A stretch of DNA of 64,000 nt from Candidatus Methylacidiphilum fumarolicum (GTDB taxonomy: Bacteria; Verrucomicrobiota; Verrucomicrobiia; Methylacidiphilales; Methylacidiphilaceae): assembly GCF_949774925.1 (NCBI RefSeq), contig NZ_OX458932.1, positions 2,170,001-2,234,000 of the forward strand. Reading direction: 5' to 3'. The notes under the pieces were generated by a model. It was not told where the DNA came from and searched no databases. It saw nothing but the letters and a program-made list of their open reading frames with translations. The translations under genes and the position numbers were made by a program. Below, one piece after another: positions 1-64,000 of this stretch; the stretch's first letter is position 1; each line of letters begins with the position of its first letter.

Positions 1-22
1 TCTACCCATTTGTAAGCTTTGT

Positions 23-3000
23 CTATTCCGTAGGACTTGTTTTCTTGCCACGGATAATGCTGAACACGACTGGAACGAAAAAAAGAGTTCCTATGGTAGC
101 AAAAATCATCCCTCCAATAACCGCTCTACCAAGAGGTGCATTCTGTTCTCCTCCCTCTCCAAGTCCAAGGGACATAGGGAGCATACCAAGAATCATCGCC
201 CCAGCCGTCATAAGAACCGGCCTAAGCCGAATTCTTCCAGCCATCCAAGCAGCTGTAAGAGCATCGGCTCCATTTCTCATTTCTTCATTGGCAAAAGTAA
301 TCAGCAAAATGCTATTGGAAGTGGCGACTCCAACGGTCATAATCATCCCCATAAGCGAGGGGACACTAAATGTTGTGCCAGTAAGATAAAGCATCCAGAT
401 AACACCACAAAATCCTGCCGGCAGTGCCATCAGAATGATGAAAGGATCCACCCACCCTTGAAAATTGACTACTAACAAAAAGTAGACCATCAAAATGGCA
501 AAAACAATGCCAAGGCCAAGACGACCAAAGGCATTCTGCATGCTTTCAGCCTGTCCACGAATATGGATTTCATAGGCTGGAGGCAATTCCTTTTTGACGC
601 TATTGATAACTTTTTGGACGTCGTGGACTACCCCTCCCAGATCTCTTCCTTGCACATTAACAAAAACATTATAAATAGGCTTGACATTATAATGGCTGAC
701 AACGGCAGCCTTTTGGGTATGCTCCACCGAAACCACGTTACTCAATAGCTGAGTCTCTTCTCTCGAAGCAAGGAGATCAGAATAATATTCCTTTATCGGG
801 TGAAGATTAATATTGAGCAAAGAGTTATGGCTGTCAATCAAGTGCTGGGGGGTTTGAACAACCACCGGATAATTGATGGTTGTTTTAGGATCTGCCCAAT
901 AATTAGGTGCCACCACATAGCTTGAACTCAATTGGTTTAAAATGTTGTTAGCAATTTCCCTTTGATTTAAACCAAAATCAAGCGCCCGTATTCGATCTAT
1001 TTTTAGATGCAGATAGGGCTGTTTTTTTTGATAAATGGTAACATCAGCAGCTCCTTTGATCTTTTTTACTTTTTTTTGGATTTCTTTTGCAAATCGAGAC
1101 GTAATATCCGGGTCTTTTCCTACAACTTGTATATCAATTGGAGCAGCAGAACCAAAGTTAAGAATCTGATTGACCATATCTGGTGGTTGGAAGAAGAACT
1201 CGCATCCAGGGAACTTCCTTGGCAATTTCTCCCTTATCTTTTTCATGTAAGCAAATGTGGAATGATGATCTTCTTTCAGCGATACTAAAATCTCTCCGTC
1301 AAATGTCCCTTCATTGATATAATCACCAAAAGCCATTCCTGCAGGAAACCAAAAAGGAAGCCCTCCTAAGTCCACTATAGAATCAATTTCTTCCTCCGGA
1401 ACAATTTCCTTTTTTATGTATTCTTCAATTTCACTGAAAATTCTGGCTGTTGTTTCCAATCTTGTTCCTGGCGGGGTAAAAACATGAAGCCTAAACTTAC
1501 CAGCGTCTACAGGAGGGAAAAAATTTTCTCCTACAAAAGGCAAAGCTACAAAGGAAGCAAAACCCAAGATACCAAAGAGTAAAAACACCGCTCCTTTATG
1601 ATGCAGGGCCCACTTCAAAAGCTCTCCATAATTATCCCTGAACTCTTCAAAACGTTCCATGAACCAGTGATGAAACCGCATAAAACGTGAGATTGGTTTG
1701 CCCTCGATTTTCCTTTTATGCTCGATGATCTCTTCCTGTCGAATAAGCATATTGGCCATCGTAGGAACAAGGGTCCTTGAGAGAAAATAAGAGAAAAGCA
1801 TCGAAAAGACGACCCCTAAGGCCATGGGAGTAAAAAGATATTTTGGAGGCCCCTCTAAAAAAATTACAGAAGTAAATACGATACAAATAGAAAGCGTTGC
1901 AACAAAAGCCGCATTAGCAATCTGCTGAGCGCCATCGAGAATCGCCTGAATAAGAGGCTTTCCCATACCGTGATTTCTATGGATATTTTCCACCTCCACT
2001 GTCGCATCATCCACAAGAATTCCAACAGCCAGAGCAAGCCCTCCAAGAGTCATGATGTTGATGGTATTGCCCATGCGGCTAAGAATGAAAAGAGCCACAA
2101 GAATACAAAGAGGAATGGAAGTTAAAACGATCAAAGTCGATCTCCAGCTCCCTAAAAAGACTAAAATCATAATCCCCGTAAGGCCTGCAGCAATCAACCC
2201 TTCCTTAACCACTCCTTCTACAGAAGCCCGGACAAATACTGATTGATCCATTAATTCTTTGATTTCAATTCCTTCAGGAGCTGAAGCTTTAGCAATCGGA
2301 AGCAGTTTTTTTAGATTAGCGACTAACTCCAAAGTCGATGCCATACCGTTTTTCAAAAGAGGCATAATCACAGCAGGGATGCCATTATACCGAGCAAAAT
2401 TCCATTGGACTGCGCCTCCATCCCTGACATACCCTAGGTCATGCATATAAACGATTTGTCCATTGACTTTTTTAATCGGAATGTCGTTCATCTCTTGAAC
2501 ATTCGTTGGGACATTGTTCACAGAGACTAAATAGTCACGATCTCCTATTTTGATATCTCCGGAAGCATAATCCAAAACTTGGTTATTGATTACTTCCATT
2601 AATTCTTGAGCGGTGATGCCTCTAGCTAAAAGCTGATCTGGATAAGCATCGACACGAATGAATCGCGCTGTCCCCCCCCAAGGTGGAGGGAAAGTGGCTC
2701 CTCGAATCGTAGCTAATTCTCTTCTAAAAATATACCAGGTATAATCGAACAAATCGGCATTTGATTTTGTTTTCCCACTTACAGCCAACTGTATAACGGG
2801 GACTTCAGCTGCAGAATAGCGCAAAACATAAGGAGGGGTGGTTCCTAGGGGCATTCTTTTTATAACCGTCTGACAGATCGATACCGCTTCTGAAACGGCC
2901 AGATCGATTGGGACTCCTGGTTGAAAATACATGCGAATAACATTAAGCCCATAATAAGTTCTTGACTCCATTCGGGCTACATTATCCACATACTGGGAAA

Positions 3001-3214
3001 GATTGAACTCGCTAAAGGTAGTAATGAAATTGGTCATATCCTCTGGAGTCAGACCCTGATAAAACCAGACAACGTTCACAACGGGAATATCAATATCGGG
3101 GAAAATATCCGTTGGAGTTGTTTCAATAGTCAATAGCCCCATGACAAATATGAGCGCTGCCATAACAGCGACTGTATAAGGCTTTCTAAGAGCAACTTTG
3201 ACCAGCCAGAGCAT
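23..3214 (-). CDS. RND-family efflux transporter permease subunit
   Basis: This is an inner-membrane pump of the AcrB/CusA/MdtB superfamily that exports drugs or metals using the proton gradient. It has 1063 residues, normal full length for the family. A first transmembrane helix is followed by a large periplasmic porter domain, a central helix bundle, a second porter domain and a C-terminal bundle. The proton-relay pair is visible in helix 4 as VGILVDDATVEVEN (D402, D403). The charge pattern and motifs do not settle heavy metal versus multidrug substrate. No membrane fusion protein or outer-membrane channel gene lies on the right; partners would have to lie left of the window edge, downstream on this strand. 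The stop codon lies just inside the window. Confidence 0.93.
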   Translation of the reverse strand: MLWLVKVALRKPYTVAVMAALIFVMGLLTIETTPTDIFPDIDIPVVNVVWFYQGLTPEDMTNFITTFSEFNLSQYVDNVARMESRTYYGLNVIRMYFQPGVPIDLAVSEAVSICQTVIKRMPLGTTPPYVLRYSAAEVPVIQLAVSGKTKSNADLFDYTWYIFRRELATIRGATFPPPWGGTARFIRVDAYPDQLLARGITAQELMEVINNQVLDYASGDIKIGDRDYLVSVNNVPTNVQEMNDIPIKKVNGQIVYMHDLGYVRDGGAVQWNFARYNGIPAVIMPLLKNGMASTLELVANLKKLLPIAKASAPEGIEIKELMDQSVFVRASVEGVVKEGLIAAGLTGIMILVFLGSWRSTLIVLTSIPLCILVALFILSRMGNTINIMTLGGLALAVGILVDDATVEVENIHRNHGMGKPLIQAILDGAQQIANAAFVATLSICIVFTSVIFLEGPPKYLFTPMALGVVFSMLFSYFLSRTLVPTMANMLIRQEEIIEHKRKIEGKPISRFMRFHHWFMERFEEFRDNYGELLKWALHHKGAVFLLFGILGFASFVALPFVGENFFPPVDAGKFRLHVFTPPGTRLETTARIFSEIEEYIKKEIVPEEEIDSIVDLGGLPFWFPAGMAFGDYINEGTFDGEILVSLKEDHHSTFAYMKKIREKLPRKFPGCEFFFQPPDMVNQILNFGSAAPIDIQVVGKDPDITSRFAKEIQKKVKKIKGAADVTIYQKKQPYLHLKIDRIRALDFGLNQREIANNILNQLSSSYVVAPNYWADPKTTINYPVVVQTPQHLIDSHNSLLNINLHPIKEYYSDLLASREETQLLSNVVSVEHTQKAAVVSHYNVKPIYNVFVNVQGRDLGGVVHDVQKVINSVKKELPPAYEIHIRGQAESMQNAFGRLGLGIVFAILMVYFLLVVNFQGWVDPFIILMALPAGFCGVIWMLYLTGTTFSVPSLMGMIMTVGVATSNSILLITFANEEMRNGADALTAAWMAGRIRLRPVLMTAGAMILGMLPMSLGLGEGGEQNAPLGRAVIGGMIFATIGTLFFVPVVFSIIRGKKTSPTE

Positions 3215-3423
3215 AATATTATTTTTCCCTTAAAAAAAAGAACCCCTCAACTTAAAATAAGTTTCTTCTCGACAATAGCAGTTTCAATACCATTATGTTG
3301 TAAAAATCAAAATTTTTTTTACCCACCATTTCAAAGGGTTTGTGTTAAATACTCAATGGAATCATAAATAGATGAAAAACGATTTTGTAATTTGTTTCTA
3401 ATTTCTTGCTATAAAAATCTTCA

Positions 3424-4320
3424 ATGAAAATTGGTTTTATAGGTACTGGGAAGATGGGATATCCAATGGCCCAAAACCTTTTGGCCTCTGGAAAAGAACT
3501 CTTTATTTTCAACCGTACGAAAGAAAAAGCTGATCCTTTGGCAGCTTTCGGTGCCAAAATTCTTGGATGTCCCAAAGAAGTGGCAACAAGCAGTGATGTT
3601 GTCATTACTATGCTTGCCAATGATGAGGCATTATTAGAAATCACAGCTGGCAGCGAGGGGATCATCCATGGATTACCCAAAGAAGGTATTCATCTCTCTA
3701 TGAGCACAGTGAGTCCGAAAGTCATTCAAGAAATTCAAAGGATGCATGCAGCCAAAAACCAGATTCTTGTTTCAGCACCTGTGTTTGGTCGTCCTGATGC
3801 AGCTGCAAGAAAAGAATTGTGGATTATTACCGCTGGACCTCTAGAAGCTGTGAGAAAATGTCACTCCATCTTCCAAGCCTTAGGAAGAGGTTATTCTAAT
3901 TTTGGGGAAGACCCCGCCAAAGCGAATATTGTAAAAATTTTGGGCAATTTTCTAATTATGACCGTTATCGAAGCCTTAAGCGAGAGTTTCTGTTTAGCTC
4001 AAAGAGCTAAAATCCTCCCTCAAGATTTTCTTTCCGCTGTCAATCAAGCATTGTTTCGTTCACCCCTCTATGAAAATTACGGCCAACTTATCGTTAAAAA
4101 AGCCTTTCGCGAACCAGGTTTCACATTACAACTTGGATTTAAAGATGCAACACTGGCAAGAGATTTAGTACAGTCCTATAGGGTTCCATTGCCTTATCTT
4201 GACGTGGTGTACTGGCGCTTTCTCTCTGCATTGAACCATGGGAAAGCTGACCTTGATTTCGCCGCCATCTCTTCAGAAGTGTTCGATTGTTGTGAAGTCC
4301 CTCCCCCTTTAAGTGATTAG
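3424..4320 (+). CDS. NAD(P)-dependent beta-hydroxyacid dehydrogenase (3-hydroxyisobutyrate dehydrogenase family)
   Basis: A 298-residue member of the beta-hydroxyacid dehydrogenase family (HIBADH, tartronate semialdehyde reductase, glyoxylate/succinic semialdehyde reductase). The Rossmann dinucleotide motif GTGKMG lies at residues 7-12. The substrate segment around STVSP is near residue 95 and the family's catalytic lysine is K171 in the stretch VKILGNF. NRT after the second beta strand (near residue 30) suggests NADP preference, as in GLYR-type enzymes. The exact substrate cannot be fixed from sequence. It diverges from the RND gene across a 209-bp AT-rich gap that probably holds both promoters. 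Confidence 0.85.
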   Translation: MKIGFIGTGKMGYPMAQNLLASGKELFIFNRTKEKADPLAAFGAKILGCPKEVATSSDVVITMLANDEALLEITAGSEGIIHGLPKEGIHLSMSTVSPKVIQEIQRMHAAKNQILVSAPVFGRPDAAARKELWIITAGPLEAVRKCHSIFQALGRGYSNFGEDPAKANIVKILGNFLIMTVIEALSESFCLAQRAKILPQDFLSAVNQALFRSPLYENYGQLIVKKAFREPGFTLQLGFKDATLARDLVQSYRVPLPYLDVVYWRFLSALNHGKADLDFAAISSEVFDCCEVPPPLSD

Positions 4321-4390
4321 AAGTACTTAAATGTTTTTTTTAATATTTTCTGCTCTTGAATAATTTCCATTTTTATTGCATCATTGAAGC

Positions 4391-4717
4391 ATGGAGGAGG
4401 CATTAAAAAAGTCTTTGGATCATTTGGCTCATTGGAGCAGAAGAATTAGCCTCCTCATAGCCATTGCAACCTTGTTGTATTGGATAGTTATTGGTTTTAG
4501 TGAGTTGATATTAAGAGCAAGTGGTAGTGAAACAGAATTTAGCTCTGCTTTGATTGGTTTTTTTACTTTTCTGGGCCTTGTCGCTAATTTTTTTGGTATC
4601 CTGTTTGGTGGCCTTAGTCTTTCATTAAAAGAGATGTTTCGGCCTTCCTGTATCGTTGGTTTCCTTTTAAATGGGCTTTTTTTTGTTGTTGTTCTGGCTT
4701 GTATTCGATTGTTTTAA
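4391..4717 (+). CDS. Small membrane protein of unknown function
   Basis: A 108-residue protein I do not recognise. After a short amphipathic start (about 18 residues) come three hydrophobic segments, at about residues 19-40, 50-78 and 86-107. The protein is therefore almost all membrane. The middle segment is rich in Phe and Gly. It starts 70 bp after the dehydrogenase gene on the same strand and may be cotranscribed with it. The composition looks like real membrane-coding sequence, and no overlapping ORF competes. No catalytic residue or family motif is seen. Confidence 0.6.
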   Translation: MEEALKKSLDHLAHWSRRISLLIAIATLLYWIVIGFSELILRASGSETEFSSALIGFFTFLGLVANFFGILFGGLSLSLKEMFRPSCIVGFLLNGLFFVVVLACIRLF

Positions 4718-4786
4718 AAAACTTCGACCAAATTACCTTTTTATAGAAAACCAACCAGCAACGCCTTAGGAAAAGTTTTCCTAGAG

Positions 4787-5896
4787 TCAATATTTCTCAT
4801 GGTTCTCTGATATTTTCAATTCATTGAGATGAGAGATCATCCATGTATCCACTAGCTGAAGGATTTCTTCCCCAGGTCGGAAGGCAAATGCATAATCAAT
4901 TCTTACAAAAGTTTTTTCTGATACCTCTAATTCTCCCCCAAAATCTTTTTGAATTACATACCGTAACTGTTCTAATTCGGAAAGAACAGCATCTACTTTT
5001 TTCTCTTTAAGAGCCTCCAGAGCACTATTTAAGGTATCAAACAGGGTCGCTCGAATTTGCCTTTTTTTTAAATAACTGCTGCCCATCGAATTTTTTACAG
5101 CAGCTATACGAATTTGAGAAAGATCTTTAAGTTTAATAATATCCAAACTGACTTTTTCTAAAGCCACCCCTGCTGTAATCCACGCTGTAAAAAAAGACAG
5201 TAGGACCACCCCAACAAACATCCAAACCATAGCTACCGTCCTACCGCCGACAGTTTTGGGGACTTTATCCCCATAACCAATAGTCGTCATGGTAACAGCG
5301 GCCCACCAAAAAGCATTACCTATACCATGAATAAAACTGCCTCCAAAATGAGGGTTTTTTTTTCTTTCAAAAATCCAAACAAAAAATCCAGCGATCAATG
5401 TCAGAAGTGTCATCCCACAAACAACAACGGCAAATTCTGGGTTTAACATAAACCGATATACTGCTTGTAGAGAACTAATTGGACTTGATCTATAAGCAAC
5501 TCCCAACCCAGAAGAAAGGAAGGGATAACTAAAAGCAAGCTTTTTTAAAAGCTCAATGTTGATTCCCATCCCTGTTACCACCACATCTACTTTCTTATCC
5601 AGTAAGCTTCGAATAAGGGCCTGTTGGTCACCGGGTATTTCGATAAATTCATAGGAAATATTGAGATCAGCAGCGATCCTTTTCCATAAGTCAACCGCAA
5701 TTCCTTCCCATTCTCCATCTATACCTCGAACGGAAAATGGAGGGTCATTTCTGGTTGCAACCCTAATCTGGATATGGGTTTTTATGGGATGAGAGACTTC
5801 AGCAGAACAAAAAAATAGGAGGTGAAAAGAAAAAAAGAAGAATAGACAGCTTAATAAAGCCTTTCGCAAGAGAGTTTTTTTATACAGATTTAACAC
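4787..5896 (-). CDS. Glutamate-receptor-like ligand-gated potassium channel (GluR0 type)
   Basis: 369 residues with the layout of prokaryotic ionotropic glutamate receptors. A hydrophobic signal segment (10-32) precedes a periplasmic-binding-protein lobe S1 (about 42-140). Then come TM1 (about 153-177), a pore loop with the potassium-channel filter TTIGYGD (204-210), TM2 (219-246) and lobe S2 (about 250-360). In this family an amino acid bound between S1 and S2 opens a tetrameric K+ pore in the inner membrane. The exact TIGYGD filter argues for K+ selectivity. The ligand is unknown. The gene stands alone and converges with the small membrane-protein gene. Confidence 0.88.
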   Translation of the reverse strand: MLNLYKKTLLRKALLSCLFFFFSFHLLFFCSAEVSHPIKTHIQIRVATRNDPPFSVRGIDGEWEGIAVDLWKRIAADLNISYEFIEIPGDQQALIRSLLDKKVDVVVTGMGINIELLKKLAFSYPFLSSGLGVAYRSSPISSLQAVYRFMLNPEFAVVVCGMTLLTLIAGFFVWIFERKKNPHFGGSFIHGIGNAFWWAAVTMTTIGYGDKVPKTVGGRTVAMVWMFVGVVLLSFFTAWITAGVALEKVSLDIIKLKDLSQIRIAAVKNSMGSSYLKKRQIRATLFDTLNSALEALKEKKVDAVLSELEQLRYVIQKDFGGELEVSEKTFVRIDYAFAFRPGEEILQLVDTWMISHLNELKISENHEKY

Positions 5897-5971
5897 GTCT
5901 GCAAGATCTGGTCACTTTTGACTTTCTCTTGCAAAGATGTCAACCTTTTTTTCTTTGGAATGGGGAAAAAA

Positions 5972-6748
5972 TCAACTTAAAGCGTTTTCCACTGCTTTTT
6001 TCCAACTCCCAAAAAACCTCTTTTTACAAGCGGCTGCAAAAAGAGCAGGATTAACCTCTCTGACCTTCGTACTCGTTAATGAAATTCCCTTTTCTTTTAA
6101 CGACCTTATCCCTTGAATAATCTGCTCTTTTGACCACCTTTTTCGGTTACGAATCTTATCGTAATCCAAGCCTGCCTGTTCTATTGCCGAAGACCAACTA
6201 CCAAATCTCCTTCGGGCAATAGCGATTAAAGAACTTGCATTCTTTTCCATTTGCTTAGAACTTAAGTCCGCACCCTCTTTATACAATCTTCTAATTTCTT
6301 CAAGAATATTTTCGTTTTTCCAAGATTTATATCTATAAATGTCCTGAGGTGCCAATCCAGCAGCTAGAAGTGCATTTTTCCAACTTCCAAAATAATTGGG
6401 CCGGATAGCCGCATAAACCATAGGCGCGTATTCTCCAAGCATCATGGATCGAAAAGAAAGATCAGTACCTTGGCGATAAAGCTGTTGAATCATCTGAATA
6501 ATCTTTTCTTTCGACCAGGCCTTGTAACGACGGATTTCATCATAAGATAGACCAGCAGCTTCCACCGCTTTCCCCCAATTGCCAAAATATCGAACAGCAG
6601 CAGCAAGAAGTTCCTGATAATGCTTCCTCATGTAATGGGAAAAAAGAGGCTTACCTGCTTCATGCCATTTTTTGATTTCCTCGAGAACCACTGCCTCGGT
6701 CCATTCTTTATTTTTCTTTATAGTTTGGTCTATTGGTTGGGGTTTCAT
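5972..6748 (-). CDS. Protein made of homing-endonuclease-associated (HNH_repeat) repeats
   Basis: About 258 residues made of at least four tandem units of roughly 55-60 residues. Each has a helical KEQIIQ.I..L...G type start and a closing motif like FGSWKKAVEAAGL. This is the homing-endonuclease-associated repeat, thought to bind DNA. No nuclease catalytic domain is present, so I infer a DNA-binding or decoy protein. The reading frame opens further up to an ATG ending at 6796. I prefer the ATG at 6748 because AAAGGTGA lies just before it and the upstream residues look non-coding. Repeats are recognisable at about residues 20-75, 85-140, 150-205 and 210-258. Confidence 0.75.
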   Translation of the reverse strand: MKPQPIDQTIKKNKEWTEAVVLEEIKKWHEAGKPLFSHYMRKHYQELLAAAVRYFGNWGKAVEAAGLSYDEIRRYKAWSKEKIIQMIQQLYRQGTDLSFRSMMLGEYAPMVYAAIRPNYFGSWKNALLAAGLAPQDIYRYKSWKNENILEEIRRLYKEGADLSSKQMEKNASSLIAIARRRFGSWSSAIEQAGLDYDKIRNRKRWSKEQIIQGIRSLKEKGISLTSTKVREVNPALFAAACKKRFFGSWKKAVENALS

Positions 6749-6830
6749 AGAATCACCTTTGAAAGATAAATATTTTAAATTTATATCGTTTGTCAAATAA
6801 ATTTAATAAATTCAAGCTTTCCATAAGCTA

Positions 6831-7787
6831 TTAATTTTCCAAAAGAATCATTAATTTTTTTACAATTAATTCTACCGTTATGCCTGACAAACATTGTAAG
6901 GGAGACTCTTTGTTTAAGCAATTTGCATGCCAACATGGGGAACAAGAAACATCGCTTTGAAGCACAAAGACTTTTCTCCCTATCGGACGAGATTCTGCCG
7001 CATCCGTAGGGCCAAACATCACAAGGGTCGGACATCCTAAAGCGGCTGCCAGATGAGCTGGGCCCGAATCCCCACTTATCATAGCTTTGGCATTGCCTAA
7101 TAAAGCAATTAGCTTTCCTAAAGGAAGTTTTCCACGAAGGTCCGTGCAATTAGCTTCATTGACAGGAAACCATGGTCCTATCCCAACAAAAACAAAATGG
7201 AATTGAGGCAGCCGTAGGGTTAAGGCTTGATAGTTTCTCCAAGGCCAAATTTTGGAAGGCCACCGGGAGTAGGGATGAACGACTATATAGTCTTTTATAT
7301 CTAAAATTGGCGGAAGCAACGGCAACTGAAAAGCATAAGGATCGGGTTGGATTCCTAAGTATCGCAAAAACTCTAGATATCTTTCTTGAGCTGGAGGAGG
7401 GGGAGGCATAATCCGCTCCTTATAAAAGAAAAGAGAGCCTTCCCTCCCATTCCATGGCCCTATCTTTCTTTTTGCTCCACTAAAACCACAGATAATACCA
7501 CTTCGGAAAAGACCCTGGAGATCAAGAACCATATCATAACGCTCTTTTTGAAGCGTCCTAATCAGCTTGATAATCTGAACCAACGATTCTACCATCCCAC
7601 AAGAGGAATAATGTGGGATAGTAAAGACACGAGATATGGAAGGTTGATATTCGAATAGCTCTCTATAATTATCATATGTGACCCAATCGATTTTTGCCGA
7701 AAGAAACTTTTTTAACAGCCCACTAGCTACTGGAAAACATTGAATAATATCTCCAAAGGAACTTAATTTGATGATTAAAATTTTCAT
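6831..7787 (-). CDS. Glycosyltransferase family 9 (ADP-heptose:LPS heptosyltransferase-like)
   Basis: 318 residues with the two Rossmann halves of family GT9. The N-terminus MKILIIKLSSFGDIIQCFP is the typical WaaC/WaaF start with the conserved Ser-Phe-Gly-Asp. The C-terminal half has SGDSGPAHLAAALGCPTLV and FGPTDAAESRP, the nucleotide-sugar site. It probably adds a heptose to the LPS inner core at the cytoplasmic face of the inner membrane. The acceptor (WaaC, WaaF or WaaQ role) cannot be assigned. It lies 42 bp downstream of the metallophosphoesterase gene on the same strand and may share its transcript. Confidence 0.88.
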   Translation of the reverse strand: MKILIIKLSSFGDIIQCFPVASGLLKKFLSAKIDWVTYDNYRELFEYQPSISRVFTIPHYSSCGMVESLVQIIKLIRTLQKERYDMVLDLQGLFRSGIICGFSGAKRKIGPWNGREGSLFFYKERIMPPPPPAQERYLEFLRYLGIQPDPYAFQLPLLPPILDIKDYIVVHPYSRWPSKIWPWRNYQALTLRLPQFHFVFVGIGPWFPVNEANCTDLRGKLPLGKLIALLGNAKAMISGDSGPAHLAAALGCPTLVMFGPTDAAESRPIGRKVFVLQSDVSCSPCWHANCLNKESPLQCLSGITVELIVKKLMILLEN

Positions 7788-7829
7788 TTCTTTAGTCCTA
7801 AGAGGATCGCTAAATACCTAAATCCATTT

Positions 7830-8567
7830 TCAAATACCCCACCGGAGTCTTTCGGCCAATTGGATGGGTAGTTTTGCATTTTTAATTTTTAGCGCAGACT
7901 TTTCAATATCATAGGCTACTCTGTAGAGGGTTGCCTCATAACTTTCAGTTTCATAAACAACAAAAGCGGCCCTTGGATCCCCATCTCTTGGTTGTCCAAC
8001 ACTTCCAACATTAAGTAGAAATCGGAAATTTTCTTTGAGAAATAGCCTTTTGAACCGAAACTGAAAAACAGAATGATCATTTTGTACAAAGAGAGCTACA
8101 ATATGGGTATGTCCCAAAAATCCTATACGGAATGAAGTCGCTCGAAAATTTTCTTCTGCTTCTTCATTAGACAAAACATATTGCCAGCTAGTAGGAGAAC
8201 GAAAATTAGAATGGACAGCCATAAGATCTTCATTTTGCCAAATCAAGGGAAGAGAAGCTAAACATTGCTTTTCTTCTTTAGACAAAATCGACCGGGTAAA
8301 ATGTATGGCTTCCAGAGCGATAGGATTCAGTTGATTTGCAATCGCTTCTGGGATTTGAGGCAAAGAACAGTAATAATCGTGGTTTCCCATGAGAATGATC
8401 TCAGCCTGTTCTCTTATCTTTTGTAAGCATCGAGAAGGTTCGGCCCCATAGCCTACCACATCCCCAAGACATATTATTTTATCTACTTGTATTTTGGCAA
8501 TTTCTTCCAGAACCGATTCCAAAGCCTCTAGATTCCCATGAATGTCACTTAAAAAAGCGATTTTCAT
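7830..8567 (-). CDS. Metallophosphoesterase (YfcE/calcineurin-like family)
   Basis: 245 residues. The metal-binding signature is complete: DIHGN (9-13), GDVVG, GNHDYY, an isolated HSNFR and GHTHI near residue 170. NVGSVGQPRDGDPRA is typical of the YfcE/MJ0936 group. These are dimetal phosphodiesterases or phosphatases in the cytoplasm, and the substrate is not known here. The gene diverges from cysteine synthase, and the 110-bp gap between them is AT-rich and likely holds both promoters. Confidence 0.88.
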   Translation of the reverse strand: MKIAFLSDIHGNLEALESVLEEIAKIQVDKIICLGDVVGYGAEPSRCLQKIREQAEIILMGNHDYYCSLPQIPEAIANQLNPIALEAIHFTRSILSKEEKQCLASLPLIWQNEDLMAVHSNFRSPTSWQYVLSNEEAEENFRATSFRIGFLGHTHIVALFVQNDHSVFQFRFKRLFLKENFRFLLNVGSVGQPRDGDPRAAFVVYETESYEATLYRVAYDIEKSALKIKNAKLPIQLAERLRWGI

Positions 8568-8677
8568 TTTCCAATCTAATAAATTTTCTCGAAATACGAA
8601 ACCGTTGATAAGTTTTTCTTTTTGTCTAACATTATTCTTGACTATAGATAGTCTATTTTATTACTAGAGTTAATTCT

Positions 8678-9646
8678 ATGCGTATTTTTCCCTCTATCAT
8701 TGAGACAATTGGAAGGACGCCTTTGGTTCGATTAAATAAAATGACCCAAGGACTGGAGGCACAAGTAGCTATTAAATGTGAATTTTTCAATCCTTTGAGT
8801 AGTGTCAAAGACCGCATTGGTATAGCAATGATCAATCAGGCGGAAAGAGAAGGGAAAATAGACGCTAAGACAACGATCATTGAACCGACTTCTGGGAACA
8901 CTGGAATTGCATTGGCCTTCGTAGCGGCTGCCAAAGGTTATCCTCTTATTTTAACCATGCCCGAAAGCATGAGTATAGAACGAAGAACTCTTCTAGCCCT
9001 CCTTGGTGCTCGTCTGATATTGACTCCAGCTCAACAAGGTATGCGTGGGGCGGTCGAGAAAGCAATAGAAATTGCATCGAAAACCGAAAATAGCTGGATC
9101 CCTCAACAATTTGACAATCCCGCTAATCCTGAAATCCATCGGAGGACCACAGCCGAAGAAATCTGGAATGATACAGAGGGAAAAGTAGATATTTTTGTTG
9201 CTGGTGTGGGAACTGGAGGCACGATTACAGGAGTGAGTGAGGTAATAAAGAAAAGAAAATCATCGTTTTATTCTGTTGCCGTTGAACCAGCTGCCTCCCC
9301 CGTCATTTCTCAGACTCTTAGAGGGGAACCTCTAAAGCCTGGTCCCCATAAAATTCAAGGGATAGGAGCAGGTTTTGTCCCTAAAAATCTGAATCTTAAG
9401 ATAATTGATGAAGTCTTTACAGTAACTGATCAAGAGGCAATCACTACGGCTCAACGGCTTGCTTCCGAAGAAGGCATTCTAGCAGGTATTTCTTCTGGAG
9501 CTACTGTTTTTGCCGCCATCGAAATTGCTAAGCGCAAAGAAAATAAAGGGAAATTGATTGTAGCTATCGCAGCCAGCACAGGAGAAAGATATTTAAGTAC
9601 TGCCCTTGCAGAGCAGGCTAAAAAATTTGCAGGTGGTATTATCTAA
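8678..9646 (+). CDS. cysK: Cysteine synthase (O-acetylserine sulfhydrylase)
   Basis: 322 residues, normal length. It makes cysteine from O-acetylserine and sulfide using pyridoxal phosphate. The PLP lysine is in SSVKDRIG near residue 45. The substrate loop is [11 protein letters not shown] and the phosphate-binding loop is [10 protein letters not shown]. The SGA segment near the end (GISSGA) also fits. The family splits into CysK and CysM, and the NPASSVKDR-like start plus overall pattern favours CysK. No serine acetyltransferase gene is adjacent. Confidence 0.93.
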
Positions 9647-9669
9647 ATTTTTTATCTTTTCCCTTGACT

Positions 9670-9678
9670 TGTTATACT
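9670..9678 (+). promoter_or_regulatory. Possible extended -10 promoter element of the sigma-factor gene
   Basis: In the 178-bp AT-rich gap before the sigma-factor gene, TGTTATACT matches an extended -10 box (TGnTATAAT). A TTGACT lies just before it but is too close to serve as its -35. The leader would be about 140 nt. Pattern match only. Confidence 0.25.
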
Positions 9679-9824
9679 TTTAAAATATGTTTTAGTACAA
9701 ATCAAATATTACAAATCTGATTCTTACCTTTTCTTAATGTACCAAAATAACGGAAGTTATTTTCAATAATTTCTTATTTACTTTCTCAACTTTTCACTAA
9801 TTCTAAGCGTATCAATATTAAGCA

Positions 9825-10685
9825 ATGGATAACAACGATTCTGCTCTCAAACTTTATTTAAGGGAAATAAGCCAGATTCCACTACTGACAAAAGAAAAAG
9901 AAGTGGAATTGGCTAAAAGAATACAACAAGGGGATCAAGAGGCAAGACGGCAAATGATTCAGGCCAACCTCCGGTTGGTCGTGAAGATAGCACATGACTA
10001 TGCCAATAGTGGGTTGCCTCTACCAGACCTTATTTCCGAAGGCAACATTGGACTAATGAAAGCGGTCGATCGCTTCGACCCCTCAAAGGGAGGGAAGCTG
10101 AGCACTTATGCTGCATGGTGGATCAAGCAGTCCATCAAACGGGCTCTAGCCAATCAAAGTAAAACAATTCGCCTTCCAGTCCATCTTGTTGATAAAATCG
10201 CTAAGATGAGAAGGGTAGCCATGCAGCTGTCGGAAGTTCTTGGAAGGGATCCAACAGATGAAGAATTAGCTGAGGAACTTGGCATGTCTACAACCAAAGT
10301 TGCTGAGTTAAGGACGATTGCTATCAGACCCGCTTCTCTCGATGCCACGGTAGGAGAAGAAGAGGATGGTACATCCTTGGGAGAACTAGTTAAGGATGAA
10401 TCAGCAACGAGTCCCGACCAATCTGTTCTTGACCAAAATCTTAAGAATACTATTCTCGAATTGCTGCCTAAGCTCGATGAAAGGGAAAGAAAAATATTAA
10501 GTCTTAGATTTGGGCTAGAAGGCAATGAACAAATGACTTTGGAAGAGATCGGAAAAGAATTTCATGTAACTAGGGAAAGAATTCGTCAACTCCAAAATAT
10601 TGCTTTACGAAAAATTCGAAAAGAGCTAGAAAAACAAGAAAAAGGGAAAAACCGTCTTACGAATAAACAATCCTTAAAAAAATAG
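9825..10685 (+). CDS. RNA polymerase sigma-70 family sigma factor (RpoD/SigA type)
   Basis: 286 residues with regions 1.2, 2, 3 and 4 but no region 1.1 and no long non-conserved insert. Region 1.2 is DSALKLYLREISQIPLLT. Region 2 includes ANLRLVVKIAHDY, DLISEGNIGLMKAVDRFD and the -10 recognition segment STYAAWWIKQSIKRAL. Region 4 has the helix-turn-helix TLEEIGKEFHVTRERIRQL. The short length resembles the compact SigA-like primary or group 2 factors. It may be the housekeeping factor or an RpoS/HrdB-like paralogue, which the window cannot decide. It is followed after 30 bp by apt. Confidence 0.92.
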   Translation: MDNNDSALKLYLREISQIPLLTKEKEVELAKRIQQGDQEARRQMIQANLRLVVKIAHDYANSGLPLPDLISEGNIGLMKAVDRFDPSKGGKLSTYAAWWIKQSIKRALANQSKTIRLPVHLVDKIAKMRRVAMQLSEVLGRDPTDEELAEELGMSTTKVAELRTIAIRPASLDATVGEEEDGTSLGELVKDESATSPDQSVLDQNLKNTILELLPKLDERERKILSLRFGLEGNEQMTLEEIGKEFHVTRERIRQLQNIALRKIRKELEKQEKGKNRLTNKQSLKK

Positions 10686-10715
10686 TAGAAATAAAGGGAA
10701 AATACTCTTTTTCAC

Positions 10716-11255
10716 ATGACCTATGTTTTAAGTAGCTCTATCGAAAGGCTTAAGGAAAAAATTCGAAATATCCCCAATTTTCCCCGTCAGGGAGTACAAT
10801 TCAAAGATATAACCCCTGCAATCGGTGAGGGACAATTCTTTAGATTGATAATGACAATCTTTATTTCTCGTTATCAAAAGAAAAAAATTGATAAAATTGC
10901 TGCAATCGATGCCCGAGGATTTATTTTTGCAGGAGCTTTGGCTCATTCTTTGGGAGTTGGGATTATTCCCATCCGAAAAAAGGGAAAATTACCCTATAAA
11001 ACTTATGAATTGCCTTATAAAAGCGAATATGGGGAAGAAATTTTAACAATACATCAAGACGCCATAACCAAGGGAGAAAGTATCTTAATTATAGATGATG
11101 TGTTGGCAACTGGTAATACAGCGCTTACTGCAGCTTTGCTTATCGAAAAGTGTGGTGGGAATCTAATGGAATTAGGATTTCTTGCTGAGCTGTGTGATTT
11201 AAAAGGGAGAGAAAAGCTTTTCCCATTTCCTTGTTATTCTATTCTTCAGTTCTAG
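10716..11255 (+). CDS. apt: Adenine phosphoribosyltransferase
   Basis: 179 residues. It salvages adenine to AMP with PRPP in the cytoplasm. The PRPP motif is ILIIDDVLATGNTALTA near residue 120, and the adenine-binding start IPNFPRQGVQFKDITP is the classic Apt N-terminus. IDARGFIFAGALA matches the family. It lies 30 bp behind the sigma-factor gene, probably in one transcript. The last native gene before the GC-rich scar, it is intact to its stop. Confidence 0.93.
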   Translation: MTYVLSSSIERLKEKIRNIPNFPRQGVQFKDITPAIGEGQFFRLIMTIFISRYQKKKIDKIAAIDARGFIFAGALAHSLGVGIIPIRKKGKLPYKTYELPYKSEYGEEILTIHQDAITKGESILIIDDVLATGNTALTAALLIEKCGGNLMELGFLAELCDLKGREKLFPFPCYSILQF

Positions 11256-11263
11256 TGATACTC

Positions 11264-11291
11264 CCCTATTGCTAAAGGGGATGGGTATTCT
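11264..11291. other. Hairpin at the apt/scar boundary
   Basis: CCCCT, 7 nt, then AGGGG form a 5-bp stem right after the apt stop, with weaker pairing outside it. No clean T-run follows directly, so it is only a possible terminator or the end of the mobile-element scar. Confidence 0.25.
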
Positions 11292-11518
11292 CCCTCTTTT
11301 AAAAAAATTGAAACCCATCTCTGTTCCTAAAAACATTCTTGGGTCTTGATTACGCCTGATTCGAGTTCGTTCTTTTCGTTCTGGTTTTGGACCGAAATGA
11401 CTCGAGATTACCAATTCCGTTTCGTTCTCCGGAAAAGCGGCGTGGTATTGACGAACCTGAGGCGGAGGGTCCACCGGCGCTCCAACAAGTCGCGATGGCA
11501 ATTACTCCCGTTTCGCGT

Positions 11519-12400
11519 CTACCCGCTGTGGTTATCCGATGGCTGGAGTCTGTCATCCCGGAACAGCCCATCTCGTCGGGTTCCCAATCGTGCGCTTTCC
11601 CGTTCCTGCAGGAAAACCTCTCCAAAAGAATCGCATCCAGCCGGTTTCGCGGCGACCACGACAATATTCTCCCAATCTCCGATCCTTTCCTTGAGGTGGT
11701 ATGCGCCAACCCAATCCGCACGGCTCTCGTACCCGCAATGCAGGTACGCAAACCTGTCTCCGGATCGGTTCTTTGGATGGACATAGCCGCACTTCGAACA
11801 AAGTCAGAGGGTTATAGGCCGGGTTGACCTTTTCTTGAGGGGAACCTCCCGCAGGCGCCAGCGATTCGATTCGATCCCGAAGCATCCCTGTCTGCATCTG
11901 GATGATATGCCGAGAAAGCTCCTTGCTTGGAGAAAGACCCCGAAAGTCGAGGATCTCTGGTGCGATCGCCAAGGGCTTTTGCAATACGAGAAACCGGCGC
12001 AGGCTCATGTTCAGTTACCGCTCTATTTCCACCTGCGCCTCGCGCATCAGCTTTCGGCACTTTTTGTTGTCCAGGTTATTCCTGCGGATCCGCTTGGCCT
12101 TGGACAAGTCCTTGGCGTTCCGCCGGATAGCATAAAAGCTGCCCCGCTTCTCCCCCTTCTCCTTGTGGATGCAAGACAACCGGACGAGCAGCTCGCCGAA
12201 GCCTTTCCCATACTGCTTCCCATGATTGTCGGTAAGGACTTCGGAAAGACCGGCGTCGCTGCCGCCAGCATCGCCTACCGCTTCGGGATCTTCACTGCCT
12301 ATGAATAATGGATCTCCGTACGCCTCTCGTTCAGAGCAAGGCGCATCGTCTGGCAGAACGCTGCGTCCAAAAAGCAAATCGCTTCTCAGTTCCCATCCAT
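11519..12400 (-). pseudogene. tnpB: Broken tnpB (IS200/IS605-family OrfB, RNA-guided nuclease ancestor)
   Basis: Pieces of a TnpB protein appear in order on the minus strand but in different frames, so at least two frameshifts break it. From the 5' side: a RuvC-I region GGSDAGLSEVLTDNHGKQYG; basic helices SKAKRIRRNNLDNKKCRKL; RuvC-II PEILDFRGLSPSKELSRH; then PQEKVNPAY. A zinc ribbon CSKCGYVHPKNRSGDRF follows, and RuvC-III ADWVGAYHLKERIGD. The third zinc cysteine reads Tyr (YLHC instead of CLHC). The N-terminal half beyond about 12400 is no longer recognisable. GC content is far above the neighbours, so it was acquired from elsewhere. Confidence 0.8.
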
Positions 12401-13280
12401 CCTTCCATGCGGCGGATCTTCAGACCGATCGCTGCCGAGGAGGCGAACCACCACTTCTCATCCGTTTCGTAAGCATCCTTGAGCGCCTGTTTCCACATCT
12501 GATCCTACAAGACGTTCGGACTGGAGGAGTCTTCTGCCACTAGCTGGTCCCGCTCTCCGCGTTCGCTAGAGGTTTCTGTTAAGCGGTTCAAGCCGGAGAA
12601 ATAGATAAGAAAACGCTCCTTCTCAGCTACGTAGCGAAGGCAAGAGATCCGTAAGAAGCTTGTGCTTCTTCCGGTTGAGCGGCAGGCTCTCCTCTAGGGA
12701 TCGTTCGCCACATCGTCTTTTCCGGCCTCATCGGCTTTCCCCACCTTGGCCTCTGGTCTTTTCTTTTGTATTTGCGCAAACCGTAAAGAAAGGGGAGTTG
12801 GGAAAGCAGGGAATGATTGAAAAGAGTTCTTTGAGCACCTCTTCCTACAGAGAGAGAGTCGGCGTTCATGACGGGGATATTGGTTCCATGAGATAAGCAA
12901 AACTTCTAGGGACCACTCGAAACCGAACCAGACTAGCAGGTCCTTGAGAGCCACCATGACCATCGGAGATCTCTCCCCATTCCTCCATTTCCATCAGACA
13001 TGAGGAAATTCTTTCTCTTGTAGTTTAGTCCGCAGCTTTCAATACCCCAGCCGTTCGGCCACCGTTTTACCCTAAGCCAAACATAACCTTTCTAGCGTTT
13101 TCCGCTGATTCTTTAGATCCTCCTTTTGCCCGGCTCTGGAGACTTTTGTATACGCCCTGTGCGGCGCTCTCGTTGCTTTTTATCCAATCATCTACAGTTA
13201 GTCCTCGTGAGTATCACCGATGTGTCGGAGTCCGTTTGGCCGACACCTCCCCTTCCCGACGCCTTTCGCTACTGCCTATT
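12401..13280. other. GC-rich scar without an intact gene
   Basis: This stretch continues the high-GC composition of the broken tnpB. Several short ORFs exist on both strands, but none has a recognisable protein pattern or a believable start. It probably holds the decayed N-terminal half of tnpB and other element sequence. One block (12763-12910) recurs in the second island and is listed separately. Confidence 0.5.
12763..12910 (+). repeat. Island repeat A, copy 1
   Basis: About 148 bp that match 46014-46158 in the same orientation by eye at roughly 70-75% identity with small gaps. Exact shared words include GTATTTGCGCAAACC, GTTCATGACGG, TTCCATGAGA and AAAACTTCT. On the minus strand both copies can be read as WNQ..RHER...SL.RK without a stop, so the block may once have been coding. 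No family recognised. Confidence 0.7.
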
Positions 13281-13388
13281 GATACTCCGACCGATCAGCA
13301 GATCAAACTTCTTCAGCGCATATAAGTTCGCCATGCCTGTTTATAACTGGATTGGCATGGCAAAACCAATAATTATTCATTACTCTTT
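13281..13388 (+). repeat. Island repeat B with 8-bp hairpin, copy 1
   Basis: About 108 bp that match 51965-52071 in the same orientation at roughly 85% identity by eye. The core is an inverted repeat GCCATGCC (13330-13337) and GGCATGGC (13354-13361) around a 16-nt loop, and the loop is almost the same in both copies. It sits at the edge of the GC-rich scar, beside the 3' end of lpxA. No T-run follows on either strand, so it does not look like an ordinary terminator. A mobile-element end or a REP-like unit is more likely. Confidence 0.75.
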
Positions 13389-13495
13389 AGTCTTTCTAAC
13401 TATTAGATATATTGCAGTTTTTTGGCTGCTTTTCTCTTATAGGCACCATATCAAAAGAACCGGTTCTTTCTGTCCTTTAAATGCCTCTTCTTGCT

Positions 13496-14293
13496 TTATT
13501 CTTCTGGAAGGTCTTCCTTGTTTTTTTTCCTAGCCATGCAAATTCCTCTTTTTGTCTTCCGAATAAAGTCCACAAGTTTTTGAATTTCATTACACTTCGA
13601 AACTTTTTCAATTTTCTCCAGGGCCTGGGAAACATTATATCCGCTAAAGTAAAGAATCTTGTAAGCCTCTTCGATTTTTCTTCTTATTTCTTCCGTAATC
13701 CCTGCCCTTTTCAATCCTACTCTATTAATACCTGAAACTTCGTTCGTATCGACAGCCATAAAATAAGGAGGAAGATCTTTCCCAATCCGGGTCTGACCAC
13801 GAATCATCGTAAGCTCCCCTATTCTAACGTGTTGATGTATAACCGCTGCTCCACCTAAAAACGCTCTTTTTTCAACATGAACATAGCCAGCAAGGAGAAC
13901 GTTATTGACTAAAACAACCTGATCTTCCACCAAACAGTTATGTGCTACATGGCTTCCAGCCATGAGAAAACAATGATTACCAATTTTTGTAACAGACGAT
14001 TCGGCCGAACCACGATGGATAGTCACATATTCTCGAATGATATTATCATCCCCAATAATAACCGAAGAAAATCCTCCTTTAAACGACACGTCCTGAGGCT
14101 CAGCCCCGATGACAGCGCCAAAACCAATCTGATTTCTTTTTCCAATCTGACTATTCCCTGTTATTACTGCATGGGCCCGAATTTCAGAACCATCACCAAT
14201 AGAACAGCCCGCTTCCACAATAGCCCATGGACCAATAGAAACATCTTTCCCAATTTCAGCCTTGGAACTAACAATTGCCGTTGGATGTATCAT
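13496..14293 (-). CDS. lpxA: UDP-N-acetylglucosamine O-acyltransferase
   Basis: 265 residues, full length. It does the first step of lipid A synthesis in the cytoplasm. The left-handed beta helix is visible as many hexapeptide repeats from residue 2 (IHPTAIVSSKAEIGKDV) to about 190. The catalytic histidine is in GSHVAHNCLVEDQV near residue 122. The C-terminal helical part follows from about residue 195 and ends in a Lys-rich tail. Other lpx genes are not adjacent. The gene lies 78 bp downstream of hflX on the same strand. Confidence 0.93.
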   Translation of the reverse strand: MIHPTAIVSSKAEIGKDVSIGPWAIVEAGCSIGDGSEIRAHAVITGNSQIGKRNQIGFGAVIGAEPQDVSFKGGFSSVIIGDDNIIREYVTIHRGSAESSVTKIGNHCFLMAGSHVAHNCLVEDQVVLVNNVLLAGYVHVEKRAFLGGAAVIHQHVRIGELTMIRGQTRIGKDLPPYFMAVDTNEVSGINRVGLKRAGITEEIRRKIEEAYKILYFSGYNVSQALEKIEKVSKCNEIQKLVDFIRKTKRGICMARKKNKEDLPEE

Positions 14294-14371
14294 ATAAAAA
14301 TTTTCTCCCCTTGCTCGCTCCTAGGGCAATCTTAAAAAGAAGAAAAAATATATTAAAATGAGTTTTTTTTC

Positions 14372-15697
14372 TTATTGTATCCTTTTCATATTGCCATTTT
14401 CATGTCCCTCATGATCATTAGCTTCATGGCCATTGGATAAAAGATTAAATGGTTCGAAGGAAGAAACAAAAGAAAGGGGAATCCATCCATTAACTAAAAT
14501 CCCTTCAGGCTGATAATCGGTCTCGACTCCAAAGCCCACCTGATGAAATTTAGCAACCATGTCCATCCTATCGACAGGCAACTTTAAAGAGAGATATCGA
14601 CGCTTTGTTTTCAACCACTGCTCAATTTTAAGCAAAAGCTTTTCACATCCCTCTCCCGTTGCCGCAGAAATAGGTACACTACCTGGATATTCTTGGATTC
14701 TTCTTTTAATGAGTCCATTGGACTTCACTAAATCGATTTTATTCCAGACCAGAATTGTTGGTTTGTCTAAGGCTCCAAGCTGTTCCAAAACTTTATTAAC
14801 TTCTTCAATCTGATTTTCAGATAAAGGATGGGAAATATCTACCAGATGAATTAACAAATCGGCCTCTTTGACTTCTTCTAAGGTTGCCTTAAAAGATTCA
14901 ACTAAATGAAAAGGTAACTTTTGAATGAAACCAACCGTATCAGACAGAAATATTTTTTGACCGCCTGAGGCTTCAAACAGTCTAATGGTCGGATCGAGGG
15001 TAGCAAAAAGCTTATTTTCAACAAGGACTTTCGAATTGGTTAGAAGATTAAAAAGGGTGGATTTCCCCGCATTAGTGTATCCAACAAGACAAGCCGTTGG
15101 CCATGAAGACTTTTGTCGGCAACTTCGTTGGATAAATCGAGTTTTCTTTACCTCCTCGAGCTCTTTTTTTAATCTATGAATTTTTTCCTGGATACGCCGG
15201 CGATCAACCTCAAGTTGAGTTTCTCCAGGACCTCGCGTCCCAATTCCTCCAGTCTGTCGAGAGAGATGTGTCCACAACCGTGTTAGCCTAGGAAGCAGAT
15301 AGAGAAGTTGGGCAAGTTCAATTTGGAGTTTACCTTCCCGTGTCTTTGCTCTCTGTGCAAAGATATCTAAAATAAGTTGGGTTCGATCCAGCACCTTACA
15401 ACCGAAAAGAGAACTCAAATTACGGCATTGAATAGGAGATAGATCGTCATTAAAAAGAACAAAAGAAACCTTTTTTTCTTTACAAATTTCAGCAATCTCT
15501 TTTGCTTTCCCTTTCCCAATATAAAAAGGAGCTGTTGGAGAAGAGAGCCGCTGGACAATTCTTTCAATAATACATCCACCCGCCGAAATGGCTAATTCTT
15601 CCAACTCTTCAAAAGCTTCTTCAAAATTCTTCTCTCCTTTATCTAATCCGACAAGGATACCTATTTCTTTTTTCTCCTCCTCGACTAAAGATATCAT
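14372..15697 (-). CDS. hflX: GTPase HflX
   Basis: 441 residues. HflX is a ribosome-binding GTPase that splits stalled ribosomes under stress. The N-terminal HflX domain includes FYIGKGKAKEIAEICKE and FNDDLSPIQCRNL. The linker shows GGIGTRGPGETQLEVDRRRI, a strong family mark. The G domain starts with the P-loop VGYTNAGKSTLFN, then DTVGFIQKLPFHLVESFKATL and WNKIDLV (NKxD). A short C-terminal domain follows. Its place next to miaA is a common arrangement, as in the miaA-hfq-hflX operons, though hfq is missing here. Confidence 0.95.
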   Translation of the reverse strand: MISLVEEEKKEIGILVGLDKGEKNFEEAFEELEELAISAGGCIIERIVQRLSSPTAPFYIGKGKAKEIAEICKEKKVSFVLFNDDLSPIQCRNLSSLFGCKVLDRTQLILDIFAQRAKTREGKLQIELAQLLYLLPRLTRLWTHLSRQTGGIGTRGPGETQLEVDRRRIQEKIHRLKKELEEVKKTRFIQRSCRQKSSWPTACLVGYTNAGKSTLFNLLTNSKVLVENKLFATLDPTIRLFEASGGQKIFLSDTVGFIQKLPFHLVESFKATLEEVKEADLLIHLVDISHPLSENQIEEVNKVLEQLGALDKPTILVWNKIDLVKSNGLIKRRIQEYPGSVPISAATGEGCEKLLLKIEQWLKTKRRYLSLKLPVDRMDMVAKFHQVGFGVETDYQPEGILVNGWIPLSFVSSFEPFNLLSNGHEANDHEGHENGNMKRIQ

Positions 15698-15759
15698 GCT
15701 CGCTAGCTCAAAAATCTCTTTTTTCTCTTCCTCCTATAAGACAAAATTAACCTTTTTAT

Positions 15760-16731
15760 TTATTTACGAATAAAAAAATTTATTTTTTCAATATAACTTT
15801 TAATAAATGAACACTCTTCCTGTTCATTTTTCAACAAACAGTAACTTAAAGAATTTTCCCTTTTGAACCAAGTTTTTTGTCTTTTTCCATAGGCACAATG
15901 CTCTTTTAATATATCCTCCATCAATTTTACTTTATTTTTTTCTTTTTGCAGCAAATACTGGCCAATTTGCCTATAACCAATGGCCTGGCAACTTTCGATT
16001 GCCCCAATACCCCCTTCTTCAAGTAGCATGCATGTTTCCTTTTCCCATCCCGCTTCAAACATACTTTGGATTCTATTCCTTAAGCGTATTTCTAATTCTG
16101 GCTTAGGACGATCAATCCAAAAGGCTAATGCAGGAACCACCAACGGAAAGGTTGTTTTTTTTTGCCATTCAATAATAGAGATGCCACTACATTTTTTAAC
16201 TTCTATGGCTCGAATCACTCTCCTTGGATTGGAACAGTCGATAGCAGATGCGGCTAAAGGATCGATCTGTATTAAAAGCTCTATTAGTTTTTTCCTATCT
16301 AATTTTTCTAATGACTTTCTCAACAGAGCATCCGCTGCAGGTGCCGCACAAAGTCCCCTAGTCATCGCCCGGAAATAAAGACCACAGCCGCCAACTACTA
16401 AGATAGCCCGATTTTGTTGCAGTTCTTTGGATAAATACTCTTTAGCCCATTGGATAAAAAGAAAGACATTAAAAGACTCTTTCCAATCTACAAGATCTAT
16501 ACCCCCATACCTATACCGAATTCTCTCATGTAGAGAAGGTTTTGCTGTTCCTATGTCAAGTTTCTTATAGACTTGCATTGAATCAATAGACAAAAGGGAC
16601 ACCCCCGTTGCTTCAGCAATCCTATGAGCGATTGCTGTTTTCCCAGTTGATGTCGCACCAACCAAAAAAAAAATTGGTGCCTGTTCCAAGGCCATAGGAA
16701 GGCAGTTCTTTGAAAAATCTAAATTCATCAT
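15760..16731 (-). CDS. miaA: tRNA dimethylallyltransferase
   Basis: 323 residues. It adds the isopentenyl group to A37 of tRNAs that read UNN codons. The P-loop is GATSTGKTAIAHRIAEA near residue 25, followed by LLSIDSMQVYKKLDIGTAKP, the DMAPP and tRNA base-flipping motif. GGCGLYFRAMTRGL and the insertion domain are present. The C-terminus ends in a Lys-rich extension of about 30 residues beyond the usual YAKRQKTWFKR end. It lies 62 bp upstream of hflX and is likely cotranscribed. Confidence 0.94.
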   Translation of the reverse strand: MMNLDFSKNCLPMALEQAPIFFLVGATSTGKTAIAHRIAEATGVSLLSIDSMQVYKKLDIGTAKPSLHERIRYRYGGIDLVDWKESFNVFLFIQWAKEYLSKELQQNRAILVVGGCGLYFRAMTRGLCAAPAADALLRKSLEKLDRKKLIELLIQIDPLAASAIDCSNPRRVIRAIEVKKCSGISIIEWQKKTTFPLVVPALAFWIDRPKPELEIRLRNRIQSMFEAGWEKETCMLLEEGGIGAIESCQAIGYRQIGQYLLQKEKNKVKLMEDILKEHCAYGKRQKTWFKRENSLSYCLLKNEQEECSFIKSYIEKINFFIRK

Positions 16732-16853
16732 TTCAAATCAATGTTCACCCAGATCTTTCTCTCTCTATTCCCTCGTATCGTTACTAAAAAAATGAGGCTG
16801 TTCTATTTTTCAACCCACTTCTTATTCTTAGACGAAAAAAGGAAAAAAAACTT

Positions 16854-17594
16854 ATGGATTACAAACATTTTTCTGTAAAACTTACCGCCACAGAGAGTGG
16901 AAATTACCATCTAAATGCCCAGTTCCATCCCTTTTGGAACAACAAAAAAACAATACTTCTAGATCAAGATTTCCTCAATTGGAAAGAAATTATCACTGGC
17001 GCCCGCTCTCTTTACGAGACAGTATCGAATCTTTTTAGTTGGGCCAAAGAACTTTACGATTCTTTTCGTATCCAAGACTTATCCAAAAAAACTTATGCTT
17101 GTGATACAGAGAAAGAAAAATCTCAGGCAATAGATAAAAACCTTTCCACTAAAGAGACAGAAGCAACCACTCACAAAGATCTTAACCGCTCGTCCCATAA
17201 AACATCCAAGGAAAGATTTCAAGAGCCAGATTCGAAACAGAAAATCTCTGCTACTTCAGAAAAAGCAAAAGCTACGATTTCCGAAGCTAAAAAGAAAGCC
17301 CAATCAAAAAAGCAATTGAAAAGTTCTTCATCAAAAGAGGATTTTGTAAAAGCAGCTCTTTTTTCTCCTTTGACAAAACATATTCTGAAGGCATGTATGG
17401 AACTGGGTCGAACCCTCCTAAAAGAAAACAACAGTGTGATAAAAACAGAAGATCAAAAGAACCGATTTGAAAAGAAAAACTCTTCTCTAAAAAACGACAA
17501 AGAAAAGGAAAAATGGTCTATTTGGATTGGATTTTCAATGTCTGATACAAAACAAGGTTCTACTCCTAAACGAAGAGAAACCCTCTCTCTCTAA
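16854..17594 (+). CDS. Lys/Ser-rich protein of unknown function
   Basis: 246 residues, not recognised. The first 75 residues look folded, with alternating hydrophobic strands and a Trp-rich part (FHPFWNNKK, SNLFSWAKELYDSF). Residues 80-165 are a low-complexity Lys/Ser/Thr/Glu stretch, probably disordered or coiled coil. Residues 165-190 form a possible helix (FVKAALFSPLTKHILKACME). The tail is again charged. There is no signal peptide. It diverges from miaA and converges with the Gly/Trp-rich protein gene, with 27 bp between the stops. High pI suggests nucleic acid or membrane-surface binding, but that is a guess. Confidence 0.6.
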   Translation: MDYKHFSVKLTATESGNYHLNAQFHPFWNNKKTILLDQDFLNWKEIITGARSLYETVSNLFSWAKELYDSFRIQDLSKKTYACDTEKEKSQAIDKNLSTKETEATTHKDLNRSSHKTSKERFQEPDSKQKISATSEKAKATISEAKKKAQSKKQLKSSSSKEDFVKAALFSPLTKHILKACMELGRTLLKENNSVIKTEDQKNRFEKKNSSLKNDKEKEKWSIWIGFSMSDTKQGSTPKRRETLSL

Positions 17595-17621
17595 TGAGTT
17601 CTAAGGGAAAGTATTTTTCCA

Positions 17622-18959
17622 CTATCTATGGAATCCACCACCCCCGTGGAATCCACCCCCGCCATGAAACCCACCTCCATGAGGTCCACCACCATGGAAG
17701 CCGCCAGGAACTCCTCTACCCCCAGGATACCCATGAAAACGTGCTCCCCCATAAAAAGGAGCATGACCATATCCTCTCATAGCGGGTGAAGCCCAGTTTC
17801 TAGTGGGAAGCCCCTGATGGAACTGAGATCCCCCAAGTCTAGCATTAGCCATGGAAGAGGGAGATGAATGAACGGCTGGAGAATTAAAAGATGTTCCGCC
17901 TCCATGTCCCAGTAAAGAACTTCTAGGGTTAATCGCCCTTTGAGTAAAAGTATGAGGGGAAGCCCCATAAGATTGAGCAGAAAAATTCCTTGACCAATTG
18001 TTATGACTTAGAGGGGACATTCCATTAAAAGAATGAGTTCCCCAAGTTCCAAAATTCCTTGTTGTGTTGAACATATTCCGATTAATAATCGTATTGTTAT
18101 TAACAATAGTCGTCCTGTTAAACGAACTAACAGAATACCAGGGCATTCCCCACCAGGGCCTTCCAAAGAAGAATCCAAGAGAAATTCCAGGGATAAAAGG
18201 ATAACCTATTCCAATTCCTAATCCCCAACCCCCTCCCCAAAATCCTAATCCAATCCCAGCACCCCACCCCCAGCCTACCCACGGATACCATAGTGGAGCC
18301 CACCAATAAGGACCTAAAAACCAAGGAGAATAAGCCCAATAGGGAGGATACCAATAAGGATAATAGGGGGGAGGATAATAGGAAGAGCCGACAGCTCCCG
18401 TATATCCTCTGAAAGTAGATGGATTCGAAGCATTATTATCAGATCTATTGCTTTCTTCTTTATTAGAATTTTCTCCTCTTCTTCCCTGACTAATTGCCTT
18501 TTGAACCATTGGAATTTGAGCTTCTACAAACTGAGCAAACTGGTCTGCTCCATCTGCACTGCTTGCAAGTTGTTCCAGTTTCAAAGCTTGAGGAACGGTA
18601 ATCAGATCATCTGGATTGATATGCAAACGAGAAGCAATTTCATTTTGTTTGGATTTTATTTGCTCGATGGTTCTTCTTATGGATTGAGCATAGTTTCTGG
18701 AATTTGCAGCAGCCATTTGCAACTGCATAATGGTCGCTTCGCTAGCGTGCGAAGGATCCGCAAGAAGTCCTTGGACTTGACTCATCCTTCCTTGTTGCTC
18801 TGAGTCAGAAGGTAAAGTTGACAAACCAGAAGAAAAAGCAGCACTAAATTCTTTTTTTGCTTTTTGTAATTGGTGCTCATGATAGGCTTGAGAGAAGGAA
18901 AAGTATGACATCAAAAGAACAACTATTCCCCCAAGCACACTCCCAATTTTTGTTAACAT
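17622..18959 (-). CDS. Secreted Trp/Pro- and Gly/His-rich protein of unknown function
   Basis: 445 residues, family unknown. It starts with a signal peptide or anchor (about 5-25, ending near SQAYHEH). A helical Gln/Ala-rich region follows (about 30-165) with a predicted coiled coil. Residues about 190-285 are extremely rich in Tyr, Trp, Pro and Gly (runs such as YYPPPYYPYWYPPYW and GWGWGAGIGLGFWGGGWG). Then comes an Asn/Thr/Ser-rich part (NRTTIVNNNTIINRN). The tail has tandem HGGGGF-type units (GGFHGGG). This layout suits an envelope or surface protein, perhaps metal-binding through the His/Gly tail. The coding frame is consistent throughout. Confidence 0.7.
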   Translation of the reverse strand: MLTKIGSVLGGIVVLLMSYFSFSQAYHEHQLQKAKKEFSAAFSSGLSTLPSDSEQQGRMSQVQGLLADPSHASEATIMQLQMAAANSRNYAQSIRRTIEQIKSKQNEIASRLHINPDDLITVPQALKLEQLASSADGADQFAQFVEAQIPMVQKAISQGRRGENSNKEESNRSDNNASNPSTFRGYTGAVGSSYYPPPYYPYWYPPYWAYSPWFLGPYWWAPLWYPWVGWGWGAGIGLGFWGGGWGLGIGIGYPFIPGISLGFFFGRPWWGMPWYSVSSFNRTTIVNNNTIINRNMFNTTRNFGTWGTHSFNGMSPLSHNNWSRNFSAQSYGASPHTFTQRAINPRSSLLGHGGGTSFNSPAVHSSPSSMANARLGGSQFHQGLPTRNWASPAMRGYGHAPFYGGARFHGYPGGRGVPGGFHGGGPHGGGFHGGGGFHGGGGFHR

Positions 18960-19090
18960 ATAGACATCCTTATTTAGTATTTATAGAAAATTAAGATTAT
19001 AAGTTCAAAAGGTCAATAGAGAGCTATAAATATGGCTAGATAGTCAATTTTCCCTTTTGTCAAAAAAAGTTGAACTACTCTGGATCAACG

Positions 19091-19927
19091 ATGACTGCTC
19101 GTCCTAACAAAACCCTTTTCGTAAGTCTTTTTATATGCCTTTTACTTGTCCTTTTTTCTCTTTTTCTTTTGTATTTTATAGATAAGATCGAGAGAATGTT
19201 TCCCAAAAAATTTCCTAAACAACAAAAAATTACTGTTGTCGTACCTACTCCAACCTCTTGTGAAGGGTATATGAGATTTTTTGAAAGAATCGGAGATGGA
19301 GGACAATGGACCCCTGAGTCGGATTTTATTCCCATTCTTATTGGCAAAAATGGTTTGTCCTGGGGTAGAGGATTGCACGACGCACAGGTAGGAGAACAAA
19401 AAAAAGAGGGAGATGGGAAGACACCAGCTGGTATTTTTAATTTGGGATTAATCATGGGCGTTGCTGAAGAGCTACCTTTAGGGGCCAGCTGGCCTTTATA
19501 CCATAAAAAAAGCCCTCTAGATGCTTGGATCGAAGATCCCACCTTATCTCATTATAACCATCTTGTCACTATTTCTGAAGCTTCTTCTCCTCCAATATGG
19601 TTTGAAAAGCAACGCCTTCGCATCGAAGATCCACATTTGGAATGGATGGTCTTTATAGAACATAACTATCCAGATGCTATCCCAGGCTTTGGAAGTGCTG
19701 TTTTCCTCCACGAAAGATATGGAGAACATACCCCTACTTCTGGTTGTGTCGCAATGGAAAAGGAAAGATTAATCGAATTAATTCGATGGATATCCTATAA
19801 CGCCAAGCCTAAAATTGTAATCCTCTCTATTCCTGATTATACTAGGCTTCAAATCCCGTGGGACCTCCCCCCTTTGTATCAAGCCTATCCAGAGGCTTTC
19901 CTAATTGTGAATCAAAACAAACCTTGA
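19091..19927 (+). CDS. YkuD-type L,D-transpeptidase
   Basis: About 278 residues. A single hydrophobic anchor (about 8-30: FVSLFICLLLVLFSLFLLYF) puts the enzyme in the periplasm. The catalytic motif is HERYGEHTPTSGCVAM, with the nucleophile Cys in TSGC and the conserved His upstream, as in peptidoglycan L,D-transpeptidases. GDGKTPAGIFNLG matches the YkuD start of the YafK/ErfK type. It likely crosslinks peptidoglycan or attaches lipoproteins. I chose the ATG at 19091 over a TTG 21 nt upstream because the anchor follows directly. Confidence 0.87.
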   Translation: MTARPNKTLFVSLFICLLLVLFSLFLLYFIDKIERMFPKKFPKQQKITVVVPTPTSCEGYMRFFERIGDGGQWTPESDFIPILIGKNGLSWGRGLHDAQVGEQKKEGDGKTPAGIFNLGLIMGVAEELPLGASWPLYHKKSPLDAWIEDPTLSHYNHLVTISEASSPPIWFEKQRLRIEDPHLEWMVFIEHNYPDAIPGFGSAVFLHERYGEHTPTSGCVAMEKERLIELIRWISYNAKPKIVILSIPDYTRLQIPWDLPPLYQAYPEAFLIVNQNKP

Positions 19928-20124
19928 GCTGATTTACAAAAGTCTTTACAACTAATACTTTGAATATTTTCCCTACCTATTTCCAAAGAACCGCTCTTAT
20001 TTATTCTTACTGATTGGTAAGTGGTGATTAGAAAGTTGATACTCATGCCTTCCTGGATGAGAGAAACTCTAATTTTATTTTTATTATCTGTCATGATCCT
20101 GCCAGAATGCCACTGGAATATCAT
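19912..20124 (-). CDS. Small hypothetical protein downstream of the diflavin reductase
   Basis: About 70 residues, not recognised. Its ATG overlaps the stop of the diflavin reductase gene as TGATG, which would allow coupled translation. A second ATG ten codons later (before TDNKNKIRVSLIQEG) is also possible. The middle reads like a beta-rich fold (IRVSLIQEGMSINFLITTYQ). Its 3' end overlaps the end of the transpeptidase gene by 16 bp. It is a likely but unproven gene. Confidence 0.45.
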   Translation of the reverse strand: MIFQWHSGRIMTDNKNKIRVSLIQEGMSINFLITTYQSVRINKSGSLEIGRENIQSISCKDFCKSAQGLF

Positions 20125-21941
20125 CAATAGACGTCACGCAAGTATCGTTTGGTAGAGCGAAGATTTTGGACATATTCTTGAGCTTTTTCTTTGGAAAGCC
20201 CTCCCGCCGTCTCACAAATCCTATGAATAGCTGCATCAACATCTTTTGCCATCCTATGGGCATCACCGCATACATACACGTAGGCCCCCTCCTGCAACCA
20301 ACCCCAAAAGTCTTGCGCATTCTCTAACATCCGATGCTGAACATAAATTTTATAAGACTGATCGCGTGAAAAAGCAGTATCGAGCCGAGTCAATACACCC
20401 TTCTTTAAAAAATCTTCCAGTTCCTCCTGATAAAAGAAATCTGTGGAACGATGTTGTTCTCCAAAGAAAAGCCAATTTTTCCCTTTCGCCTCTATAGCCA
20501 TCCTCTCCTGAAGAAAAGCCCTAAAAGGAGCAATCCCTGTTCCTGGTCCTATCATAATCATAGGAGCGTCTGGATCAGAGGGAATACGAAAATTGGGATT
20601 AGAACGAATAAAGATAGGAATGGGGACCTTGGGGGAGGCTTCAGCCAGAAAATTAGAACAAATCCCCCTTCTCCACCGTCCATGCTGAATATACCTCACC
20701 ACTACCACCGTAAGGTGAACTTCCATTTCATACAGCTTTGGACTGCAGGCAATAGAATAATATCGGGGAGAAAGGGATCTTAGATTTTTAACAAGTTCAA
20801 GAGCTCCAATCCCCTTCTTTGGAAAGTCATCAAGGATAGAATTGATTTCGTAATGCCGATATAACGCTTCTCGCAATGGAACATTTTCTCCACTTGGCGT
20901 GGGAACAATCTCTTCTCCCGTATACCCTAAGGTTTCGATGATTTCCTGAACAAGCACTGGCCAATTCGTTGGGAAAACGCCCACGGCATCTCCTGGAAGA
21001 TAACTCAAATCAGAGCCTTCCAAAGACAACTCCAGATGCCGCGTCTCTTTCTCAGAACCCATCAATGTTAATCGCCTGTTTTCTAACACTCTCGAAGGAA
21101 AAGGATTTTGTTTATTAAAAGGGGGTTGTGGAACTAAAACTTTTTTGGAGGTCAAAGGAACACTCACTTTTTGACCTTCCCCCTTTATTTCCACGCTAAG
21201 AGCCTGCTCACTCTGATCTGAAATCTGTAAAGAACGTGGCAAAATTTCCAAAACACTATCTATCCATTTGGAAGCCGACTCTTCATAATCTACATCACAA
21301 TCAATCCTTGGGTAGATCCTTTTGGCTCCAAGCTCTTCCAATCTTTTATCCACATTTTTCCCAGCTTGACAAAAATCTGGATAAGCAGAATCTCCCAATG
21401 CCAAAAGAGCATATTGAAGATTTTCTAATCTAGGAGCCTCTGAAGAAGACAAATACTCCCAAAATTCTCTCGCGTTATCTGGAGGTTCCCCTTCCCCAAA
21501 AGTACTTATAAAGAAAATAGCATAGGATTCTTTAGTTAAATCAACGCTTTTGAAATCAGCTAGATCGATGACCGATACGGGAAACTTTACAGACTGCAAC
21601 TTCCGCCCCATTCGCTTTGCCAGCTCTTCGGCGTTGCCCGTTTGACTCCCAAAAAATATTTTGATGGTTAAATGATTAGCCCCAGAAGACACTCCTTCCT
21701 TTTGTCGCTCTGCTTGAGGAAAAGAGAGTAAATTAAAGATGAATTCTTCTGCCCATTGTCGCGCTATTGGGGAAATTGGTGCCCATTTGGGAATAGAAGG
21801 AAAGGGTCTTCCAGCCTCGGCATATTCCATTATGCCAGCTAAGAAACCGCTAATCCATGCTTTCTCTACCAAGGATAGTGGAGCAGTCTCAGGAAGCTTT
21901 TGTATGTTCTCTTTTGGTACCAATTCTAAGGAACCCTCCAT
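20124..21941 (-). CDS. Diflavin reductase (sulfite reductase flavoprotein alpha / CysJ-like)
   Basis: 605 residues in three parts. The N-terminal leader of about 85 residues ends in a flavodoxin FMN domain (about 88-235) with FFGSQTGNAEELAKRMG and FFISTFGEGEPPDNAREFW. The FAD domain follows with LPGDAVGVFPTN and SPRYYSIACSP. The NAD(P)H domain ends it, with MIGPGTGIAPFRAFLQER and VYVCGDAHRMAKDV. It passes electrons from NADPH to a partner, in CysJ's case the sulfite reductase hemoprotein. No cysI lies beside it, so the partner is not known. The NosR- or P450-type alternatives lack support. Confidence 0.9.
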   Translation of the reverse strand: MEGSLELVPKENIQKLPETAPLSLVEKAWISGFLAGIMEYAEAGRPFPSIPKWAPISPIARQWAEEFIFNLLSFPQAERQKEGVSSGANHLTIKIFFGSQTGNAEELAKRMGRKLQSVKFPVSVIDLADFKSVDLTKESYAIFFISTFGEGEPPDNAREFWEYLSSSEAPRLENLQYALLALGDSAYPDFCQAGKNVDKRLEELGAKRIYPRIDCDVDYEESASKWIDSVLEILPRSLQISDQSEQALSVEIKGEGQKVSVPLTSKKVLVPQPPFNKQNPFPSRVLENRRLTLMGSEKETRHLELSLEGSDLSYLPGDAVGVFPTNWPVLVQEIIETLGYTGEEIVPTPSGENVPLREALYRHYEINSILDDFPKKGIGALELVKNLRSLSPRYYSIACSPKLYEMEVHLTVVVVRYIQHGRWRRGICSNFLAEASPKVPIPIFIRSNPNFRIPSDPDAPMIMIGPGTGIAPFRAFLQERMAIEAKGKNWLFFGEQHRSTDFFYQEELEDFLKKGVLTRLDTAFSRDQSYKIYVQHRMLENAQDFWGWLQEGAYVYVCGDAHRMAKDVDAAIHRICETAGGLSKEKAQEYVQNLRSTKRYLRDVY

Positions 21942-22087
21942 TTATGTTTTGAAACTACTTATTACAAAAAACCGAAACCAAAAAGTTTCTATATTCCAAG
22001 TATAATTCAAGAAAAAAAACCATTTTTTTAAATTTCTTTTTAAAATATTTTGGTTTGGAAGCCTGCGAGGGATAGAGACAATTGGCT

Positions 22088-23215
22088 TCAAAGAGTTTTA
22101 AACAGAGCCAAAAGCATAGCAACAGAACCAATATTAACCATAGAAAGAGGAAGAAAAATCTTCCACCCCAGGTTCATGAGTTGATCATACCGGAAGCGAG
22201 GAAGAGTCCATCGAATCCAAATAAATAGGAACAAAAATACAAGAATTTTTAATAAAAACACCAACGCCTGAATTAACAGCGCACCAATACTCATTCCCTT
22301 TGTCAATAACCCAAAAGGCAGACTCCAGCCACCAAAAAATAGTGTAATAATCAAAGCACTTGCCGCCACCATTGCAGCATATTCCCCCAAAAAGAACATA
22401 CCGAATTTCATCCCTCCATATTCTGTATTATATCCAGCCACTAGCTCCTGTTCACTTTCAGGTAAATCAAATGGCGCTCGATTCGTCTCAGCAAACAAAG
22501 CTACCAAAAAGATCAGAAAAGAGATAAAAAGAAAGGGCCACATTGCAAAGAGTTTCCAATCCAAATGTTGCGCAAAAAAAGGAATCATCAACCAACCGTG
22601 TTCTATCTGAAATTTAACGATATCCGAAAAATTCAAACTTCCTGTCAGAAGAAATACAGGTATGACGGAAAACCCTAGTGCTACTTCATAGGAAATCATC
22701 TGGGCAGTAGATCGTATGCCTCCAAGGAAAGCATATTTTGAATTGGAAGCCCATCCAGCAAGGACAATCCCATAAACACTCAAAGAACTAATAGCAAATG
22801 CCCATAAGACGCCAGCTCCTGCATTGATAATGACTCCAGGCTGAGGTACAACGATCTTCAAAGAAGAGATCGTCACCGGATCTACCGATGCAAAGGGGAT
22901 AAGACCAATGATTAATAAAGGAGGGACAATGACAAAAAAAGGAGCGAGGGTGTAATAAAACCTTTTTACAACTCCAGGAACAAATTGTTCCTTAAGCATA
23001 AGTTTAAAGGCATCGGCAATTGGTTGGCCTAATCCCCAAAATCGTCCTTTGAGAAAAGGAAGTCCTACGCGGTTTGGTCCCACTCTATCTTGAATGGCAG
23101 CGCATATTTTCCTTTCGGCTAAAACAGTATAAGCAACAATGCCTAAAAGAACCCCAACAACGACGGCAATCTTAATCAATGTGCTAATAATAAAAACAGT
23201 CAAAGAACCATCCAT
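22088..23215 (-). CDS. nuoH: NADH-quinone oxidoreductase subunit H
   Basis: 375 residues, a polytopic membrane subunit at the junction of the two arms of complex I, part of the quinone chamber. LAERKICAAIQDRVGPNRVG is the family signature near residue 33. FAETNRAPFDLPESEQELV near residue 225 is the second one, with conserved acidic residues. About eight hydrophobic helices can be counted. It is the last gene of the nuo block in this window: nuoI, which usually follows, is absent. It sits 16 bp behind nuoG. Confidence 0.95.
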   Translation of the reverse strand: MDGSLTVFIISTLIKIAVVVGVLLGIVAYTVLAERKICAAIQDRVGPNRVGLPFLKGRFWGLGQPIADAFKLMLKEQFVPGVVKRFYYTLAPFFVIVPPLLIIGLIPFASVDPVTISSLKIVVPQPGVIINAGAGVLWAFAISSLSVYGIVLAGWASNSKYAFLGGIRSTAQMISYEVALGFSVIPVFLLTGSLNFSDIVKFQIEHGWLMIPFFAQHLDWKLFAMWPFLFISFLIFLVALFAETNRAPFDLPESEQELVAGYNTEYGGMKFGMFFLGEYAAMVAASALIITLFFGGWSLPFGLLTKGMSIGALLIQALVFLLKILVFLFLFIWIRWTLPRFRYDQLMNLGWKIFLPLSMVNIGSVAMLLALFKTL

Positions 23216-23231
23216 TACTAAACTCTCTTTC

Positions 23232-24938
23232 TTATAGAATTGATCGGTTTTTTAACTTTTGACTCAGATCTATCCCTAAATCTCCTACTGTATTCCAAGA
23301 AATGCTTTCAAATAAGTCGATTTCTTTGGACATGACATCAAAAACATCACTAATTTTTTCAAAGACCCTCCCCTTCATTCCAACCAAAAGGAGCAGATCT
23401 CGTAAAATTCTCCAATCCTCTCTAGCTCTTCCTGGGCAAAGAATAGCTTTATGCAGTTTCTGTAGTCTACCGGCAATATTGATCATCGTTCCGCTTTTTT
23501 CAGCAAAACTTGCTCCTGCCAATAGAACATTTGCCTTATGCACTGCAGGCCCCGGAATCAGCCCTTGCCAAACATAAAAAGAAAGGGAAGAAAGAATATC
23601 CTCCTGAATGCCAACTTCTTCCGGATTTTCATGAATAGCAAAAAGACATTTGATTTCTTTAGCTCGAATCTTATTTTTTAATTCTTCAATCCTCGTCCCT
23701 TCCTTTCCAATGCCAATACCTATAGCTCCTTTAGTATTAGGATTGAGATCAGCACTTCTAAGGAGTCCATCCGCAACGCCTTTTCTTTGAACAAATTCTG
23801 AAAATATTTCTGTCCCCTTTCCTAATGTCTCCATGAGCTTCTTTACAAGGTAAAGTTCTTCACAAGTAAGCCTTGCAGAGACCAGAAAAGCGATTTCTGA
23901 GGGAGAAAATTCCATAAGCTTTTGAGCAACAGTGCGTAAGGCCTCTGGCCATTCAAGAGGAAACAACGATCCATTCAGATGAGAAGCAGGCTCAGTCACT
24001 CTTTTTTTGCTATGAATATAATGGAAGCCAAGTCTTCCTTGGTCACACATCCAATGAGAGTTTACTTCCTCATTTACCCGTGGTGTCAGCCGGTAGACAA
24101 TGTTTTCTCTACTGCTTATGATAATATTGCATCCCGTAGCGCAATCCGTACAGATACTTTTAGCTTCCCTCAGAAACCAAACTCTCATTTTGAAACGAAA
24201 ATCCTTACTCGTCAAAGCACCTACAGGACATATATCCACCGTATTCAGTGAATAATTACTATCAAAGACCTTCCCTGGATAAACTGTTAATGTAGAATAG
24301 CTGCCACGATTCACAAATCCTATCACATCTTGCTTGGCAATCTCTCTTGCAAAACGAATACATCTAGAACACAAAATGCATCTTTCATCATCAAGAATAA
24401 TCCTTGGCCCAAAGTCAACCCGCTTGGGTTTCTTTACTTTTTCTTCTACAAACCGACTCCTTCCCTTCCCAAAATCATATGCATATTCCTGCAACCGACA
24501 TTCTCCTGCCTGATCGCATATGGGACAGTCTAAGGGATGATTGATAAGAAGAAATTCCATCACTCCCTCTTGGCAATCTTTAACGAGTTTCGAGTTGGTC
24601 CTAATAGCCATTCCTTCCGTGGCTTGAGTGGCACAGGCAATCTGCGGCCTAGGCAACCAATTAATCACAGGCATTCCTTCAGCATCAACAACAGGCTTCC
24701 GATTTGCATCTAGCTTCGGCATGCCCATTTCGAAAAGGCACATTCGACAGTTGCCCGCAATGGAAAGTTTAGGATGATAGCAATAGTGAGGAATAAACTT
24801 GCCAAATCGTTTAGCCACTTCAATAACATTTAACCCTTTGGGGACTTTAACCCATTGTCCATCGAGCTGAACATTTACAAGAGGAGTCTCTAAGGGGGGC
24901 AAGTCATGATTAAAAGGATTTTTGATTAAAGCACTCAT
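23232..24938 (-). CDS. nuoG: NADH-quinone oxidoreductase subunit G
   Basis: 568 residues. This peripheral subunit holds several iron-sulfur clusters. A 2Fe-2S ferredoxin part has CYHPKLSIAGNCRMCLFEM. The His/Cys cluster stretch is CPICDQAGECRLQEYAY and the 4Fe-4S stretch is CILCSRCIRFAREIA. A further cluster motif is CTDCATGCNI at the start of a molybdopterin-like domain. That domain is short: E. coli NuoG has about 900 residues, but compact versions of about 550-600 occur in some phyla. The C-terminal part lacks any visible cofactor site. It lies between nuoF and nuoH with 33-bp and 16-bp gaps. Confidence 0.93.
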   Translation of the reverse strand: MSALIKNPFNHDLPPLETPLVNVQLDGQWVKVPKGLNVIEVAKRFGKFIPHYCYHPKLSIAGNCRMCLFEMGMPKLDANRKPVVDAEGMPVINWLPRPQIACATQATEGMAIRTNSKLVKDCQEGVMEFLLINHPLDCPICDQAGECRLQEYAYDFGKGRSRFVEEKVKKPKRVDFGPRIILDDERCILCSRCIRFAREIAKQDVIGFVNRGSYSTLTVYPGKVFDSNYSLNTVDICPVGALTSKDFRFKMRVWFLREAKSICTDCATGCNIIISSRENIVYRLTPRVNEEVNSHWMCDQGRLGFHYIHSKKRVTEPASHLNGSLFPLEWPEALRTVAQKLMEFSPSEIAFLVSARLTCEELYLVKKLMETLGKGTEIFSEFVQRKGVADGLLRSADLNPNTKGAIGIGIGKEGTRIEELKNKIRAKEIKCLFAIHENPEEVGIQEDILSSLSFYVWQGLIPGPAVHKANVLLAGASFAEKSGTMINIAGRLQKLHKAILCPGRAREDWRILRDLLLLVGMKGRVFEKISDVFDVMSKEIDLFESISWNTVGDLGIDLSQKLKNRSIL

Positions 24939-24971
24939 ATCCGATACACCGTTGGCTTTGTTATAATCAAT

Positions 24972-26342
24972 TTAAGCAGTCCTATTTGTCAGGGGTTCAA
25001 GAATTTCCAAAGAAGACTCTTTTCTTTGCTTCGCATCAAACTCTTCTCCAAACATCTCTACAAAACTTTGCACAGGCCAAGCACAAGCCTCTCCAAAGGC
25101 ACAAATGGTTCTACCAGCAATATGATTAGCTACTTCAAGAAGTAATTTACTATCTTCAGGCCTTCCCCCACCAGTACAGATTCTATCAAGCATCTTCTTC
25201 ATCCAAAGTGAGCCTTCCCTACATGGCGTACATTGGCCACAGGATTCATGGGCGTAAAACTCAGCAATGTTCCGCAAGCATTCAACCATATCCCGTGTAT
25301 GATCCATTACTATTATTCCCCCTGATCCTGACATAGAGCCAGTAGCAGCAACTGTATCGAAATCTAATGGGATATCCTCTAGCCCCATCTCAACCACCTC
25401 TGTCGATCCATCCTCTTTTTTTCTAGGAATCTTGTATTTTATATCCGCTCGTAAAACTTTTGCAGACGACCCACCAGGAATTACTGCTTTGAGCTTGTTG
25501 CCATTTCTAATGCCGCCACAGATCTCATAGAGAAGTTCTCCAAAAGTGATGGCACCACAAGGATATTCATAGTAACCAGGCTTATTAACGTCTCCACTTA
25601 CACACCATATTCGAGTGCCAGTATTATTTGGGGTGCCTATTCGAGCATATTCAGCCCCTCCCATCTCCACAATATGCTTTACATGACAGAGTGTCTCCAC
25701 ATTATTGACGATGGTTGGGCACATATACAAGCCTAGTACCGCTGGAAAATAAGGGGGTTTGATTCTTGGATACGCCCTTTTTCCCTCTAAGGATTCTATC
25801 AAACCGGTTTCTTCACCACAGATATAGGCTCCAGCTCCACGAAAAACATAAATTTCTAGATCATACCCACTGCCTAGAATGTTCTTCCCTAAAAAGTTTC
25901 TCTCTCTTGCTTCTGCCAAGGCCTTTTCAAGAATTTCAGCACCTTTTGCAAATTCTCCCCTAATATAGATATAAGCTAAATGGGCTCGATTGGCATAGGC
26001 ACTGATGACCATGCCCTCGATCAGCTGATGCGGATCTTTATAAATAATCTGTTTATCCTTAAATGTTCCTGGTTCAGATTCATCCGCATTGCAAAGTAAA
26101 TAGACTGGTTTTGTGTTTTTTTCATGATTAATGAAGCCCCACTTTACTCCCGTCGGGAAACCTGCCCCACCTCTGCCTCGTAAGCCTGATATCTTGACTT
26201 CTTGAATGATCTGGTCAGGTGCCATGGCAAGAGCCTTTTTCAAAACTTGATATCCCCCATGCCTCAGATAGCAATCTATATCGACAGTATAACCAGGCTC
26301 ATCGGCATGCTTAAGTATCAGTCTATATTCAGCTTTAGGCAT
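24972..26342 (-). CDS. nuoF: NADH-quinone oxidoreductase subunit F
   Basis: 456 residues. It binds NADH and FMN and starts electron entry into complex I. GLRGRGGAGFPTGVKWGF is the NADH/FMN glycine loop near residue 53. GAGAYICGEETGLIESLEG follows near residue 170. ESCGQCTPCREG near residue 345, with a later cysteine, carries the N3 4Fe-4S cluster. The start lies 4 bp behind the nuoE stop, so the two are coupled. Confidence 0.96.
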   Translation of the reverse strand: MPKAEYRLILKHADEPGYTVDIDCYLRHGGYQVLKKALAMAPDQIIQEVKISGLRGRGGAGFPTGVKWGFINHEKNTKPVYLLCNADESEPGTFKDKQIIYKDPHQLIEGMVISAYANRAHLAYIYIRGEFAKGAEILEKALAEARERNFLGKNILGSGYDLEIYVFRGAGAYICGEETGLIESLEGKRAYPRIKPPYFPAVLGLYMCPTIVNNVETLCHVKHIVEMGGAEYARIGTPNNTGTRIWCVSGDVNKPGYYEYPCGAITFGELLYEICGGIRNGNKLKAVIPGGSSAKVLRADIKYKIPRKKEDGSTEVVEMGLEDIPLDFDTVAATGSMSGSGGIIVMDHTRDMVECLRNIAEFYAHESCGQCTPCREGSLWMKKMLDRICTGGGRPEDSKLLLEVANHIAGRTICAFGEACAWPVQSFVEMFGEEFDAKQRKESSLEILEPLTNRTA

Positions 26343-26346
26343 GCGT

Positions 26347-26880
26347 TTATAACTCCTCTTTTCTCTTTTCCCTCATTAAATGATCGAGTATCGCATTAAT
26401 TTTAGTTTGACTCACATCCATCCATTCTTCTTCGTTAAGCATCATCACCGGGGCGTTTCCACAGGCTGCTAAGCATTCAACAAATTCTACAGAAAACTTT
26501 CCATCCTCACTTACATAAACATGATGCCCAACTTCATTAACGGTTTTGCAACTTTTTTTGATATATTCAAAAATTTCGTAGCTTCCAGCCAAAGCACAGG
26601 AAAGTGTCCTGCAAACTTTAAATTGATAATGCCCAAGGGGCCTTTGACGAATCATTGGATAAAAAGTCGCAATTTCCTCTACCGCTATTGGTTCTAAACC
26701 CAACTTCTCCGCAATCCACTGGACCCCTTGCGGCGAAACAAATCCAAAATGCTTTTGCCATAAGTGTAGCAAAGGCAAGGAAGCGCTTCTTTTAGAAACC
26801 GGATATTGACTAATGATCCTTTCAGCTTCTTCAAGAAAACTTTCTTCTAACTGAGGAACATCTTTTTCTGTCGCGTTCAT
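26347..26880 (-). CDS. nuoE: NADH-quinone oxidoreductase subunit E
   Basis: 177 residues, a thioredoxin-like 2Fe-2S subunit (cluster N1a) of complex I. The cluster cysteines are CRTLSC near residue 90 and CLAACG near residue 130, with the spacing typical of NuoE. The N-terminal helical part has PLLHLWQKHFGFVS. It is followed directly by nuoF, and 73 bp separates it from nuoD. Confidence 0.94.
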   Translation of the reverse strand: MNATEKDVPQLEESFLEEAERIISQYPVSKRSASLPLLHLWQKHFGFVSPQGVQWIAEKLGLEPIAVEEIATFYPMIRQRPLGHYQFKVCRTLSCALAGSYEIFEYIKKSCKTVNEVGHHVYVSEDGKFSVEFVECLAACGNAPVMMLNEEEWMDVSQTKINAILDHLMREKRKEEL

Positions 26881-26953
26881 TTTTCAATGCCTTACTAATA
26901 CAACTAATACTAAACATGCTTCTTTTTTTCTGAAAAATCGGGCAGACTCCCCT

Positions 26954-28210
26954 TCACCTATCACACTCTCCCATGACAAAATCCAAACTCCCCAAAATAG
27001 CTACCACATCGCTTAAAAGATGCCCTGGAAGAATTTTAGGCAATATACTTAAATTAACAAAGGATGGAGACCGAATTTTTAACCGGTAAGGCACCCCTCC
27101 GCCTTTACTTACAATATAAAAGCCTAGCTCTCCCTTTGGATTTTCTCCTCCAAAATATACTTCCCCAACAGGTGCATTCACTCCCTGAGTCGCAATAATA
27201 AAATGCTGAATCAGCTCTTCCATTTTCGTCAAAACATCAGCTTTTTTAGGCAGATACCCCCTGGGCTCATCCACAGCAATTGGCCCCATGGGGATATCCG
27301 ATAAGGCTTGTTCTAGAATCCTGCAACTTTGCCTCATTTCTTCAATTCTCACCATATATCTATCAAAACAATCTCCCACACTCCCCAAAGGCACCTCAAA
27401 ATCATATTTTTCATATCCAAGATAGGGATTCTTTTTCCTTAGATCATGATTGACCCCACTGCCTCTTAGATTCGGACCAGTCAAGCCATAATCAATAGCG
27501 TCTTCTTTGGAAATGACCCCAATGTTTTGAGTCCGATCAACAAAAATTTTGTTCTTAGTTAAAAGGCCTTCTATCTCGTCCACTTTAGGTAAGAACTGTT
27601 TAACGAACTCTTTTACTTTTTCAGGCCATCCTGGAGGCAAATCCCTGCTTAACCCACCAATTCTTGTATAGGTTGTTGTAAATCTAGCTCCCGTAAGCTC
27701 TTCAATCAAAGTATAGATCTTTTCTCGTTCTGTAAAAGTATAGAGAAAGACAGAAACAGCTCCACAATCCATCGCATAAGCCCCAAGCCCCATCAAATGA
27801 GAAGAAATTCTAGCAATTTCAGCACATATCACACGAATAACCTGTGCTCTAGGAGGAATTTCCCAACCTAAAAGCTTTTCCACCGCGCAAGCATAGACCA
27901 CATTATTGGCTAAAGGAGCAAGATAGTCGAGCCTATCGGTATAAGGCACAAATTGGGTATAGTGCATATTTTCGGCTATCTTTTCATCCCCTCGATGCAA
28001 ATAGCCAACTTCAGGAATAGCTTTGGTGATAACCTCGCCATCTAATTCAAGAATAAGTTGGAAAACACCATGCGTACTTGGATGAGAAGGACCCATGTTT
28101 AACACGAGTCTTTCTCCTTCAGGCGCACCGGAAATTTCTTCTGCACTTCTGAGAAGCTCTCCTACATCGGGAACTTCCATGCGGACTTCTCTTGTTAGAT
28201 GTTCAGCCAT
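26954..28210 (-). CDS. nuoD: NADH-quinone oxidoreductase subunit D
   Basis: 418 residues, the 49-kDa-type subunit that helps form the quinone site. NMGPSHPSTHGVFQLILEL near residue 38 is the family signature with the conserved His of the quinone headgroup. GYLHRGDEKIAE follows. The C-terminal DVVAILGSLDFVMGECDR is the standard end. The N-terminal extension of about 30 residues is longer than in E. coli-type split forms but not unusual. It lies 15 bp behind nuoC. Confidence 0.95.
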   Translation of the reverse strand: MAEHLTREVRMEVPDVGELLRSAEEISGAPEGERLVLNMGPSHPSTHGVFQLILELDGEVITKAIPEVGYLHRGDEKIAENMHYTQFVPYTDRLDYLAPLANNVVYACAVEKLLGWEIPPRAQVIRVICAEIARISSHLMGLGAYAMDCGAVSVFLYTFTEREKIYTLIEELTGARFTTTYTRIGGLSRDLPPGWPEKVKEFVKQFLPKVDEIEGLLTKNKIFVDRTQNIGVISKEDAIDYGLTGPNLRGSGVNHDLRKKNPYLGYEKYDFEVPLGSVGDCFDRYMVRIEEMRQSCRILEQALSDIPMGPIAVDEPRGYLPKKADVLTKMEELIQHFIIATQGVNAPVGEVYFGGENPKGELGFYIVSKGGGVPYRLKIRSPSFVNLSILPKILPGHLLSDVVAILGSLDFVMGECDR

Positions 28211-28225
28211 ATGGTTCTTTTATAA

Positions 28226-28864
28226 TTATTCTTTTTGAAGCAGGGGCAGCTTTTCTGATTCTTTAATTTCTTCTAGTTCCTCAAGATTCTCTTCATCCCA
28301 CTTAGCCCTTGGTTCTCTTTGATCCGACAATGGTGCAGGAGAAGACACAAAAGGACCTCCATCCAGAGGGGCTGGTCGAGCAAAGGCTATGGGACTTTGA
28401 TCCGTTGGTTTTCCTTCGACAGGAAAATCCTTCCTAAGTGGGAAATAAGGATAACCTTCCCACATCAAAATCCGACGTAAATCAGGATGGCCTTCAAAAA
28501 TAATGCCAAACATGTCGTAGGCTTCTCTTTCATGCCAGTTAGCAGTCGGATAAACAAAAGCAAGGGTGGGAACGATCGGATTGGATTCACTCACTCTTCC
28601 TTTAATCCTCAAAGAAACCCCTTTTTCTAAATTGTAAAAATGATATACAACCTCAAATCTAGGCTCCTCTCCCAAATGATCTACCCCTGAAATATCTAGA
28701 AGCAAAGAAAATCCTTTTTCTTCCTTTAAAAACCTCGCAACCTCCTGGATCATAGCTAAATCCATTATTAAGGTCCATTCACCACGAAACTCTTTGACTT
28801 CCAATAGTTTCGCAGGGAAGAGGTTCTGAATTTCTTTGGCTAATGGAAAAGACAATACAGACAT
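28226..28864 (-). CDS. nuoC: NADH-quinone oxidoreductase subunit C
   Basis: 212 residues, the 30-kDa-type subunit of the peripheral arm. The signature is WHEREAYDMFGIIFEGHPDL near residue 105 with RRILMWEGYPYFPLRKDFP after it. The acidic C-terminal tail (EENLEELEEIKESEK) is a low-complexity extension of about 45 residues that NuoC does not need. It is separate from NuoD, unlike the fused NuoCD of enterobacteria. Confidence 0.94.
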   Translation of the reverse strand: MSVLSFPLAKEIQNLFPAKLLEVKEFRGEWTLIMDLAMIQEVARFLKEEKGFSLLLDISGVDHLGEEPRFEVVYHFYNLEKGVSLRIKGRVSESNPIVPTLAFVYPTANWHEREAYDMFGIIFEGHPDLRRILMWEGYPYFPLRKDFPVEGKPTDQSPIAFARPAPLDGGPFVSSPAPLSDQREPRAKWDEENLEELEEIKESEKLPLLQKE

Positions 28865-28885
28865 AAACTTTGCTTGCTTTCTCTT

Positions 28886-29398
28886 TTAGGCTTCTATTTG
28901 TTTCAAGTGACGTAAGGATGATTCCTTATCTATTTTTTGCTGAAGCTTGATCAAGGCATCTAGTAGAGCCTCTGGCCGAGGAGGACACCCAGAAACGTAC
29001 ACATCAACTGGGAGTAGCTGATCAATGCCTTGAAGAACCGAATAGCTTCTATACATTCCTCCACTGGAAGCACAGGCACCCATAGCAATCACCCACTTTG
29101 GATCGGGCATTTGCTCATAAATCCTTTTTACCGAATAAGCCATTTTATATGTCACCGTGCCTGCCACAATCATCACGTCACACTGCCTTGGAGAAAATCG
29201 CATCACTTCAGCTCCAAATCGAGAAATATCAAATCTAGCACAAGCCGAAGACATCAATTCAATAGCGCAACAGGCAAGTCCCATTGGCATTGGCCACAAA
29301 GAATTCTTCCTCATCCAATTGATCGCCGCATCAATCCTAGTTACTACTACATCCCCTTCGATAGGAGAATTAAAAGCTACAGAGGTCGTTTGTGCCAT
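28886..29398 (-). CDS. nuoB: NADH-quinone oxidoreductase subunit B
   Basis: 170 residues, the PSST-type subunit that carries the terminal cluster N2. The adjacent cysteine pair is in [11 protein letters not shown] near residue 42. The other ligands are in MGACASSGG and [14 protein letters not shown]. It is the first gene of the nuo block here. nuoA, usually just upstream, is not found: the next gene upstream is on the other strand. The 141-bp AT-rich gap upstream likely holds the operon promoter. Confidence 0.95.
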
Positions 29399-29539
29399 AT
29401 GTAAGAAAACTAAATTAAAAAAAATTATTCAATCAAGAAAAAAGAAGAAAAACTTGTAAAAGACAATTTAGGGCGATTTTATTTTCCCAATGCATATATT
29501 TCTCTACTAGTTAAATATTATAATCATTTTTAATAATAT

Positions 29540-30034
29540 ATGCAGAAAAAATTTATTTTATTTATATGCACAGGAAATATCTATAGGAGTCGATTCGCTC
29601 AAGCTATTTTCAATTTTCATGCTTTCCAACACTCTCTCTGTTGGGAGGCTTTTTCAAGAGGAATTGCCGCCTCAAAAACCCCTGGGCTTCTCTCGCCTTT
29701 TGTTAAGGAAACCCTGATTCAAAAAAATATCCCTTTATCTTTTGCTGGGACTGATCCAGTACAGCTTCATATTCGAGATCTTCAAAATGCTACCCTTAGA
29801 ATTGCTTTGAGGGAAGAGGAGCATAAAGAGCCTCTTAAAAATCTATTTCCCGGATGGGAAAAAAACTGTCTTTTTTGGCATGTTGGCGATATCAATCTCA
29901 TCCCTCCAGAAAGAGCTTTAAAGATGATTGAAAGTGCCACTCTTGAAATAATCGATACCCTCCTACAGATAGAGAAAGAAAAAAATAAATCACCCCTGGT
30001 TTATGGTCTTGAAAATTTAATACATAAGTGTTGA
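29540..30034 (+). CDS. Low-molecular-weight protein-tyrosine phosphatase family protein
   Basis: 164 residues. The P-loop CTGNIYRSRFAQAIF (from residue 10) has the C-x5-R-S signature of low-molecular-weight phosphatases and ArsC-type arsenate reductases. A clear DP loop with the general-acid Asp is not visible near the C-terminus. The second half reads IRDLQNATLRIALREEEHK, the usual position of the receiver helix. It may be a phosphatase with a changed acid residue, or an inactive relative. It diverges from nuoB. Confidence 0.7.
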   Translation: MQKKFILFICTGNIYRSRFAQAIFNFHAFQHSLCWEAFSRGIAASKTPGLLSPFVKETLIQKNIPLSFAGTDPVQLHIRDLQNATLRIALREEEHKEPLKNLFPGWEKNCLFWHVGDINLIPPERALKMIESATLEIIDTLLQIEKEKNKSPLVYGLENLIHKC

Positions 30035-30158
30035 TTGCTTGAGCATTATCTTTACTCATGCTAAATATGAATTTCTCCAGTTTCTATCAAATGCAGTGGA
30101 CATTCCGTTCTGACAGCTCCAAAATGGAAACAAAACAGCATTCAACCCTTTCATACCA

Positions 30159-31283
30159 ATGACAAATATCATTTCCACACAGATCAATCCAAGCCTGACA
30201 AAATTAACCCCTTACGAACCAGGGAAACCGATTGAAGAACTTGCCAGAGAATATGGCTTCAGTCCCAATGAAATCATTAAACTGGCCTCAAACGAAAATC
30301 CCTTAGGTCCTTCCCCTTTCGCAGCGGAGGCAATCGCTAGAAATCTCCATAAAATCCATCTTTATCCAGATGGCAATGGATATGCTTTAAAAAAGGCTTT
30401 GGCCGCTTCTCTGGGCATCGATCCAGAGAACATCGTTTTAGGAAACGGATCGAACGAAATTATCGAATTGCTCTTTCATCTTTTTGCATCCTCATCAACA
30501 GAAGAAGTCATTTTTTCTAAATATGCCTTTGCCGTTTACAAGCTCATGGCGGAACTCTTCGGAGCAAGCTTTAAGGAAGTCGATGACCTTTCCTTTTCTC
30601 ATGATCTTCATGCGATGCTTCACTCTATAGGTCCAAAGACCAAGCTAATTTTTATTGCTAATCCAAACAATCCGACCGGCACTCGAATTCCCAATGAACA
30701 ACTTTACGATTTTTTGGACACTGTTCCTGAGCATGTTGTCGTTGCGATCGATGAAGCATATATCGATTTTGTTCCCGATCCTCCCCAAACTCTTTCTTTT
30801 ATCAAAAAAAGAGAAAATATCGTAATCCTCCGGACTTTTTCAAAGATGCATGGTCTTGCCGGTTTAAGAATTGGCTATGGCATAGCTCCAAAAAGCATCG
30901 CCAATTACTTGCAAAGAGCAAGACAGCCTTTTAATACCAATTTTCTGGCTCAGGTGGCTGCGACTGCAAGCCTTGAAGATAAACAACATATCCTCCAGAC
31001 TCTAAAAATAACAGAAGAAGGGAAGAAAAGACTGGAAGATGGGTTCAATCGATTAGGGTTGCGTTTTATTCCTTCGAGTGCAAACTTTATTCTCGTTCAT
31101 GTTGGAGATGGAGATTATGTTTTTAAATCTTTTTTAAAAAGAGGAATCATCATCAGGCCAATGAAAAGCTATGGATTGGCCGAATGGGTGAGAATAACTA
31201 TTGGAACTCCAGAACAACTATCAAAACTGTTGGAAGCATTCCCTTCCATTCTGCTTCCCCTCCGTACCCTTAACAAAAAGTGA
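30159..31283 (+). CDS. hisC: Histidinol-phosphate aminotransferase family enzyme
   Basis: 374 residues, a class I PLP aminotransferase. The N-terminus [18 protein letters not shown] and [14 protein letters not shown] are typical of HisC. The PLP lysine is in [17 protein letters not shown] near residue 230. [10 protein letters not shown] is the Asn-binding loop. It overlaps tyrA by 4 bp (GTGA), so its natural role may be to convert hydroxyphenylpyruvate or phenylpyruvate, which HisC-type enzymes often do. Whether it also serves histidine synthesis cannot be told from this window. Confidence 0.88.
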
Positions 31284-32137
31284 ACAAAAAGACTTTTCCA
31301 ATAGATACAATTACTATTATTGGACCAGGGCTCATTGGAGGATCTATAGCGAAAGCAGTCAAAGAAAGAGGGCTATGCAAAAAACTAGCGATTGCAGCCA
31401 GAGAGGAAGAACTAGATATAGTCAAAAGATCTGGCCTTGAAGCTGATCTGTATCATCAACTTGCTTCTTCCATTGCAGGAGCCGATCTTGTGGTGATCTG
31501 TGTCCCCTTCGATGCTCTAAAAACTATTTTACTTCAGATTAAAGACCATATTGAACCTCAAACCGTTATCACCGATGTCATCAGTGTTAAAAAAGAAGTC
31601 ATGACTCTGTTTTCTGAACTCCTTGGAGAAAAAGTAGAATGGATCGGCAGCCATCCGATGACAGGCAGTGAAAGATCTGGTTTTGACGCTGCTAACAGCT
31701 TGCTCTTCGAAGGATCAACAACGATTCTTACGCCTGCCAATCATGTTTCTCCGCTGGCTATTGACTGCATAAAAACTTTTTGGGAGAAACTTGGCTCCAT
31801 ACCCATCGAACTGTCAGCAGAAGAACACGATGCACTGGTTTCCGAAATAAGCCATCTTCCCCATCTCCTAGCCGCCGTTCTTATTGAATCGGTAAGCAGC
31901 CAAAGTCTCCAGCTTGTCGGCCCAGGATTTAAAGATACAACCCGCATTGCTGCAGGCTGTCCAAGATTGTGGAAATCCATATTAATGGCCAATCGACATT
32001 ACGTTCAGAAGATTGGAGAAAAATTTATTCGACAATTTCAAAAAGCATTAAACATTCTGCAGCAAGGAGATGAAAAAGCTCTTTTTGAACTATTGAACAA
32101 GGCACAGGCTATTAGAAAAAGATTAGAGAAAAAATAA
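31280..32137 (+). CDS. tyrA: Prephenate dehydrogenase
   Basis: 285 residues. It oxidises prephenate (or arogenate) toward tyrosine. The Rossmann start is [20 protein letters not shown], and VICVPFDA and [15 protein letters not shown] match the TyrA catalytic region with its conserved His. No chorismate mutase or ACT domain is attached. The start codon is a GTG that overlaps the hisC stop as GTGA, which indicates coupled translation. Confidence 0.92.
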
Positions 32138-32170
32138 ATCATTCTTATATATTTCATAAAAATTAGCGCT

Positions 32171-33421
32171 ATGCATCTGCCCTTTAGTCTATTTCTAGCC
32201 CTTCGCTATCTTCGTCCAAGAAGAAGTTTTGTCTCGGTTATAACTCTTTTGTCGGTTCTTGGAGTCAGCTTGGGGGTTGCTGTCCTGGTTATCGTCCTTT
32301 CTGTGATGGCTGGATTCAGCCTTGAACTTGAAAAGAAGATTATCGGATTTAATGCCCACCTAGTGGTATCCAATGGAGAAATTCTCTCTCGACCTCAAGC
32401 TATCATGGAACTTGTAGAGAAAGATCCGCTGGTTGTTGGGGCAGCACCATTTGTCAGTGGCCCAGTAATGGTTGAGTACGCCAGCCGTATCACTACTCCT
32501 ATTTTACGCGGAATAAACATTGATCTAGAAGAGAAAGTCATACCAATAAAAAAATTTCTTATTGCCGGAAGTTATGACTTGGAAGGAGAGTCGGTTATCG
32601 TTGGGGAAGAATGGGCCAAACATAGCGATGCTTACCTTGGAGATAAAGTCCTGATTTATGCCCCTCGACACTTCCAGGCTTTCAGAGACAATTACCAAAA
32701 AGGCAAACAAACTACTATCTTGCCTTCAGAATTTACCATTACCGGTATTTTCAGGACTGGTCTTTACGAATACGACGCCAGTTATTTTATAACCTCCTTA
32801 GCCAACGCCCAATATTTGTACAGTCTTGGCAATGGCGTGCACGGGGTTTCTATTCGTATTCAAAATCCTTTAGCTGCAAATAAAGTCAAAGAACGGCTAA
32901 ATCTTCGACTTCAACCCCCTGAAGAAGCATTGACATGGATAGATCAAAATAAACCTCTTTTTTCAGCGATAGCTATCGAGCGCATCGCCATGACTTTCAT
33001 TTTGTTTTTTATAATCATCGTGGCCGCTTTTGGATTGTGCAGTACACTTATTACAATTACCGTCCAAAAAAGCAAAGAAATCGGTCTACTGAAGGCCCTA
33101 GGTGCTAGAGATGATCAAATCCTTTCTATTTTCGTTCTGCATGGATTTATTGTTGGTGTTTTCGGTACTCTACTAGGACTTGTCTTAGCCAGCTTCTCCC
33201 TATATTATAGAAACAGCTTTAGAGATTTTATAGGAAAGCATTTAGGCATCGACCTTTTTTCGGCCGATGTGTATCATTTTTCAACAATACCAATGGTAAT
33301 AGATCCTCTACTGGTTGCCGGCATAAGTTTTGGGGCTATTGTCATTTGCATATTGGCGGCTTGGATCCCTGCAATGAATGCAGCGAAGTTAACTCCAGCA
33401 AAAGCGCTGCGGTATGAATAA
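32171..33421 (+). CDS. Lipoprotein-releasing ABC transporter permease (LolC/LolE family)
   Basis: 416 residues. It forms the inner-membrane part of the Lol system, which extracts outer-membrane lipoproteins. One N-terminal helix (about 20-45, following RYLRPRRSFVSVITLLSVLG) precedes a large periplasmic domain. Three C-terminal helices follow, with the FtsX-like motif QKSKEIGLLKALGARDDQI between the first two. A single LolC/E-type gene here suggests a homodimeric LolF-like permease, which is an inference. It overlaps the ATPase gene by 8 bp. Confidence 0.9.
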   Translation: MHLPFSLFLALRYLRPRRSFVSVITLLSVLGVSLGVAVLVIVLSVMAGFSLELEKKIIGFNAHLVVSNGEILSRPQAIMELVEKDPLVVGAAPFVSGPVMVEYASRITTPILRGINIDLEEKVIPIKKFLIAGSYDLEGESVIVGEEWAKHSDAYLGDKVLIYAPRHFQAFRDNYQKGKQTTILPSEFTITGIFRTGLYEYDASYFITSLANAQYLYSLGNGVHGVSIRIQNPLAANKVKERLNLRLQPPEEALTWIDQNKPLFSAIAIERIAMTFILFFIIIVAAFGLCSTLITITVQKSKEIGLLKALGARDDQILSIFVLHGFIVGVFGTLLGLVLASFSLYYRNSFRDFIGKHLGIDLFSADVYHFSTIPMVIDPLLVAGISFGAIVICILAAWIPAMNAAKLTPAKALRYE

Positions 33422-34109
33422 TTATGTTCTTGAAGCTCGTTCCATCAGCAAATCCTATATACTTGGCTCAGCCTGTATTGAAGTGTTGTCTAAACTCCAT
33501 GTTCGATTCGAAGAGGGTCTTTTTTTTACCATCCAGGGAGCCTCAGGATCAGGCAAAACGACTCTTCTGCAACTCCTTGGAGGATTAGAAAAACCAGATA
33601 AAGGCTATATCCTTTACCGAGGAGAGAATATATTGCAACTTTCTGCCAAAGGATTAGCCAAATGGCGGGCAGAAACAATAGGATTTGTTTTTCAATCTTA
33701 TCATCTCCTGCCAGAGCTTTCGGCTCTTGAAAATATAGAACTGCCCGCATTAATCATTGGAAAAGGAAACCAAAAAAAAGCTATGGAACTATTAGAAGCC
33801 GTTGGACTCGAGAAAAGAGCCAACCATCGACCCAATGAGCTCTCGGGAGGCGAACAACAAAGAGTAGCTATTGCCAGAGCTTTAAGGAACGATCCTCCCG
33901 TGATTCTTGCCGACGAACCAACAGGAAACCTGGATGGAGAAACTGGTAAACAGATCATAAATCTGCTCTTATCCATTCAAAAAGAAAAAAACAAAACACT
34001 CATTCTTGTAACCCATGAAAGAGAGATTGCATCTTTAGGAGATAAACAACTCTTGCTTAGTCATGGAAAAATAACTGAAATAGAAAGCAAGTTTTCAACT
34101 GAAATCTGA
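33414..34109 (+). CDS. lolD: Lipoprotein-releasing ABC transporter ATPase
   Basis: 231 residues, an ABC ATPase of the LolD/MacB group. Walker A is [20 protein letters not shown] near residue 42, the signature is [15 protein letters not shown], and Walker B is [15 protein letters not shown]. The Q-loop region reads [17 protein letters not shown], typical for LolD. It starts inside the last codons of the permease gene. Confidence 0.93.
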
Positions 34110-34167
34110 GGTATTCCCTTTATTGTCTACCTTATGATGGATCAAATAAAATGAAGGAAACGGTATT

Positions 34168-35052
34168 ATGAAAATCTACATCAATGGTCTTTTTTATCCA
34201 AAAGAAGAGGCTAAAATTTCGGTATTCGATCATGGACTGCTCTACGGAGATGGGGTCTTTGAAGGAATAAGAGCTTATAACCGACGTGTATTTCGGTTAG
34301 AAAGGCATATTGAAAGACTCTTTGATTCTGCCAAAGCCATAAATCTATCCATTCCTTTATCTCCTGAAGAGTTTTCCGAAGCTATTCTAGAAACCTGTAG
34401 ACAAAACGAGATCGAGAATGGTTACATTCGAGCTGTCGTTACCAGAGGTATAGGCGATTTAGGACTCAATCCACTACACTGTCAAAAACCTACCATCTTC
34501 ATTATTGCTGATAAAATTTTGCTTTATAATCCAAAAATCTATCAAGAAGGACTTACCGTTCGGACTGTCTCCACACGCATATCCTCACATGGCTCAATCA
34601 GTCCAGCCATCAAATCCTTAAACTACCTAAATAAGATATTAGCAAAAATTGAAGCCAATCTTTCAGGAGCAGATGAAGGGCTTTTGCTCAACCAACTCGA
34701 TCATATTGCCGAATGTACCTCTGAGAACATTTTTTTAGTTAAGAATGGCATCGTGATGACACCCCCAGTATCCGCAGGCCTCTTACCAGGCATTACAAGA
34801 GAAACCATTCTTTCCTTGGCAAAAGAGATGGAATTGAAAACAGAAGAAAAGAATCTGGTCCTATACGACATTTGGACAGCAGAAGAGGTTTTTATTACTG
34901 GAACCGGTGCCGAAATTGCTCCTGTCGTCGAGGTGGATGGAAGACCCATAGGAAAAAGAAAGCCTGGCGAGATCACCCTTTTACTCATGAAAAAATTTAG
35001 AGAGCTAACACAACATTCAGGGGTCAATATTTATGCCAAGGGAGACGCATAA
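34168..35052 (+). CDS. ilvE: Branched-chain amino acid aminotransferase
   Basis: 294 residues, a class IV PLP aminotransferase. FDHGLLYGDGVFEGIRAYN near residue 25 is the family start. The PLP lysine is in SPAIKSLNYLNKILAK near residue 150. GADEGLLLNQLDHIAECTSEN and FITGTGAEIAPVVEVDGRPI match IlvE. It could also act as a D-amino acid or 4-amino-4-deoxychorismate lyase-like enzyme, but the pattern fits IlvE best. It is followed by a 614-bp stretch with no gene. Confidence 0.88.
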   Translation: MKIYINGLFYPKEEAKISVFDHGLLYGDGVFEGIRAYNRRVFRLERHIERLFDSAKAINLSIPLSPEEFSEAILETCRQNEIENGYIRAVVTRGIGDLGLNPLHCQKPTIFIIADKILLYNPKIYQEGLTVRTVSTRISSHGSISPAIKSLNYLNKILAKIEANLSGADEGLLLNQLDHIAECTSENIFLVKNGIVMTPPVSAGLLPGITRETILSLAKEMELKTEEKNLVLYDIWTAEEVFITGTGAEIAPVVEVDGRPIGKRKPGEITLLLMKKFRELTQHSGVNIYAKGDA

Positions 35053-35666
35053 TTGATCAAGCAGCTAAGCATACTTAGATTCTTATGCTGATCCTATTCT
35101 ATTACACTGGGAAGTTTTAGGCAGTAGAATGCTGCTGCCCCACCCTTGAAAAACTGACAGTTCCTGTCTGCAGCCGATCTGCCTACATACTCTCAGCACA
35201 CCAACAAGATCCTTGCGTTTTCCAAAACAGTGAGCAAGGCATCGGCAGTACCTTCCTTTATGCTTTTATCGGAGGATACAGGCAGGACGCCAAGAGAATG
35301 ACCGCCACCGGCACTCTGTGCAACAGTTAGCATAGGCTATGCGGTAAATCGCCTCGCCTATAGAGGGTGGATATTCTTCAGCTCTCCTGCTTTTCTATTC
35401 AATCAATTGCTCAGCAAGAAACTAACTCCCTATTGTTTAGTTAATTAAGTTAAACATAGGCATGGTTTATAGGCTACATAGCTTCTAGAATAGGCTAGGT
35501 ATAAGGTAAATGCCAAACCAGGCTGCAAGAGGAAGGTTTGGCTTCCTTACACAAACGATCAACCGCATCTTTTTTTTGTCAGGCAAAAGATTTCTGATAT
35601 GATATAAGTAGTTAAAAACTAATTTTGTATTTTTTTTAAATCAAGATATTAATAGTATCTAATCTT
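35053..35666. other. Gene-free stretch between ilvE and the mcsA-like gene
   Basis: No believable coding frame on either strand: every frame has close stops. The GC content of the first half is a little above the neighbours, which may reflect very old decayed element sequence. An 8-bp inverted repeat GCCAAACC (35512-35519) and GGTTTGGC (35535-35542) with a 15-nt loop lies near the end. The last 60 bp are AT-rich and probably hold the promoter of the next gene. Confidence 0.5.
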
Positions 35667-36152
35667 ATGAAATGCGCTTTTTGTAATGAAATGGCTACAG
35701 TTCATCTCACTCAAATTGTGGGAGAGAAAATGCAGAAAATAGATCTGTGTGAGAAATGCGCTAAAGAGAAAGGAATCTCAGACTCGATGGCCTTTTCTCT
35801 AACCGATATGCTTCTTGGAGATGAAACGACTAAAAATCATATTCATGAAGGGGAACTGAGTTGTCCCCAGTGTGGATTTACTGAAACCGATTTCAAGAAA
35901 ACAGGAAGACTCGGTTGTCCTGCCTGCTATGAAACTTTTTCCGAGATTATCGAAACCATTCTTAAAGACATGCATAAGGGCGTGGTGCATAAAGGAAAGA
36001 CTCCAAAAAAGTTTGCAAAAGCCCAGTTTTACCAAACCAAAATCAAGCGCCTTCAAGAAGATTTAAAGAAAGCTGTAGCTCAAGAAAAATACGAGGAAGC
36101 AGCTACAATTAGGGATGAAATAGCACAGCTAGAAAATCTTATAAAATCCTAA
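35667..36152 (+). CDS. UvrB/UvrC-motif protein, McsA-like
   Basis: 161 residues. Four CxxC pairs (CAFC at 3, CEKC, CPQC, CPAC) form two zinc-binding parts in the first half. A UVR coiled coil (LQEDLKKAVAQEKYEEAATI) closes the protein. This is the McsA layout, where in Gram-positives McsA activates the arginine kinase McsB and the ClpC protease. Neither mcsB nor clpC is adjacent here, so its partner is unknown. Confidence 0.87.
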   Translation: MKCAFCNEMATVHLTQIVGEKMQKIDLCEKCAKEKGISDSMAFSLTDMLLGDETTKNHIHEGELSCPQCGFTETDFKKTGRLGCPACYETFSEIIETILKDMHKGVVHKGKTPKKFAKAQFYQTKIKRLQEDLKKAVAQEKYEEAATIRDEIAQLENLIKS

Positions 36153-36199
36153 ATTTTGCTGGGATAAATTTCTTTCCTCTTCCTCAAAAGCACTACTGT

Positions 36200-36835
36200 T
36201 TTATGGTAGTCGCTCATGCAAGAACCAAACCGCCAAGAGAAAGCTTGGGAGAGGGCGAGCAATGCTCCGATTCCCAAAGGCACAAGGTTGCCGGTGTCGG
36301 AGAATACGAAAAAGGCAAGAGCCAAGCTGCCCAGGCTCCACGCCCGCATCGCCAATATCCTGCAGAAGCCTTACAAAAGCTCACGCCTAACCTCACCCGA
36401 CGGTTTCATCCCATTGTCATCGAAGATTTGAATGGGCATGAGAAGCTGAAAAGCCATCCCCTGATCAGGTCCATTGCCGATAGGAGTTTTTTCGATTCTG
36501 GTAGCAACTGGAATACAAGGCGGAATGGTGGGTTGGTGGGAGTAGCCGATTGCTGATTCCCGTCCTGTAATACCTGTTCTTCTTGCGGAGCGGTTCGGGG
36601 AAAAATGTCGCTGGCTGTTCGCCAGTGGATCTGTTAGGATTGTGGAAGCCTCCAGGAGCGGGACGTGTATGTGGCCAGAAATTCCATGGCGTATGGCTTA
36701 GCAGGACTAAGTGGGTCTACGGCGAGTTCTGCTGGATCTGAAGCCTGGGGAGAGGAAGGCGCTGGCCGTCGTCGCAAGCCAGGAGTGAAACCAGCCTCGA
36801 TCATGCAGGAAGTCAGCTTTGTTTCGGCTGACGAG
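36200..36835 (+). pseudogene. tnpB: Broken tnpB of a second IS605-type element
   Basis: TnpB pieces follow one another on the plus strand in shifting frames. AKLPRLHARIANILQKPYK is the usual KLARLHARIANIR stretch. LTPNLTRRFHPIVIEDLNG carries the RuvC-II glutamate. SHPLIRSIADRSFFD follows. The end GEEGAGRRRKPGVKPASI then matches the typical C-terminal tail of this TnpB group. The zinc ribbon region between them is scrambled. The subgroup differs from the copy at 11519-12400, which has the LDFRG-type motif. It lies between mcsA-like and gnd, with GC content above both. Confidence 0.8.
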
Positions 36836-36984
36836 TAGAAATGAGCAAGTCTGACGGAACGGTACAAAACAGTAGCCAAAAATAAGTTATCGTTTTGTCT
36901 TCTTCCGAAACAATAAGAGCGGATATTTTTTAAAGTTTATAAGAAAGAACCAAATATTTCATCACTTTTAAAACCGAGGTTATT

Positions 36985-38400
36985 ATGGGAAAAAGCTTTA
37001 TTGGAATCATTGGTCTTGGGGTTATGGGAAGAAATCTCGCCCTCAATATTCTTGATCATGGCTTTACTGTTTCTGGCTTGGACAAGGATCTCTCTAAAGT
37101 CGTCGCCCTCAAGGAAGAATCCAAGGAGATGGCTTCTTCTTTTGACTCAGTTGAGAATTTTATTCATTCACTAGAAAAACCAAAAAAAATCTTATTTTTT
37201 GTTCCTGCAGGTCATGTTGTGGATCAGGTCATTGAAGAGCTGCTCCCTTTTTTAGAAAGTGGCGATATCCTTATTGATGGAGGCAATTCCTTTTTCCGTG
37301 ATACGGAAAGACGACAAAAGGAGTTAAAAAACAGAAACATCTTTTTCATTGGCATGGGAACATCTGGGGGAGAAAGCGGTGCTCGTCATGGACCTAGCCT
37401 TATGATTGGGGGAGATAAGGAGGCCTATGAACATTTGAGGTCGTTGCTAGAGGCCATCTCGGCGAAAGTTGAAGGAGAGCCTTGTGTGGACTATATGGGT
37501 AGAGGTGCGGCGGGTCATTATGTAAAGATGGTTCATAACGGAATCGAATATGGAATCATGGAATTAATTGGAGAATGTTACGACTTTGCGCATAGGGTTC
37601 TTAAGTTGGATGAAAAGAAAATTTCAGATCTTTTTGAACAGTGGTCTAAGGAAGAACTAGCTAGTTATTTGATGGAAATAACAGTCCATATTTTACGTAA
37701 AAGAGACGATAAGTCCAACGACCTTTTGTTAAATAAAGTCCTCGATGTTGCTAGGCAACTTGGAACAGGCGCTTGGACCTCTGAAGAAGCTTTTTCGCTC
37801 CAAGTCCCTGCCCCAATCATTGATGCAGCGGTTACCATGCGAAACCTTTCTTCTCGAGTGGAAGAGCGAAAAGCATATGCACAGCATTTTAAATCAGGCC
37901 TAGTAAGTGACATTTCAGAAGAAACTTTTTCTTCTCCTTTTTATGAAGAGCTCAAGAAAGCCCTTTTTTTAAGCATCATTTGTACGTATGCCCAAGGTTT
38001 TTCCTTATTGAGTGAAGCTTCCAAAAGATACGATTATTCCATTGACCTAGAGAAAGTGGCTAAAGTTTGGAGAGGAGGATGCATTATCCGTTCGCAGTTT
38101 TTAGAAAAAATTCGCGGGGCTTTCCAAGCCAATCCTCAATTATCTAATCTATTATTAGATCCTAATATTTTTAGGGAAATAGAAGAAAAAAATCTCCTTG
38201 GATCTCTGCGAAACTTCTGTTTATACGCAATTAAAGTCGGCCTACCGGCATACGCTTTTCTTTCCGCACTAAGCTACATTGATGCTTTCAGAAGTGAGAA
38301 ATTACCAGCAAACTTAATACAACTGCAACGAGACTATTTTGGTTCCCATACCTACGAGAGAATTGATCTGGAAGGAACGTTTCACACCATTTGGGAATAA
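36985..38400 (+). CDS. gnd: 6-phosphogluconate dehydrogenase (decarboxylating)
   Basis: 471 residues. It oxidises 6-phosphogluconate to ribulose 5-phosphate in the pentose phosphate pathway. The NADP site is GLGVMGRNLALNILDHG, and IDGGNSFFRDTERR and GTSGGESGARHGPSLMIGG form the substrate site. The catalytic lysine is in YVKMVHNGIEYGIMEL near residue 185. Full dimeric length. rpiB follows after 38 bp, so two steps of the same pathway are neighbours. Confidence 0.95.
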   Translation: MGKSFIGIIGLGVMGRNLALNILDHGFTVSGLDKDLSKVVALKEESKEMASSFDSVENFIHSLEKPKKILFFVPAGHVVDQVIEELLPFLESGDILIDGGNSFFRDTERRQKELKNRNIFFIGMGTSGGESGARHGPSLMIGGDKEAYEHLRSLLEAISAKVEGEPCVDYMGRGAAGHYVKMVHNGIEYGIMELIGECYDFAHRVLKLDEKKISDLFEQWSKEELASYLMEITVHILRKRDDKSNDLLLNKVLDVARQLGTGAWTSEEAFSLQVPAPIIDAAVTMRNLSSRVEERKAYAQHFKSGLVSDISEETFSSPFYEELKKALFLSIICTYAQGFSLLSEASKRYDYSIDLEKVAKVWRGGCIIRSQFLEKIRGAFQANPQLSNLLLDPNIFREIEEKNLLGSLRNFCLYAIKVGLPAYAFLSALSYIDAFRSEKLPANLIQLQRDYFGSHTYERIDLEGTFHTIWE

Positions 38401-38438
38401 CTTGACTTCCAGTATAAAATTTTCTCAAGATAGCCTAT

Positions 38439-38882
38439 ATGAAAATCGCTTTAGGGTCTGATCATGCAGGATTTCATTATAAAGAGAAGGTAAAAAAATT
38501 CTTAGAAGAGTCTTGCCTAGAAGTCATTGATTGCGGAACATTTGCTGCGGATCCTCCGGTAGATTATCCTGATTATATAAGACCAGCTGCCTTATTGGTT
38601 GCTCAAGGAAAAGCTGATAGAGCCATCGTTTTCGGAGGTTCGGGCAATGGAGAAGCTATGGTGGCCAACAAAGTCAAAGGGATACGTTGTGCCTACTGTT
38701 TTAATGAGGAATCGGCACGTCTGGGCAGGCTCCATAATGATGCTAATGCTATCTCTATGGGAGAAAGATTAATTTCTGAAGAAATGGCCTTGAAGATAGT
38801 TAAAATTTTTCTTGAAACCCCTTTCGAAGGCGGTCGGCATATTCCACGAATCAAAAAAATGATGGAGTATGAAAATATGTAG
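38439..38882 (+). CDS. rpiB: Ribose-5-phosphate isomerase B
   Basis: 147 residues. It interconverts ribulose 5-phosphate and ribose 5-phosphate. The N-terminus is IALGSDHAGFHYKEKVKKFL. The active-site loop reads FGGSGNGEAMVANKVKG. In the E. coli type this loop begins with a catalytic Cys. Here it is the GGSGNGE form known from Mycobacterium, where Glu is thought to act as the base. The gene directly follows gnd. Confidence 0.92.
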   Translation: MKIALGSDHAGFHYKEKVKKFLEESCLEVIDCGTFAADPPVDYPDYIRPAALLVAQGKADRAIVFGGSGNGEAMVANKVKGIRCAYCFNEESARLGRLHNDANAISMGERLISEEMALKIVKIFLETPFEGGRHIPRIKKMMEYENM

Positions 38883-39101
38883 CATTTTCTTACTACCTCG
38901 ATACAACCTATCATCTTTCCTTACAGCATGGATGGCAGTTCCTTTGCCAAAGGATAAGTGTCCATGGATTGAATTTTAGAAAATAGTGGCCTAGCCATCC
39001 CTACATTTTCTAGGACGCATAGCTCTCTTGCTACTCGCCTCTGACGAAGGGAAGAAGTAGCGCTTCTAGAGGCTTAGTCACTGGAAGCTTCTAAGGCATC
39101 G

Positions 39102-39722
39102 TTATTTAGGCAAGGGCCAATACATCCATTCGAGAAGCTCCCCTAAATTCTTTATCTTTTTTGCCGCTCGTTCTATTTCCTTGGCACCGATTCGGCTACG
39201 TAACTCATACCTTGTTAGTGGTTTTTTATATTCGCGCAAATCCAATTTCCTCTTTAGCATGTCTTGAGCGTTTTCTGCAGTAAGGGATAGATTTCCCTTT
39301 TCATCACAAAGATGCTGTAGCAAAAAGCCTTCATGATTGGGTTCTTGCCAAAGAATAAGAAATCCGTTTTCTTTGGCTTTTTCTTTTGCTTTCTGACATT
39401 CATCGGGATTGTTCTTACACACATCCTTATCCATGAGAATCACTTTTTCCTTCCATGTGTAGTCTCCCTTGCTTGCTTTTTTGATTGCTTCTGCCACCAT
39501 TTTACACGGTCCACCCCCCTTGACATTATAAGATCTAAGAAAAACGGGTAGGGGAGGATCCTTTTCCTGTGCCAGCTCGTTAAGCAGGGCTACGTAGGCT
39601 TGCTCGCTTTCGCCTTCACACGCAACAAAGATACTTTTCTTCTTCTTCAGCTTCATTTCCTCTTTAGGCTTTCTAGAAAAGAGAGAGGTTGCTTCTTCAT
39701 CCAATGTTAGGAAGGGCCCCAT
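39102..39722 (-). CDS. RloB-like protein
   Basis: About 206 residues. The start KKKSIFVACEGESEQAYVAL is the RloB opening, with the acidic ACEGES that may be the first TOPRIM-type motif. VILMDKDVC looks like the second acidic motif. EPNHEGFLLQHLCD is the conserved NPCFEIWLLLH-like stretch. RloB proteins accompany ATPases in anti-phage and R-M loci. I chose the ATG ending at 39722 because AGGGTG lies just before it. Its start overlaps the ATPase gene by 26 bp, so the two are coupled. Confidence 0.78.
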   Translation of the reverse strand: MGPFLTLDEEATSLFSRKPKEEMKLKKKKSIFVACEGESEQAYVALLNELAQEKDPPLPVFLRSYNVKGGGPCKMVAEAIKKASKGDYTWKEKVILMDKDVCKNNPDECQKAKEKAKENGFLILWQEPNHEGFLLQHLCDEKGNLSLTAENAQDMLKRKLDLREYKKPLTRYELRSRIGAKEIERAAKKIKNLGELLEWMYWPLPK

Positions 39723-40887
39723 AGACACCCTGCCTATAGCCGCGCACAAAATCTTCGCTATCACTAATCCCTTCAATGTCGGCTAGCCGATACATCCTGG
39801 TATACCCTTCTTTTGGGGTTTTCTCACAAAAAAGGATTTCCTCTTTTTTGAGTTCTTCTAAAAGGTGAATAGTATGGCAGCTAAAGAATAGCTGAGCGCC
39901 AGAGGGATTCTTTTCAGGATCCCAAAACCAACTGATAATCTCCCGAAGCACATCAGGATGAATGGAAGCATCCAGTTCATCAATAACGGCGATCCCACCA
40001 GTTTTCAAAACCATCCAAAGATGCGGGAAAGAGCGAAGAAAAGATTGGGTGCCATTGCTTTCTAAAACCCATGGAATGGATTCTTTTAAGCCCTGATGGG
40101 TAAAAATAAGCTCCCCATTTTGAGAAATCTTTAGTTCAAGAAGTCCTAAATCCAGCCGACGCAGTTCCCGGTTGGCCTGTTTCAGAAGTTCAGGGTCCTG
40201 TCGGAATAGAAGAATCAACCGTTCAAGAGAGAGAGCCTCCTTATACCAAAAAAGATTGTACCGAATTCCCTGCAAAACCTTTTGGAACTCAATGGCTATC
40301 TGATGGCCTAGCTGTGCATACGTGGAAATGACACTGGTGTTGGGACGGATTTTGAAAACAGAAGGTAATGAGAGGATTGGAAACAAATCAGTTCCTTGGA
40401 TCCTTCCATCATCTCCCCGCTCAAATACTAGCAATGGCTTCCGGGCCGTACTGGGTTTGTAGGAAAGAGATTCTTTTGTGACAGAAGAAGGTAACGACTC
40501 TTTCTGGCCTTGAATCTCAACCTCATACCGATACACTCCCGCTTCTCCTTCTCTTCCAGGAAAAAGCGACCTTTGTCCGATTTCCACTGCCAGCCGCGTT
40601 GGCTTTTTTGCCCAATGTTCGTTTTTAAATTGAAAATCTGGCAGTGGCTGATATGGTGGAAGTTGAAAGCTGTCTGTGGCAAACCAAGCCAAAAACGAAA
40701 TCGCCCGAAGGAAAACCGTTTTTCCCGAAGCGTTTGGCCCAAAGACCGCTACCACCTTGGGAGCCCGCTTCTTAGCATTTGGATAGATAGGTGCAAAACG
40801 AGGATCATCAGGGACTCGGAGGCAAAAGTCAATCTCTTGTCGGTCGGCTATGGAGTAAAAATTTTCGATTTCTAGCCGGAATAGCAT
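39697..40887 (-). CDS. AAA-family ATPase, partner of the RloB-like protein
   Basis: 396 residues. The Walker A motif is FGPNASGKTVFLRAI (about 49-63). A long divergent middle follows. Walker B is GGIAVIDELDASIHPDVLRE near residue 315 and the switch histidine is in FFSCHTIHLLEEL. MLFRLEIENFYSIADRQEID is the typical start of the AAA_15/AAA_21, OLD-like ATPases. With RloB it makes a two-gene unit that resembles known ATPase-TOPRIM defence pairs (AbiL, PARIS type). That role is inference. Confidence 0.85.
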   Translation of the reverse strand: MLFRLEIENFYSIADRQEIDFCLRVPDDPRFAPIYPNAKKRAPKVVAVFGPNASGKTVFLRAISFLAWFATDSFQLPPYQPLPDFQFKNEHWAKKPTRLAVEIGQRSLFPGREGEAGVYRYEVEIQGQKESLPSSVTKESLSYKPSTARKPLLVFERGDDGRIQGTDLFPILSLPSVFKIRPNTSVISTYAQLGHQIAIEFQKVLQGIRYNLFWYKEALSLERLILLFRQDPELLKQANRELRRLDLGLLELKISQNGELIFTHQGLKESIPWVLESNGTQSFLRSFPHLWMVLKTGGIAVIDELDASIHPDVLREIISWFWDPEKNPSGAQLFFSCHTIHLLEELKKEEILFCEKTPKEGYTRMYRLADIEGISDSEDFVRGYRQGVYGALPNIG

Positions 40888-41004
40888 GTTTTGTTTAATC
40901 TTTTAGTTCTATTTGGCAATTTACTTGGGATTTCAAAAGCTAGAAAGAGAGTTTTTTACTCTTTTTCTATGCAACAAGGAGATAAAACAATGGAAAAGGA
41001 GAAG

Positions 41005-41077
41005 CGCACTCAGAGGGATTCGAACCCCCAACCCTCGGTTCCGAAGACCGATGCTCTAGCCGTTGAGCTATGAGTGC
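41005..41077 (-). tRNA. tRNA-Arg (anticodon TCG)
   Basis: A 73-nt cloverleaf on the minus strand. The acceptor stem is GCACTCA with TGAGTGC. The D arm is GCTC/GAGC and the anticodon stem is TCGGT/ACCGA around loop CTTCGGA, giving anticodon TCG. The T arm GGGGG TTCGAAT CCCTC follows and the discriminator is G. CCA is not encoded. The RloB/ATPase pair lies on its 3' side. Confidence 0.95.
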
Positions 41078-41232
41078 ATGCAACTAAAAAATATAATACT
41101 AATGCCACAAAAGAATGAAAAAGGGAATACGAGTAAATCTATTATTTTCTTGTTAACAATTTTTAAACTTAATAAATTTCAAATTTGATAACAAAATGCA
41201 ATCTTAGTTTTTCTCTACAATTTTCAGAAGGA

Positions 41233-44034
41233 ATGTCTAATTGTATTTTCTATTTGGTTTTTTTTCTATGTTTTCCTTTGGTCATTAGTCATCTTCAGGC
41301 TTCTCAAAGTGATAAAGGCATAGATCAAGGTTATAGTTCTACGGGTCTTCGGATTAATTATTCAGAAATACCTGGATATCGTGTAGAAGATATAGTGGTA
41401 GACACAGATTCGGGTGAATTCCCTGTTTCTGGAGCTACAGCCATAGCGATAAACCCAATCGAAGATACCCTGCTACTTTTGACAAGTGGCTACAATAAGC
41501 ATTTTAATCCAAATGGACAAGTCATTCCTGAACAATCTAAAGAACATGTCTTTATTTACGATATCTCCCGAGGCTATCCTCAAAAAATGGCTATGGTGAG
41601 TATCCCCAACTCTTTTATGGGGATTGATTGGAATCCAGATGGGAGAGAATTTTACGTATCTGGTGGTATGGACGATGTCATTTATGCTTTTAAAGGTTTT
41701 GAACAACGTTGGTCCCTTTCTCGTCCTCCTCTTAGCCTTAATCATTCGAAAGGAAATGGTATTGAGACTAAACCAGTTGTTTCTGGCCTTCGAGTCAGTC
41801 CAGACGGGAAATTCCTTGTGGTTGCTAATTTTACTAATGATTCCATTAGCATGATCGATTTGGAAAACTGGAAGAAAATTGGAGAACTTGATCTTCGTCC
41901 TGGGAAAATCGACCCTAGATATGCCGGAACTCCAGGTGGGGAATATCCATTAGACCTCGCTTGGATAGGCAATAATAAAATTTATGTTTCAAGCCTTAGA
42001 GATAGAGAAATAGACATTATCAGCTTCGAAAATAACACCATGAAATTTTCTAAAAGACTATATCTTCAAGGCCAACCCAATCGAATCATTGTCAATAGCA
42101 CTTTTAATCGAGCCTATATTACTGAAGATAATGCTGACCGATTAACTATTGTCGATACAAGCATCGACAAAGTCATAGAATCCATCCCGACAATGGGTCA
42201 ACCTTCTGGAAAGCTACTCCAAGGAGCTGCTCCCAATAACCTCTCACTCGATCCTAGCGGCAAATTCCTTTATGTCACGAATGGTGGAATGAACTGTCTT
42301 TCCCTCATCAAACTAAGCCCCTATGCTCAAGGGATAACAAAAAAGAAAAATCCTCAATTGAAAAGTGAGCTCTTATGCCTCATTCCAACAGGCTGGTATC
42401 CTTCTGCCGTGGGCCTACGATCCGACGGAAAATGGATTTATGTCTGTAATTTTAAAAGCCGATTTGGTCCAAACAATGAACAATGGGAAAAACCAATAGC
42501 TTTAAATAACGAATTTTTTAAAAAGTGGTTATCGAAAAATCAATTTATCCTACAAAAATACTATTCGACTCTTTTGAGCTTTCCTCAACTCAAAGCCAAC
42601 ACCTATAAAACTCTTACGGAAGCTGTCATTGAAAATAATCATCTAAAAGAAGCTTCCAAAGAGCCACCTTCTCTATTTAGCAAGCTCCATGTTCTTGTGC
42701 ATCATGTCCTTTATATTATCAAAGAAAATAGAAGTTACGATCAGCTTTTTGGCGATCTGAAAGCGGGTAATGGAGATCCAGATCTTGCGATTTTAGCACC
42801 CTATGCCCCCAATCACAGAAAACTGGCTTCTCAATTTGTCCTTTTAGACAACTTTCTTGATAGTGGAGAAGTGAGTGGCAATGGTTGGCTTTGGAGTACT
42901 GCAGCGAGGTCTTTAGACATCACAGAAAAAACTGTTCCTCTCCACTATAGTGGCCGTGGCATCACTTATGATTGGGAAGGAATGAACAGAAATATCAATA
43001 TTGGGGAATCGTCTTTTGAATCCAGAAAAAAAGCTGATCCTCTTTTACCCAAAGATCCAGACATTCTCCCAGGGAATAGCGATATTTCTGCTCCCGATGG
43101 ACCAGAAGGAGAGTTAGGGCTAGGTTATCTCTGGGATGAGGCCATAAGAAAAGGAATCTCCATACGAAATTATGGGTTTTTTGGAGATTTGACTCGATAT
43201 CACTTACCAAAAGATCATCCATCATTTATTCCTTTAGCCAGGAATCCCTATAAGGAAAATATCGTTCAATTTTTCCCCACCAAGGCCTCTCTAGCTAAAG
43301 TCAGTGATCTTTTTTACCGCGGATTCGATATGAAATACCCAGATTTTTGGAGGTTTAAAGAATGGGAAAGGGAATTTGATGATTTTGTAAAAAATCACAA
43401 TCTTCCCACGCTGGAACTAATAAGGCTTCCACACGATCATTTTGGATTATTTGGTCAAGGAATAGATAAAATTGATACAGTAGAAACTCAGATGGCAGAC
43501 AATGATTATGCCCTTGGACTCATTGTTGAAAAGATCGCTCATAGCCCTTATAAAGATGACACTCTTATTTTCGTGATTGAAGACGACGCGCAAAATGGGA
43601 TTGACCATGTGGATGCCCATCGAAGCATAGCACTGATTATTGGACCATATGTTAAACAAGGAATTACTATCTCAACTAGATACACGACAATTAATCTTCT
43701 CAAAACCATTGAAAAAATTCTTGGCCTAGGTTCATTATCCGTTTACGACCAATTTTCTCAACCTATGAGCAATATCTTTGATTTGAAACAAAAAAACTGG
43801 TCTTATACAGCAATCATTCCAGAAATACTGAACACGACCGATCTTCCTCTTCCGAACAAAAAATCAGTCCAACATCCAGCGCATGATAGCGCGTTCTGGA
43901 ACGCGTTGATGTCAGAAGAAGATTTTTCTAAAGAAGATCAATTGGATGTCGATCGGTTTAATAAGGCTTTATGGATAGGGTTGAAAGGAAACAATCAACC
44001 CTATCCTCATTTAAAGTTAAAAAATAAGAACTAA
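41233..44034 (+). CDS. Secreted beta-propeller plus phosphoesterase-family protein
   Basis: About 933 residues. A signal peptide opens the protein (about 3-24). A YncE/YVTN-type propeller follows, with units such as VSPDGKFLVVANFTNDSISM, NSTFNRAYITEDNADRLTI and DPSGKFLYVTNGG. From about residue 500 a phosphoesterase (phospholipase C-like) domain begins with VLYIIKENRSYDQLFGDL. DDAQNGIDHVDAHRS near residue 795 carries metal-ligand Asp/His. It is thus a periplasmic or secreted metal-dependent hydrolase. The substrate is unknown. I chose the ATG at 41233, directly before the signal peptide, over a TTG at 41185. Confidence 0.85.
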   Translation: MSNCIFYLVFFLCFPLVISHLQASQSDKGIDQGYSSTGLRINYSEIPGYRVEDIVVDTDSGEFPVSGATAIAINPIEDTLLLLTSGYNKHFNPNGQVIPEQSKEHVFIYDISRGYPQKMAMVSIPNSFMGIDWNPDGREFYVSGGMDDVIYAFKGFEQRWSLSRPPLSLNHSKGNGIETKPVVSGLRVSPDGKFLVVANFTNDSISMIDLENWKKIGELDLRPGKIDPRYAGTPGGEYPLDLAWIGNNKIYVSSLRDREIDIISFENNTMKFSKRLYLQGQPNRIIVNSTFNRAYITEDNADRLTIVDTSIDKVIESIPTMGQPSGKLLQGAAPNNLSLDPSGKFLYVTNGGMNCLSLIKLSPYAQGITKKKNPQLKSELLCLIPTGWYPSAVGLRSDGKWIYVCNFKSRFGPNNEQWEKPIALNNEFFKKWLSKNQFILQKYYSTLLSFPQLKANTYKTLTEAVIENNHLKEASKEPPSLFSKLHVLVHHVLYIIKENRSYDQLFGDLKAGNGDPDLAILAPYAPNHRKLASQFVLLDNFLDSGEVSGNGWLWSTAARSLDITEKTVPLHYSGRGITYDWEGMNRNINIGESSFESRKKADPLLPKDPDILPGNSDISAPDGPEGELGLGYLWDEAIRKGISIRNYGFFGDLTRYHLPKDHPSFIPLARNPYKENIVQFFPTKASLAKVSDLFYRGFDMKYPDFWRFKEWEREFDDFVKNHNLPTLELIRLPHDHFGLFGQGIDKIDTVETQMADNDYALGLIVEKIAHSPYKDDTLIFVIEDDAQNGIDHVDAHRSIALIIGPYVKQGITISTRYTTINLLKTIEKILGLGSLSVYDQFSQPMSNIFDLKQKNWSYTAIIPEILNTTDLPLPNKKSVQHPAHDSAFWNALMSEEDFSKEDQLDVDRFNKALWIGLKGNNQPYPHLKLKNKN

Positions 44035-44054
44035 AAATACTTTCGACAAAGAAA

Positions 44055-44396
44055 TTAAGGAATAATTTCAGCATCCTCAATCAGATGATATCCGTCGGCA
44101 CTGACCAATTTGCCTTTGACTGTGACTTTTTGGTCGGCATACTTTGCGGCTTCTTTCCCTATTGGCTTATGCTCTCCAACAATTATATATAGTTTTCCAT
44201 CTTCTCCCTTCAACCCAGGGGGCAACCCAGCATTAAGACAAGTACGGCCACATTTCATGTGCTTTTCACCACGAGCAGCATGATCAATATAACAGACCAA
44301 ATCGACTAGTTCTCCTTTAACAGTTACCTGTTCAGCTGCAAACAACCAAGAACCCTGAAAAGCAACAAGAATGAGAGCAAAAATAAATTTTTTCAA
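44055..44396 (-). CDS. Small secreted protein of unknown function
   Basis: 113 residues with a signal peptide cut near LFAAEQ. The mature part has two repeats of a beta-rich unit, QVTVKGELVDLVC and KVTVKGKLVSADG, which suggests an OB-like fold. A small loop carries three cysteines (VCYIDHAARGEKHMKCGRTC) with a His between, a possible metal or heme site. This layout resembles small periplasmic proteins found near respiratory genes, but I cannot name a family. It converges with the propeller gene. Confidence 0.7.
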   Translation of the reverse strand: MKKFIFALILVAFQGSWLFAAEQVTVKGELVDLVCYIDHAARGEKHMKCGRTCLNAGLPPGLKGEDGKLYIIVGEHKPIGKEAAKYADQKVTVKGKLVSADGYHLIEDAEIIP

Positions 44397-44550
44397 TGCT
44401 TACCTCCTTGAGAATTAGTAATTTTTGCATTTTTTCATACCATAATATTTTCTCAAAAAAAATAAAATTTAAAAAAATGGACATGAATCCTTATTCCAAA
44501 ATGTTAAACTATTCCAAGCTTATATCTGGCTAATCGAATCCTTTGTCTGA

Positions 44551-45414
44551 ATGAACCAACAAAAGCAGATCAACCTCTTCGTTAGCTTAAGCATTCTGGT
44601 TAATTTCCTTTTGGCTGCTGGAAAAATTTCTTTTGGACTTAGTGGCCATTCTTTTGCTTTAAGTGCCGATGGTCTAGAATCCTTGGCTGATATAGGTTCT
44701 TCATTGCTTGTATGGTTTGGAATAAAAATTTCTCAAATTCCTCCTGACCCTAACCATCCTTTTGGCCATGGGAAAGCTGATCCTATAGCTGCATTTATCG
44801 TCTCCATACTCCTTATGCTTTGCACACTATTCGTATCCATCGAAGCCATAAAAAACTTATGGATTTCCACACCATTGCCTTCCCTTTATACCCTTCCTGC
44901 TATTGGCATAATCGTCATTATAAAAGAGATTTTTTATAGAATCTTTAAGAAACTTGGAGAAAATACCGGCAGTCTTGTTTTATGTGCTGATTCCTGGCAT
45001 CATCGCTCCGATGTGTTATCTTCTTTATCCGCTTTTTTTGGAATTCTTATAGCAGTCGCTACTGGGTTAAAACAGGCGGACAGCATCGCAGCGATCGTAT
45101 CAGCAATAATCATTTTTTGGAACAGCATTCATCTTATTAGACCTTCTTTCCTTGAAATGATGGATACGGCTCCCTCAAAGAACATTGAACAGAAAATCCG
45201 AAATATCGCAGAAGAAGTTCCAGGAGTCATAAAGATTGAAAAATGTAGAATTCGCAAAAGCGGCCACGGTCTACTGATGGATATCCATGTGATGGTATCC
45301 GGCACGCTGACAGTGAGAGAAGGGCATATTATCGGCCATAAAGTTAAAGATAAACTCTGTGCTTCCCCGATGAATATCACCGATGTAGTCGTCCATATCG
45401 AACCGGTAGAGTGA
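44551..45414 (+). CDS. Cation diffusion facilitator (CDF) family metal transporter
   Basis: 287 residues. It exports divalent metals (Zn, Fe, Mn or Co/Ni) against protons. LSADGLESLADIGSSLLV is the transmembrane Asp motif, and PPDPNHPFGHGKADPIAAF is the loop of this subgroup. DSWHHRSDVLSSLSAFFG has the second binding quartet in helix 5. The C-terminal cytoplasmic domain (from about 205) contains HVMVSGTLTVREGHII. It is the last ordinary gene before the GC-rich island, which starts within a few bases of its stop. Confidence 0.92.
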   Translation: MNQQKQINLFVSLSILVNFLLAAGKISFGLSGHSFALSADGLESLADIGSSLLVWFGIKISQIPPDPNHPFGHGKADPIAAFIVSILLMLCTLFVSIEAIKNLWISTPLPSLYTLPAIGIIVIIKEIFYRIFKKLGENTGSLVLCADSWHHRSDVLSSLSAFFGILIAVATGLKQADSIAAIVSAIIIFWNSIHLIRPSFLEMMDTAPSKNIEQKIRNIAEEVPGVIKIEKCRIRKSGHGLLMDIHVMVSGTLTVREGHIIGHKVKDKLCASPMNITDVVVHIEPVE

Positions 45415-45469
45415 TGTGCTTTCCTACTCCGTTGATCTGAAAACTCGCCGCAACCCTCTTCAGGAAGAG

Positions 45470-45898
45470 AATAAGGCACGTCATCCCAGTGTTCTCTGAC
45501 TCTCAATATACTGCCTGATAACGAACAGAAGAGCGCCCCCACAACTCCCGGCGAAATAACTTGGAAACCAGAGATGCCCACCCAAGGGCTTTCAGCGAAT
45601 TTGCCTAAAGTGTTTCTTTCGAAGCAGGCAGCTGGGCAGGCCTTTTCAGACTGTTCTCTAGCGCGGATATGGCCACTTTGGGTGGATAGATCACCAAAAA
45701 GTGCCCATAGACATGTTCCCCGTCAAACTCCAATCATTCGGATTCAAAATCTTTACAGACGAAGTCCATAAACTGGCGCCGGTCTTACAAAATCTCTTTG
45801 GTGAAGATTCCGCACCGATACTTAGTAACAAAGTCTAAATGGACATGAAGGTTATATTCGCAATGTCGACCTCAACGGCTTTCGTTTGACTTTGTCAT
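45470..45898 (-). pseudogene. tnpA: Broken tnpA of an IS200/IS605-type element (Y1 HUH transposase)
   Basis: Reading down the minus strand gives YNLHVHLDFVTKYRCGIFTKEIL and, after a stop, FVCKDFESE. After a second stop comes LEFDGEHVYGHFLVIYPPKVA, then ISALENSLKRPAQLPASK. This follows IS200-type TnpA closely (usual HVVFVTKYRR start and DHVHLLVNYPPK core). The catalytic HUH is damaged: it reads HVYGH. Several stops and a decayed C-terminus make it non-functional. It marks the left edge of the island. Confidence 0.8.
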
Positions 45899-46013
45899 TG
45901 ACCAAGTAGAGACTAAAAAAATTGAAAATTTTCAAATCCTTTCGATTCCTTTTGGAACCCTACCCTGAACAAGACCTGCGCCTCACTCGTTACCGAGGAG
46001 GTGCGCGATGGGT

Positions 46014-46158
46014 TTTTGTATTTGCGCAAACCCTAAAGGCGGCTGGAAAAGCAGGGGATGATCGAGAGGAGCTCCTTGGACAGCTCTTCCTGCGGAGAGA
46101 AGGATTCGCCCGTTCATGACGGAGATTTTGATTCCATGAGACTACCAAAACTTCTCGG
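46014..46158 (+). repeat. Island repeat A, copy 2
   Basis: The second copy of the block at 12763-12910, same orientation. Shared words include GTATTTGCGCAAACC, GTTCATGACGG, TTCCATGAGA and AAAACTTCTCGG-like end sequence. The copies differ by many substitutions and some indels, so the duplication is not recent. It sits between the broken tnpA and nosF. Confidence 0.7.
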
Positions 46159-46295
46159 CGGCGCTCTTCTTACTTTTTGGCGGGTTAGCCGCAAGAGAGT
46201 CCTTGGAAGAAGCCCTTGGACTTTGTGGAAGACCTGTTTCCCATGCTCATCTTTACGGTGCTGGTTAACCCGTATCCCTCTATGGAGAGACTAAC

Positions 46296-47018
46296 ATGGT
46301 CGAAGTAGAAGGCCTTTTCAAGCGCTTCGGTCGGCGGATTGCTCTGAAAAACGTAAGCTTCCGGCTGCAAGAGGGCACCATTACTGCCCTCATCGGTCCC
46401 AACGGTTCCGGGAAGACAACGATTCTTAAAATTCTCTGCTCGTTAGTTCGTCCCGATCGAGGCTCGATTCGACTGGGAGGGAAAGATCCTCGTCGAGATC
46501 CCGAAGTCAGGCGACTGATTGGCTACATGCCGCAGGTCTACGACTTCCCAGAGCATCGAAGCCCAAGCGAGCTCATTCGCTGGCTAAAAGAAATTCGCGC
46601 CCAACCGGCCTCCAGGGAAGAAGATCTCGTTCGGCTCTTCGAGCTCGCTCCCGAAATGAAACGCAGCTTAGGCACTCTCTCCTGGGGAACCCGTGCCAAG
46701 GTTGCCTGCACCCTCGCTCTCATGTTTTCCAGCCCCATTCTTCTTTTGGATGAACCGACCGCTGGTATGGACCCGATCGCATCTACCCGGCTCAAAGACC
46801 TTCTGCGTATGGAACGAGAGGAAGGCAAGACTATCCTGCTCTCCTCTCATTCGATGGCCGATGTTGCGGAGGTCGGAGACCGATTGCTGCTCTTGGAACG
46901 CGGGAACCTCGTTCTTGAGGGAAACCCTAAGAAAATCATGGAAACCGAAAAGGTTCCAACCCTGGAAAGAGCCATTGCGCAAATTTTGGAGAATCGTCGA
47001 CATGGACAAGCTTCGTAA
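46296..47018 (+). CDS. nosF: ABC transporter ATPase of the nitrous-oxide-reductase maturation system
   Basis: 240 residues. Walker A is LIGPNGSGKTTILKILCSL near residue 33. The signature region reads LGTLSWGTRAKVACTLALMF, with SWGTR in place of LSGGQ. That change is typical of NosF, whose usual form is YSKGTRQKV. Walker B is LLLDEPTAGMDPIASTRLKD and the H-loop is SSHSMADVAE. With NosY and NosD it helps deliver sulfur or copper for maturation of N2O reductase. GC content is far above the native genes. It overlaps nosY by 17 bp. Confidence 0.85.
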   Translation: MVEVEGLFKRFGRRIALKNVSFRLQEGTITALIGPNGSGKTTILKILCSLVRPDRGSIRLGGKDPRRDPEVRRLIGYMPQVYDFPEHRSPSELIRWLKEIRAQPASREEDLVRLFELAPEMKRSLGTLSWGTRAKVACTLALMFSSPILLLDEPTAGMDPIASTRLKDLLRMEREEGKTILLSSHSMADVAEVGDRLLLLERGNLVLEGNPKKIMETEKVPTLERAIAQILENRRHGQAS

Positions 47019-47784
47019 TCTTTTTGGCCGCGAGTTCCGCGATGCCCTGCTCCGACCCTGGATATGGGGATCGGCCGTGATCTTTGCGGCGGGGAGTATT
47101 GGTCTGCTGTGGGCAACCGGAGATTCCCGGAAGGCTTTGGCTGCGGTCACCGGGCTCTTTCCCTACTTGGTTTCACTCCTAGGAACACTTGGAGCAGCCA
47201 TTGAGATGGCTGCCGAAAAGGGGTTTTTCGAGCTGGTTTTGCCCCAACCCATCTCCCGTATGATCGTTTTTCAAGCAAAGTTCCTCGCGTTTTCGCTGGC
47301 CTTTGGGTCTGCCCTACTGATCGGCCTTCTTCCGCTTCTTTTTGCTGCCTTCGAGGCGGTGGGGGCACTCGTCCTGAGCTTATTGGTCGGAGCCATCCTA
47401 GCCTTAGCGTGCATTTCGATCGGTTCGGGCTTTCTGTTTTGCCTTTTCTCGCGGGAGCGGGTCGCAGCCGTAGGTGCGGTTCTTGTTCTCTGGCTTTACT
47501 TGGCCTTCCTCCATGACTTGGTGATCCTCTGGGCCTGTAAGATGGGTGGAGGACCGGCTCCAGATCTCCTCGTGATCTCTCTGATCCTGATTAATCCAAT
47601 CGAGGTTGCCCGCCTCGCCGTCGTCCTCCAACTCGACATTGCGGCTCTCCTGGGCATCACGGGCGCCATTCTTTCCCGCTTCTTTAGCGGCAGTGGCTTG
47701 ATCTTCTGTGGAATGGCTCTTGCGCTCTGGATTGTTCTTCTCAACGTCCTGGGAAGCTGGATCTTTTCGCGAAAGGACTTTTAG
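47002..47784 (+). CDS. nosY: ABC transporter permease NosY
   Basis: 260 residues and almost entirely hydrophobic, with about six membrane segments. The start MDKLRNLFGREFRDALLRPWIW is the cytoplasmic lead of NosY. CLFSRERVAAVGAVLVLWLY and FLHDLVILW resemble the usual NosY middle. The protein ends GSWIFSRKDF. The ATG lies inside the last codons of nosF. A longer frame upstream belongs to the nosF sequence read out of frame. Intact, GC-rich. Confidence 0.82.
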   Translation: MDKLRNLFGREFRDALLRPWIWGSAVIFAAGSIGLLWATGDSRKALAAVTGLFPYLVSLLGTLGAAIEMAAEKGFFELVLPQPISRMIVFQAKFLAFSLAFGSALLIGLLPLLFAAFEAVGALVLSLLVGAILALACISIGSGFLFCLFSRERVAAVGAVLVLWLYLAFLHDLVILWACKMGGGPAPDLLVISLILINPIEVARLAVVLQLDIAALLGITGAILSRFFSGSGLIFCGMALALWIVLLNVLGSWIFSRKDF

Positions 47785-47933
47785 CCAATCTTCCACGTGC
47801 GCCGTAACAAAACGTGCATCACGCCTCTGGGAGAAAATAATCAATTCTCCGGTGAATTAACTGAACCTCCGGAACTTTAAACCGCAAGTAATTGCAGCAG
47901 AACGGATATTATTTTTCGTTCTGGCTACGTGGC

Positions 47934-48660
47934 TCACCTGGGCGGGGAAGCGAAGAGAGAGAGCAGATCGATCTTTTGAAGGAGGCCATCAGCTCGGAGG
48001 GAATCCGAGAGAAGAGCTCGATTAGGGGCCGTCCTCTCAGAGAGAATTTGACTAAGCGGATCGCCTAAAGAGGCCAAAGCATCTTGGGCACCTCTAAGGG
48101 AAAGCCCGTGGCCACCCATTCCCCCCTCAAGTAGGTTCCTCATCCAGAAGGCAGATCCAGGTATAGTCACGGACCTGGTCCGGCCGGTTGTAATAGACGG
48201 GATGGACCTCAAGATGACTTTTTAGATCGACGAAGCCCGATTCGACTGAGGCAAGGACCTTGTAGGGCAAGACTTCTGACGCTTCCAGCTGTAAGGCGTT
48301 CAATCGGCTGATCTATCTTGCTAAAAGGATGGCCAGAGGCTTTCGAAGCTTCCGATACCTCATTATTGCCGCCTTCCTCAAAGCAACCCAAGTTGACCCG
48401 CAATGTTGCAGCGATAAAACTGCCAAGAGGCTCCGTGGGCCTCCGCTTCCTACGGTCAAGGAACCCGACGCATGCCAGAAACCGGTAGTCCCGCCGCCAC
48501 GACCGCTACAGCCGTGTAGCCCAAGATCTCCGCATCCAACCACCTGACCTTTTTCGTCGCTCACAAAATTGCCCCCCCTGCGATCCTTCCTCTCTGCTAA
48601 ATCCGTTCCCGCCCCAATCTCATGAACCATCCAGCTCCTCTAGTCCAGGCGGTTATCGCA
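47934..48660 (-). pseudogene. Remnant of a DDE-type transposase (IS1634/IS4-like, tentative)
   Basis: On the minus strand the piece YKVLASVESGFVDLKSHLEV, then HPVYYNRPDQVRDYTWICL, resembles the C-terminal part of IS1634-type transposases. There the usual form is Y..L..VE.AFR.LK..L.VRPV....D..RGH. Upstream frames read DEKGQVVGCGDLG and similar fragments with no clear match. Stops and frame changes show it is dead. The family call rests on one stretch only. Confidence 0.4.
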
Positions 48661-48685
48661 CTTCTCTGTGACGCCTTCATCTTTT

Positions 48686-48749
48686 ATGTTTGACGTAAAT
48701 TTATTATAATGATAATTTTATTAATAATGTTATTACAATTAAGACCACC
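48686..48749 (+). promoter_or_regulatory. AT-rich likely promoter of the nosB-like gene
   Basis: About 60 bp of very AT-rich DNA in an otherwise GC-rich island. TTGACG is followed 17 nt later by TAATTT, and TATAAT also occurs within the spacer. The sharp composition change suggests a native-type promoter or an inserted short AT segment. Pattern match only. Confidence 0.35.
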
Positions 48750-49559
48750 ATGAAAAAAAGGATGCAAGTCTTCCTGATAGGGTTGATATCGGTGTTTGTT
48801 CCCCCGCTTTTTTTCTCCCAGGGACAAACACAGGAGGCTAACACTCCTCCTGCCCAATCCCAATCCACAACCCCCTCTCCAGAGCAAGACAAAGGGATTG
48901 GTCCTATCCGTGAAGACGTCATGGGCAATAGGGTGCCGCGCAAAGAGGGGCAGCTGGTACGATCGGGAATGGTCGTTGCCGGATGCTTGACCCTCCTTGC
49001 CCTCTTCTTCCCTCTTTGGCATATCACCCTCACCGCGCCTCAGTATCCCGAAGGGCTTTCGCTAGAAATTTGGGCCCACACCATTCGTGGTAGCACCCCT
49101 TATGATCTGGGCAACATCAACCTCTTGAATCACTATATCGGAATGCAGTCTATCAATCCGGACCTGGTCCCAGAGCTCAAACTCGGTCGGCCTATCTTGG
49201 TTGCTCTCGCTCTCTTCGCTTGGCTTACCGCCCTGGCCAATTCGCGAAGGCTTGCGTGGATCTGGATTGGTCTGACCGTAGCTCTTTGCCTCGCGGTTGC
49301 CATCGACTTCTACCGATGGGAATACGATTACGGACATCATTTGGATCCGCATGCAGCGATACAAATCCCTGGCATGGCTTATCAGCCTCCCTTCTTCGGC
49401 AGCAAACACCTTCTCAATTTTGTGGCGACTTCACTGCCAGCGGCGGGAAGCTACCTGATCCTCGCCGCACTGCTGATTGCCGCTTGGTCCGCAAAAAGTA
49501 AGCACGCGGCTTCCCGAGCATTTACTTCCCTTTTCCGCTTCAGGCGAACTACGGGTTAG
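48750..49559 (+). CDS. nosB: NosB-like membrane protein of clade II nos clusters
   Basis: 269 residues. A signal segment (6-24) is followed by a Pro/Gln/Thr-rich linker. Then come about four membrane helices at roughly 70-92, 148-165, 170-190 and 235-255. The motif YDLGNINLLNHYIGM near residue 122 and the stretch IPGMAYQPPFFGSKHLLNF near residue 210 are what I recall from the NosB membrane proteins of clade II nos clusters. Their function is not known. No fusion or truncation seen. GC-rich. The name rests on memory of the family, not on a search. Confidence 0.65.
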   Translation: MKKRMQVFLIGLISVFVPPLFFSQGQTQEANTPPAQSQSTTPSPEQDKGIGPIREDVMGNRVPRKEGQLVRSGMVVAGCLTLLALFFPLWHITLTAPQYPEGLSLEIWAHTIRGSTPYDLGNINLLNHYIGMQSINPDLVPELKLGRPILVALALFAWLTALANSRRLAWIWIGLTVALCLAVAIDFYRWEYDYGHHLDPHAAIQIPGMAYQPPFFGSKHLLNFVATSLPAAGSYLILAALLIAAWSAKSKHAASRAFTSLFRFRRTTG

Positions 49560-49582
49560 AGAAGCTATTAGACGGGTGTATT

Positions 49583-50581
49583 ATGATTTCAATAATGCGA
49601 AGCTTCGCTTCATTACCATCTCGCTGGCTTGGGTTTCATTTGCTCCTAGTCCCCCCTCTACTGCTTCCTTCCGCCGTTCAGGCTCGAAGTTGGATCGTCT
49701 CCCCTCAGGGGGGAGACTTTTCCACTTTGCGGAGCGCCCTCGCCGCAGCGCAGCCGGGTGATCGACTTGTCCTGCAGTCCGGCGTCTATCGAGAAGGCCC
49801 GCTCCTAATCCGAAGCCCAATTGTAATCGAAGGAGAAGGATGGCCCGTGATCGACGGGGAAAAACGTTACGAGATGCTCCGGATTGAGTCCGACGGTGTC
49901 CGGATCTCGGGCATCGTTTTCCGAAATTCCGGCATGAGCTACTCGATCGACATCGCCGCCCTTAAGCTCCTTAAAGGGAAAAACTGCCAAATCGAGGCCA
50001 ACCGGTTTGAAAACAACTTCTTTTCGATCTACTGCGCGAATGCCCAGGAATGCACGGTGGCAAACAATGAGATTGTGGGACATGCGATTTCCGAAGGCGC
50101 TTCGGCCAATGGAATTCACCTTTGGAGTTGCCAGCGGATGAAGATCCATGGGAATCGCGTGCAAGGGCATCGAGATGGTATCTATTTCGAATTCGTGACG
50201 GAAAGTCTTGTCGAGGGGAATCAGTCGATTGGTAATCTCCGTTATGGACTTCACTTCATGTTCTCCAACGATGATGTCTATCGAACGAACCTCTTCGAAC
50301 GAAACGGAGCCGGCGTTGCCGTGATGTTTTCCAAGCGAATCCTTATGGAAGGCAATCAATATCGGAACAACTGGGGGCCAACAAGCTACGGGCTACTTCT
50401 CAAGTCCATTGACGACAGCCTCATTCGGCGGAATCTTTTTGTCCGCAACACAACGGCGATCCGATTCGACGAGGCTATTAGGAATAAATTGAAAATTTTA
50501 TATTTCTTTACAAGCGGGCTTTTGGTCTTATGTAGTCATCTATTTTTAACTAAACTCTTAGCTGAAAAAAAAACACAGTAG
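49583..50581 (+). pseudogene. nosD: 3'-truncated nosD
   Basis: The frame codes 332 residues. A signal peptide (about 12-33, ending VQARS) and a right-handed parallel beta helix of the NosD/carbohydrate-binding CASH type run to about residue 300. Typical parts are DFSTLRSALAAAQPGDRLVL, NGIHLWSCQRMKIHGNRVQG and DGIYFEFVTESLVEGNQSIG. NosD normally has over 400 residues and loads or assists copper-site assembly in N2O reductase. At about 50480, after TTAIRFDEAIRN, the DNA turns AT-rich. The last 30 residues (LKILYFFTSGLLVLCS) do not belong to NosD. The 3' end was lost in a rearrangement. Confidence 0.8.
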
Positions 50582-50675
50582 AGCAAGTTTTTTACTGTTG
50601 TTGTAAAAACGGTTCGTGGAATAATGGCTTCTGTAGGGAGCAAGAAAAGACACTAACCAGCCGAAAGGCAAAAAG

Positions 50676-50854
50676 TTTCCTTCAGTCGCAGGGCTGAGGC
50701 CTCGTATAAGTAACGCTCGACGAGGGCATTGGACATTCAACCAACAAGTTCCCTCAGCTGCAAAGCTGATGCTTCGTTTAAGCGTTGCAGGGGTTATTGC
50801 CTGGAGCGAAATTATCACCTTCCCTCTGCTGATAAGCTGAGGCTTCGTTTATTT
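50676..50854 (-). CRISPR. Degenerate three-repeat CRISPR array
   Basis: Three 36-nt units at 50676-50711, 50748-50783 and 50819-50854, separated by 36-nt and 35-nt unique spacers. The first unit matches the second at 27 of 36 positions, and the third matches the second at 28 of 36. Read on the minus strand, each unit carries a hairpin: CCTCAGC, 6 nt, GCTGAGG in consensus. It ends in GGGAAC-like sequence, as CRISPR repeats often do. The drift among repeats says the array is dead or is the trailing end of a longer one. No cas gene is in the window. Confidence 0.7.
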
Positions 50855-50966
50855 CCATGCTGTTAAAGCACAGCGGGGAATTTTTTGTTAACCTGAATTA
50901 AAACGAAAAAAGAAAGAAAATATAGGAGACTTCAGCCTATCGAATAAGGAAGGCAAAATTTACATA

Positions 50967-51131
50967 ATGATTAAGGGAAGAGTTGTTAATGATGAAGGGA
51001 ATCCTTTTAATCCTAACAGCTCATTAGTATTCTGTGCTCGGCTGACCTCTTCCGCGCTCGTTTTAGAGCTTCGTCACAATGACAAAATAGTTTGCTTTTT
51101 CTTACCTCCGGATATGAAACTTGCAAAATAG
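50967..51131 (+). CDS. Small ORF of unknown function near the CRISPR remnant
   Basis: 54 residues from an ATG, starting MIKGRVVNDEGNPFNPNSS. An AGGAAGG lies some 17 nt upstream, too far for a good ribosome site. It is not recognised. A second open stretch in another frame follows (to 51357: LQNSVSLLLTESLPFNFSF...), and together they may be a frameshifted longer gene. AT-rich, unlike the nos genes before it. Confidence 0.3.
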   Translation: MIKGRVVNDEGNPFNPNSSLVFCARLTSSALVLELRHNDKIVCFFLPPDMKLAK

Positions 51132-51376
51132 TGTTTCGCTGTTGTTGACAGAAAGCCTGCCATTCAATTTTTCCTTTTTAGGTAGTTTTTTTCCTATATC
51201 AACTCCGCGGAAAAAATGGCTTATACAAGGAAATAAGAATTCTATATCTGGTAGTTATGGTAGTCAGGATGCTATCTACCCCGCTTTGACAGGCGAATTT
51301 ACAAGTTTTTCTATCTCCTCTTCCGAAGACTCATACAAGTATCGTGCAAAGATATAAACTTTATAAAGCTTCCCCC

Positions 51377-51937
51377 CTATTCGGATATTCTTTGTTGGAG
51401 ACTTATTCTTACCTTTGCCCTGCCATCCAAGAAGAATACTTCATTAACAAATATTTTTTCTGCAATTCTTGAATTCGGTCGTTCTAATTCTTCCTCACAG
51501 AATTTGTCGTAACCTCTTTTTGTCATCATTACTTCATTTTCTCTAATCATCCCAAACAGCGGTTCTTCCACTCCTGCATCATTTCCATTTTTCTCATCTT
51601 TGTTTACGAAGTGCCTTATATTTCCCCTAACAAATTCCTTTAGTTTTTTTGAAACCGTTTTAGCGCGCTCTAGTGGCGGGAGGCTTGGTATCCTGTTACC
51701 TGCATTAGCTAACCTGAGGAAAAAGTTTATTTGGGCTCTTCTTCTTTCTTGCTTTTCTTGCCGTTTTCTACACTCTTCCTCTACCTTTTGTTCAACCTTT
51801 CGCTTTCTTTTGTAAGCTTCCTTTTGCCTCGCAAATTCTAAAATCCTTGCCTCTTTCCACTGTATTAATAGTTCTTGTTTAGATGTTTTTTTCTGCCACC
51901 GGTTTGTAAAATTTCGTTTTGCGGGCAGCTCCCCTTC
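51377..51937 (-). pseudogene. Open frame without a start, unknown family
   Basis: 187 codons stay open on the minus strand after a stop at 51938-51940, but the first usable start is a GTG at 51571, deep inside. Before it the frame reads a charged helical stretch (QWKEARILEFARQKEAYKRK and KVEEECRKRQEKQERRRAQI). After it comes KRGYDKFCEEELERPNSRI. This is coding-like and low in stops, so it is probably a gene that lost its 5' end or its frame. An ATG in another frame about 10 nt upstream of the open stretch could be the original start. I do not recognise the family. Confidence 0.4.
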
Positions 51938-51964
51938 TCACCATTTTGCACTACTTTTAGTTTA

Positions 51965-52071
51965 GGCTCCGACCAATCAGCACGTCAAACTTCTTCGTCG
52001 AATATAGGTTCGCCATGCCTGTTTATAACTAGATTGGCATGGCAAGATCAATAACTATCCATTACTCCCTA
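51965..52071 (+). repeat. Island repeat B with 8-bp hairpin, copy 2
   Basis: The second copy of 13281-13388. The hairpin arms are GCCATGCC (52012-52019) and GGCATGGC (52036-52043) with a 16-nt loop. It ends 7 bp before the 3' end of the ybbN-like gene. In both copies the unit marks the right edge of a GC-rich island. Confidence 0.75.
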
Positions 52072-52077
52072 TCCCTC

Positions 52078-52887
52078 TTAAACATTGACAGCTGTAGAGA
52101 AAGCTCGGCTGTATTTTAAAGAAAGTGGGTGTCTTGGACCAAGATATCGAAATAAGTTACGAACCGCCTTTAAGACCAATCCTTCTCCAATATTCTTATT
52201 TATATGCAACAGAGAAATCCAATTAAACAGTCCTTTTTCTATATCCAATTTTTTAATTGCTTCTAACCCCTCCACAAATCGTATTTTTTCTTCTGTTTCG
52301 CCCAATTTTTCTATTTCCATTCCAAGCAATAAAGTTCCAAGACATTTGATTGCCTCATAGATGGATGGATCTTCCGATTCAATTTCAGGTTGGAGAACTG
52401 ACAACGCTTTTTGCGGATCGGACAATAGAAGGAATTTCGCATAGATTAAAAACTCTTGGGGATTCTCTGGCTTTTCCTTTTCTTTTTCAAAAGCCACGAT
52501 CGCCTCATGGAACTTACCCTGCTCAAATAAATCAAGAGCTGTTTTCCATTTTGTCTTCTGCCCCTTTTGACTCAAATTTTTCTCCAGCCAACTCTTAATT
52601 GCTGCTTTAGGTTGCAAACCAACGAAGCGGTCTTTTTCCTCCCCATCAACAAATATCCTCACATCGGGAATTCCACTCACTCCGTAGGCTACAGCCACTG
52701 CTTCTTGTTCATCTACATTCACTTTTGCTAGATCCCATTTTCCTTGCGCTTCGGCTGCCAACTCTTCTAGCAGGGGAGACAACATGCGGCAGGGACCGCA
52801 CCACGCTGCCCAAAAGTCCACCACAACAGGGATGGTTTTGCTTCTATGGATAACTTCTTGTTCAAAATCGTTTACATCGAAAATCAT
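52078..52887 (-). CDS. Thioredoxin-fold co-chaperone (YbbN/CnoX-like)
   Basis: 269 residues. An N-terminal thioredoxin domain (about 1-105) has VVDFWAAWCGPCRMLSPLLE with the full CGPC active site, and SGIPDVRIFVDGEE with the cis-Pro. The C-terminal 160 residues are helical TPR-like repeats (ALDLFEQGKFHEAIVAFEKE). This is the YbbN/CnoX layout, a chaperedoxin that guards proteins from oxidation. E. coli CnoX has lost redox activity (SXXC), but here CGPC is intact. It lies 10 bp behind the methyltransferase gene. Confidence 0.9.
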   Translation of the reverse strand: MIFDVNDFEQEVIHRSKTIPVVVDFWAAWCGPCRMLSPLLEELAAEAQGKWDLAKVNVDEQEAVAVAYGVSGIPDVRIFVDGEEKDRFVGLQPKAAIKSWLEKNLSQKGQKTKWKTALDLFEQGKFHEAIVAFEKEKEKPENPQEFLIYAKFLLLSDPQKALSVLQPEIESEDPSIYEAIKCLGTLLLGMEIEKLGETEEKIRFVEGLEAIKKLDIEKGLFNWISLLHINKNIGEGLVLKAVRNLFRYLGPRHPLSLKYSRAFSTAVNV

Positions 52888-52897
52888 AAGATTCCTT

Positions 52898-53560
52898 CTA
52901 GTTTTTCTTTCTAGCGATCACCACTCCATCGGCTATAGGAAGGAGTACCGATTCAATTCTAGTATCGTTGCTTAGTTTGTCGTTGAGTCTACTCAACACA
53001 AGAGAATCTTTATCAGAGTCTTCAGGACGAATCACCCTTCCTTTCCAAAACATGTTGTCGAATACAAGGAGTCCATTCTGTCGCATTTTAGGCAATAACA
53101 ATTCATAATAATTCTCATAATTTTCTTTATCCGCATCAATAAAAGCAAAATCAAACCGTAAATCCTCTTCCAAATCTTGAATGGTTTTTAATGCAGGACC
53201 GATTTTCACTTCTATTTTATGTTCCAACCCAGCTTCTTTCCAATATTTAGATGCCAATGCAATCCACTGAGGATTAATTTCACAACAAACAAGCTTTCCA
53301 GATTGAGCTAATGCCCTTGCAATGGCTATGGAACCAATCCCTGTAAAGGTTCCCACTTCTATCGCAGTCTTTGCATTACATGCCGCAACCAGTATCGAGA
53401 GGAAACTTTCTTCCTCTGGAGGAATAGCCATCTCAGAAATTTCTCCTAATGCCAGGGTCTCTCTCCGAAGCTTTTGCATTAAAGGATCGGAAGCATAAGT
53501 CCTATGGCAAATGGCATAATCGTAAAGTTCTTTGGTTATGGGATAAAAAGTCAAGCTCAT
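52898..53560 (-). CDS. SAM-dependent O-methyltransferase (caffeoyl-CoA type)
   Basis: 220 residues, class I methyltransferase fold of the O-methyltransferase family 3. The SAM loop is AIEVGTFTGIGSIAIARAL near residue 65, and acidic CCEINPQ ends strand 2. DFAFIDADKENYENYYELLL carries the metal-ligand Asp. LLVFDNMFWKGRVIRPE is the typical later motif. The substrate may be a catechol, but it cannot be told here. It shares its strand with ybbN and proC at 10-bp and 17-bp gaps. Confidence 0.9.
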   Translation of the reverse strand: MSLTFYPITKELYDYAICHRTYASDPLMQKLRRETLALGEISEMAIPPEEESFLSILVAACNAKTAIEVGTFTGIGSIAIARALAQSGKLVCCEINPQWIALASKYWKEAGLEHKIEVKIGPALKTIQDLEEDLRFDFAFIDADKENYENYYELLLPKMRQNGLLVFDNMFWKGRVIRPEDSDKDSLVLSRLNDKLSNDTRIESVLLPIADGVVIARKKN

Positions 53561-53577
53561 TCTTAAGATTCTTTTAT

Positions 53578-54450
53578 TTATTTAAAGTTGGCTTCCAATG
53601 TTTCAGCCTTTTTCTTTGCCGCTTCTATAGCTTCCAGTAAAATATCTTCCCACCCCTTTCGAACCATCACTTGAGTCGCTGCTTCTGTAATTCCACGTGG
53701 CGTTTTAACTTCAGAGAGCAGTTTTTCAGGGGATCTCTTTGTTTCCATTAACAATGAGAGGGTCCCCAAAACCATCTCATTCATCAATTGAATCGCCTCT
53801 AAATCCGGAAATCCATAGGCTTTGGCTTGTTCTATTAACCCTATCATAAGCATACAGACATAAGCCGGGCCACACCCTACTAATGCAGTTGCTGCCGCCA
53901 TAAGATCTTCGCTAATCTGAATAGGATGGCCTAGTAGGGAAAATAAATAATGGATCAGGCCAACCATCTCCCCATTCTTTGTATCCTGATCCCTATTTAA
54001 AGCATAAGGGATCACTCCTTTGCCTATTTGGCAAGGAAGATTTGGCATTGCCCGAACCACCATGCAATGGGATAAAAGTTGGGTTATGTTTTTTATTGTC
54101 AGGCCAGCGACAACCGAAATGAAAACTTTAGATGCTATTATGGCACTGATTTCTCGTAAAACCTCTTCTGCTTGGAGTGGTTTCACACATAAAAATACCA
54201 GATCTGTATTATTAACTAGCTCCCGATTATCCAAGGTAGTATGGATTTTATGGCTCTCAAATTCTTCTAAAAAAGATTGAATGCTCCCTTTGGAACGCCC
54301 AGAAATCCAGAGTGGATTTTCTAAGCTTATTTTATTATTCCCTAAAAACCCGTGCACAAGCGCCTTAGCCATTTTTCCAGAACCAATAAAGCCTATACGA
54401 GAATGTCTTAGCCACTTTTTTTCTCCGTTGCTCTTATCCAATGACTCCAT
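53578..54450 (-). CDS. proC: Pyrroline-5-carboxylate reductase
   Basis: 290 residues. It makes proline from pyrroline-5-carboxylate with NAD(P)H. The Rossmann start [20 protein letters not shown] lies near residue 18. [17 protein letters not shown] and [20 protein letters not shown] follow. [21 protein letters not shown] and [14 protein letters not shown] complete the family set. The start overlaps the end of aroK by 43 bp: no later start is believable because the Rossmann motif follows closely. Confidence 0.92.
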
Positions 54451-54935
54451 AAAAGTTCTCCCAGCTGTTCAATTGATTTCCCATCCACCTCAATTGCCAT
54501 GTCTGCTGCTTTGTAAACAGATTCTCTTTCCTTCAATAACTTTTCTAATGTCATTTTTGGATTTTCCCCAAAAAGAAGGGGTCTATCCGTTTTATCTTGT
54601 AGCCTTGACCAAAGAAGTTCCAAAGAGGCTTGAAGATAAAAAAGAAACCCATGCTCTTTTAAAAGAGAAAGGTTAGATGGATTCAGTAAGGTCCCCCCTC
54701 CCGTGGCAATTACTCCGGGTGGAGAGGAAATGACTTGGTAAACCATTTCCATTTCCTTTTTCCTGAAATACTCGCCTCCTTTCGTGGCGAAGATTTCAGC
54801 TATTGTTGCCTTTTCTGCTTCTTCTATCATCCGATCCAAATCATAAACGGGAATCGCTTTTTCTTGGGAAAGCCAGGATCCAACGCTAGATTTTCCAGCC
54901 CCCATCATCCCCACAAGTACAATGTGCCTTGGCAT
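54408..54935 (-). CDS. aroK: Shikimate kinase
   Basis: 175 residues. It phosphorylates shikimate, step five of the shikimate pathway. The P-loop is [18 protein letters not shown] near residue 7. DLDRMIEE has the substrate Asp, FRKKEMEM the Arg, and [12 protein letters not shown] the glycine loop. [11 protein letters not shown] is the lid. It diverges from aroC, two pathway steps away, across a 261-bp AT-rich gap, so both may be controlled there. Confidence 0.93.
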
Positions 54936-55196
54936 ACCCTAAAACTCGTTTTTTAAATTATATCTTTTTTAATGTAAATAGAAAGAAAGAGACCTTTTGC
55001 TACAATTTATTTTCTTATAAACTCAAGGTGCCTATCCTTTATGAGTAACGGTGTTTAAAAAAATTTTTAGCTCATGATTTCCTCTAGCGATTATTAGAAA
55101 TTGAACCTAGTATGAATAGGATAATGGATTTTTAAGGCTCCATATAGCCAAGCCATTTACATTTCTTTTATTAGGACTATACAATCATATATATAT

Positions 55197-56285
55197 ATGC
55201 CCAATACATTCGGACATTTATTTCGCATTACTACTTGGGGCGAATCTCATGGAAAAGGAGTTGGAGTCGTTGTAGACGGCTGTCCATCAAAAATTCCCCT
55301 GACTGAATCAGATATCCAGAAGGAACTTGATCGCAGAAGACCTGGACAAAGTAAAATCACTACCCAGAGAAAGGAAAAAGATATCGCCGAAATTCTTTCT
55401 GGTACCTTTAACGGGATGACTTTAGGAACCCCTATATTAATTTTAGTAAGAAATGAAGATGCCCGTCCAGAAGCCTACGCTGAGATGGAGTATATTTATA
55501 GGCCATCGCATGCGGATTATACCTATCAAGTCAAGTATGGAATTCGCAATTGGCAAGGGGGTGGAAGGGCCTCTGCCAGAGAAACTGTAGGAAGAGTTGC
55601 AGGAGGAGCGGTTGGCGGAAAGCTCCTTGAAGTTCTCTACCCTTCCTTAGAAGTTATTGCATGGGTCTCAGAAGTTCATGGAGTCAAATCCTTTTGTGAT
55701 CCTAATAAAATTACCAAGGATAAAATTGAATCGAACATATTACGTTGGCCCGATTCAGAAAATTTTGATAATGCCTTGAAGGAAGTAGAAAAGGCACAGA
55801 AAGAGGGAGATACGGTCGGGGGAGTGATTGACTGTGTAGTTCGTGGTATGCCTCCTGGCCTTGGAGAGCCTGTTTTTGATAAGCTGGAAGCTGACTTAGC
55901 AAAGGCAATGCTTAGCTTACCTGCTTCAAAAGGCTTTGAAATCGGTTCTGGCTTTCAAGCAGCCAGAATGAGAGGTTCTGAGCATAACGATCCTTTTTAT
56001 ATGGAAGGCAAAAGGGTAAGAACGTATACGAACTGGAGTGGCGGAGTCCAAGGAGGTATCAGTAATGGGGAAAATCTTTTTTTTCGTGTAGCTTTTAAAC
56101 CGGTAGCCACTCTTGCCAAAGAGCAAAAGACAGTTACAGTGGATGGCGAAGAAGTTCATTTACGGGCGAGAGGAAGACACGATCCGTGTGTGTTGCCCAG
56201 AGCTGTGCCAATCGTTGAAGCGATGACTAAGTTGGTTTTGGCTGATCACGCTTTAAGACAAAAAGTACTGGATTGTAGACCATAA
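55197..56285 (+). CDS. aroC: Chorismate synthase
   Basis: 362 residues. It makes chorismate from EPSP with reduced [23 protein letters not shown] near residue 4, [14 protein letters not shown] near residue 48 and [19 protein letters not shown] near residue 123 are the three family signatures. The C-terminal [19 protein letters not shown] is typical. It belongs with aroK and tyrA to aromatic amino acid synthesis, but the upstream aro genes are not in the window. Confidence 0.96.
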
Positions 56286-56365
56286 ATGTATAAAAATGCT
56301 TTTTTTCAATGAACCATTCCCTTTTGATTGTGTATTTTCCAGCATCTTAATTGCATCGGCTCGTT

Positions 56366-57004
56366 ATGGGATCTGAAGCTATTTCACCGCTTTTGCTTTT
56401 TAGTGGCATCCTCCTTTCTTTTATTTGCGGTTCCATTCCATTCGGTTTTCTTCTAGGCAAAGCCAAGGGGATTGATATTAGACTTTTGGGCAGCAAAAAC
56501 ATTGGAGCTACTAATGTCGGTAGGATTATGGGTTGGAAATGGGGGCTTTTAGTTTTTTTTCTCGATTTTTTAAAAGGCTTTATCCCTGTTTTTCTTATTC
56601 GTTTTCATTTCGATGTTCATCAAACCTCCTCAGATCTTTTTGCTCTGATTTGTGGTCTTTCTTCTATTATTGGCCATAACTTTACGCCTTGGCTAAAGGG
56701 AAAGGGAGGCAAAGGAATAGCAACCTCAGCCGGTGTCCTCCTAGCTCTTATGCCCAAGGTGTTCCTCTTGCTTCTGATCTCTTGGTTCGGCATCTTGTTT
56801 TTTACCCGCATTGTATCGATCAGCTCGATCTGTGCTGCTTTGTTCTTTCCCTTCTTTACCTTTATACTCTACCCAAACAATCATTTATTCTTCTTTTTTT
56901 CCATTGTCGCTTCTTTTCTTGCTATATGGAGACACAGATCCAACATAAAAAGAATTTTCAAAGGGACTGAACCAAAATTGAATTTTTCAAAACAAAACAA
57001 ATGA
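56366..57004 (+). CDS. plsY: Glycerol-3-phosphate acyltransferase PlsY
   Basis: 212 residues, a membrane enzyme that acylates glycerol 3-phosphate from acyl-phosphate. GSKNIGATNVGRIMGWKWG near residue 43 and HNFTPWLKGKGGKGIATSAG near residue 108 are the conserved cytosolic loops. About five membrane segments. I chose the ATG at 56366 over a TTG 15 nt upstream because the first helix starts soon after. Its stop overlaps the gpsA start as ATGA, so the enzymes that make and use glycerol 3-phosphate are coupled. Confidence 0.92.
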   Translation: MGSEAISPLLLFSGILLSFICGSIPFGFLLGKAKGIDIRLLGSKNIGATNVGRIMGWKWGLLVFFLDFLKGFIPVFLIRFHFDVHQTSSDLFALICGLSSIIGHNFTPWLKGKGGKGIATSAGVLLALMPKVFLLLLISWFGILFFTRIVSISSICAALFFPFFTFILYPNNHLFFFFSIVASFLAIWRHRSNIKRIFKGTEPKLNFSKQNK

Positions 57005-57888
57005 AGATCGGTATCCTAGGCCAGGGGAAATGGGGAAAAACGATAAAAAAACTCCTTGCAGAAAATGGTCATGAACCTTTGGGTTTTCATCATACGGATA
57101 ATACGTGGGAACAACAACTTGACTGTCTTTGTATAGCCATTCCCGTTCAGCATATTCGACAAACGCTTCATCGCTTTCCTAATCCAGAGTGTCCAGTCAT
57201 AAGTTTAAGCAAAGGATTGGAGATCACTACAGGAAAGAGGGTCACAGAAATAATCAAAGATGTATGGAAAAATGAAAATGTAGGAGCTCTTTCGGGCCCT
57301 ACCTTTTCAGAAGAAATCCTTGCTGGTCTTCCTGCAGCCGCTGTTGTATCGTCTGAAAAAGAAGCTTTAGGAATATTTTTCCAAAATATTTTTCATTCTA
57401 GAACCTTTCGTGTTTATCGGACAACCGATCTGGTGGGATTAGAACTGGGAGGAGCGCTTAAAAATGTTTATGCGATTGCTGGAGGCCTTTGCTATGGACT
57501 GGCTCTAGGGGAAAACGCTCATGCCTCTCTTTTGACTCGATCCTTAGCTGAAATGACCAGACTGGGAGTGGCTGCAGGCGGGAAAGCTGAGACTTTCTTT
57601 GGTCTTAGTGGTGTAGGAGATCTCTTTCTTACGGCTAGCAGTATGAAAAGTAGGAATTTTAGGCTTGGGATGAGAATAGCTTCTGGCATCCCTTTGACTA
57701 AGGCTTTATCAATGGAATCAACCGTTATAGAGGGATATCCAACAGCTTTTTCAGTCCACAAAAGCGCTCTTTTTTCTAAACAAAAAAAACCAGTCGCTGA
57801 TGAAATCTATAAGATACTTTACGAGGGAAAGAACATTCAAGCTTCAGTAATGGATCTTTTAAGACGGCAAGTGGGGGAAGAAGACTAA
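57001..57888 (+). CDS. gpsA: NAD(P)-dependent glycerol-3-phosphate dehydrogenase
   Basis: 295 residues, slightly short for GpsA (usually about 330). It makes sn-glycerol 3-phosphate for phospholipids. The N-terminal motif GILGQGKWGKTIKKLLAENG is the dinucleotide loop. ISLSKGLEI, ALSGPTFSEEILAGLPAA and LGGALKNVYAIAGGLCYGL follow, with the catalytic lysine in LKNVYA. GLSGVGDLFLTASS completes the set. It overlaps plsY by 4 bp and converges with glmS. Confidence 0.93.
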   Translation: MKIGILGQGKWGKTIKKLLAENGHEPLGFHHTDNTWEQQLDCLCIAIPVQHIRQTLHRFPNPECPVISLSKGLEITTGKRVTEIIKDVWKNENVGALSGPTFSEEILAGLPAAAVVSSEKEALGIFFQNIFHSRTFRVYRTTDLVGLELGGALKNVYAIAGGLCYGLALGENAHASLLTRSLAEMTRLGVAAGGKAETFFGLSGVGDLFLTASSMKSRNFRLGMRIASGIPLTKALSMESTVIEGYPTAFSVHKSALFSKQKKPVADEIYKILYEGKNIQASVMDLLRRQVGEED

Positions 57889-57901
57889 CTGAAACAACTG
57901 C

Positions 57902-59752
57902 TTATTCTACCGTAACGCTTTTGGCCAAATTTCTAGGCTTATCAACGTCTTTGCCCAAGATAATTGCCAAATGATACGCAAACAGTTGCAGCGGAATAAC
58001 GGTTAATATGGGACACAAATACTCTTGTGCATTGGGAATATATAAGACCTCATCGGCAACTTTGGAAACAAGGTCGTCTTTTTCTGTCGCAATAGCAATA
58101 ATCGGTCCTCCTCTTGCCTTTATTTCCTCCATATTACTAATGTTTTTATCATAAACGCCGTCTTTAGGACAAAGAAAAATGCTCGGAGTGAATTGATCGA
58201 TTAAAGCTATAATCCCATGTTTTAGTTCTGCCGAAGGGTTCCCCTCGGCACTACAATATGAAACTTCCTTTATCTTTAATGCACCTTCCAATGCCACTCC
58301 ATATTGAAACTGACGTCCAAATAGCAAAAACCTTTTTGAATGGGCATACTTTTTTGCCAACTCTCGGACTTGAGGATCCAACTTGATGACTTCAGCCACT
58401 TGATCCGGAAGCGCCTCAATAGCTTCTACGATTTCATGACCTTCTCTAGCAGAGAGAAACCTCAACCTGCCTAATAATAAAGCAAGAAGAGTGAAGATAA
58501 GGACTTGTGAGGTAAACGATTTTGTGGCGGCCACTGCGATTTCAGGGCCTGCATGCATAAAGACTCCCCCTTCTGTTTCTCTGGCTATAGAGCTTCCCAC
58601 ACGGTTACATATACCAAGGACCTTCAGTCCCTTTCTTTTTGCTTCTTTTACAGCTGCAAGGGTATCAGCAGTTTCTCCAGATTGGCTTACAGCAATAACC
58701 ACCGTATGCCTATCCATCGGAGAATTCTTATATCGAAACTCACTGGAAAATTCGACTTCTACCGGAATATGCGCGAGGGATTCAATAAGATATTCCCCCA
58801 CAATCCCAGCATGTCTAGCAGAACCACAGCCAATAACTTGGATTCTTTCAATCCTGAGTAGTTCCTGAGGACTCATATTCAGTCCTCCCAGTTTAGCCGT
58901 TGCTTCTTCTTGGATTAATCTACCTCGGAAAGCATTCCTAATCGTTTCGGGCTGATCATAAATTTCTTTTAGCATGTAATGAGGAAAGCCTTTGAGGCTG
59001 GCGCTCATTTCGGTTTGATCAACATCCCGAATTTCAAATCCATTATTTGTTTTATTCAAAGACTGGATATCGAAAGTCTCAGAGCTAATTGTTACAAGAT
59101 CCCCATCATTTAAATAGACAACTTTATGAGCATAGGGACAGATCGCTGTCACATCGCTACTTAAAAAATACTCCTCATTTCCAATTCCCAAGACCAATGG
59201 ACTCCCTCTCCTCGCCCCTACAAGCAAGTTGGGGACCTCGGAATGGATCAAAGCAATCCCATAAGTGCCACTAATTTCCTTTAGCGAACGCTTGAGTGCT
59301 TGGATAAGTCTAGCAGTGGGATCGTCTTCCTTTCCTAGCTCATAGTAATGACCAATAAGATGAGCTAAAACTTCCGTGTCTGTTTCTGATTGAAAGGTAT
59401 GCCCTAAATTGATTAATCTTTGCTTTAAAAGTTGGTAATTTTCAATAACTCCATTATGAACCAACGAAAGATGGCGCAACTGATCGAAGTGTGGATGCGC
59501 ATTTTCATCGCTAGGAATACCGTGAGTGGCCCACCGGGTATGACTAATCCCTACTCTACCATCCAACTGCTTTTTCCCAAGAAGATGGATAAGTTCAGAA
59601 ATTCTTCCCTTTTTTTTGACCACCTCGATCTTGGTCCCATCGAATATGGCAATACCACTGGAATCATACCCCCGATATTCCAACCGCTTGAGCCCATCAA
59701 GCAGAATAGGCTGCGCCTTCTTTTTCCCCAGGTAAGCAAAAATTCCACACAT
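57902..59752 (-). CDS. glmS: Glutamine-fructose-6-phosphate aminotransferase (isomerizing)
   Basis: 616 residues. It makes glucosamine 6-phosphate for peptidoglycan and lipid A. The N-terminal Cys2 nucleophile is in MCGIFAYLGKKKAQ and the glutaminase domain runs to about 240 (LEYRGYDSSGIAIF, SHTRWATHG). Two SIS domains follow (IQVIGCGSARHAGIVGEYLI; FLLFGRQFQYGVALEGALKI). The end is DKPRNLAKSVTVE, the classic GlmS C-terminus. No glmS ribozyme is visible in the 43-bp upstream gap before glgC. Confidence 0.96.
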   Translation of the reverse strand: MCGIFAYLGKKKAQPILLDGLKRLEYRGYDSSGIAIFDGTKIEVVKKKGRISELIHLLGKKQLDGRVGISHTRWATHGIPSDENAHPHFDQLRHLSLVHNGVIENYQLLKQRLINLGHTFQSETDTEVLAHLIGHYYELGKEDDPTARLIQALKRSLKEISGTYGIALIHSEVPNLLVGARRGSPLVLGIGNEEYFLSSDVTAICPYAHKVVYLNDGDLVTISSETFDIQSLNKTNNGFEIRDVDQTEMSASLKGFPHYMLKEIYDQPETIRNAFRGRLIQEEATAKLGGLNMSPQELLRIERIQVIGCGSARHAGIVGEYLIESLAHIPVEVEFSSEFRYKNSPMDRHTVVIAVSQSGETADTLAAVKEAKRKGLKVLGICNRVGSSIARETEGGVFMHAGPEIAVAATKSFTSQVLIFTLLALLLGRLRFLSAREGHEIVEAIEALPDQVAEVIKLDPQVRELAKKYAHSKRFLLFGRQFQYGVALEGALKIKEVSYCSAEGNPSAELKHGIIALIDQFTPSIFLCPKDGVYDKNISNMEEIKARGGPIIAIATEKDDLVSKVADEVLYIPNAQEYLCPILTVIPLQLFAYHLAIILGKDVDKPRNLAKSVTVE

Positions 59753-59795
59753 GGTGTATTCTTTTTAAATAAAATCAAAATAAATATCAAACATT

Positions 59796-61103
59796 ATGAA
59801 TAGATCTCATCTTTTTTCCTTTTCTCCAATGGATGTCATTACAGTGATTCTGGGAGGAGGTGCAGGCACAAGACTATTTCCACTCACCAAAGAAAGGGCA
59901 AAACCCGCCGTGCCCATTGCTGGCAAATATCGTCTTGTAGATATTCCAATAAGTTTGTCAATCAATTCTGGGTTAAGAAGAATTTTTATATTGACCCAGT
60001 TCAATAGCTCTTCTCTCCATCGACATATACAGCAGACCTATCGGTTTGATGACTATTCGCAAGGTTTTGTAGAAATTCTGGCTGCACAGCAGACTCCCAA
60101 AGGAGCTTACTGGTATCAGGGTACTGCAGATGCAGTGAGACAAAACCTTATCCATTTTGCTAGCCACCCTCATGATATGGTCTTAATTCTTGCTGGAGAC
60201 CAACTCTATAAGATGGATTACCGAGTAATGATCGAACAGCATATTGAAACCTGCGCAGATGTGACGGTCGGAATCACCCCTGTTCCCATAAAACAGGCTT
60301 CATCCTTAGGAATCTTAAGGGTCAATGAAGAAAAACGAATAGTGGCGTTCGTTGAAAAACCGAAAGAAAAAGAAGTACTGAAAGAATTTGCTATATCCGA
60401 CCCTTTTTTAAGTCTTTATCACATACCAAGGGATTCAGCTTATTATTTTGCCTCTATGGGCATTTACGTTTTTAATCGTAAGACCCTTTCCAATGCCCTT
60501 GGAGGCGCTGAGCCAGATTTTGGCAAAGATATTATTCCTTCGTTAATCCGTACCCATCGCGTCTACTCTTATATTTATCCTGGCTATTGGGAAGACATTG
60601 GAACAATCTCAGCTTTCTATCAAGCCAATTTAGACCTATGCCACCTCCATTCCAATTTTGACTTTTACGATAGTCACTTCCCCATATTTACTCGGCCCAG
60701 ATATCTTCCGCCTTCCAAAATCCTCGATGCAACAATCGAAAATTCTCTTATTGCAGAAGGCTGCATTATTACAGGAGCGAAAATTACCCATTCTCTTATT
60801 GGAATAAGAAGCATTGTTCAACCACAAACTTGCCTCAATGACACAGTGCTTCTCGGAAACGACTATTACGAAACAGAAAGTCAGGCGCTAAGCGCAGAAG
60901 GCCACGGCCTTCCTAGAATAGGGATCGGCAATAACTCTTTTATTGAAAAAACCATCATCGATAAAAATAGTCGGATTGGCAATAATGTGAAAATTTCTCC
61001 TGCCGGCAAGCCTCAGAATTACGATGGTGATTTCTATTATATTCGAGATGGAATTGTTATCATCCCACGGGGCGGAGTCGTCCCGCATGGAACGATTATT
61101 TAA
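59796..61103 (+). CDS. glgC: Glucose-1-phosphate adenylyltransferase (plant/cyanobacterial-like)
   Basis: About 425-435 residues. It makes ADP-glucose for glycogen. VILGGGAGTRLFPLTKERAK is the nucleotide loop. GTADAVRQNLIHF, LAGDQLYKMDY and FVEKPKEKEV belong to the catalytic domain, and a beta-helix domain ends the protein (from about 310). The sequence resembles plant and cyanobacterial AGPases (SINSGLRRIFILTQFNSSSL) more than the E. coli type. Either ATG at 59796 or the one at 59829 (MDVITVIL) may be used. It diverges from glmS. Confidence 0.92.
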   Translation: MNRSHLFSFSPMDVITVILGGGAGTRLFPLTKERAKPAVPIAGKYRLVDIPISLSINSGLRRIFILTQFNSSSLHRHIQQTYRFDDYSQGFVEILAAQQTPKGAYWYQGTADAVRQNLIHFASHPHDMVLILAGDQLYKMDYRVMIEQHIETCADVTVGITPVPIKQASSLGILRVNEEKRIVAFVEKPKEKEVLKEFAISDPFLSLYHIPRDSAYYFASMGIYVFNRKTLSNALGGAEPDFGKDIIPSLIRTHRVYSYIYPGYWEDIGTISAFYQANLDLCHLHSNFDFYDSHFPIFTRPRYLPPSKILDATIENSLIAEGCIITGAKITHSLIGIRSIVQPQTCLNDTVLLGNDYYETESQALSAEGHGLPRIGIGNNSFIEKTIIDKNSRIGNNVKISPAGKPQNYDGDFYYIRDGIVIIPRGGVVPHGTII

Positions 61104-61152
61104 CTGAAGCTTTACAGTCTTTAATTTTTCATTTTATTGATTTTCGTTCCCT

Positions 61153-62097
61153 ATGAACTTAAAAAAGAATGCTGTTCGAGCAAGCTGCCATGGATTTTCC
61201 TATCCTTCCGATCCTGTAGATTGTCTGACCAAATTCCGGTCCTTTTTCGATCTGCCAGGCGCTTGCGCTTGGCCTAAAAAAAATACGATCGGTAAAGAAA
61301 AAAAAGAGAGGCTTGCCGTTTTGTCTCCTCATATCGATTTTCAAGTTAGTCCCAAGGCCTATACTCATGCCTTTTCCCATTGGTTTTCTAGGGCAGAAGC
61401 CGACTTTTTTATTATCCTTGGAGTTGGACATCATAGCCGGCTTGAATGGAGTATTGATAGTAGAGATTATATAACTCCTTTAGGAAGAGCCTATAATAGA
61501 ATAGAAATTGTGGAGCGCATCGAAAGAAGTGTCAATTTTTCTCTTGCTGATCCTGATGGACATCAAAGAGAGCATTCTATCGAATTTCCTATCGTTTTTA
61601 TGCAAGCTTTGCGTTACTGGATGGGCATCGAAAAGCCCTTAGAATTTGTCCCTATCCTCTGTGGCGGCTTACACGATCTCATTATTTATAACAACGGCAA
61701 GGAAGCACTTTCAATGATGCGAATGCTTGCTTCTGCTCTCCGTGAAGTACTGACCGCTTATGGGGAAAAAGCAGCTCTTATCATTAGCATTGATGGATGC
61801 CATATTGGTCCAAGATTTGGTCATCCTTTGGACTTAACAAAAGCATTGCTCAAAGATACAGAGTTATGGGAAAAAGAACTATGGAAAAACGTCGAAGAAC
61901 AAAATTTGGAAGGTTTTCTTGCGCATCTCCAAAAAGAAAAAAATATTCGTTTTTTTGATGGCGTTGGGGCTATTGCCCTTCTTATGGAAATCTTTAAAGA
62001 CAAACCTTTTTTCTTTAAAAGAACCTATTACGAACAATGGTTTGAACCGCGAGACAGTTCCGCTGTCACTTTCTCTAGCGGATTCTTGACTTACTGA
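61153..62097 (+). CDS. MEMO1-family protein (AmmeMemoRadiSam system protein B)
   Basis: 314 residues. SPHIDFQVSPKAYTHAF near residue 58, GVGHHSRLEWSI near residue 95, DGHQREHSIEFPIVFMQAL near residue 137 and SIDGCHIGPRFG near residue 220 carry the His/Cys residues of the MEMO fold, related to aromatic-ring dioxygenases. The role of the bacterial MEMO is unknown. In many genomes it accompanies a radical SAM protein and an AMMECR1 protein, but neither is adjacent here, so the system label is only by homology. Confidence 0.88.
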   Translation: MNLKKNAVRASCHGFSYPSDPVDCLTKFRSFFDLPGACAWPKKNTIGKEKKERLAVLSPHIDFQVSPKAYTHAFSHWFSRAEADFFIILGVGHHSRLEWSIDSRDYITPLGRAYNRIEIVERIERSVNFSLADPDGHQREHSIEFPIVFMQALRYWMGIEKPLEFVPILCGGLHDLIIYNNGKEALSMMRMLASALREVLTAYGEKAALIISIDGCHIGPRFGHPLDLTKALLKDTELWEKELWKNVEEQNLEGFLAHLQKEKNIRFFDGVGAIALLMEIFKDKPFFFKRTYYEQWFEPRDSSAVTFSSGFLTY

Positions 62098-62219
62098 TTC
62101 CCAAATAATACTCTCTTTAACTCTAAAAAGAAAACAGCTGAATATTTATTTTTAAAAAGAGCTTTCCTAGAATAATTTAGACTAGAGCCCGTATCATTTT
62201 TTAACTTATCTTATCTGCC

Positions 62220-63566
62220 ATGACCTCAACCACTCCATCTCATCCACGCGTTCGATTCGCTCCGTCTCCTACCGGCTATCTTCATGTAGGGGGAGCCAGA
62301 ACTGCTCTATTCAATTGGCTTTACGCCAGGCATACGAACGGAACTTTTATTTTGAGGATCGAAGATACCGATGCAAGCCGGAATACCCCTCAAGCACTAT
62401 CGGTCATTTTTGAGAACCTCCGCTGGTTAGGTTTAGATTGGGACGAAGGTCCATTACCTGACGGCCGAACCATTGGACCATTTGGTCCTTATTTTCAAAG
62501 CCAGAGAAACGATATTTACGAAGCATACTGTAAGAAGCTGATCGATAAAGACATGGCTTATATCAAAGAGGGAGCTGTGCTTTTCCGCATGCCTCGAAAG
62601 CGAATTATTGTGCCAGATATTATCTGCGGCGATATCTATTTTGATTGTACCCTTGAAAAAGATTTTGTGATTCGTAGAAAAGACGGTTCTTTTGTTTTTC
62701 ACCTCGTCAATGTTGTAGATGATTGTGAAATGAAGATAAGCCATGTGATACGAGGAGAAGATCATTTATCCAATACCCCTAAACATATTGCCATTTTTGA
62801 ATCTTTGGGAATAAAACCACCTCTTTATGCTCATATTCCCCTTATCCTTAATCCGGAAGGCTCAAAAATGAGCAAAAGAGACAAAGGTTCTTCTGTCCAG
62901 GAATACATTGATGAAGGTTATTTACCTAAGGCCTTCCGCAATTATTTGTGTTTGCTTGGTTGGTCTATCAAAGAAAACAGAGAGATATTTGACATTGAAG
63001 AGGCTATTGCAAAGTTCGATCTGACTCAGATTCATCGGAGCAACGCTCGCTTTAATCGTCAAAAGCTGCTATGGTTGAATGGAGAATACATGAGAACAAT
63101 GCCCTTAGATGAACTATTCCCTCACGCTTTATCCTGGCTTAAAAAGGCAGGTCTTATTGATGATCACTATGATAATATCCCCTTTTTGAAAGGGGCTGTG
63201 GCTATCGTAAGAGAAAAAGTAAAAACGGGCAAAGAACTCATTGATTGGATAAAACCCCTGCTCAGTAATCAAATCGAATACAATGATGCTGTGTTGCAAC
63301 AATATCTAGACAACGAGGGAAAGAATATCCTCAAAGAAGCCTTCCCATACCTTGAGAAGGTTTCTCCTTTTCACTCAAAGGAACTTGAAGAAACTATTAA
63401 GAGCCTAGCGATGAAACACGGAAGAAAGACTGCCGATTATATTCATAGACTTAGGGTAGCGCTTACAGGAAGAACAGTTGGTCCCAGTCTTTATCCAATG
63501 TTGGAAGTACTAGGAAAAGAGAAGGTTTTGAATAGATTACATAAAGTGCTATTTGAACATGAATGA
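62220..63566 (+). CDS. gltX: Glutamyl-tRNA synthetase
   Basis: 448 residues, a bit short for GltX (usually 465-490). The HIGH-type signature is FAPSPTGYLHVGGARTALFN near residue 13, and the KMSKS-type loop is GSKMSKRDKGSS near residue 220. FVIRRKDGSFVFHLVNVVDD follows the usual pattern. The Zn-binding cysteines common in E. coli-type GltX are not clear. The C-terminal anticodon-binding part is present but shorter. It could charge tRNA-Glu alone or tRNA-Glu plus tRNA-Gln, depending on whether the genome has a GatCAB pathway. Confidence 0.92.
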   Translation: MTSTTPSHPRVRFAPSPTGYLHVGGARTALFNWLYARHTNGTFILRIEDTDASRNTPQALSVIFENLRWLGLDWDEGPLPDGRTIGPFGPYFQSQRNDIYEAYCKKLIDKDMAYIKEGAVLFRMPRKRIIVPDIICGDIYFDCTLEKDFVIRRKDGSFVFHLVNVVDDCEMKISHVIRGEDHLSNTPKHIAIFESLGIKPPLYAHIPLILNPEGSKMSKRDKGSSVQEYIDEGYLPKAFRNYLCLLGWSIKENREIFDIEEAIAKFDLTQIHRSNARFNRQKLLWLNGEYMRTMPLDELFPHALSWLKKAGLIDDHYDNIPFLKGAVAIVREKVKTGKELIDWIKPLLSNQIEYNDAVLQQYLDNEGKNILKEAFPYLEKVSPFHSKELEETIKSLAMKHGRKTADYIHRLRVALTGRTVGPSLYPMLEVLGKEKVLNRLHKVLFEHE

Positions 63567-63572
63567 TGATAT

Positions 63573-64000
63573 ATGACACTGGCTTCATGGATAACCTTGT
63601 TTAGAATTGTATCCCTTCCTCTTATACTCTTTTTCCTTAAGCAATATGAAAAGAGTGATGAAATCAGCCAACCCGATGAAAAACTGCGTGCAGGTTCCTT
63701 GATTTTTTTTCTTGTTGCCGCCTTTTCTGATTGTATCGATGGGTATTTAGCCAGGAACTGTGGACAGAAAAGCAAGCTAGGAGCCATTCTGGATCCGATC
63801 GCTGATAAACTGCTTCTTTTTGTCATGCTGTTTTCCTTAGCAACCATCAATGCTTCAAAAATAGCTAAAATTCCTTTATGGTTGCCTCTTCTAATAGCTT
63901 CCAGAGATCTTTTCCTTCTTTTTGGTTTTCTTTTTTTAAAAGCCTTACACAAGGAAATGGAAGTTCAGCCGCATTGGACTGGCAAATTGGCTACATTCAT
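63573..64000 (+). CDS. pgsA: CDP-alcohol phosphatidyltransferase (PgsA-like), cut by window end
   Basis: The first 142 codons are visible, starting ATG ACA CTG and running off the right edge. The family motif is complete: DCIDGYLARNCGQKSKLGAI followed by LDPIADK, that is DGxxAR...GxxxDxxxD. Two hydrophobic stretches lie around it. This group makes phosphatidylglycerol phosphate from CDP-diacylglycerol and glycerol 3-phosphate, which fits plsY and gpsA nearby. A long loop after residue 20 (EISQPDEKLRAG) is normal for PgsA. It starts 6 bp behind gltX. Confidence 0.85.
   Translation, partial: MTLASWITLFRIVSLPLILFFLKQYEKSDEISQPDEKLRAGSLIFFLVAAFSDCIDGYLARNCGQKSKLGAILDPIADKLLLFVMLFSLATINASKIAKIPLWLPLLIASRDLFLLFGFLFLKALHKEMEVQPHWTGKLATF

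Follow-up and report, generated by a model that had tools for sequence, protein, structure and literature searches.

The nos genes of the 64,000-nucleotide stretch analysed here (the window, C1:2170001-2234000 of a complete, single-contig M. fumariolicum genome of 2,476,671 bp) are very probably the non-functional remnant of a clade II nos cluster that was acquired horizontally and inserted between the genes for a CDF transporter and a thioredoxin. The cluster is of the type carried by STC_89, a Candidatus Methylacidiphilaceae bacterium of the same family but another genus (JAQUAR010000214.1 and G012:C188), represented by a fragmented, low-coverage MAG in which nosZ is split over two contigs. 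The preliminary description of this DNA had placed nosF, nosY, a NosB-like protein and a truncated nosD in one GC-rich block, as is borne out by their coordinates, by a match of nosD to positions 1-255 of the 377 of TIGR04247 and by a GC content of 50-56%. Its "NosB", though, is a fusion of nosC with nosB, and the 3' end of nosD survives elsewhere in the block. Compared with a functional clade II cluster, the window has open nosF and nosY frames and a nosB fused to the start of nosC, and is without nosZ, a full-length nosD, nosL or the order Z-B-D-F-Y.

Split nosD, gene order and loss of nosZ

The nos features, in order along the window, are:

46208-46310, plus strand: nosD 3' end, the last 33 codons and stop (KKPLDFVEDLFPMLIFTVLVNPYPSMERLTWSK)
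46296-47018, plus strand: nosF, ABC ATPase of 240 aa, frame intact; 80% amino acid identity to STC_89 NosF; ABC_tran E 2.6e-27
46996-47784, plus strand: nosY, ABC permease of 262 aa, frame intact; 74% amino acid identity to STC_89 NosY
48750-48916, plus strand: nosC 5' end, about 55 codons including the signal peptide and SPEQDKGIGPIRE, continuing in frame into nosB
48917-49559, plus strand: nosB, fused to the nosC start, with nosZ deleted at the join; 76-77% identical to NosB of STC_89, beginning at the start codon of the latter
49583 to about 50493, plus strand: nosD 5' part, about 300 codons (the first two thirds); the ORF continues to 50581 in unrelated AT-rich DNA

The two parts of nosD are the key to the arrangement. 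The front part lies 3.3 kb downstream of the tail, after nosB, and about 270 bp of the middle is absent; its homology to STC_89 stops at about 50493, and its TIGR04247 score of 274 bits, against a cut-off of 300, marks it as less than full-length. The tail scores 108 against STC_89 NosD, the best of 2000 shuffles reaching 48. The 3' end of nosD and the 5' end of nosF overlap in STC_89, and the tail in the window overlaps nosF identically; nosF must therefore once have come after nosD, and the order with F-Y first is not ancestral. The rearranged order noted in the preliminary description is thus real, and is explained by an exchange of places between D3'-F-Y and C-B-D5', in effect a circular permutation broken within nosD. 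That F-Y-B-D is instead an inherited, native order seems extremely improbable: F-Y does precede Z-B-D in one of the 80 NosB-bearing loci fetched (uncultured Pontibacter sp., L149), but Z-B-D-F-Y is found in 68 of them, and in the window the end of nosD stands directly before nosF, with the overlap exactly as in STC_89.

The 269-aa "NosB" ORF (48750-49559) begins with a NosC leader and the NosC-typical SPEQDKGIGPIRE and continues as NosB from the start codon of the latter. Its nosC portion is 43-44% identical to residues 1-64 of STC_89 NosC, and DKGIG is shared with the NosC of M. caldifontis IT6 (G002). A single deletion of about 2.3 kb, a size deduced from how long the genes are in STC_89 and IT6, removed nosZ entirely together with the haem domain of nosC, leaving an open fusion and accounting for the absence of nosZ. 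Profile searches of the whole genome found neither nosZ nor nosL, both described earlier as missing: TIGR04246 gives only short C-terminal CuA (COX2-like) matches, the best at 50.7 bits against a cut-off of 625, and PF05573 has no match anywhere in the single contig. The absence of nosL is no sign of loss, since the STC_89 cluster runs from nosB to nosD without nosL there.

As we reconstruct its history, a cluster with the ancestral order nosC-Z-B-D-F-Y would have been acquired horizontally and have entered the Methylacidiphilum chromosome at the CDF/thioredoxin junction. The swap may then have come about when a circle was excised and re-integrated, or when a tandem duplication lost part of its sequence at both ends, with IS elements possibly supplying the ends for the rearrangement. 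The deletion that removed nosZ would have come after the swap or together with it, and today's products would have no role in N2O reduction.

Insertion site, mobile elements and composition

45437-52066, no strand assigned: the whole inserted island, 6.6 kb, between the CDF-transporter and thioredoxin genes
45429-46013, minus strand: IS200/IS605-type remnant with Y1 transposase; 80% DNA identity to C1:713419-714016 and two more copies; ORF matching PF01797
46014-46158, no strand assigned: repeat-element end 1, pairing with 51896-52068; about 20 genomic copies
47851-48250 (approximate), minus strand: DDE transposase remnant, C-terminal end (IS4/IS1634-like); 75-76% identical to about 12 genomic copies
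48294-48400, plus strand: ISL3-type transposase 3' end (DDE_Tnp_ISL3 tail); 85-88% DNA identity to many G007/G008 copies
50677-50851, plus strand: three degenerate CRISPR-like repeats of 32 nt with 71-72 nt spacing, in AT-rich DNA to the right of the nosD break
51896-52068, no strand assigned: repeat-element end 2, partner of 46014-46158; about 20 genomic copies

The CDF (44551-45414) and thioredoxin (52078-52887) genes adjoin each other in all four of the other Methylacidiphilum species searched (G001-G004), and in G001 and G004 the homologous ends of the empty site are about 130-145 bp apart. Homology to these two genomes ends at 45436 and restarts at 52066-52075, so the 6.6 kb between must be an insertion. 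The nos block has a GC content of 50-56%, and the island as a whole 53%, against about 39% in the surrounding DNA (the genome of M. fumariolicum SolV has 41.5%; PMC4210602). With an empty site in relatives, deviant composition and mobile elements, the segment has the marks of a genomic island and appears to have been acquired horizontally.

One copy of a repeat element has the nos island between its two ends. Elsewhere in the genome these ends, which are similar in about 20 copies, lie about 300-370 bp apart and the whole element measures about 600-620 bp; a TnpB (Cas12f1-like TNB) gene adjoins one copy, and by inference the element is probably IS607-like. The outer parts of the island are worn IS material. 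The dead transposase reported between the F-Y and B-D pairs is indeed there, as the minus-strand DDE remnant, a full-length genomic copy of which encodes 551 aa (DDE_Tnp_1). The ISL3 tail beside it has one match in its own genome, at 83%, and belongs to a transposase family abundant in the sister genus; this also appears to point to the genus of STC_89 as the source.

The CRISPR-like repeats beside the truncated nosD are of the GTTCCCTCAGCTGAAGAGCTGAGGCTTCGTTTAAG type, for which a better array, of five copies, lies at C1:66212-66529. Within the island, 51377-51896 is AT-rich DNA and contains a short ORF of 64 aa on the minus strand that has no family match; Rfam families gave no match across 44000-53000.

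Relationship to STC_89 and IT6, and N2O reduction

The nos genes of the window are 73.6-80% identical to those of STC_89, with the differences mostly at third codon positions. Among 60 relatives and the GTDB r220 contigs, STC_89 has the nearest NosB, at 76-77% identity, with the next match at 55%. Trees of NosB, of NosF and of four concatenated genes all make the relic and STC_89 sisters with 100% SH-aLRT support. A placing of nosF and nosY among unrelated ABC exporters, on which the preliminary description would have been abandoned, is rejected by their location, by the way the nosD tail overlaps nosF and by the NosF tree; the match of nosY to PF12679 (E 9e-6) lies below the cut-off. The STC_89 cluster is read from two contigs, one with an integrase upstream of nosC and nosZ, the latter running to the contig end, and the other with nosZ-nosB-nosD-nosF-nosY followed by a transposase. 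It shares with the window its genes, the nosD-nosF overlap and, ahead of nosC, a related transposase remnant, but its nosC and nosD are complete, nosZ is present and the order is the standard nosC-Z-B-D-F-Y, whereas in the window the genes are shuffled, nosD is truncated, nosZ is deleted altogether and nosC has lost most of its length. The genus of STC_89, to which G007 and G008 also belong, is by inference probably Methylacidimicrobium.

The preliminary description thought N2O use by an acidophilic verrucomicrobial host worth remark. Such use has already been shown for a methanotroph of this kind, M. caldifontis IT6, which grows on N2O, with a functional nos cluster different from the one in the window (PMC11102522). 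The IT6 cluster, laid out nosCZBLDFYC inside alternative complex III genes, resembles the relic in genus, clade II type and the basic order Z-B-D-F-Y; it differs in its Aquificota-like sequences, in its site in the genome and in having nosZ, nosL and two nosC genes. Descent of the relic from this same Aquificota-derived cluster, passed down within the genus but lost from M. fumariolicum, is disfavoured and very unlikely. The genus is shared, the AU test does not reject a grouping of relic, STC_89 and IT6 as a clade (p 0.50), and PMC11102522 suggested that M. fumariolicum acquired the cluster and then lost key genes. Against this, the relic is 74-80% identical to STC_89 while its NosB is just 46% identical to that of IT6, NosF of IT6 and STC_89 share 38%, PMC11102522 gives 72-92% identity of the IT6 genes to Hydrogenobacter, the two clusters occupy different genome sites and nosL is lacking from the relic. 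The origin in an STC_89-type cluster would mean a second nos lineage in Methylacidiphilaceae, beside the Aquificota-derived one of M. caldifontis.

Reduction of N2O by the nos genes of the window is not expected from their predicted products, because NosZ, NosL and the haem domain of nosC are absent and NosD is truncated. This agrees with reports on M. fumariolicum SolV, which converts nitrite to N2O and whose genome is without an N2O reductase (PMC5623727); the broken cluster helps explain how the strain can produce N2O with no known route for its removal. A 2024 paper (PMC11102522) already noted for M. fumariolicum the lack of nosZ and the presence of some accessory nos genes, very probably the same genes as those in the window; in the accessible part of that paper the remark comes without a map, a donor, the fusion, the split nosD or the second relic. 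In the open literature searched, the supplement of PMC11102522 apart, we found no publication describing the nosC-nosB fusion, the split in nosD, an STC_89-type origin or a second relic. The present analysis turns the published remark into a stepwise account of the loss of an N2O sink. It also implies that matches to nosB, nosD or nosF markers in such genomes do not amount to N2O reduction, one "NosB" being the product of a deletion fusion.

A second nosFY relic and probable past selection on nosF and nosY

The only other nos sequence found in the genome is a nosFY pseudogene at C1:1566207-1567373 (minus strand), 83% identical in DNA to 46681-47858 of the window, broken by several frameshifts and deletions and more decayed than the window copy. 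Of the two readings offered in the preliminary description, a second complete cluster elsewhere or a relic left by a lost locus for N2O respiration, the latter stands; no second complete cluster was found, this decayed nosFY being all that the searches gave in the rest of the genome.

When STC_89 serves as the outgroup, 130 changes fall on the pseudogene branch, distributed 44/46/40 by codon position and accompanied by frameshifts, as in neutral decay. The window nosFY branch has 41 (p 6e-12 for the difference), distributed 15/7/19 and with no break in the frame; under the mutation spectrum of the pseudogene, the joint probability of so few second-position changes and the lack of any stop is about 0.012. 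The open frames of nosF and nosY and the depletion at second positions count against reading the locus as a plain relic. Judged from these weak signs, the window nosFY was probably under selection for some of its past, perhaps before nosZ was lost. Third positions differ as well (19 vs. 40, p 0.009), so that an unequal age or history of the two copies is possible. Signs of past selection do not establish present function.

It seems very unlikely that the NosFY transporter and the NosC-NosB fusion were retained after the loss of NosZ for some other job, such as supplying copper or sulfur species to another cuproenzyme. The open frames, the intact Walker motifs and the low number of changes, with few at codon position 2, would fit such a role; NosD, the partner of NosFY, is truncated, however, the third-position difference allows for copies of different history or age, and the island is missing from the other four Methylacidiphilum species. 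In its specific form, a repurposed periplasmic copper/sulfur supply route still under selection, we consider the idea very improbable. The non-functional remnant remains the preferred reading.

The second relic lies in an insert of its own. A 1,362-bp mutY-rnhC segment, which occurs once and uninterrupted in G001 and G004, is present twice (99.8% identical) around the nosFY pseudogene and an adjoining integrase remnant, which is 66% identical to the integrase upstream of STC_89 nosC. No tRNA attachment site was found near that integrase or near the second relic; the duplicated flanks may reflect single-crossover integration of a circular molecule. In C1:1557000-1569000 the two mutY-rnhC copies are at 1325-2686 and 10372-11733. 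Between them, in about 7.7 kb, are the integrase remnant, the nosFY pseudogene, a gene for a CRP-type regulator and two for cytochrome oxidase. The regulator and the genes for the two-subunit haem-copper oxidase (3657-6918 of the same segment) have no match at the 81% level in other Methylacidiphilum genomes apart from that of IT6, to which they are 81% identical (G002:C1:145350-148628).
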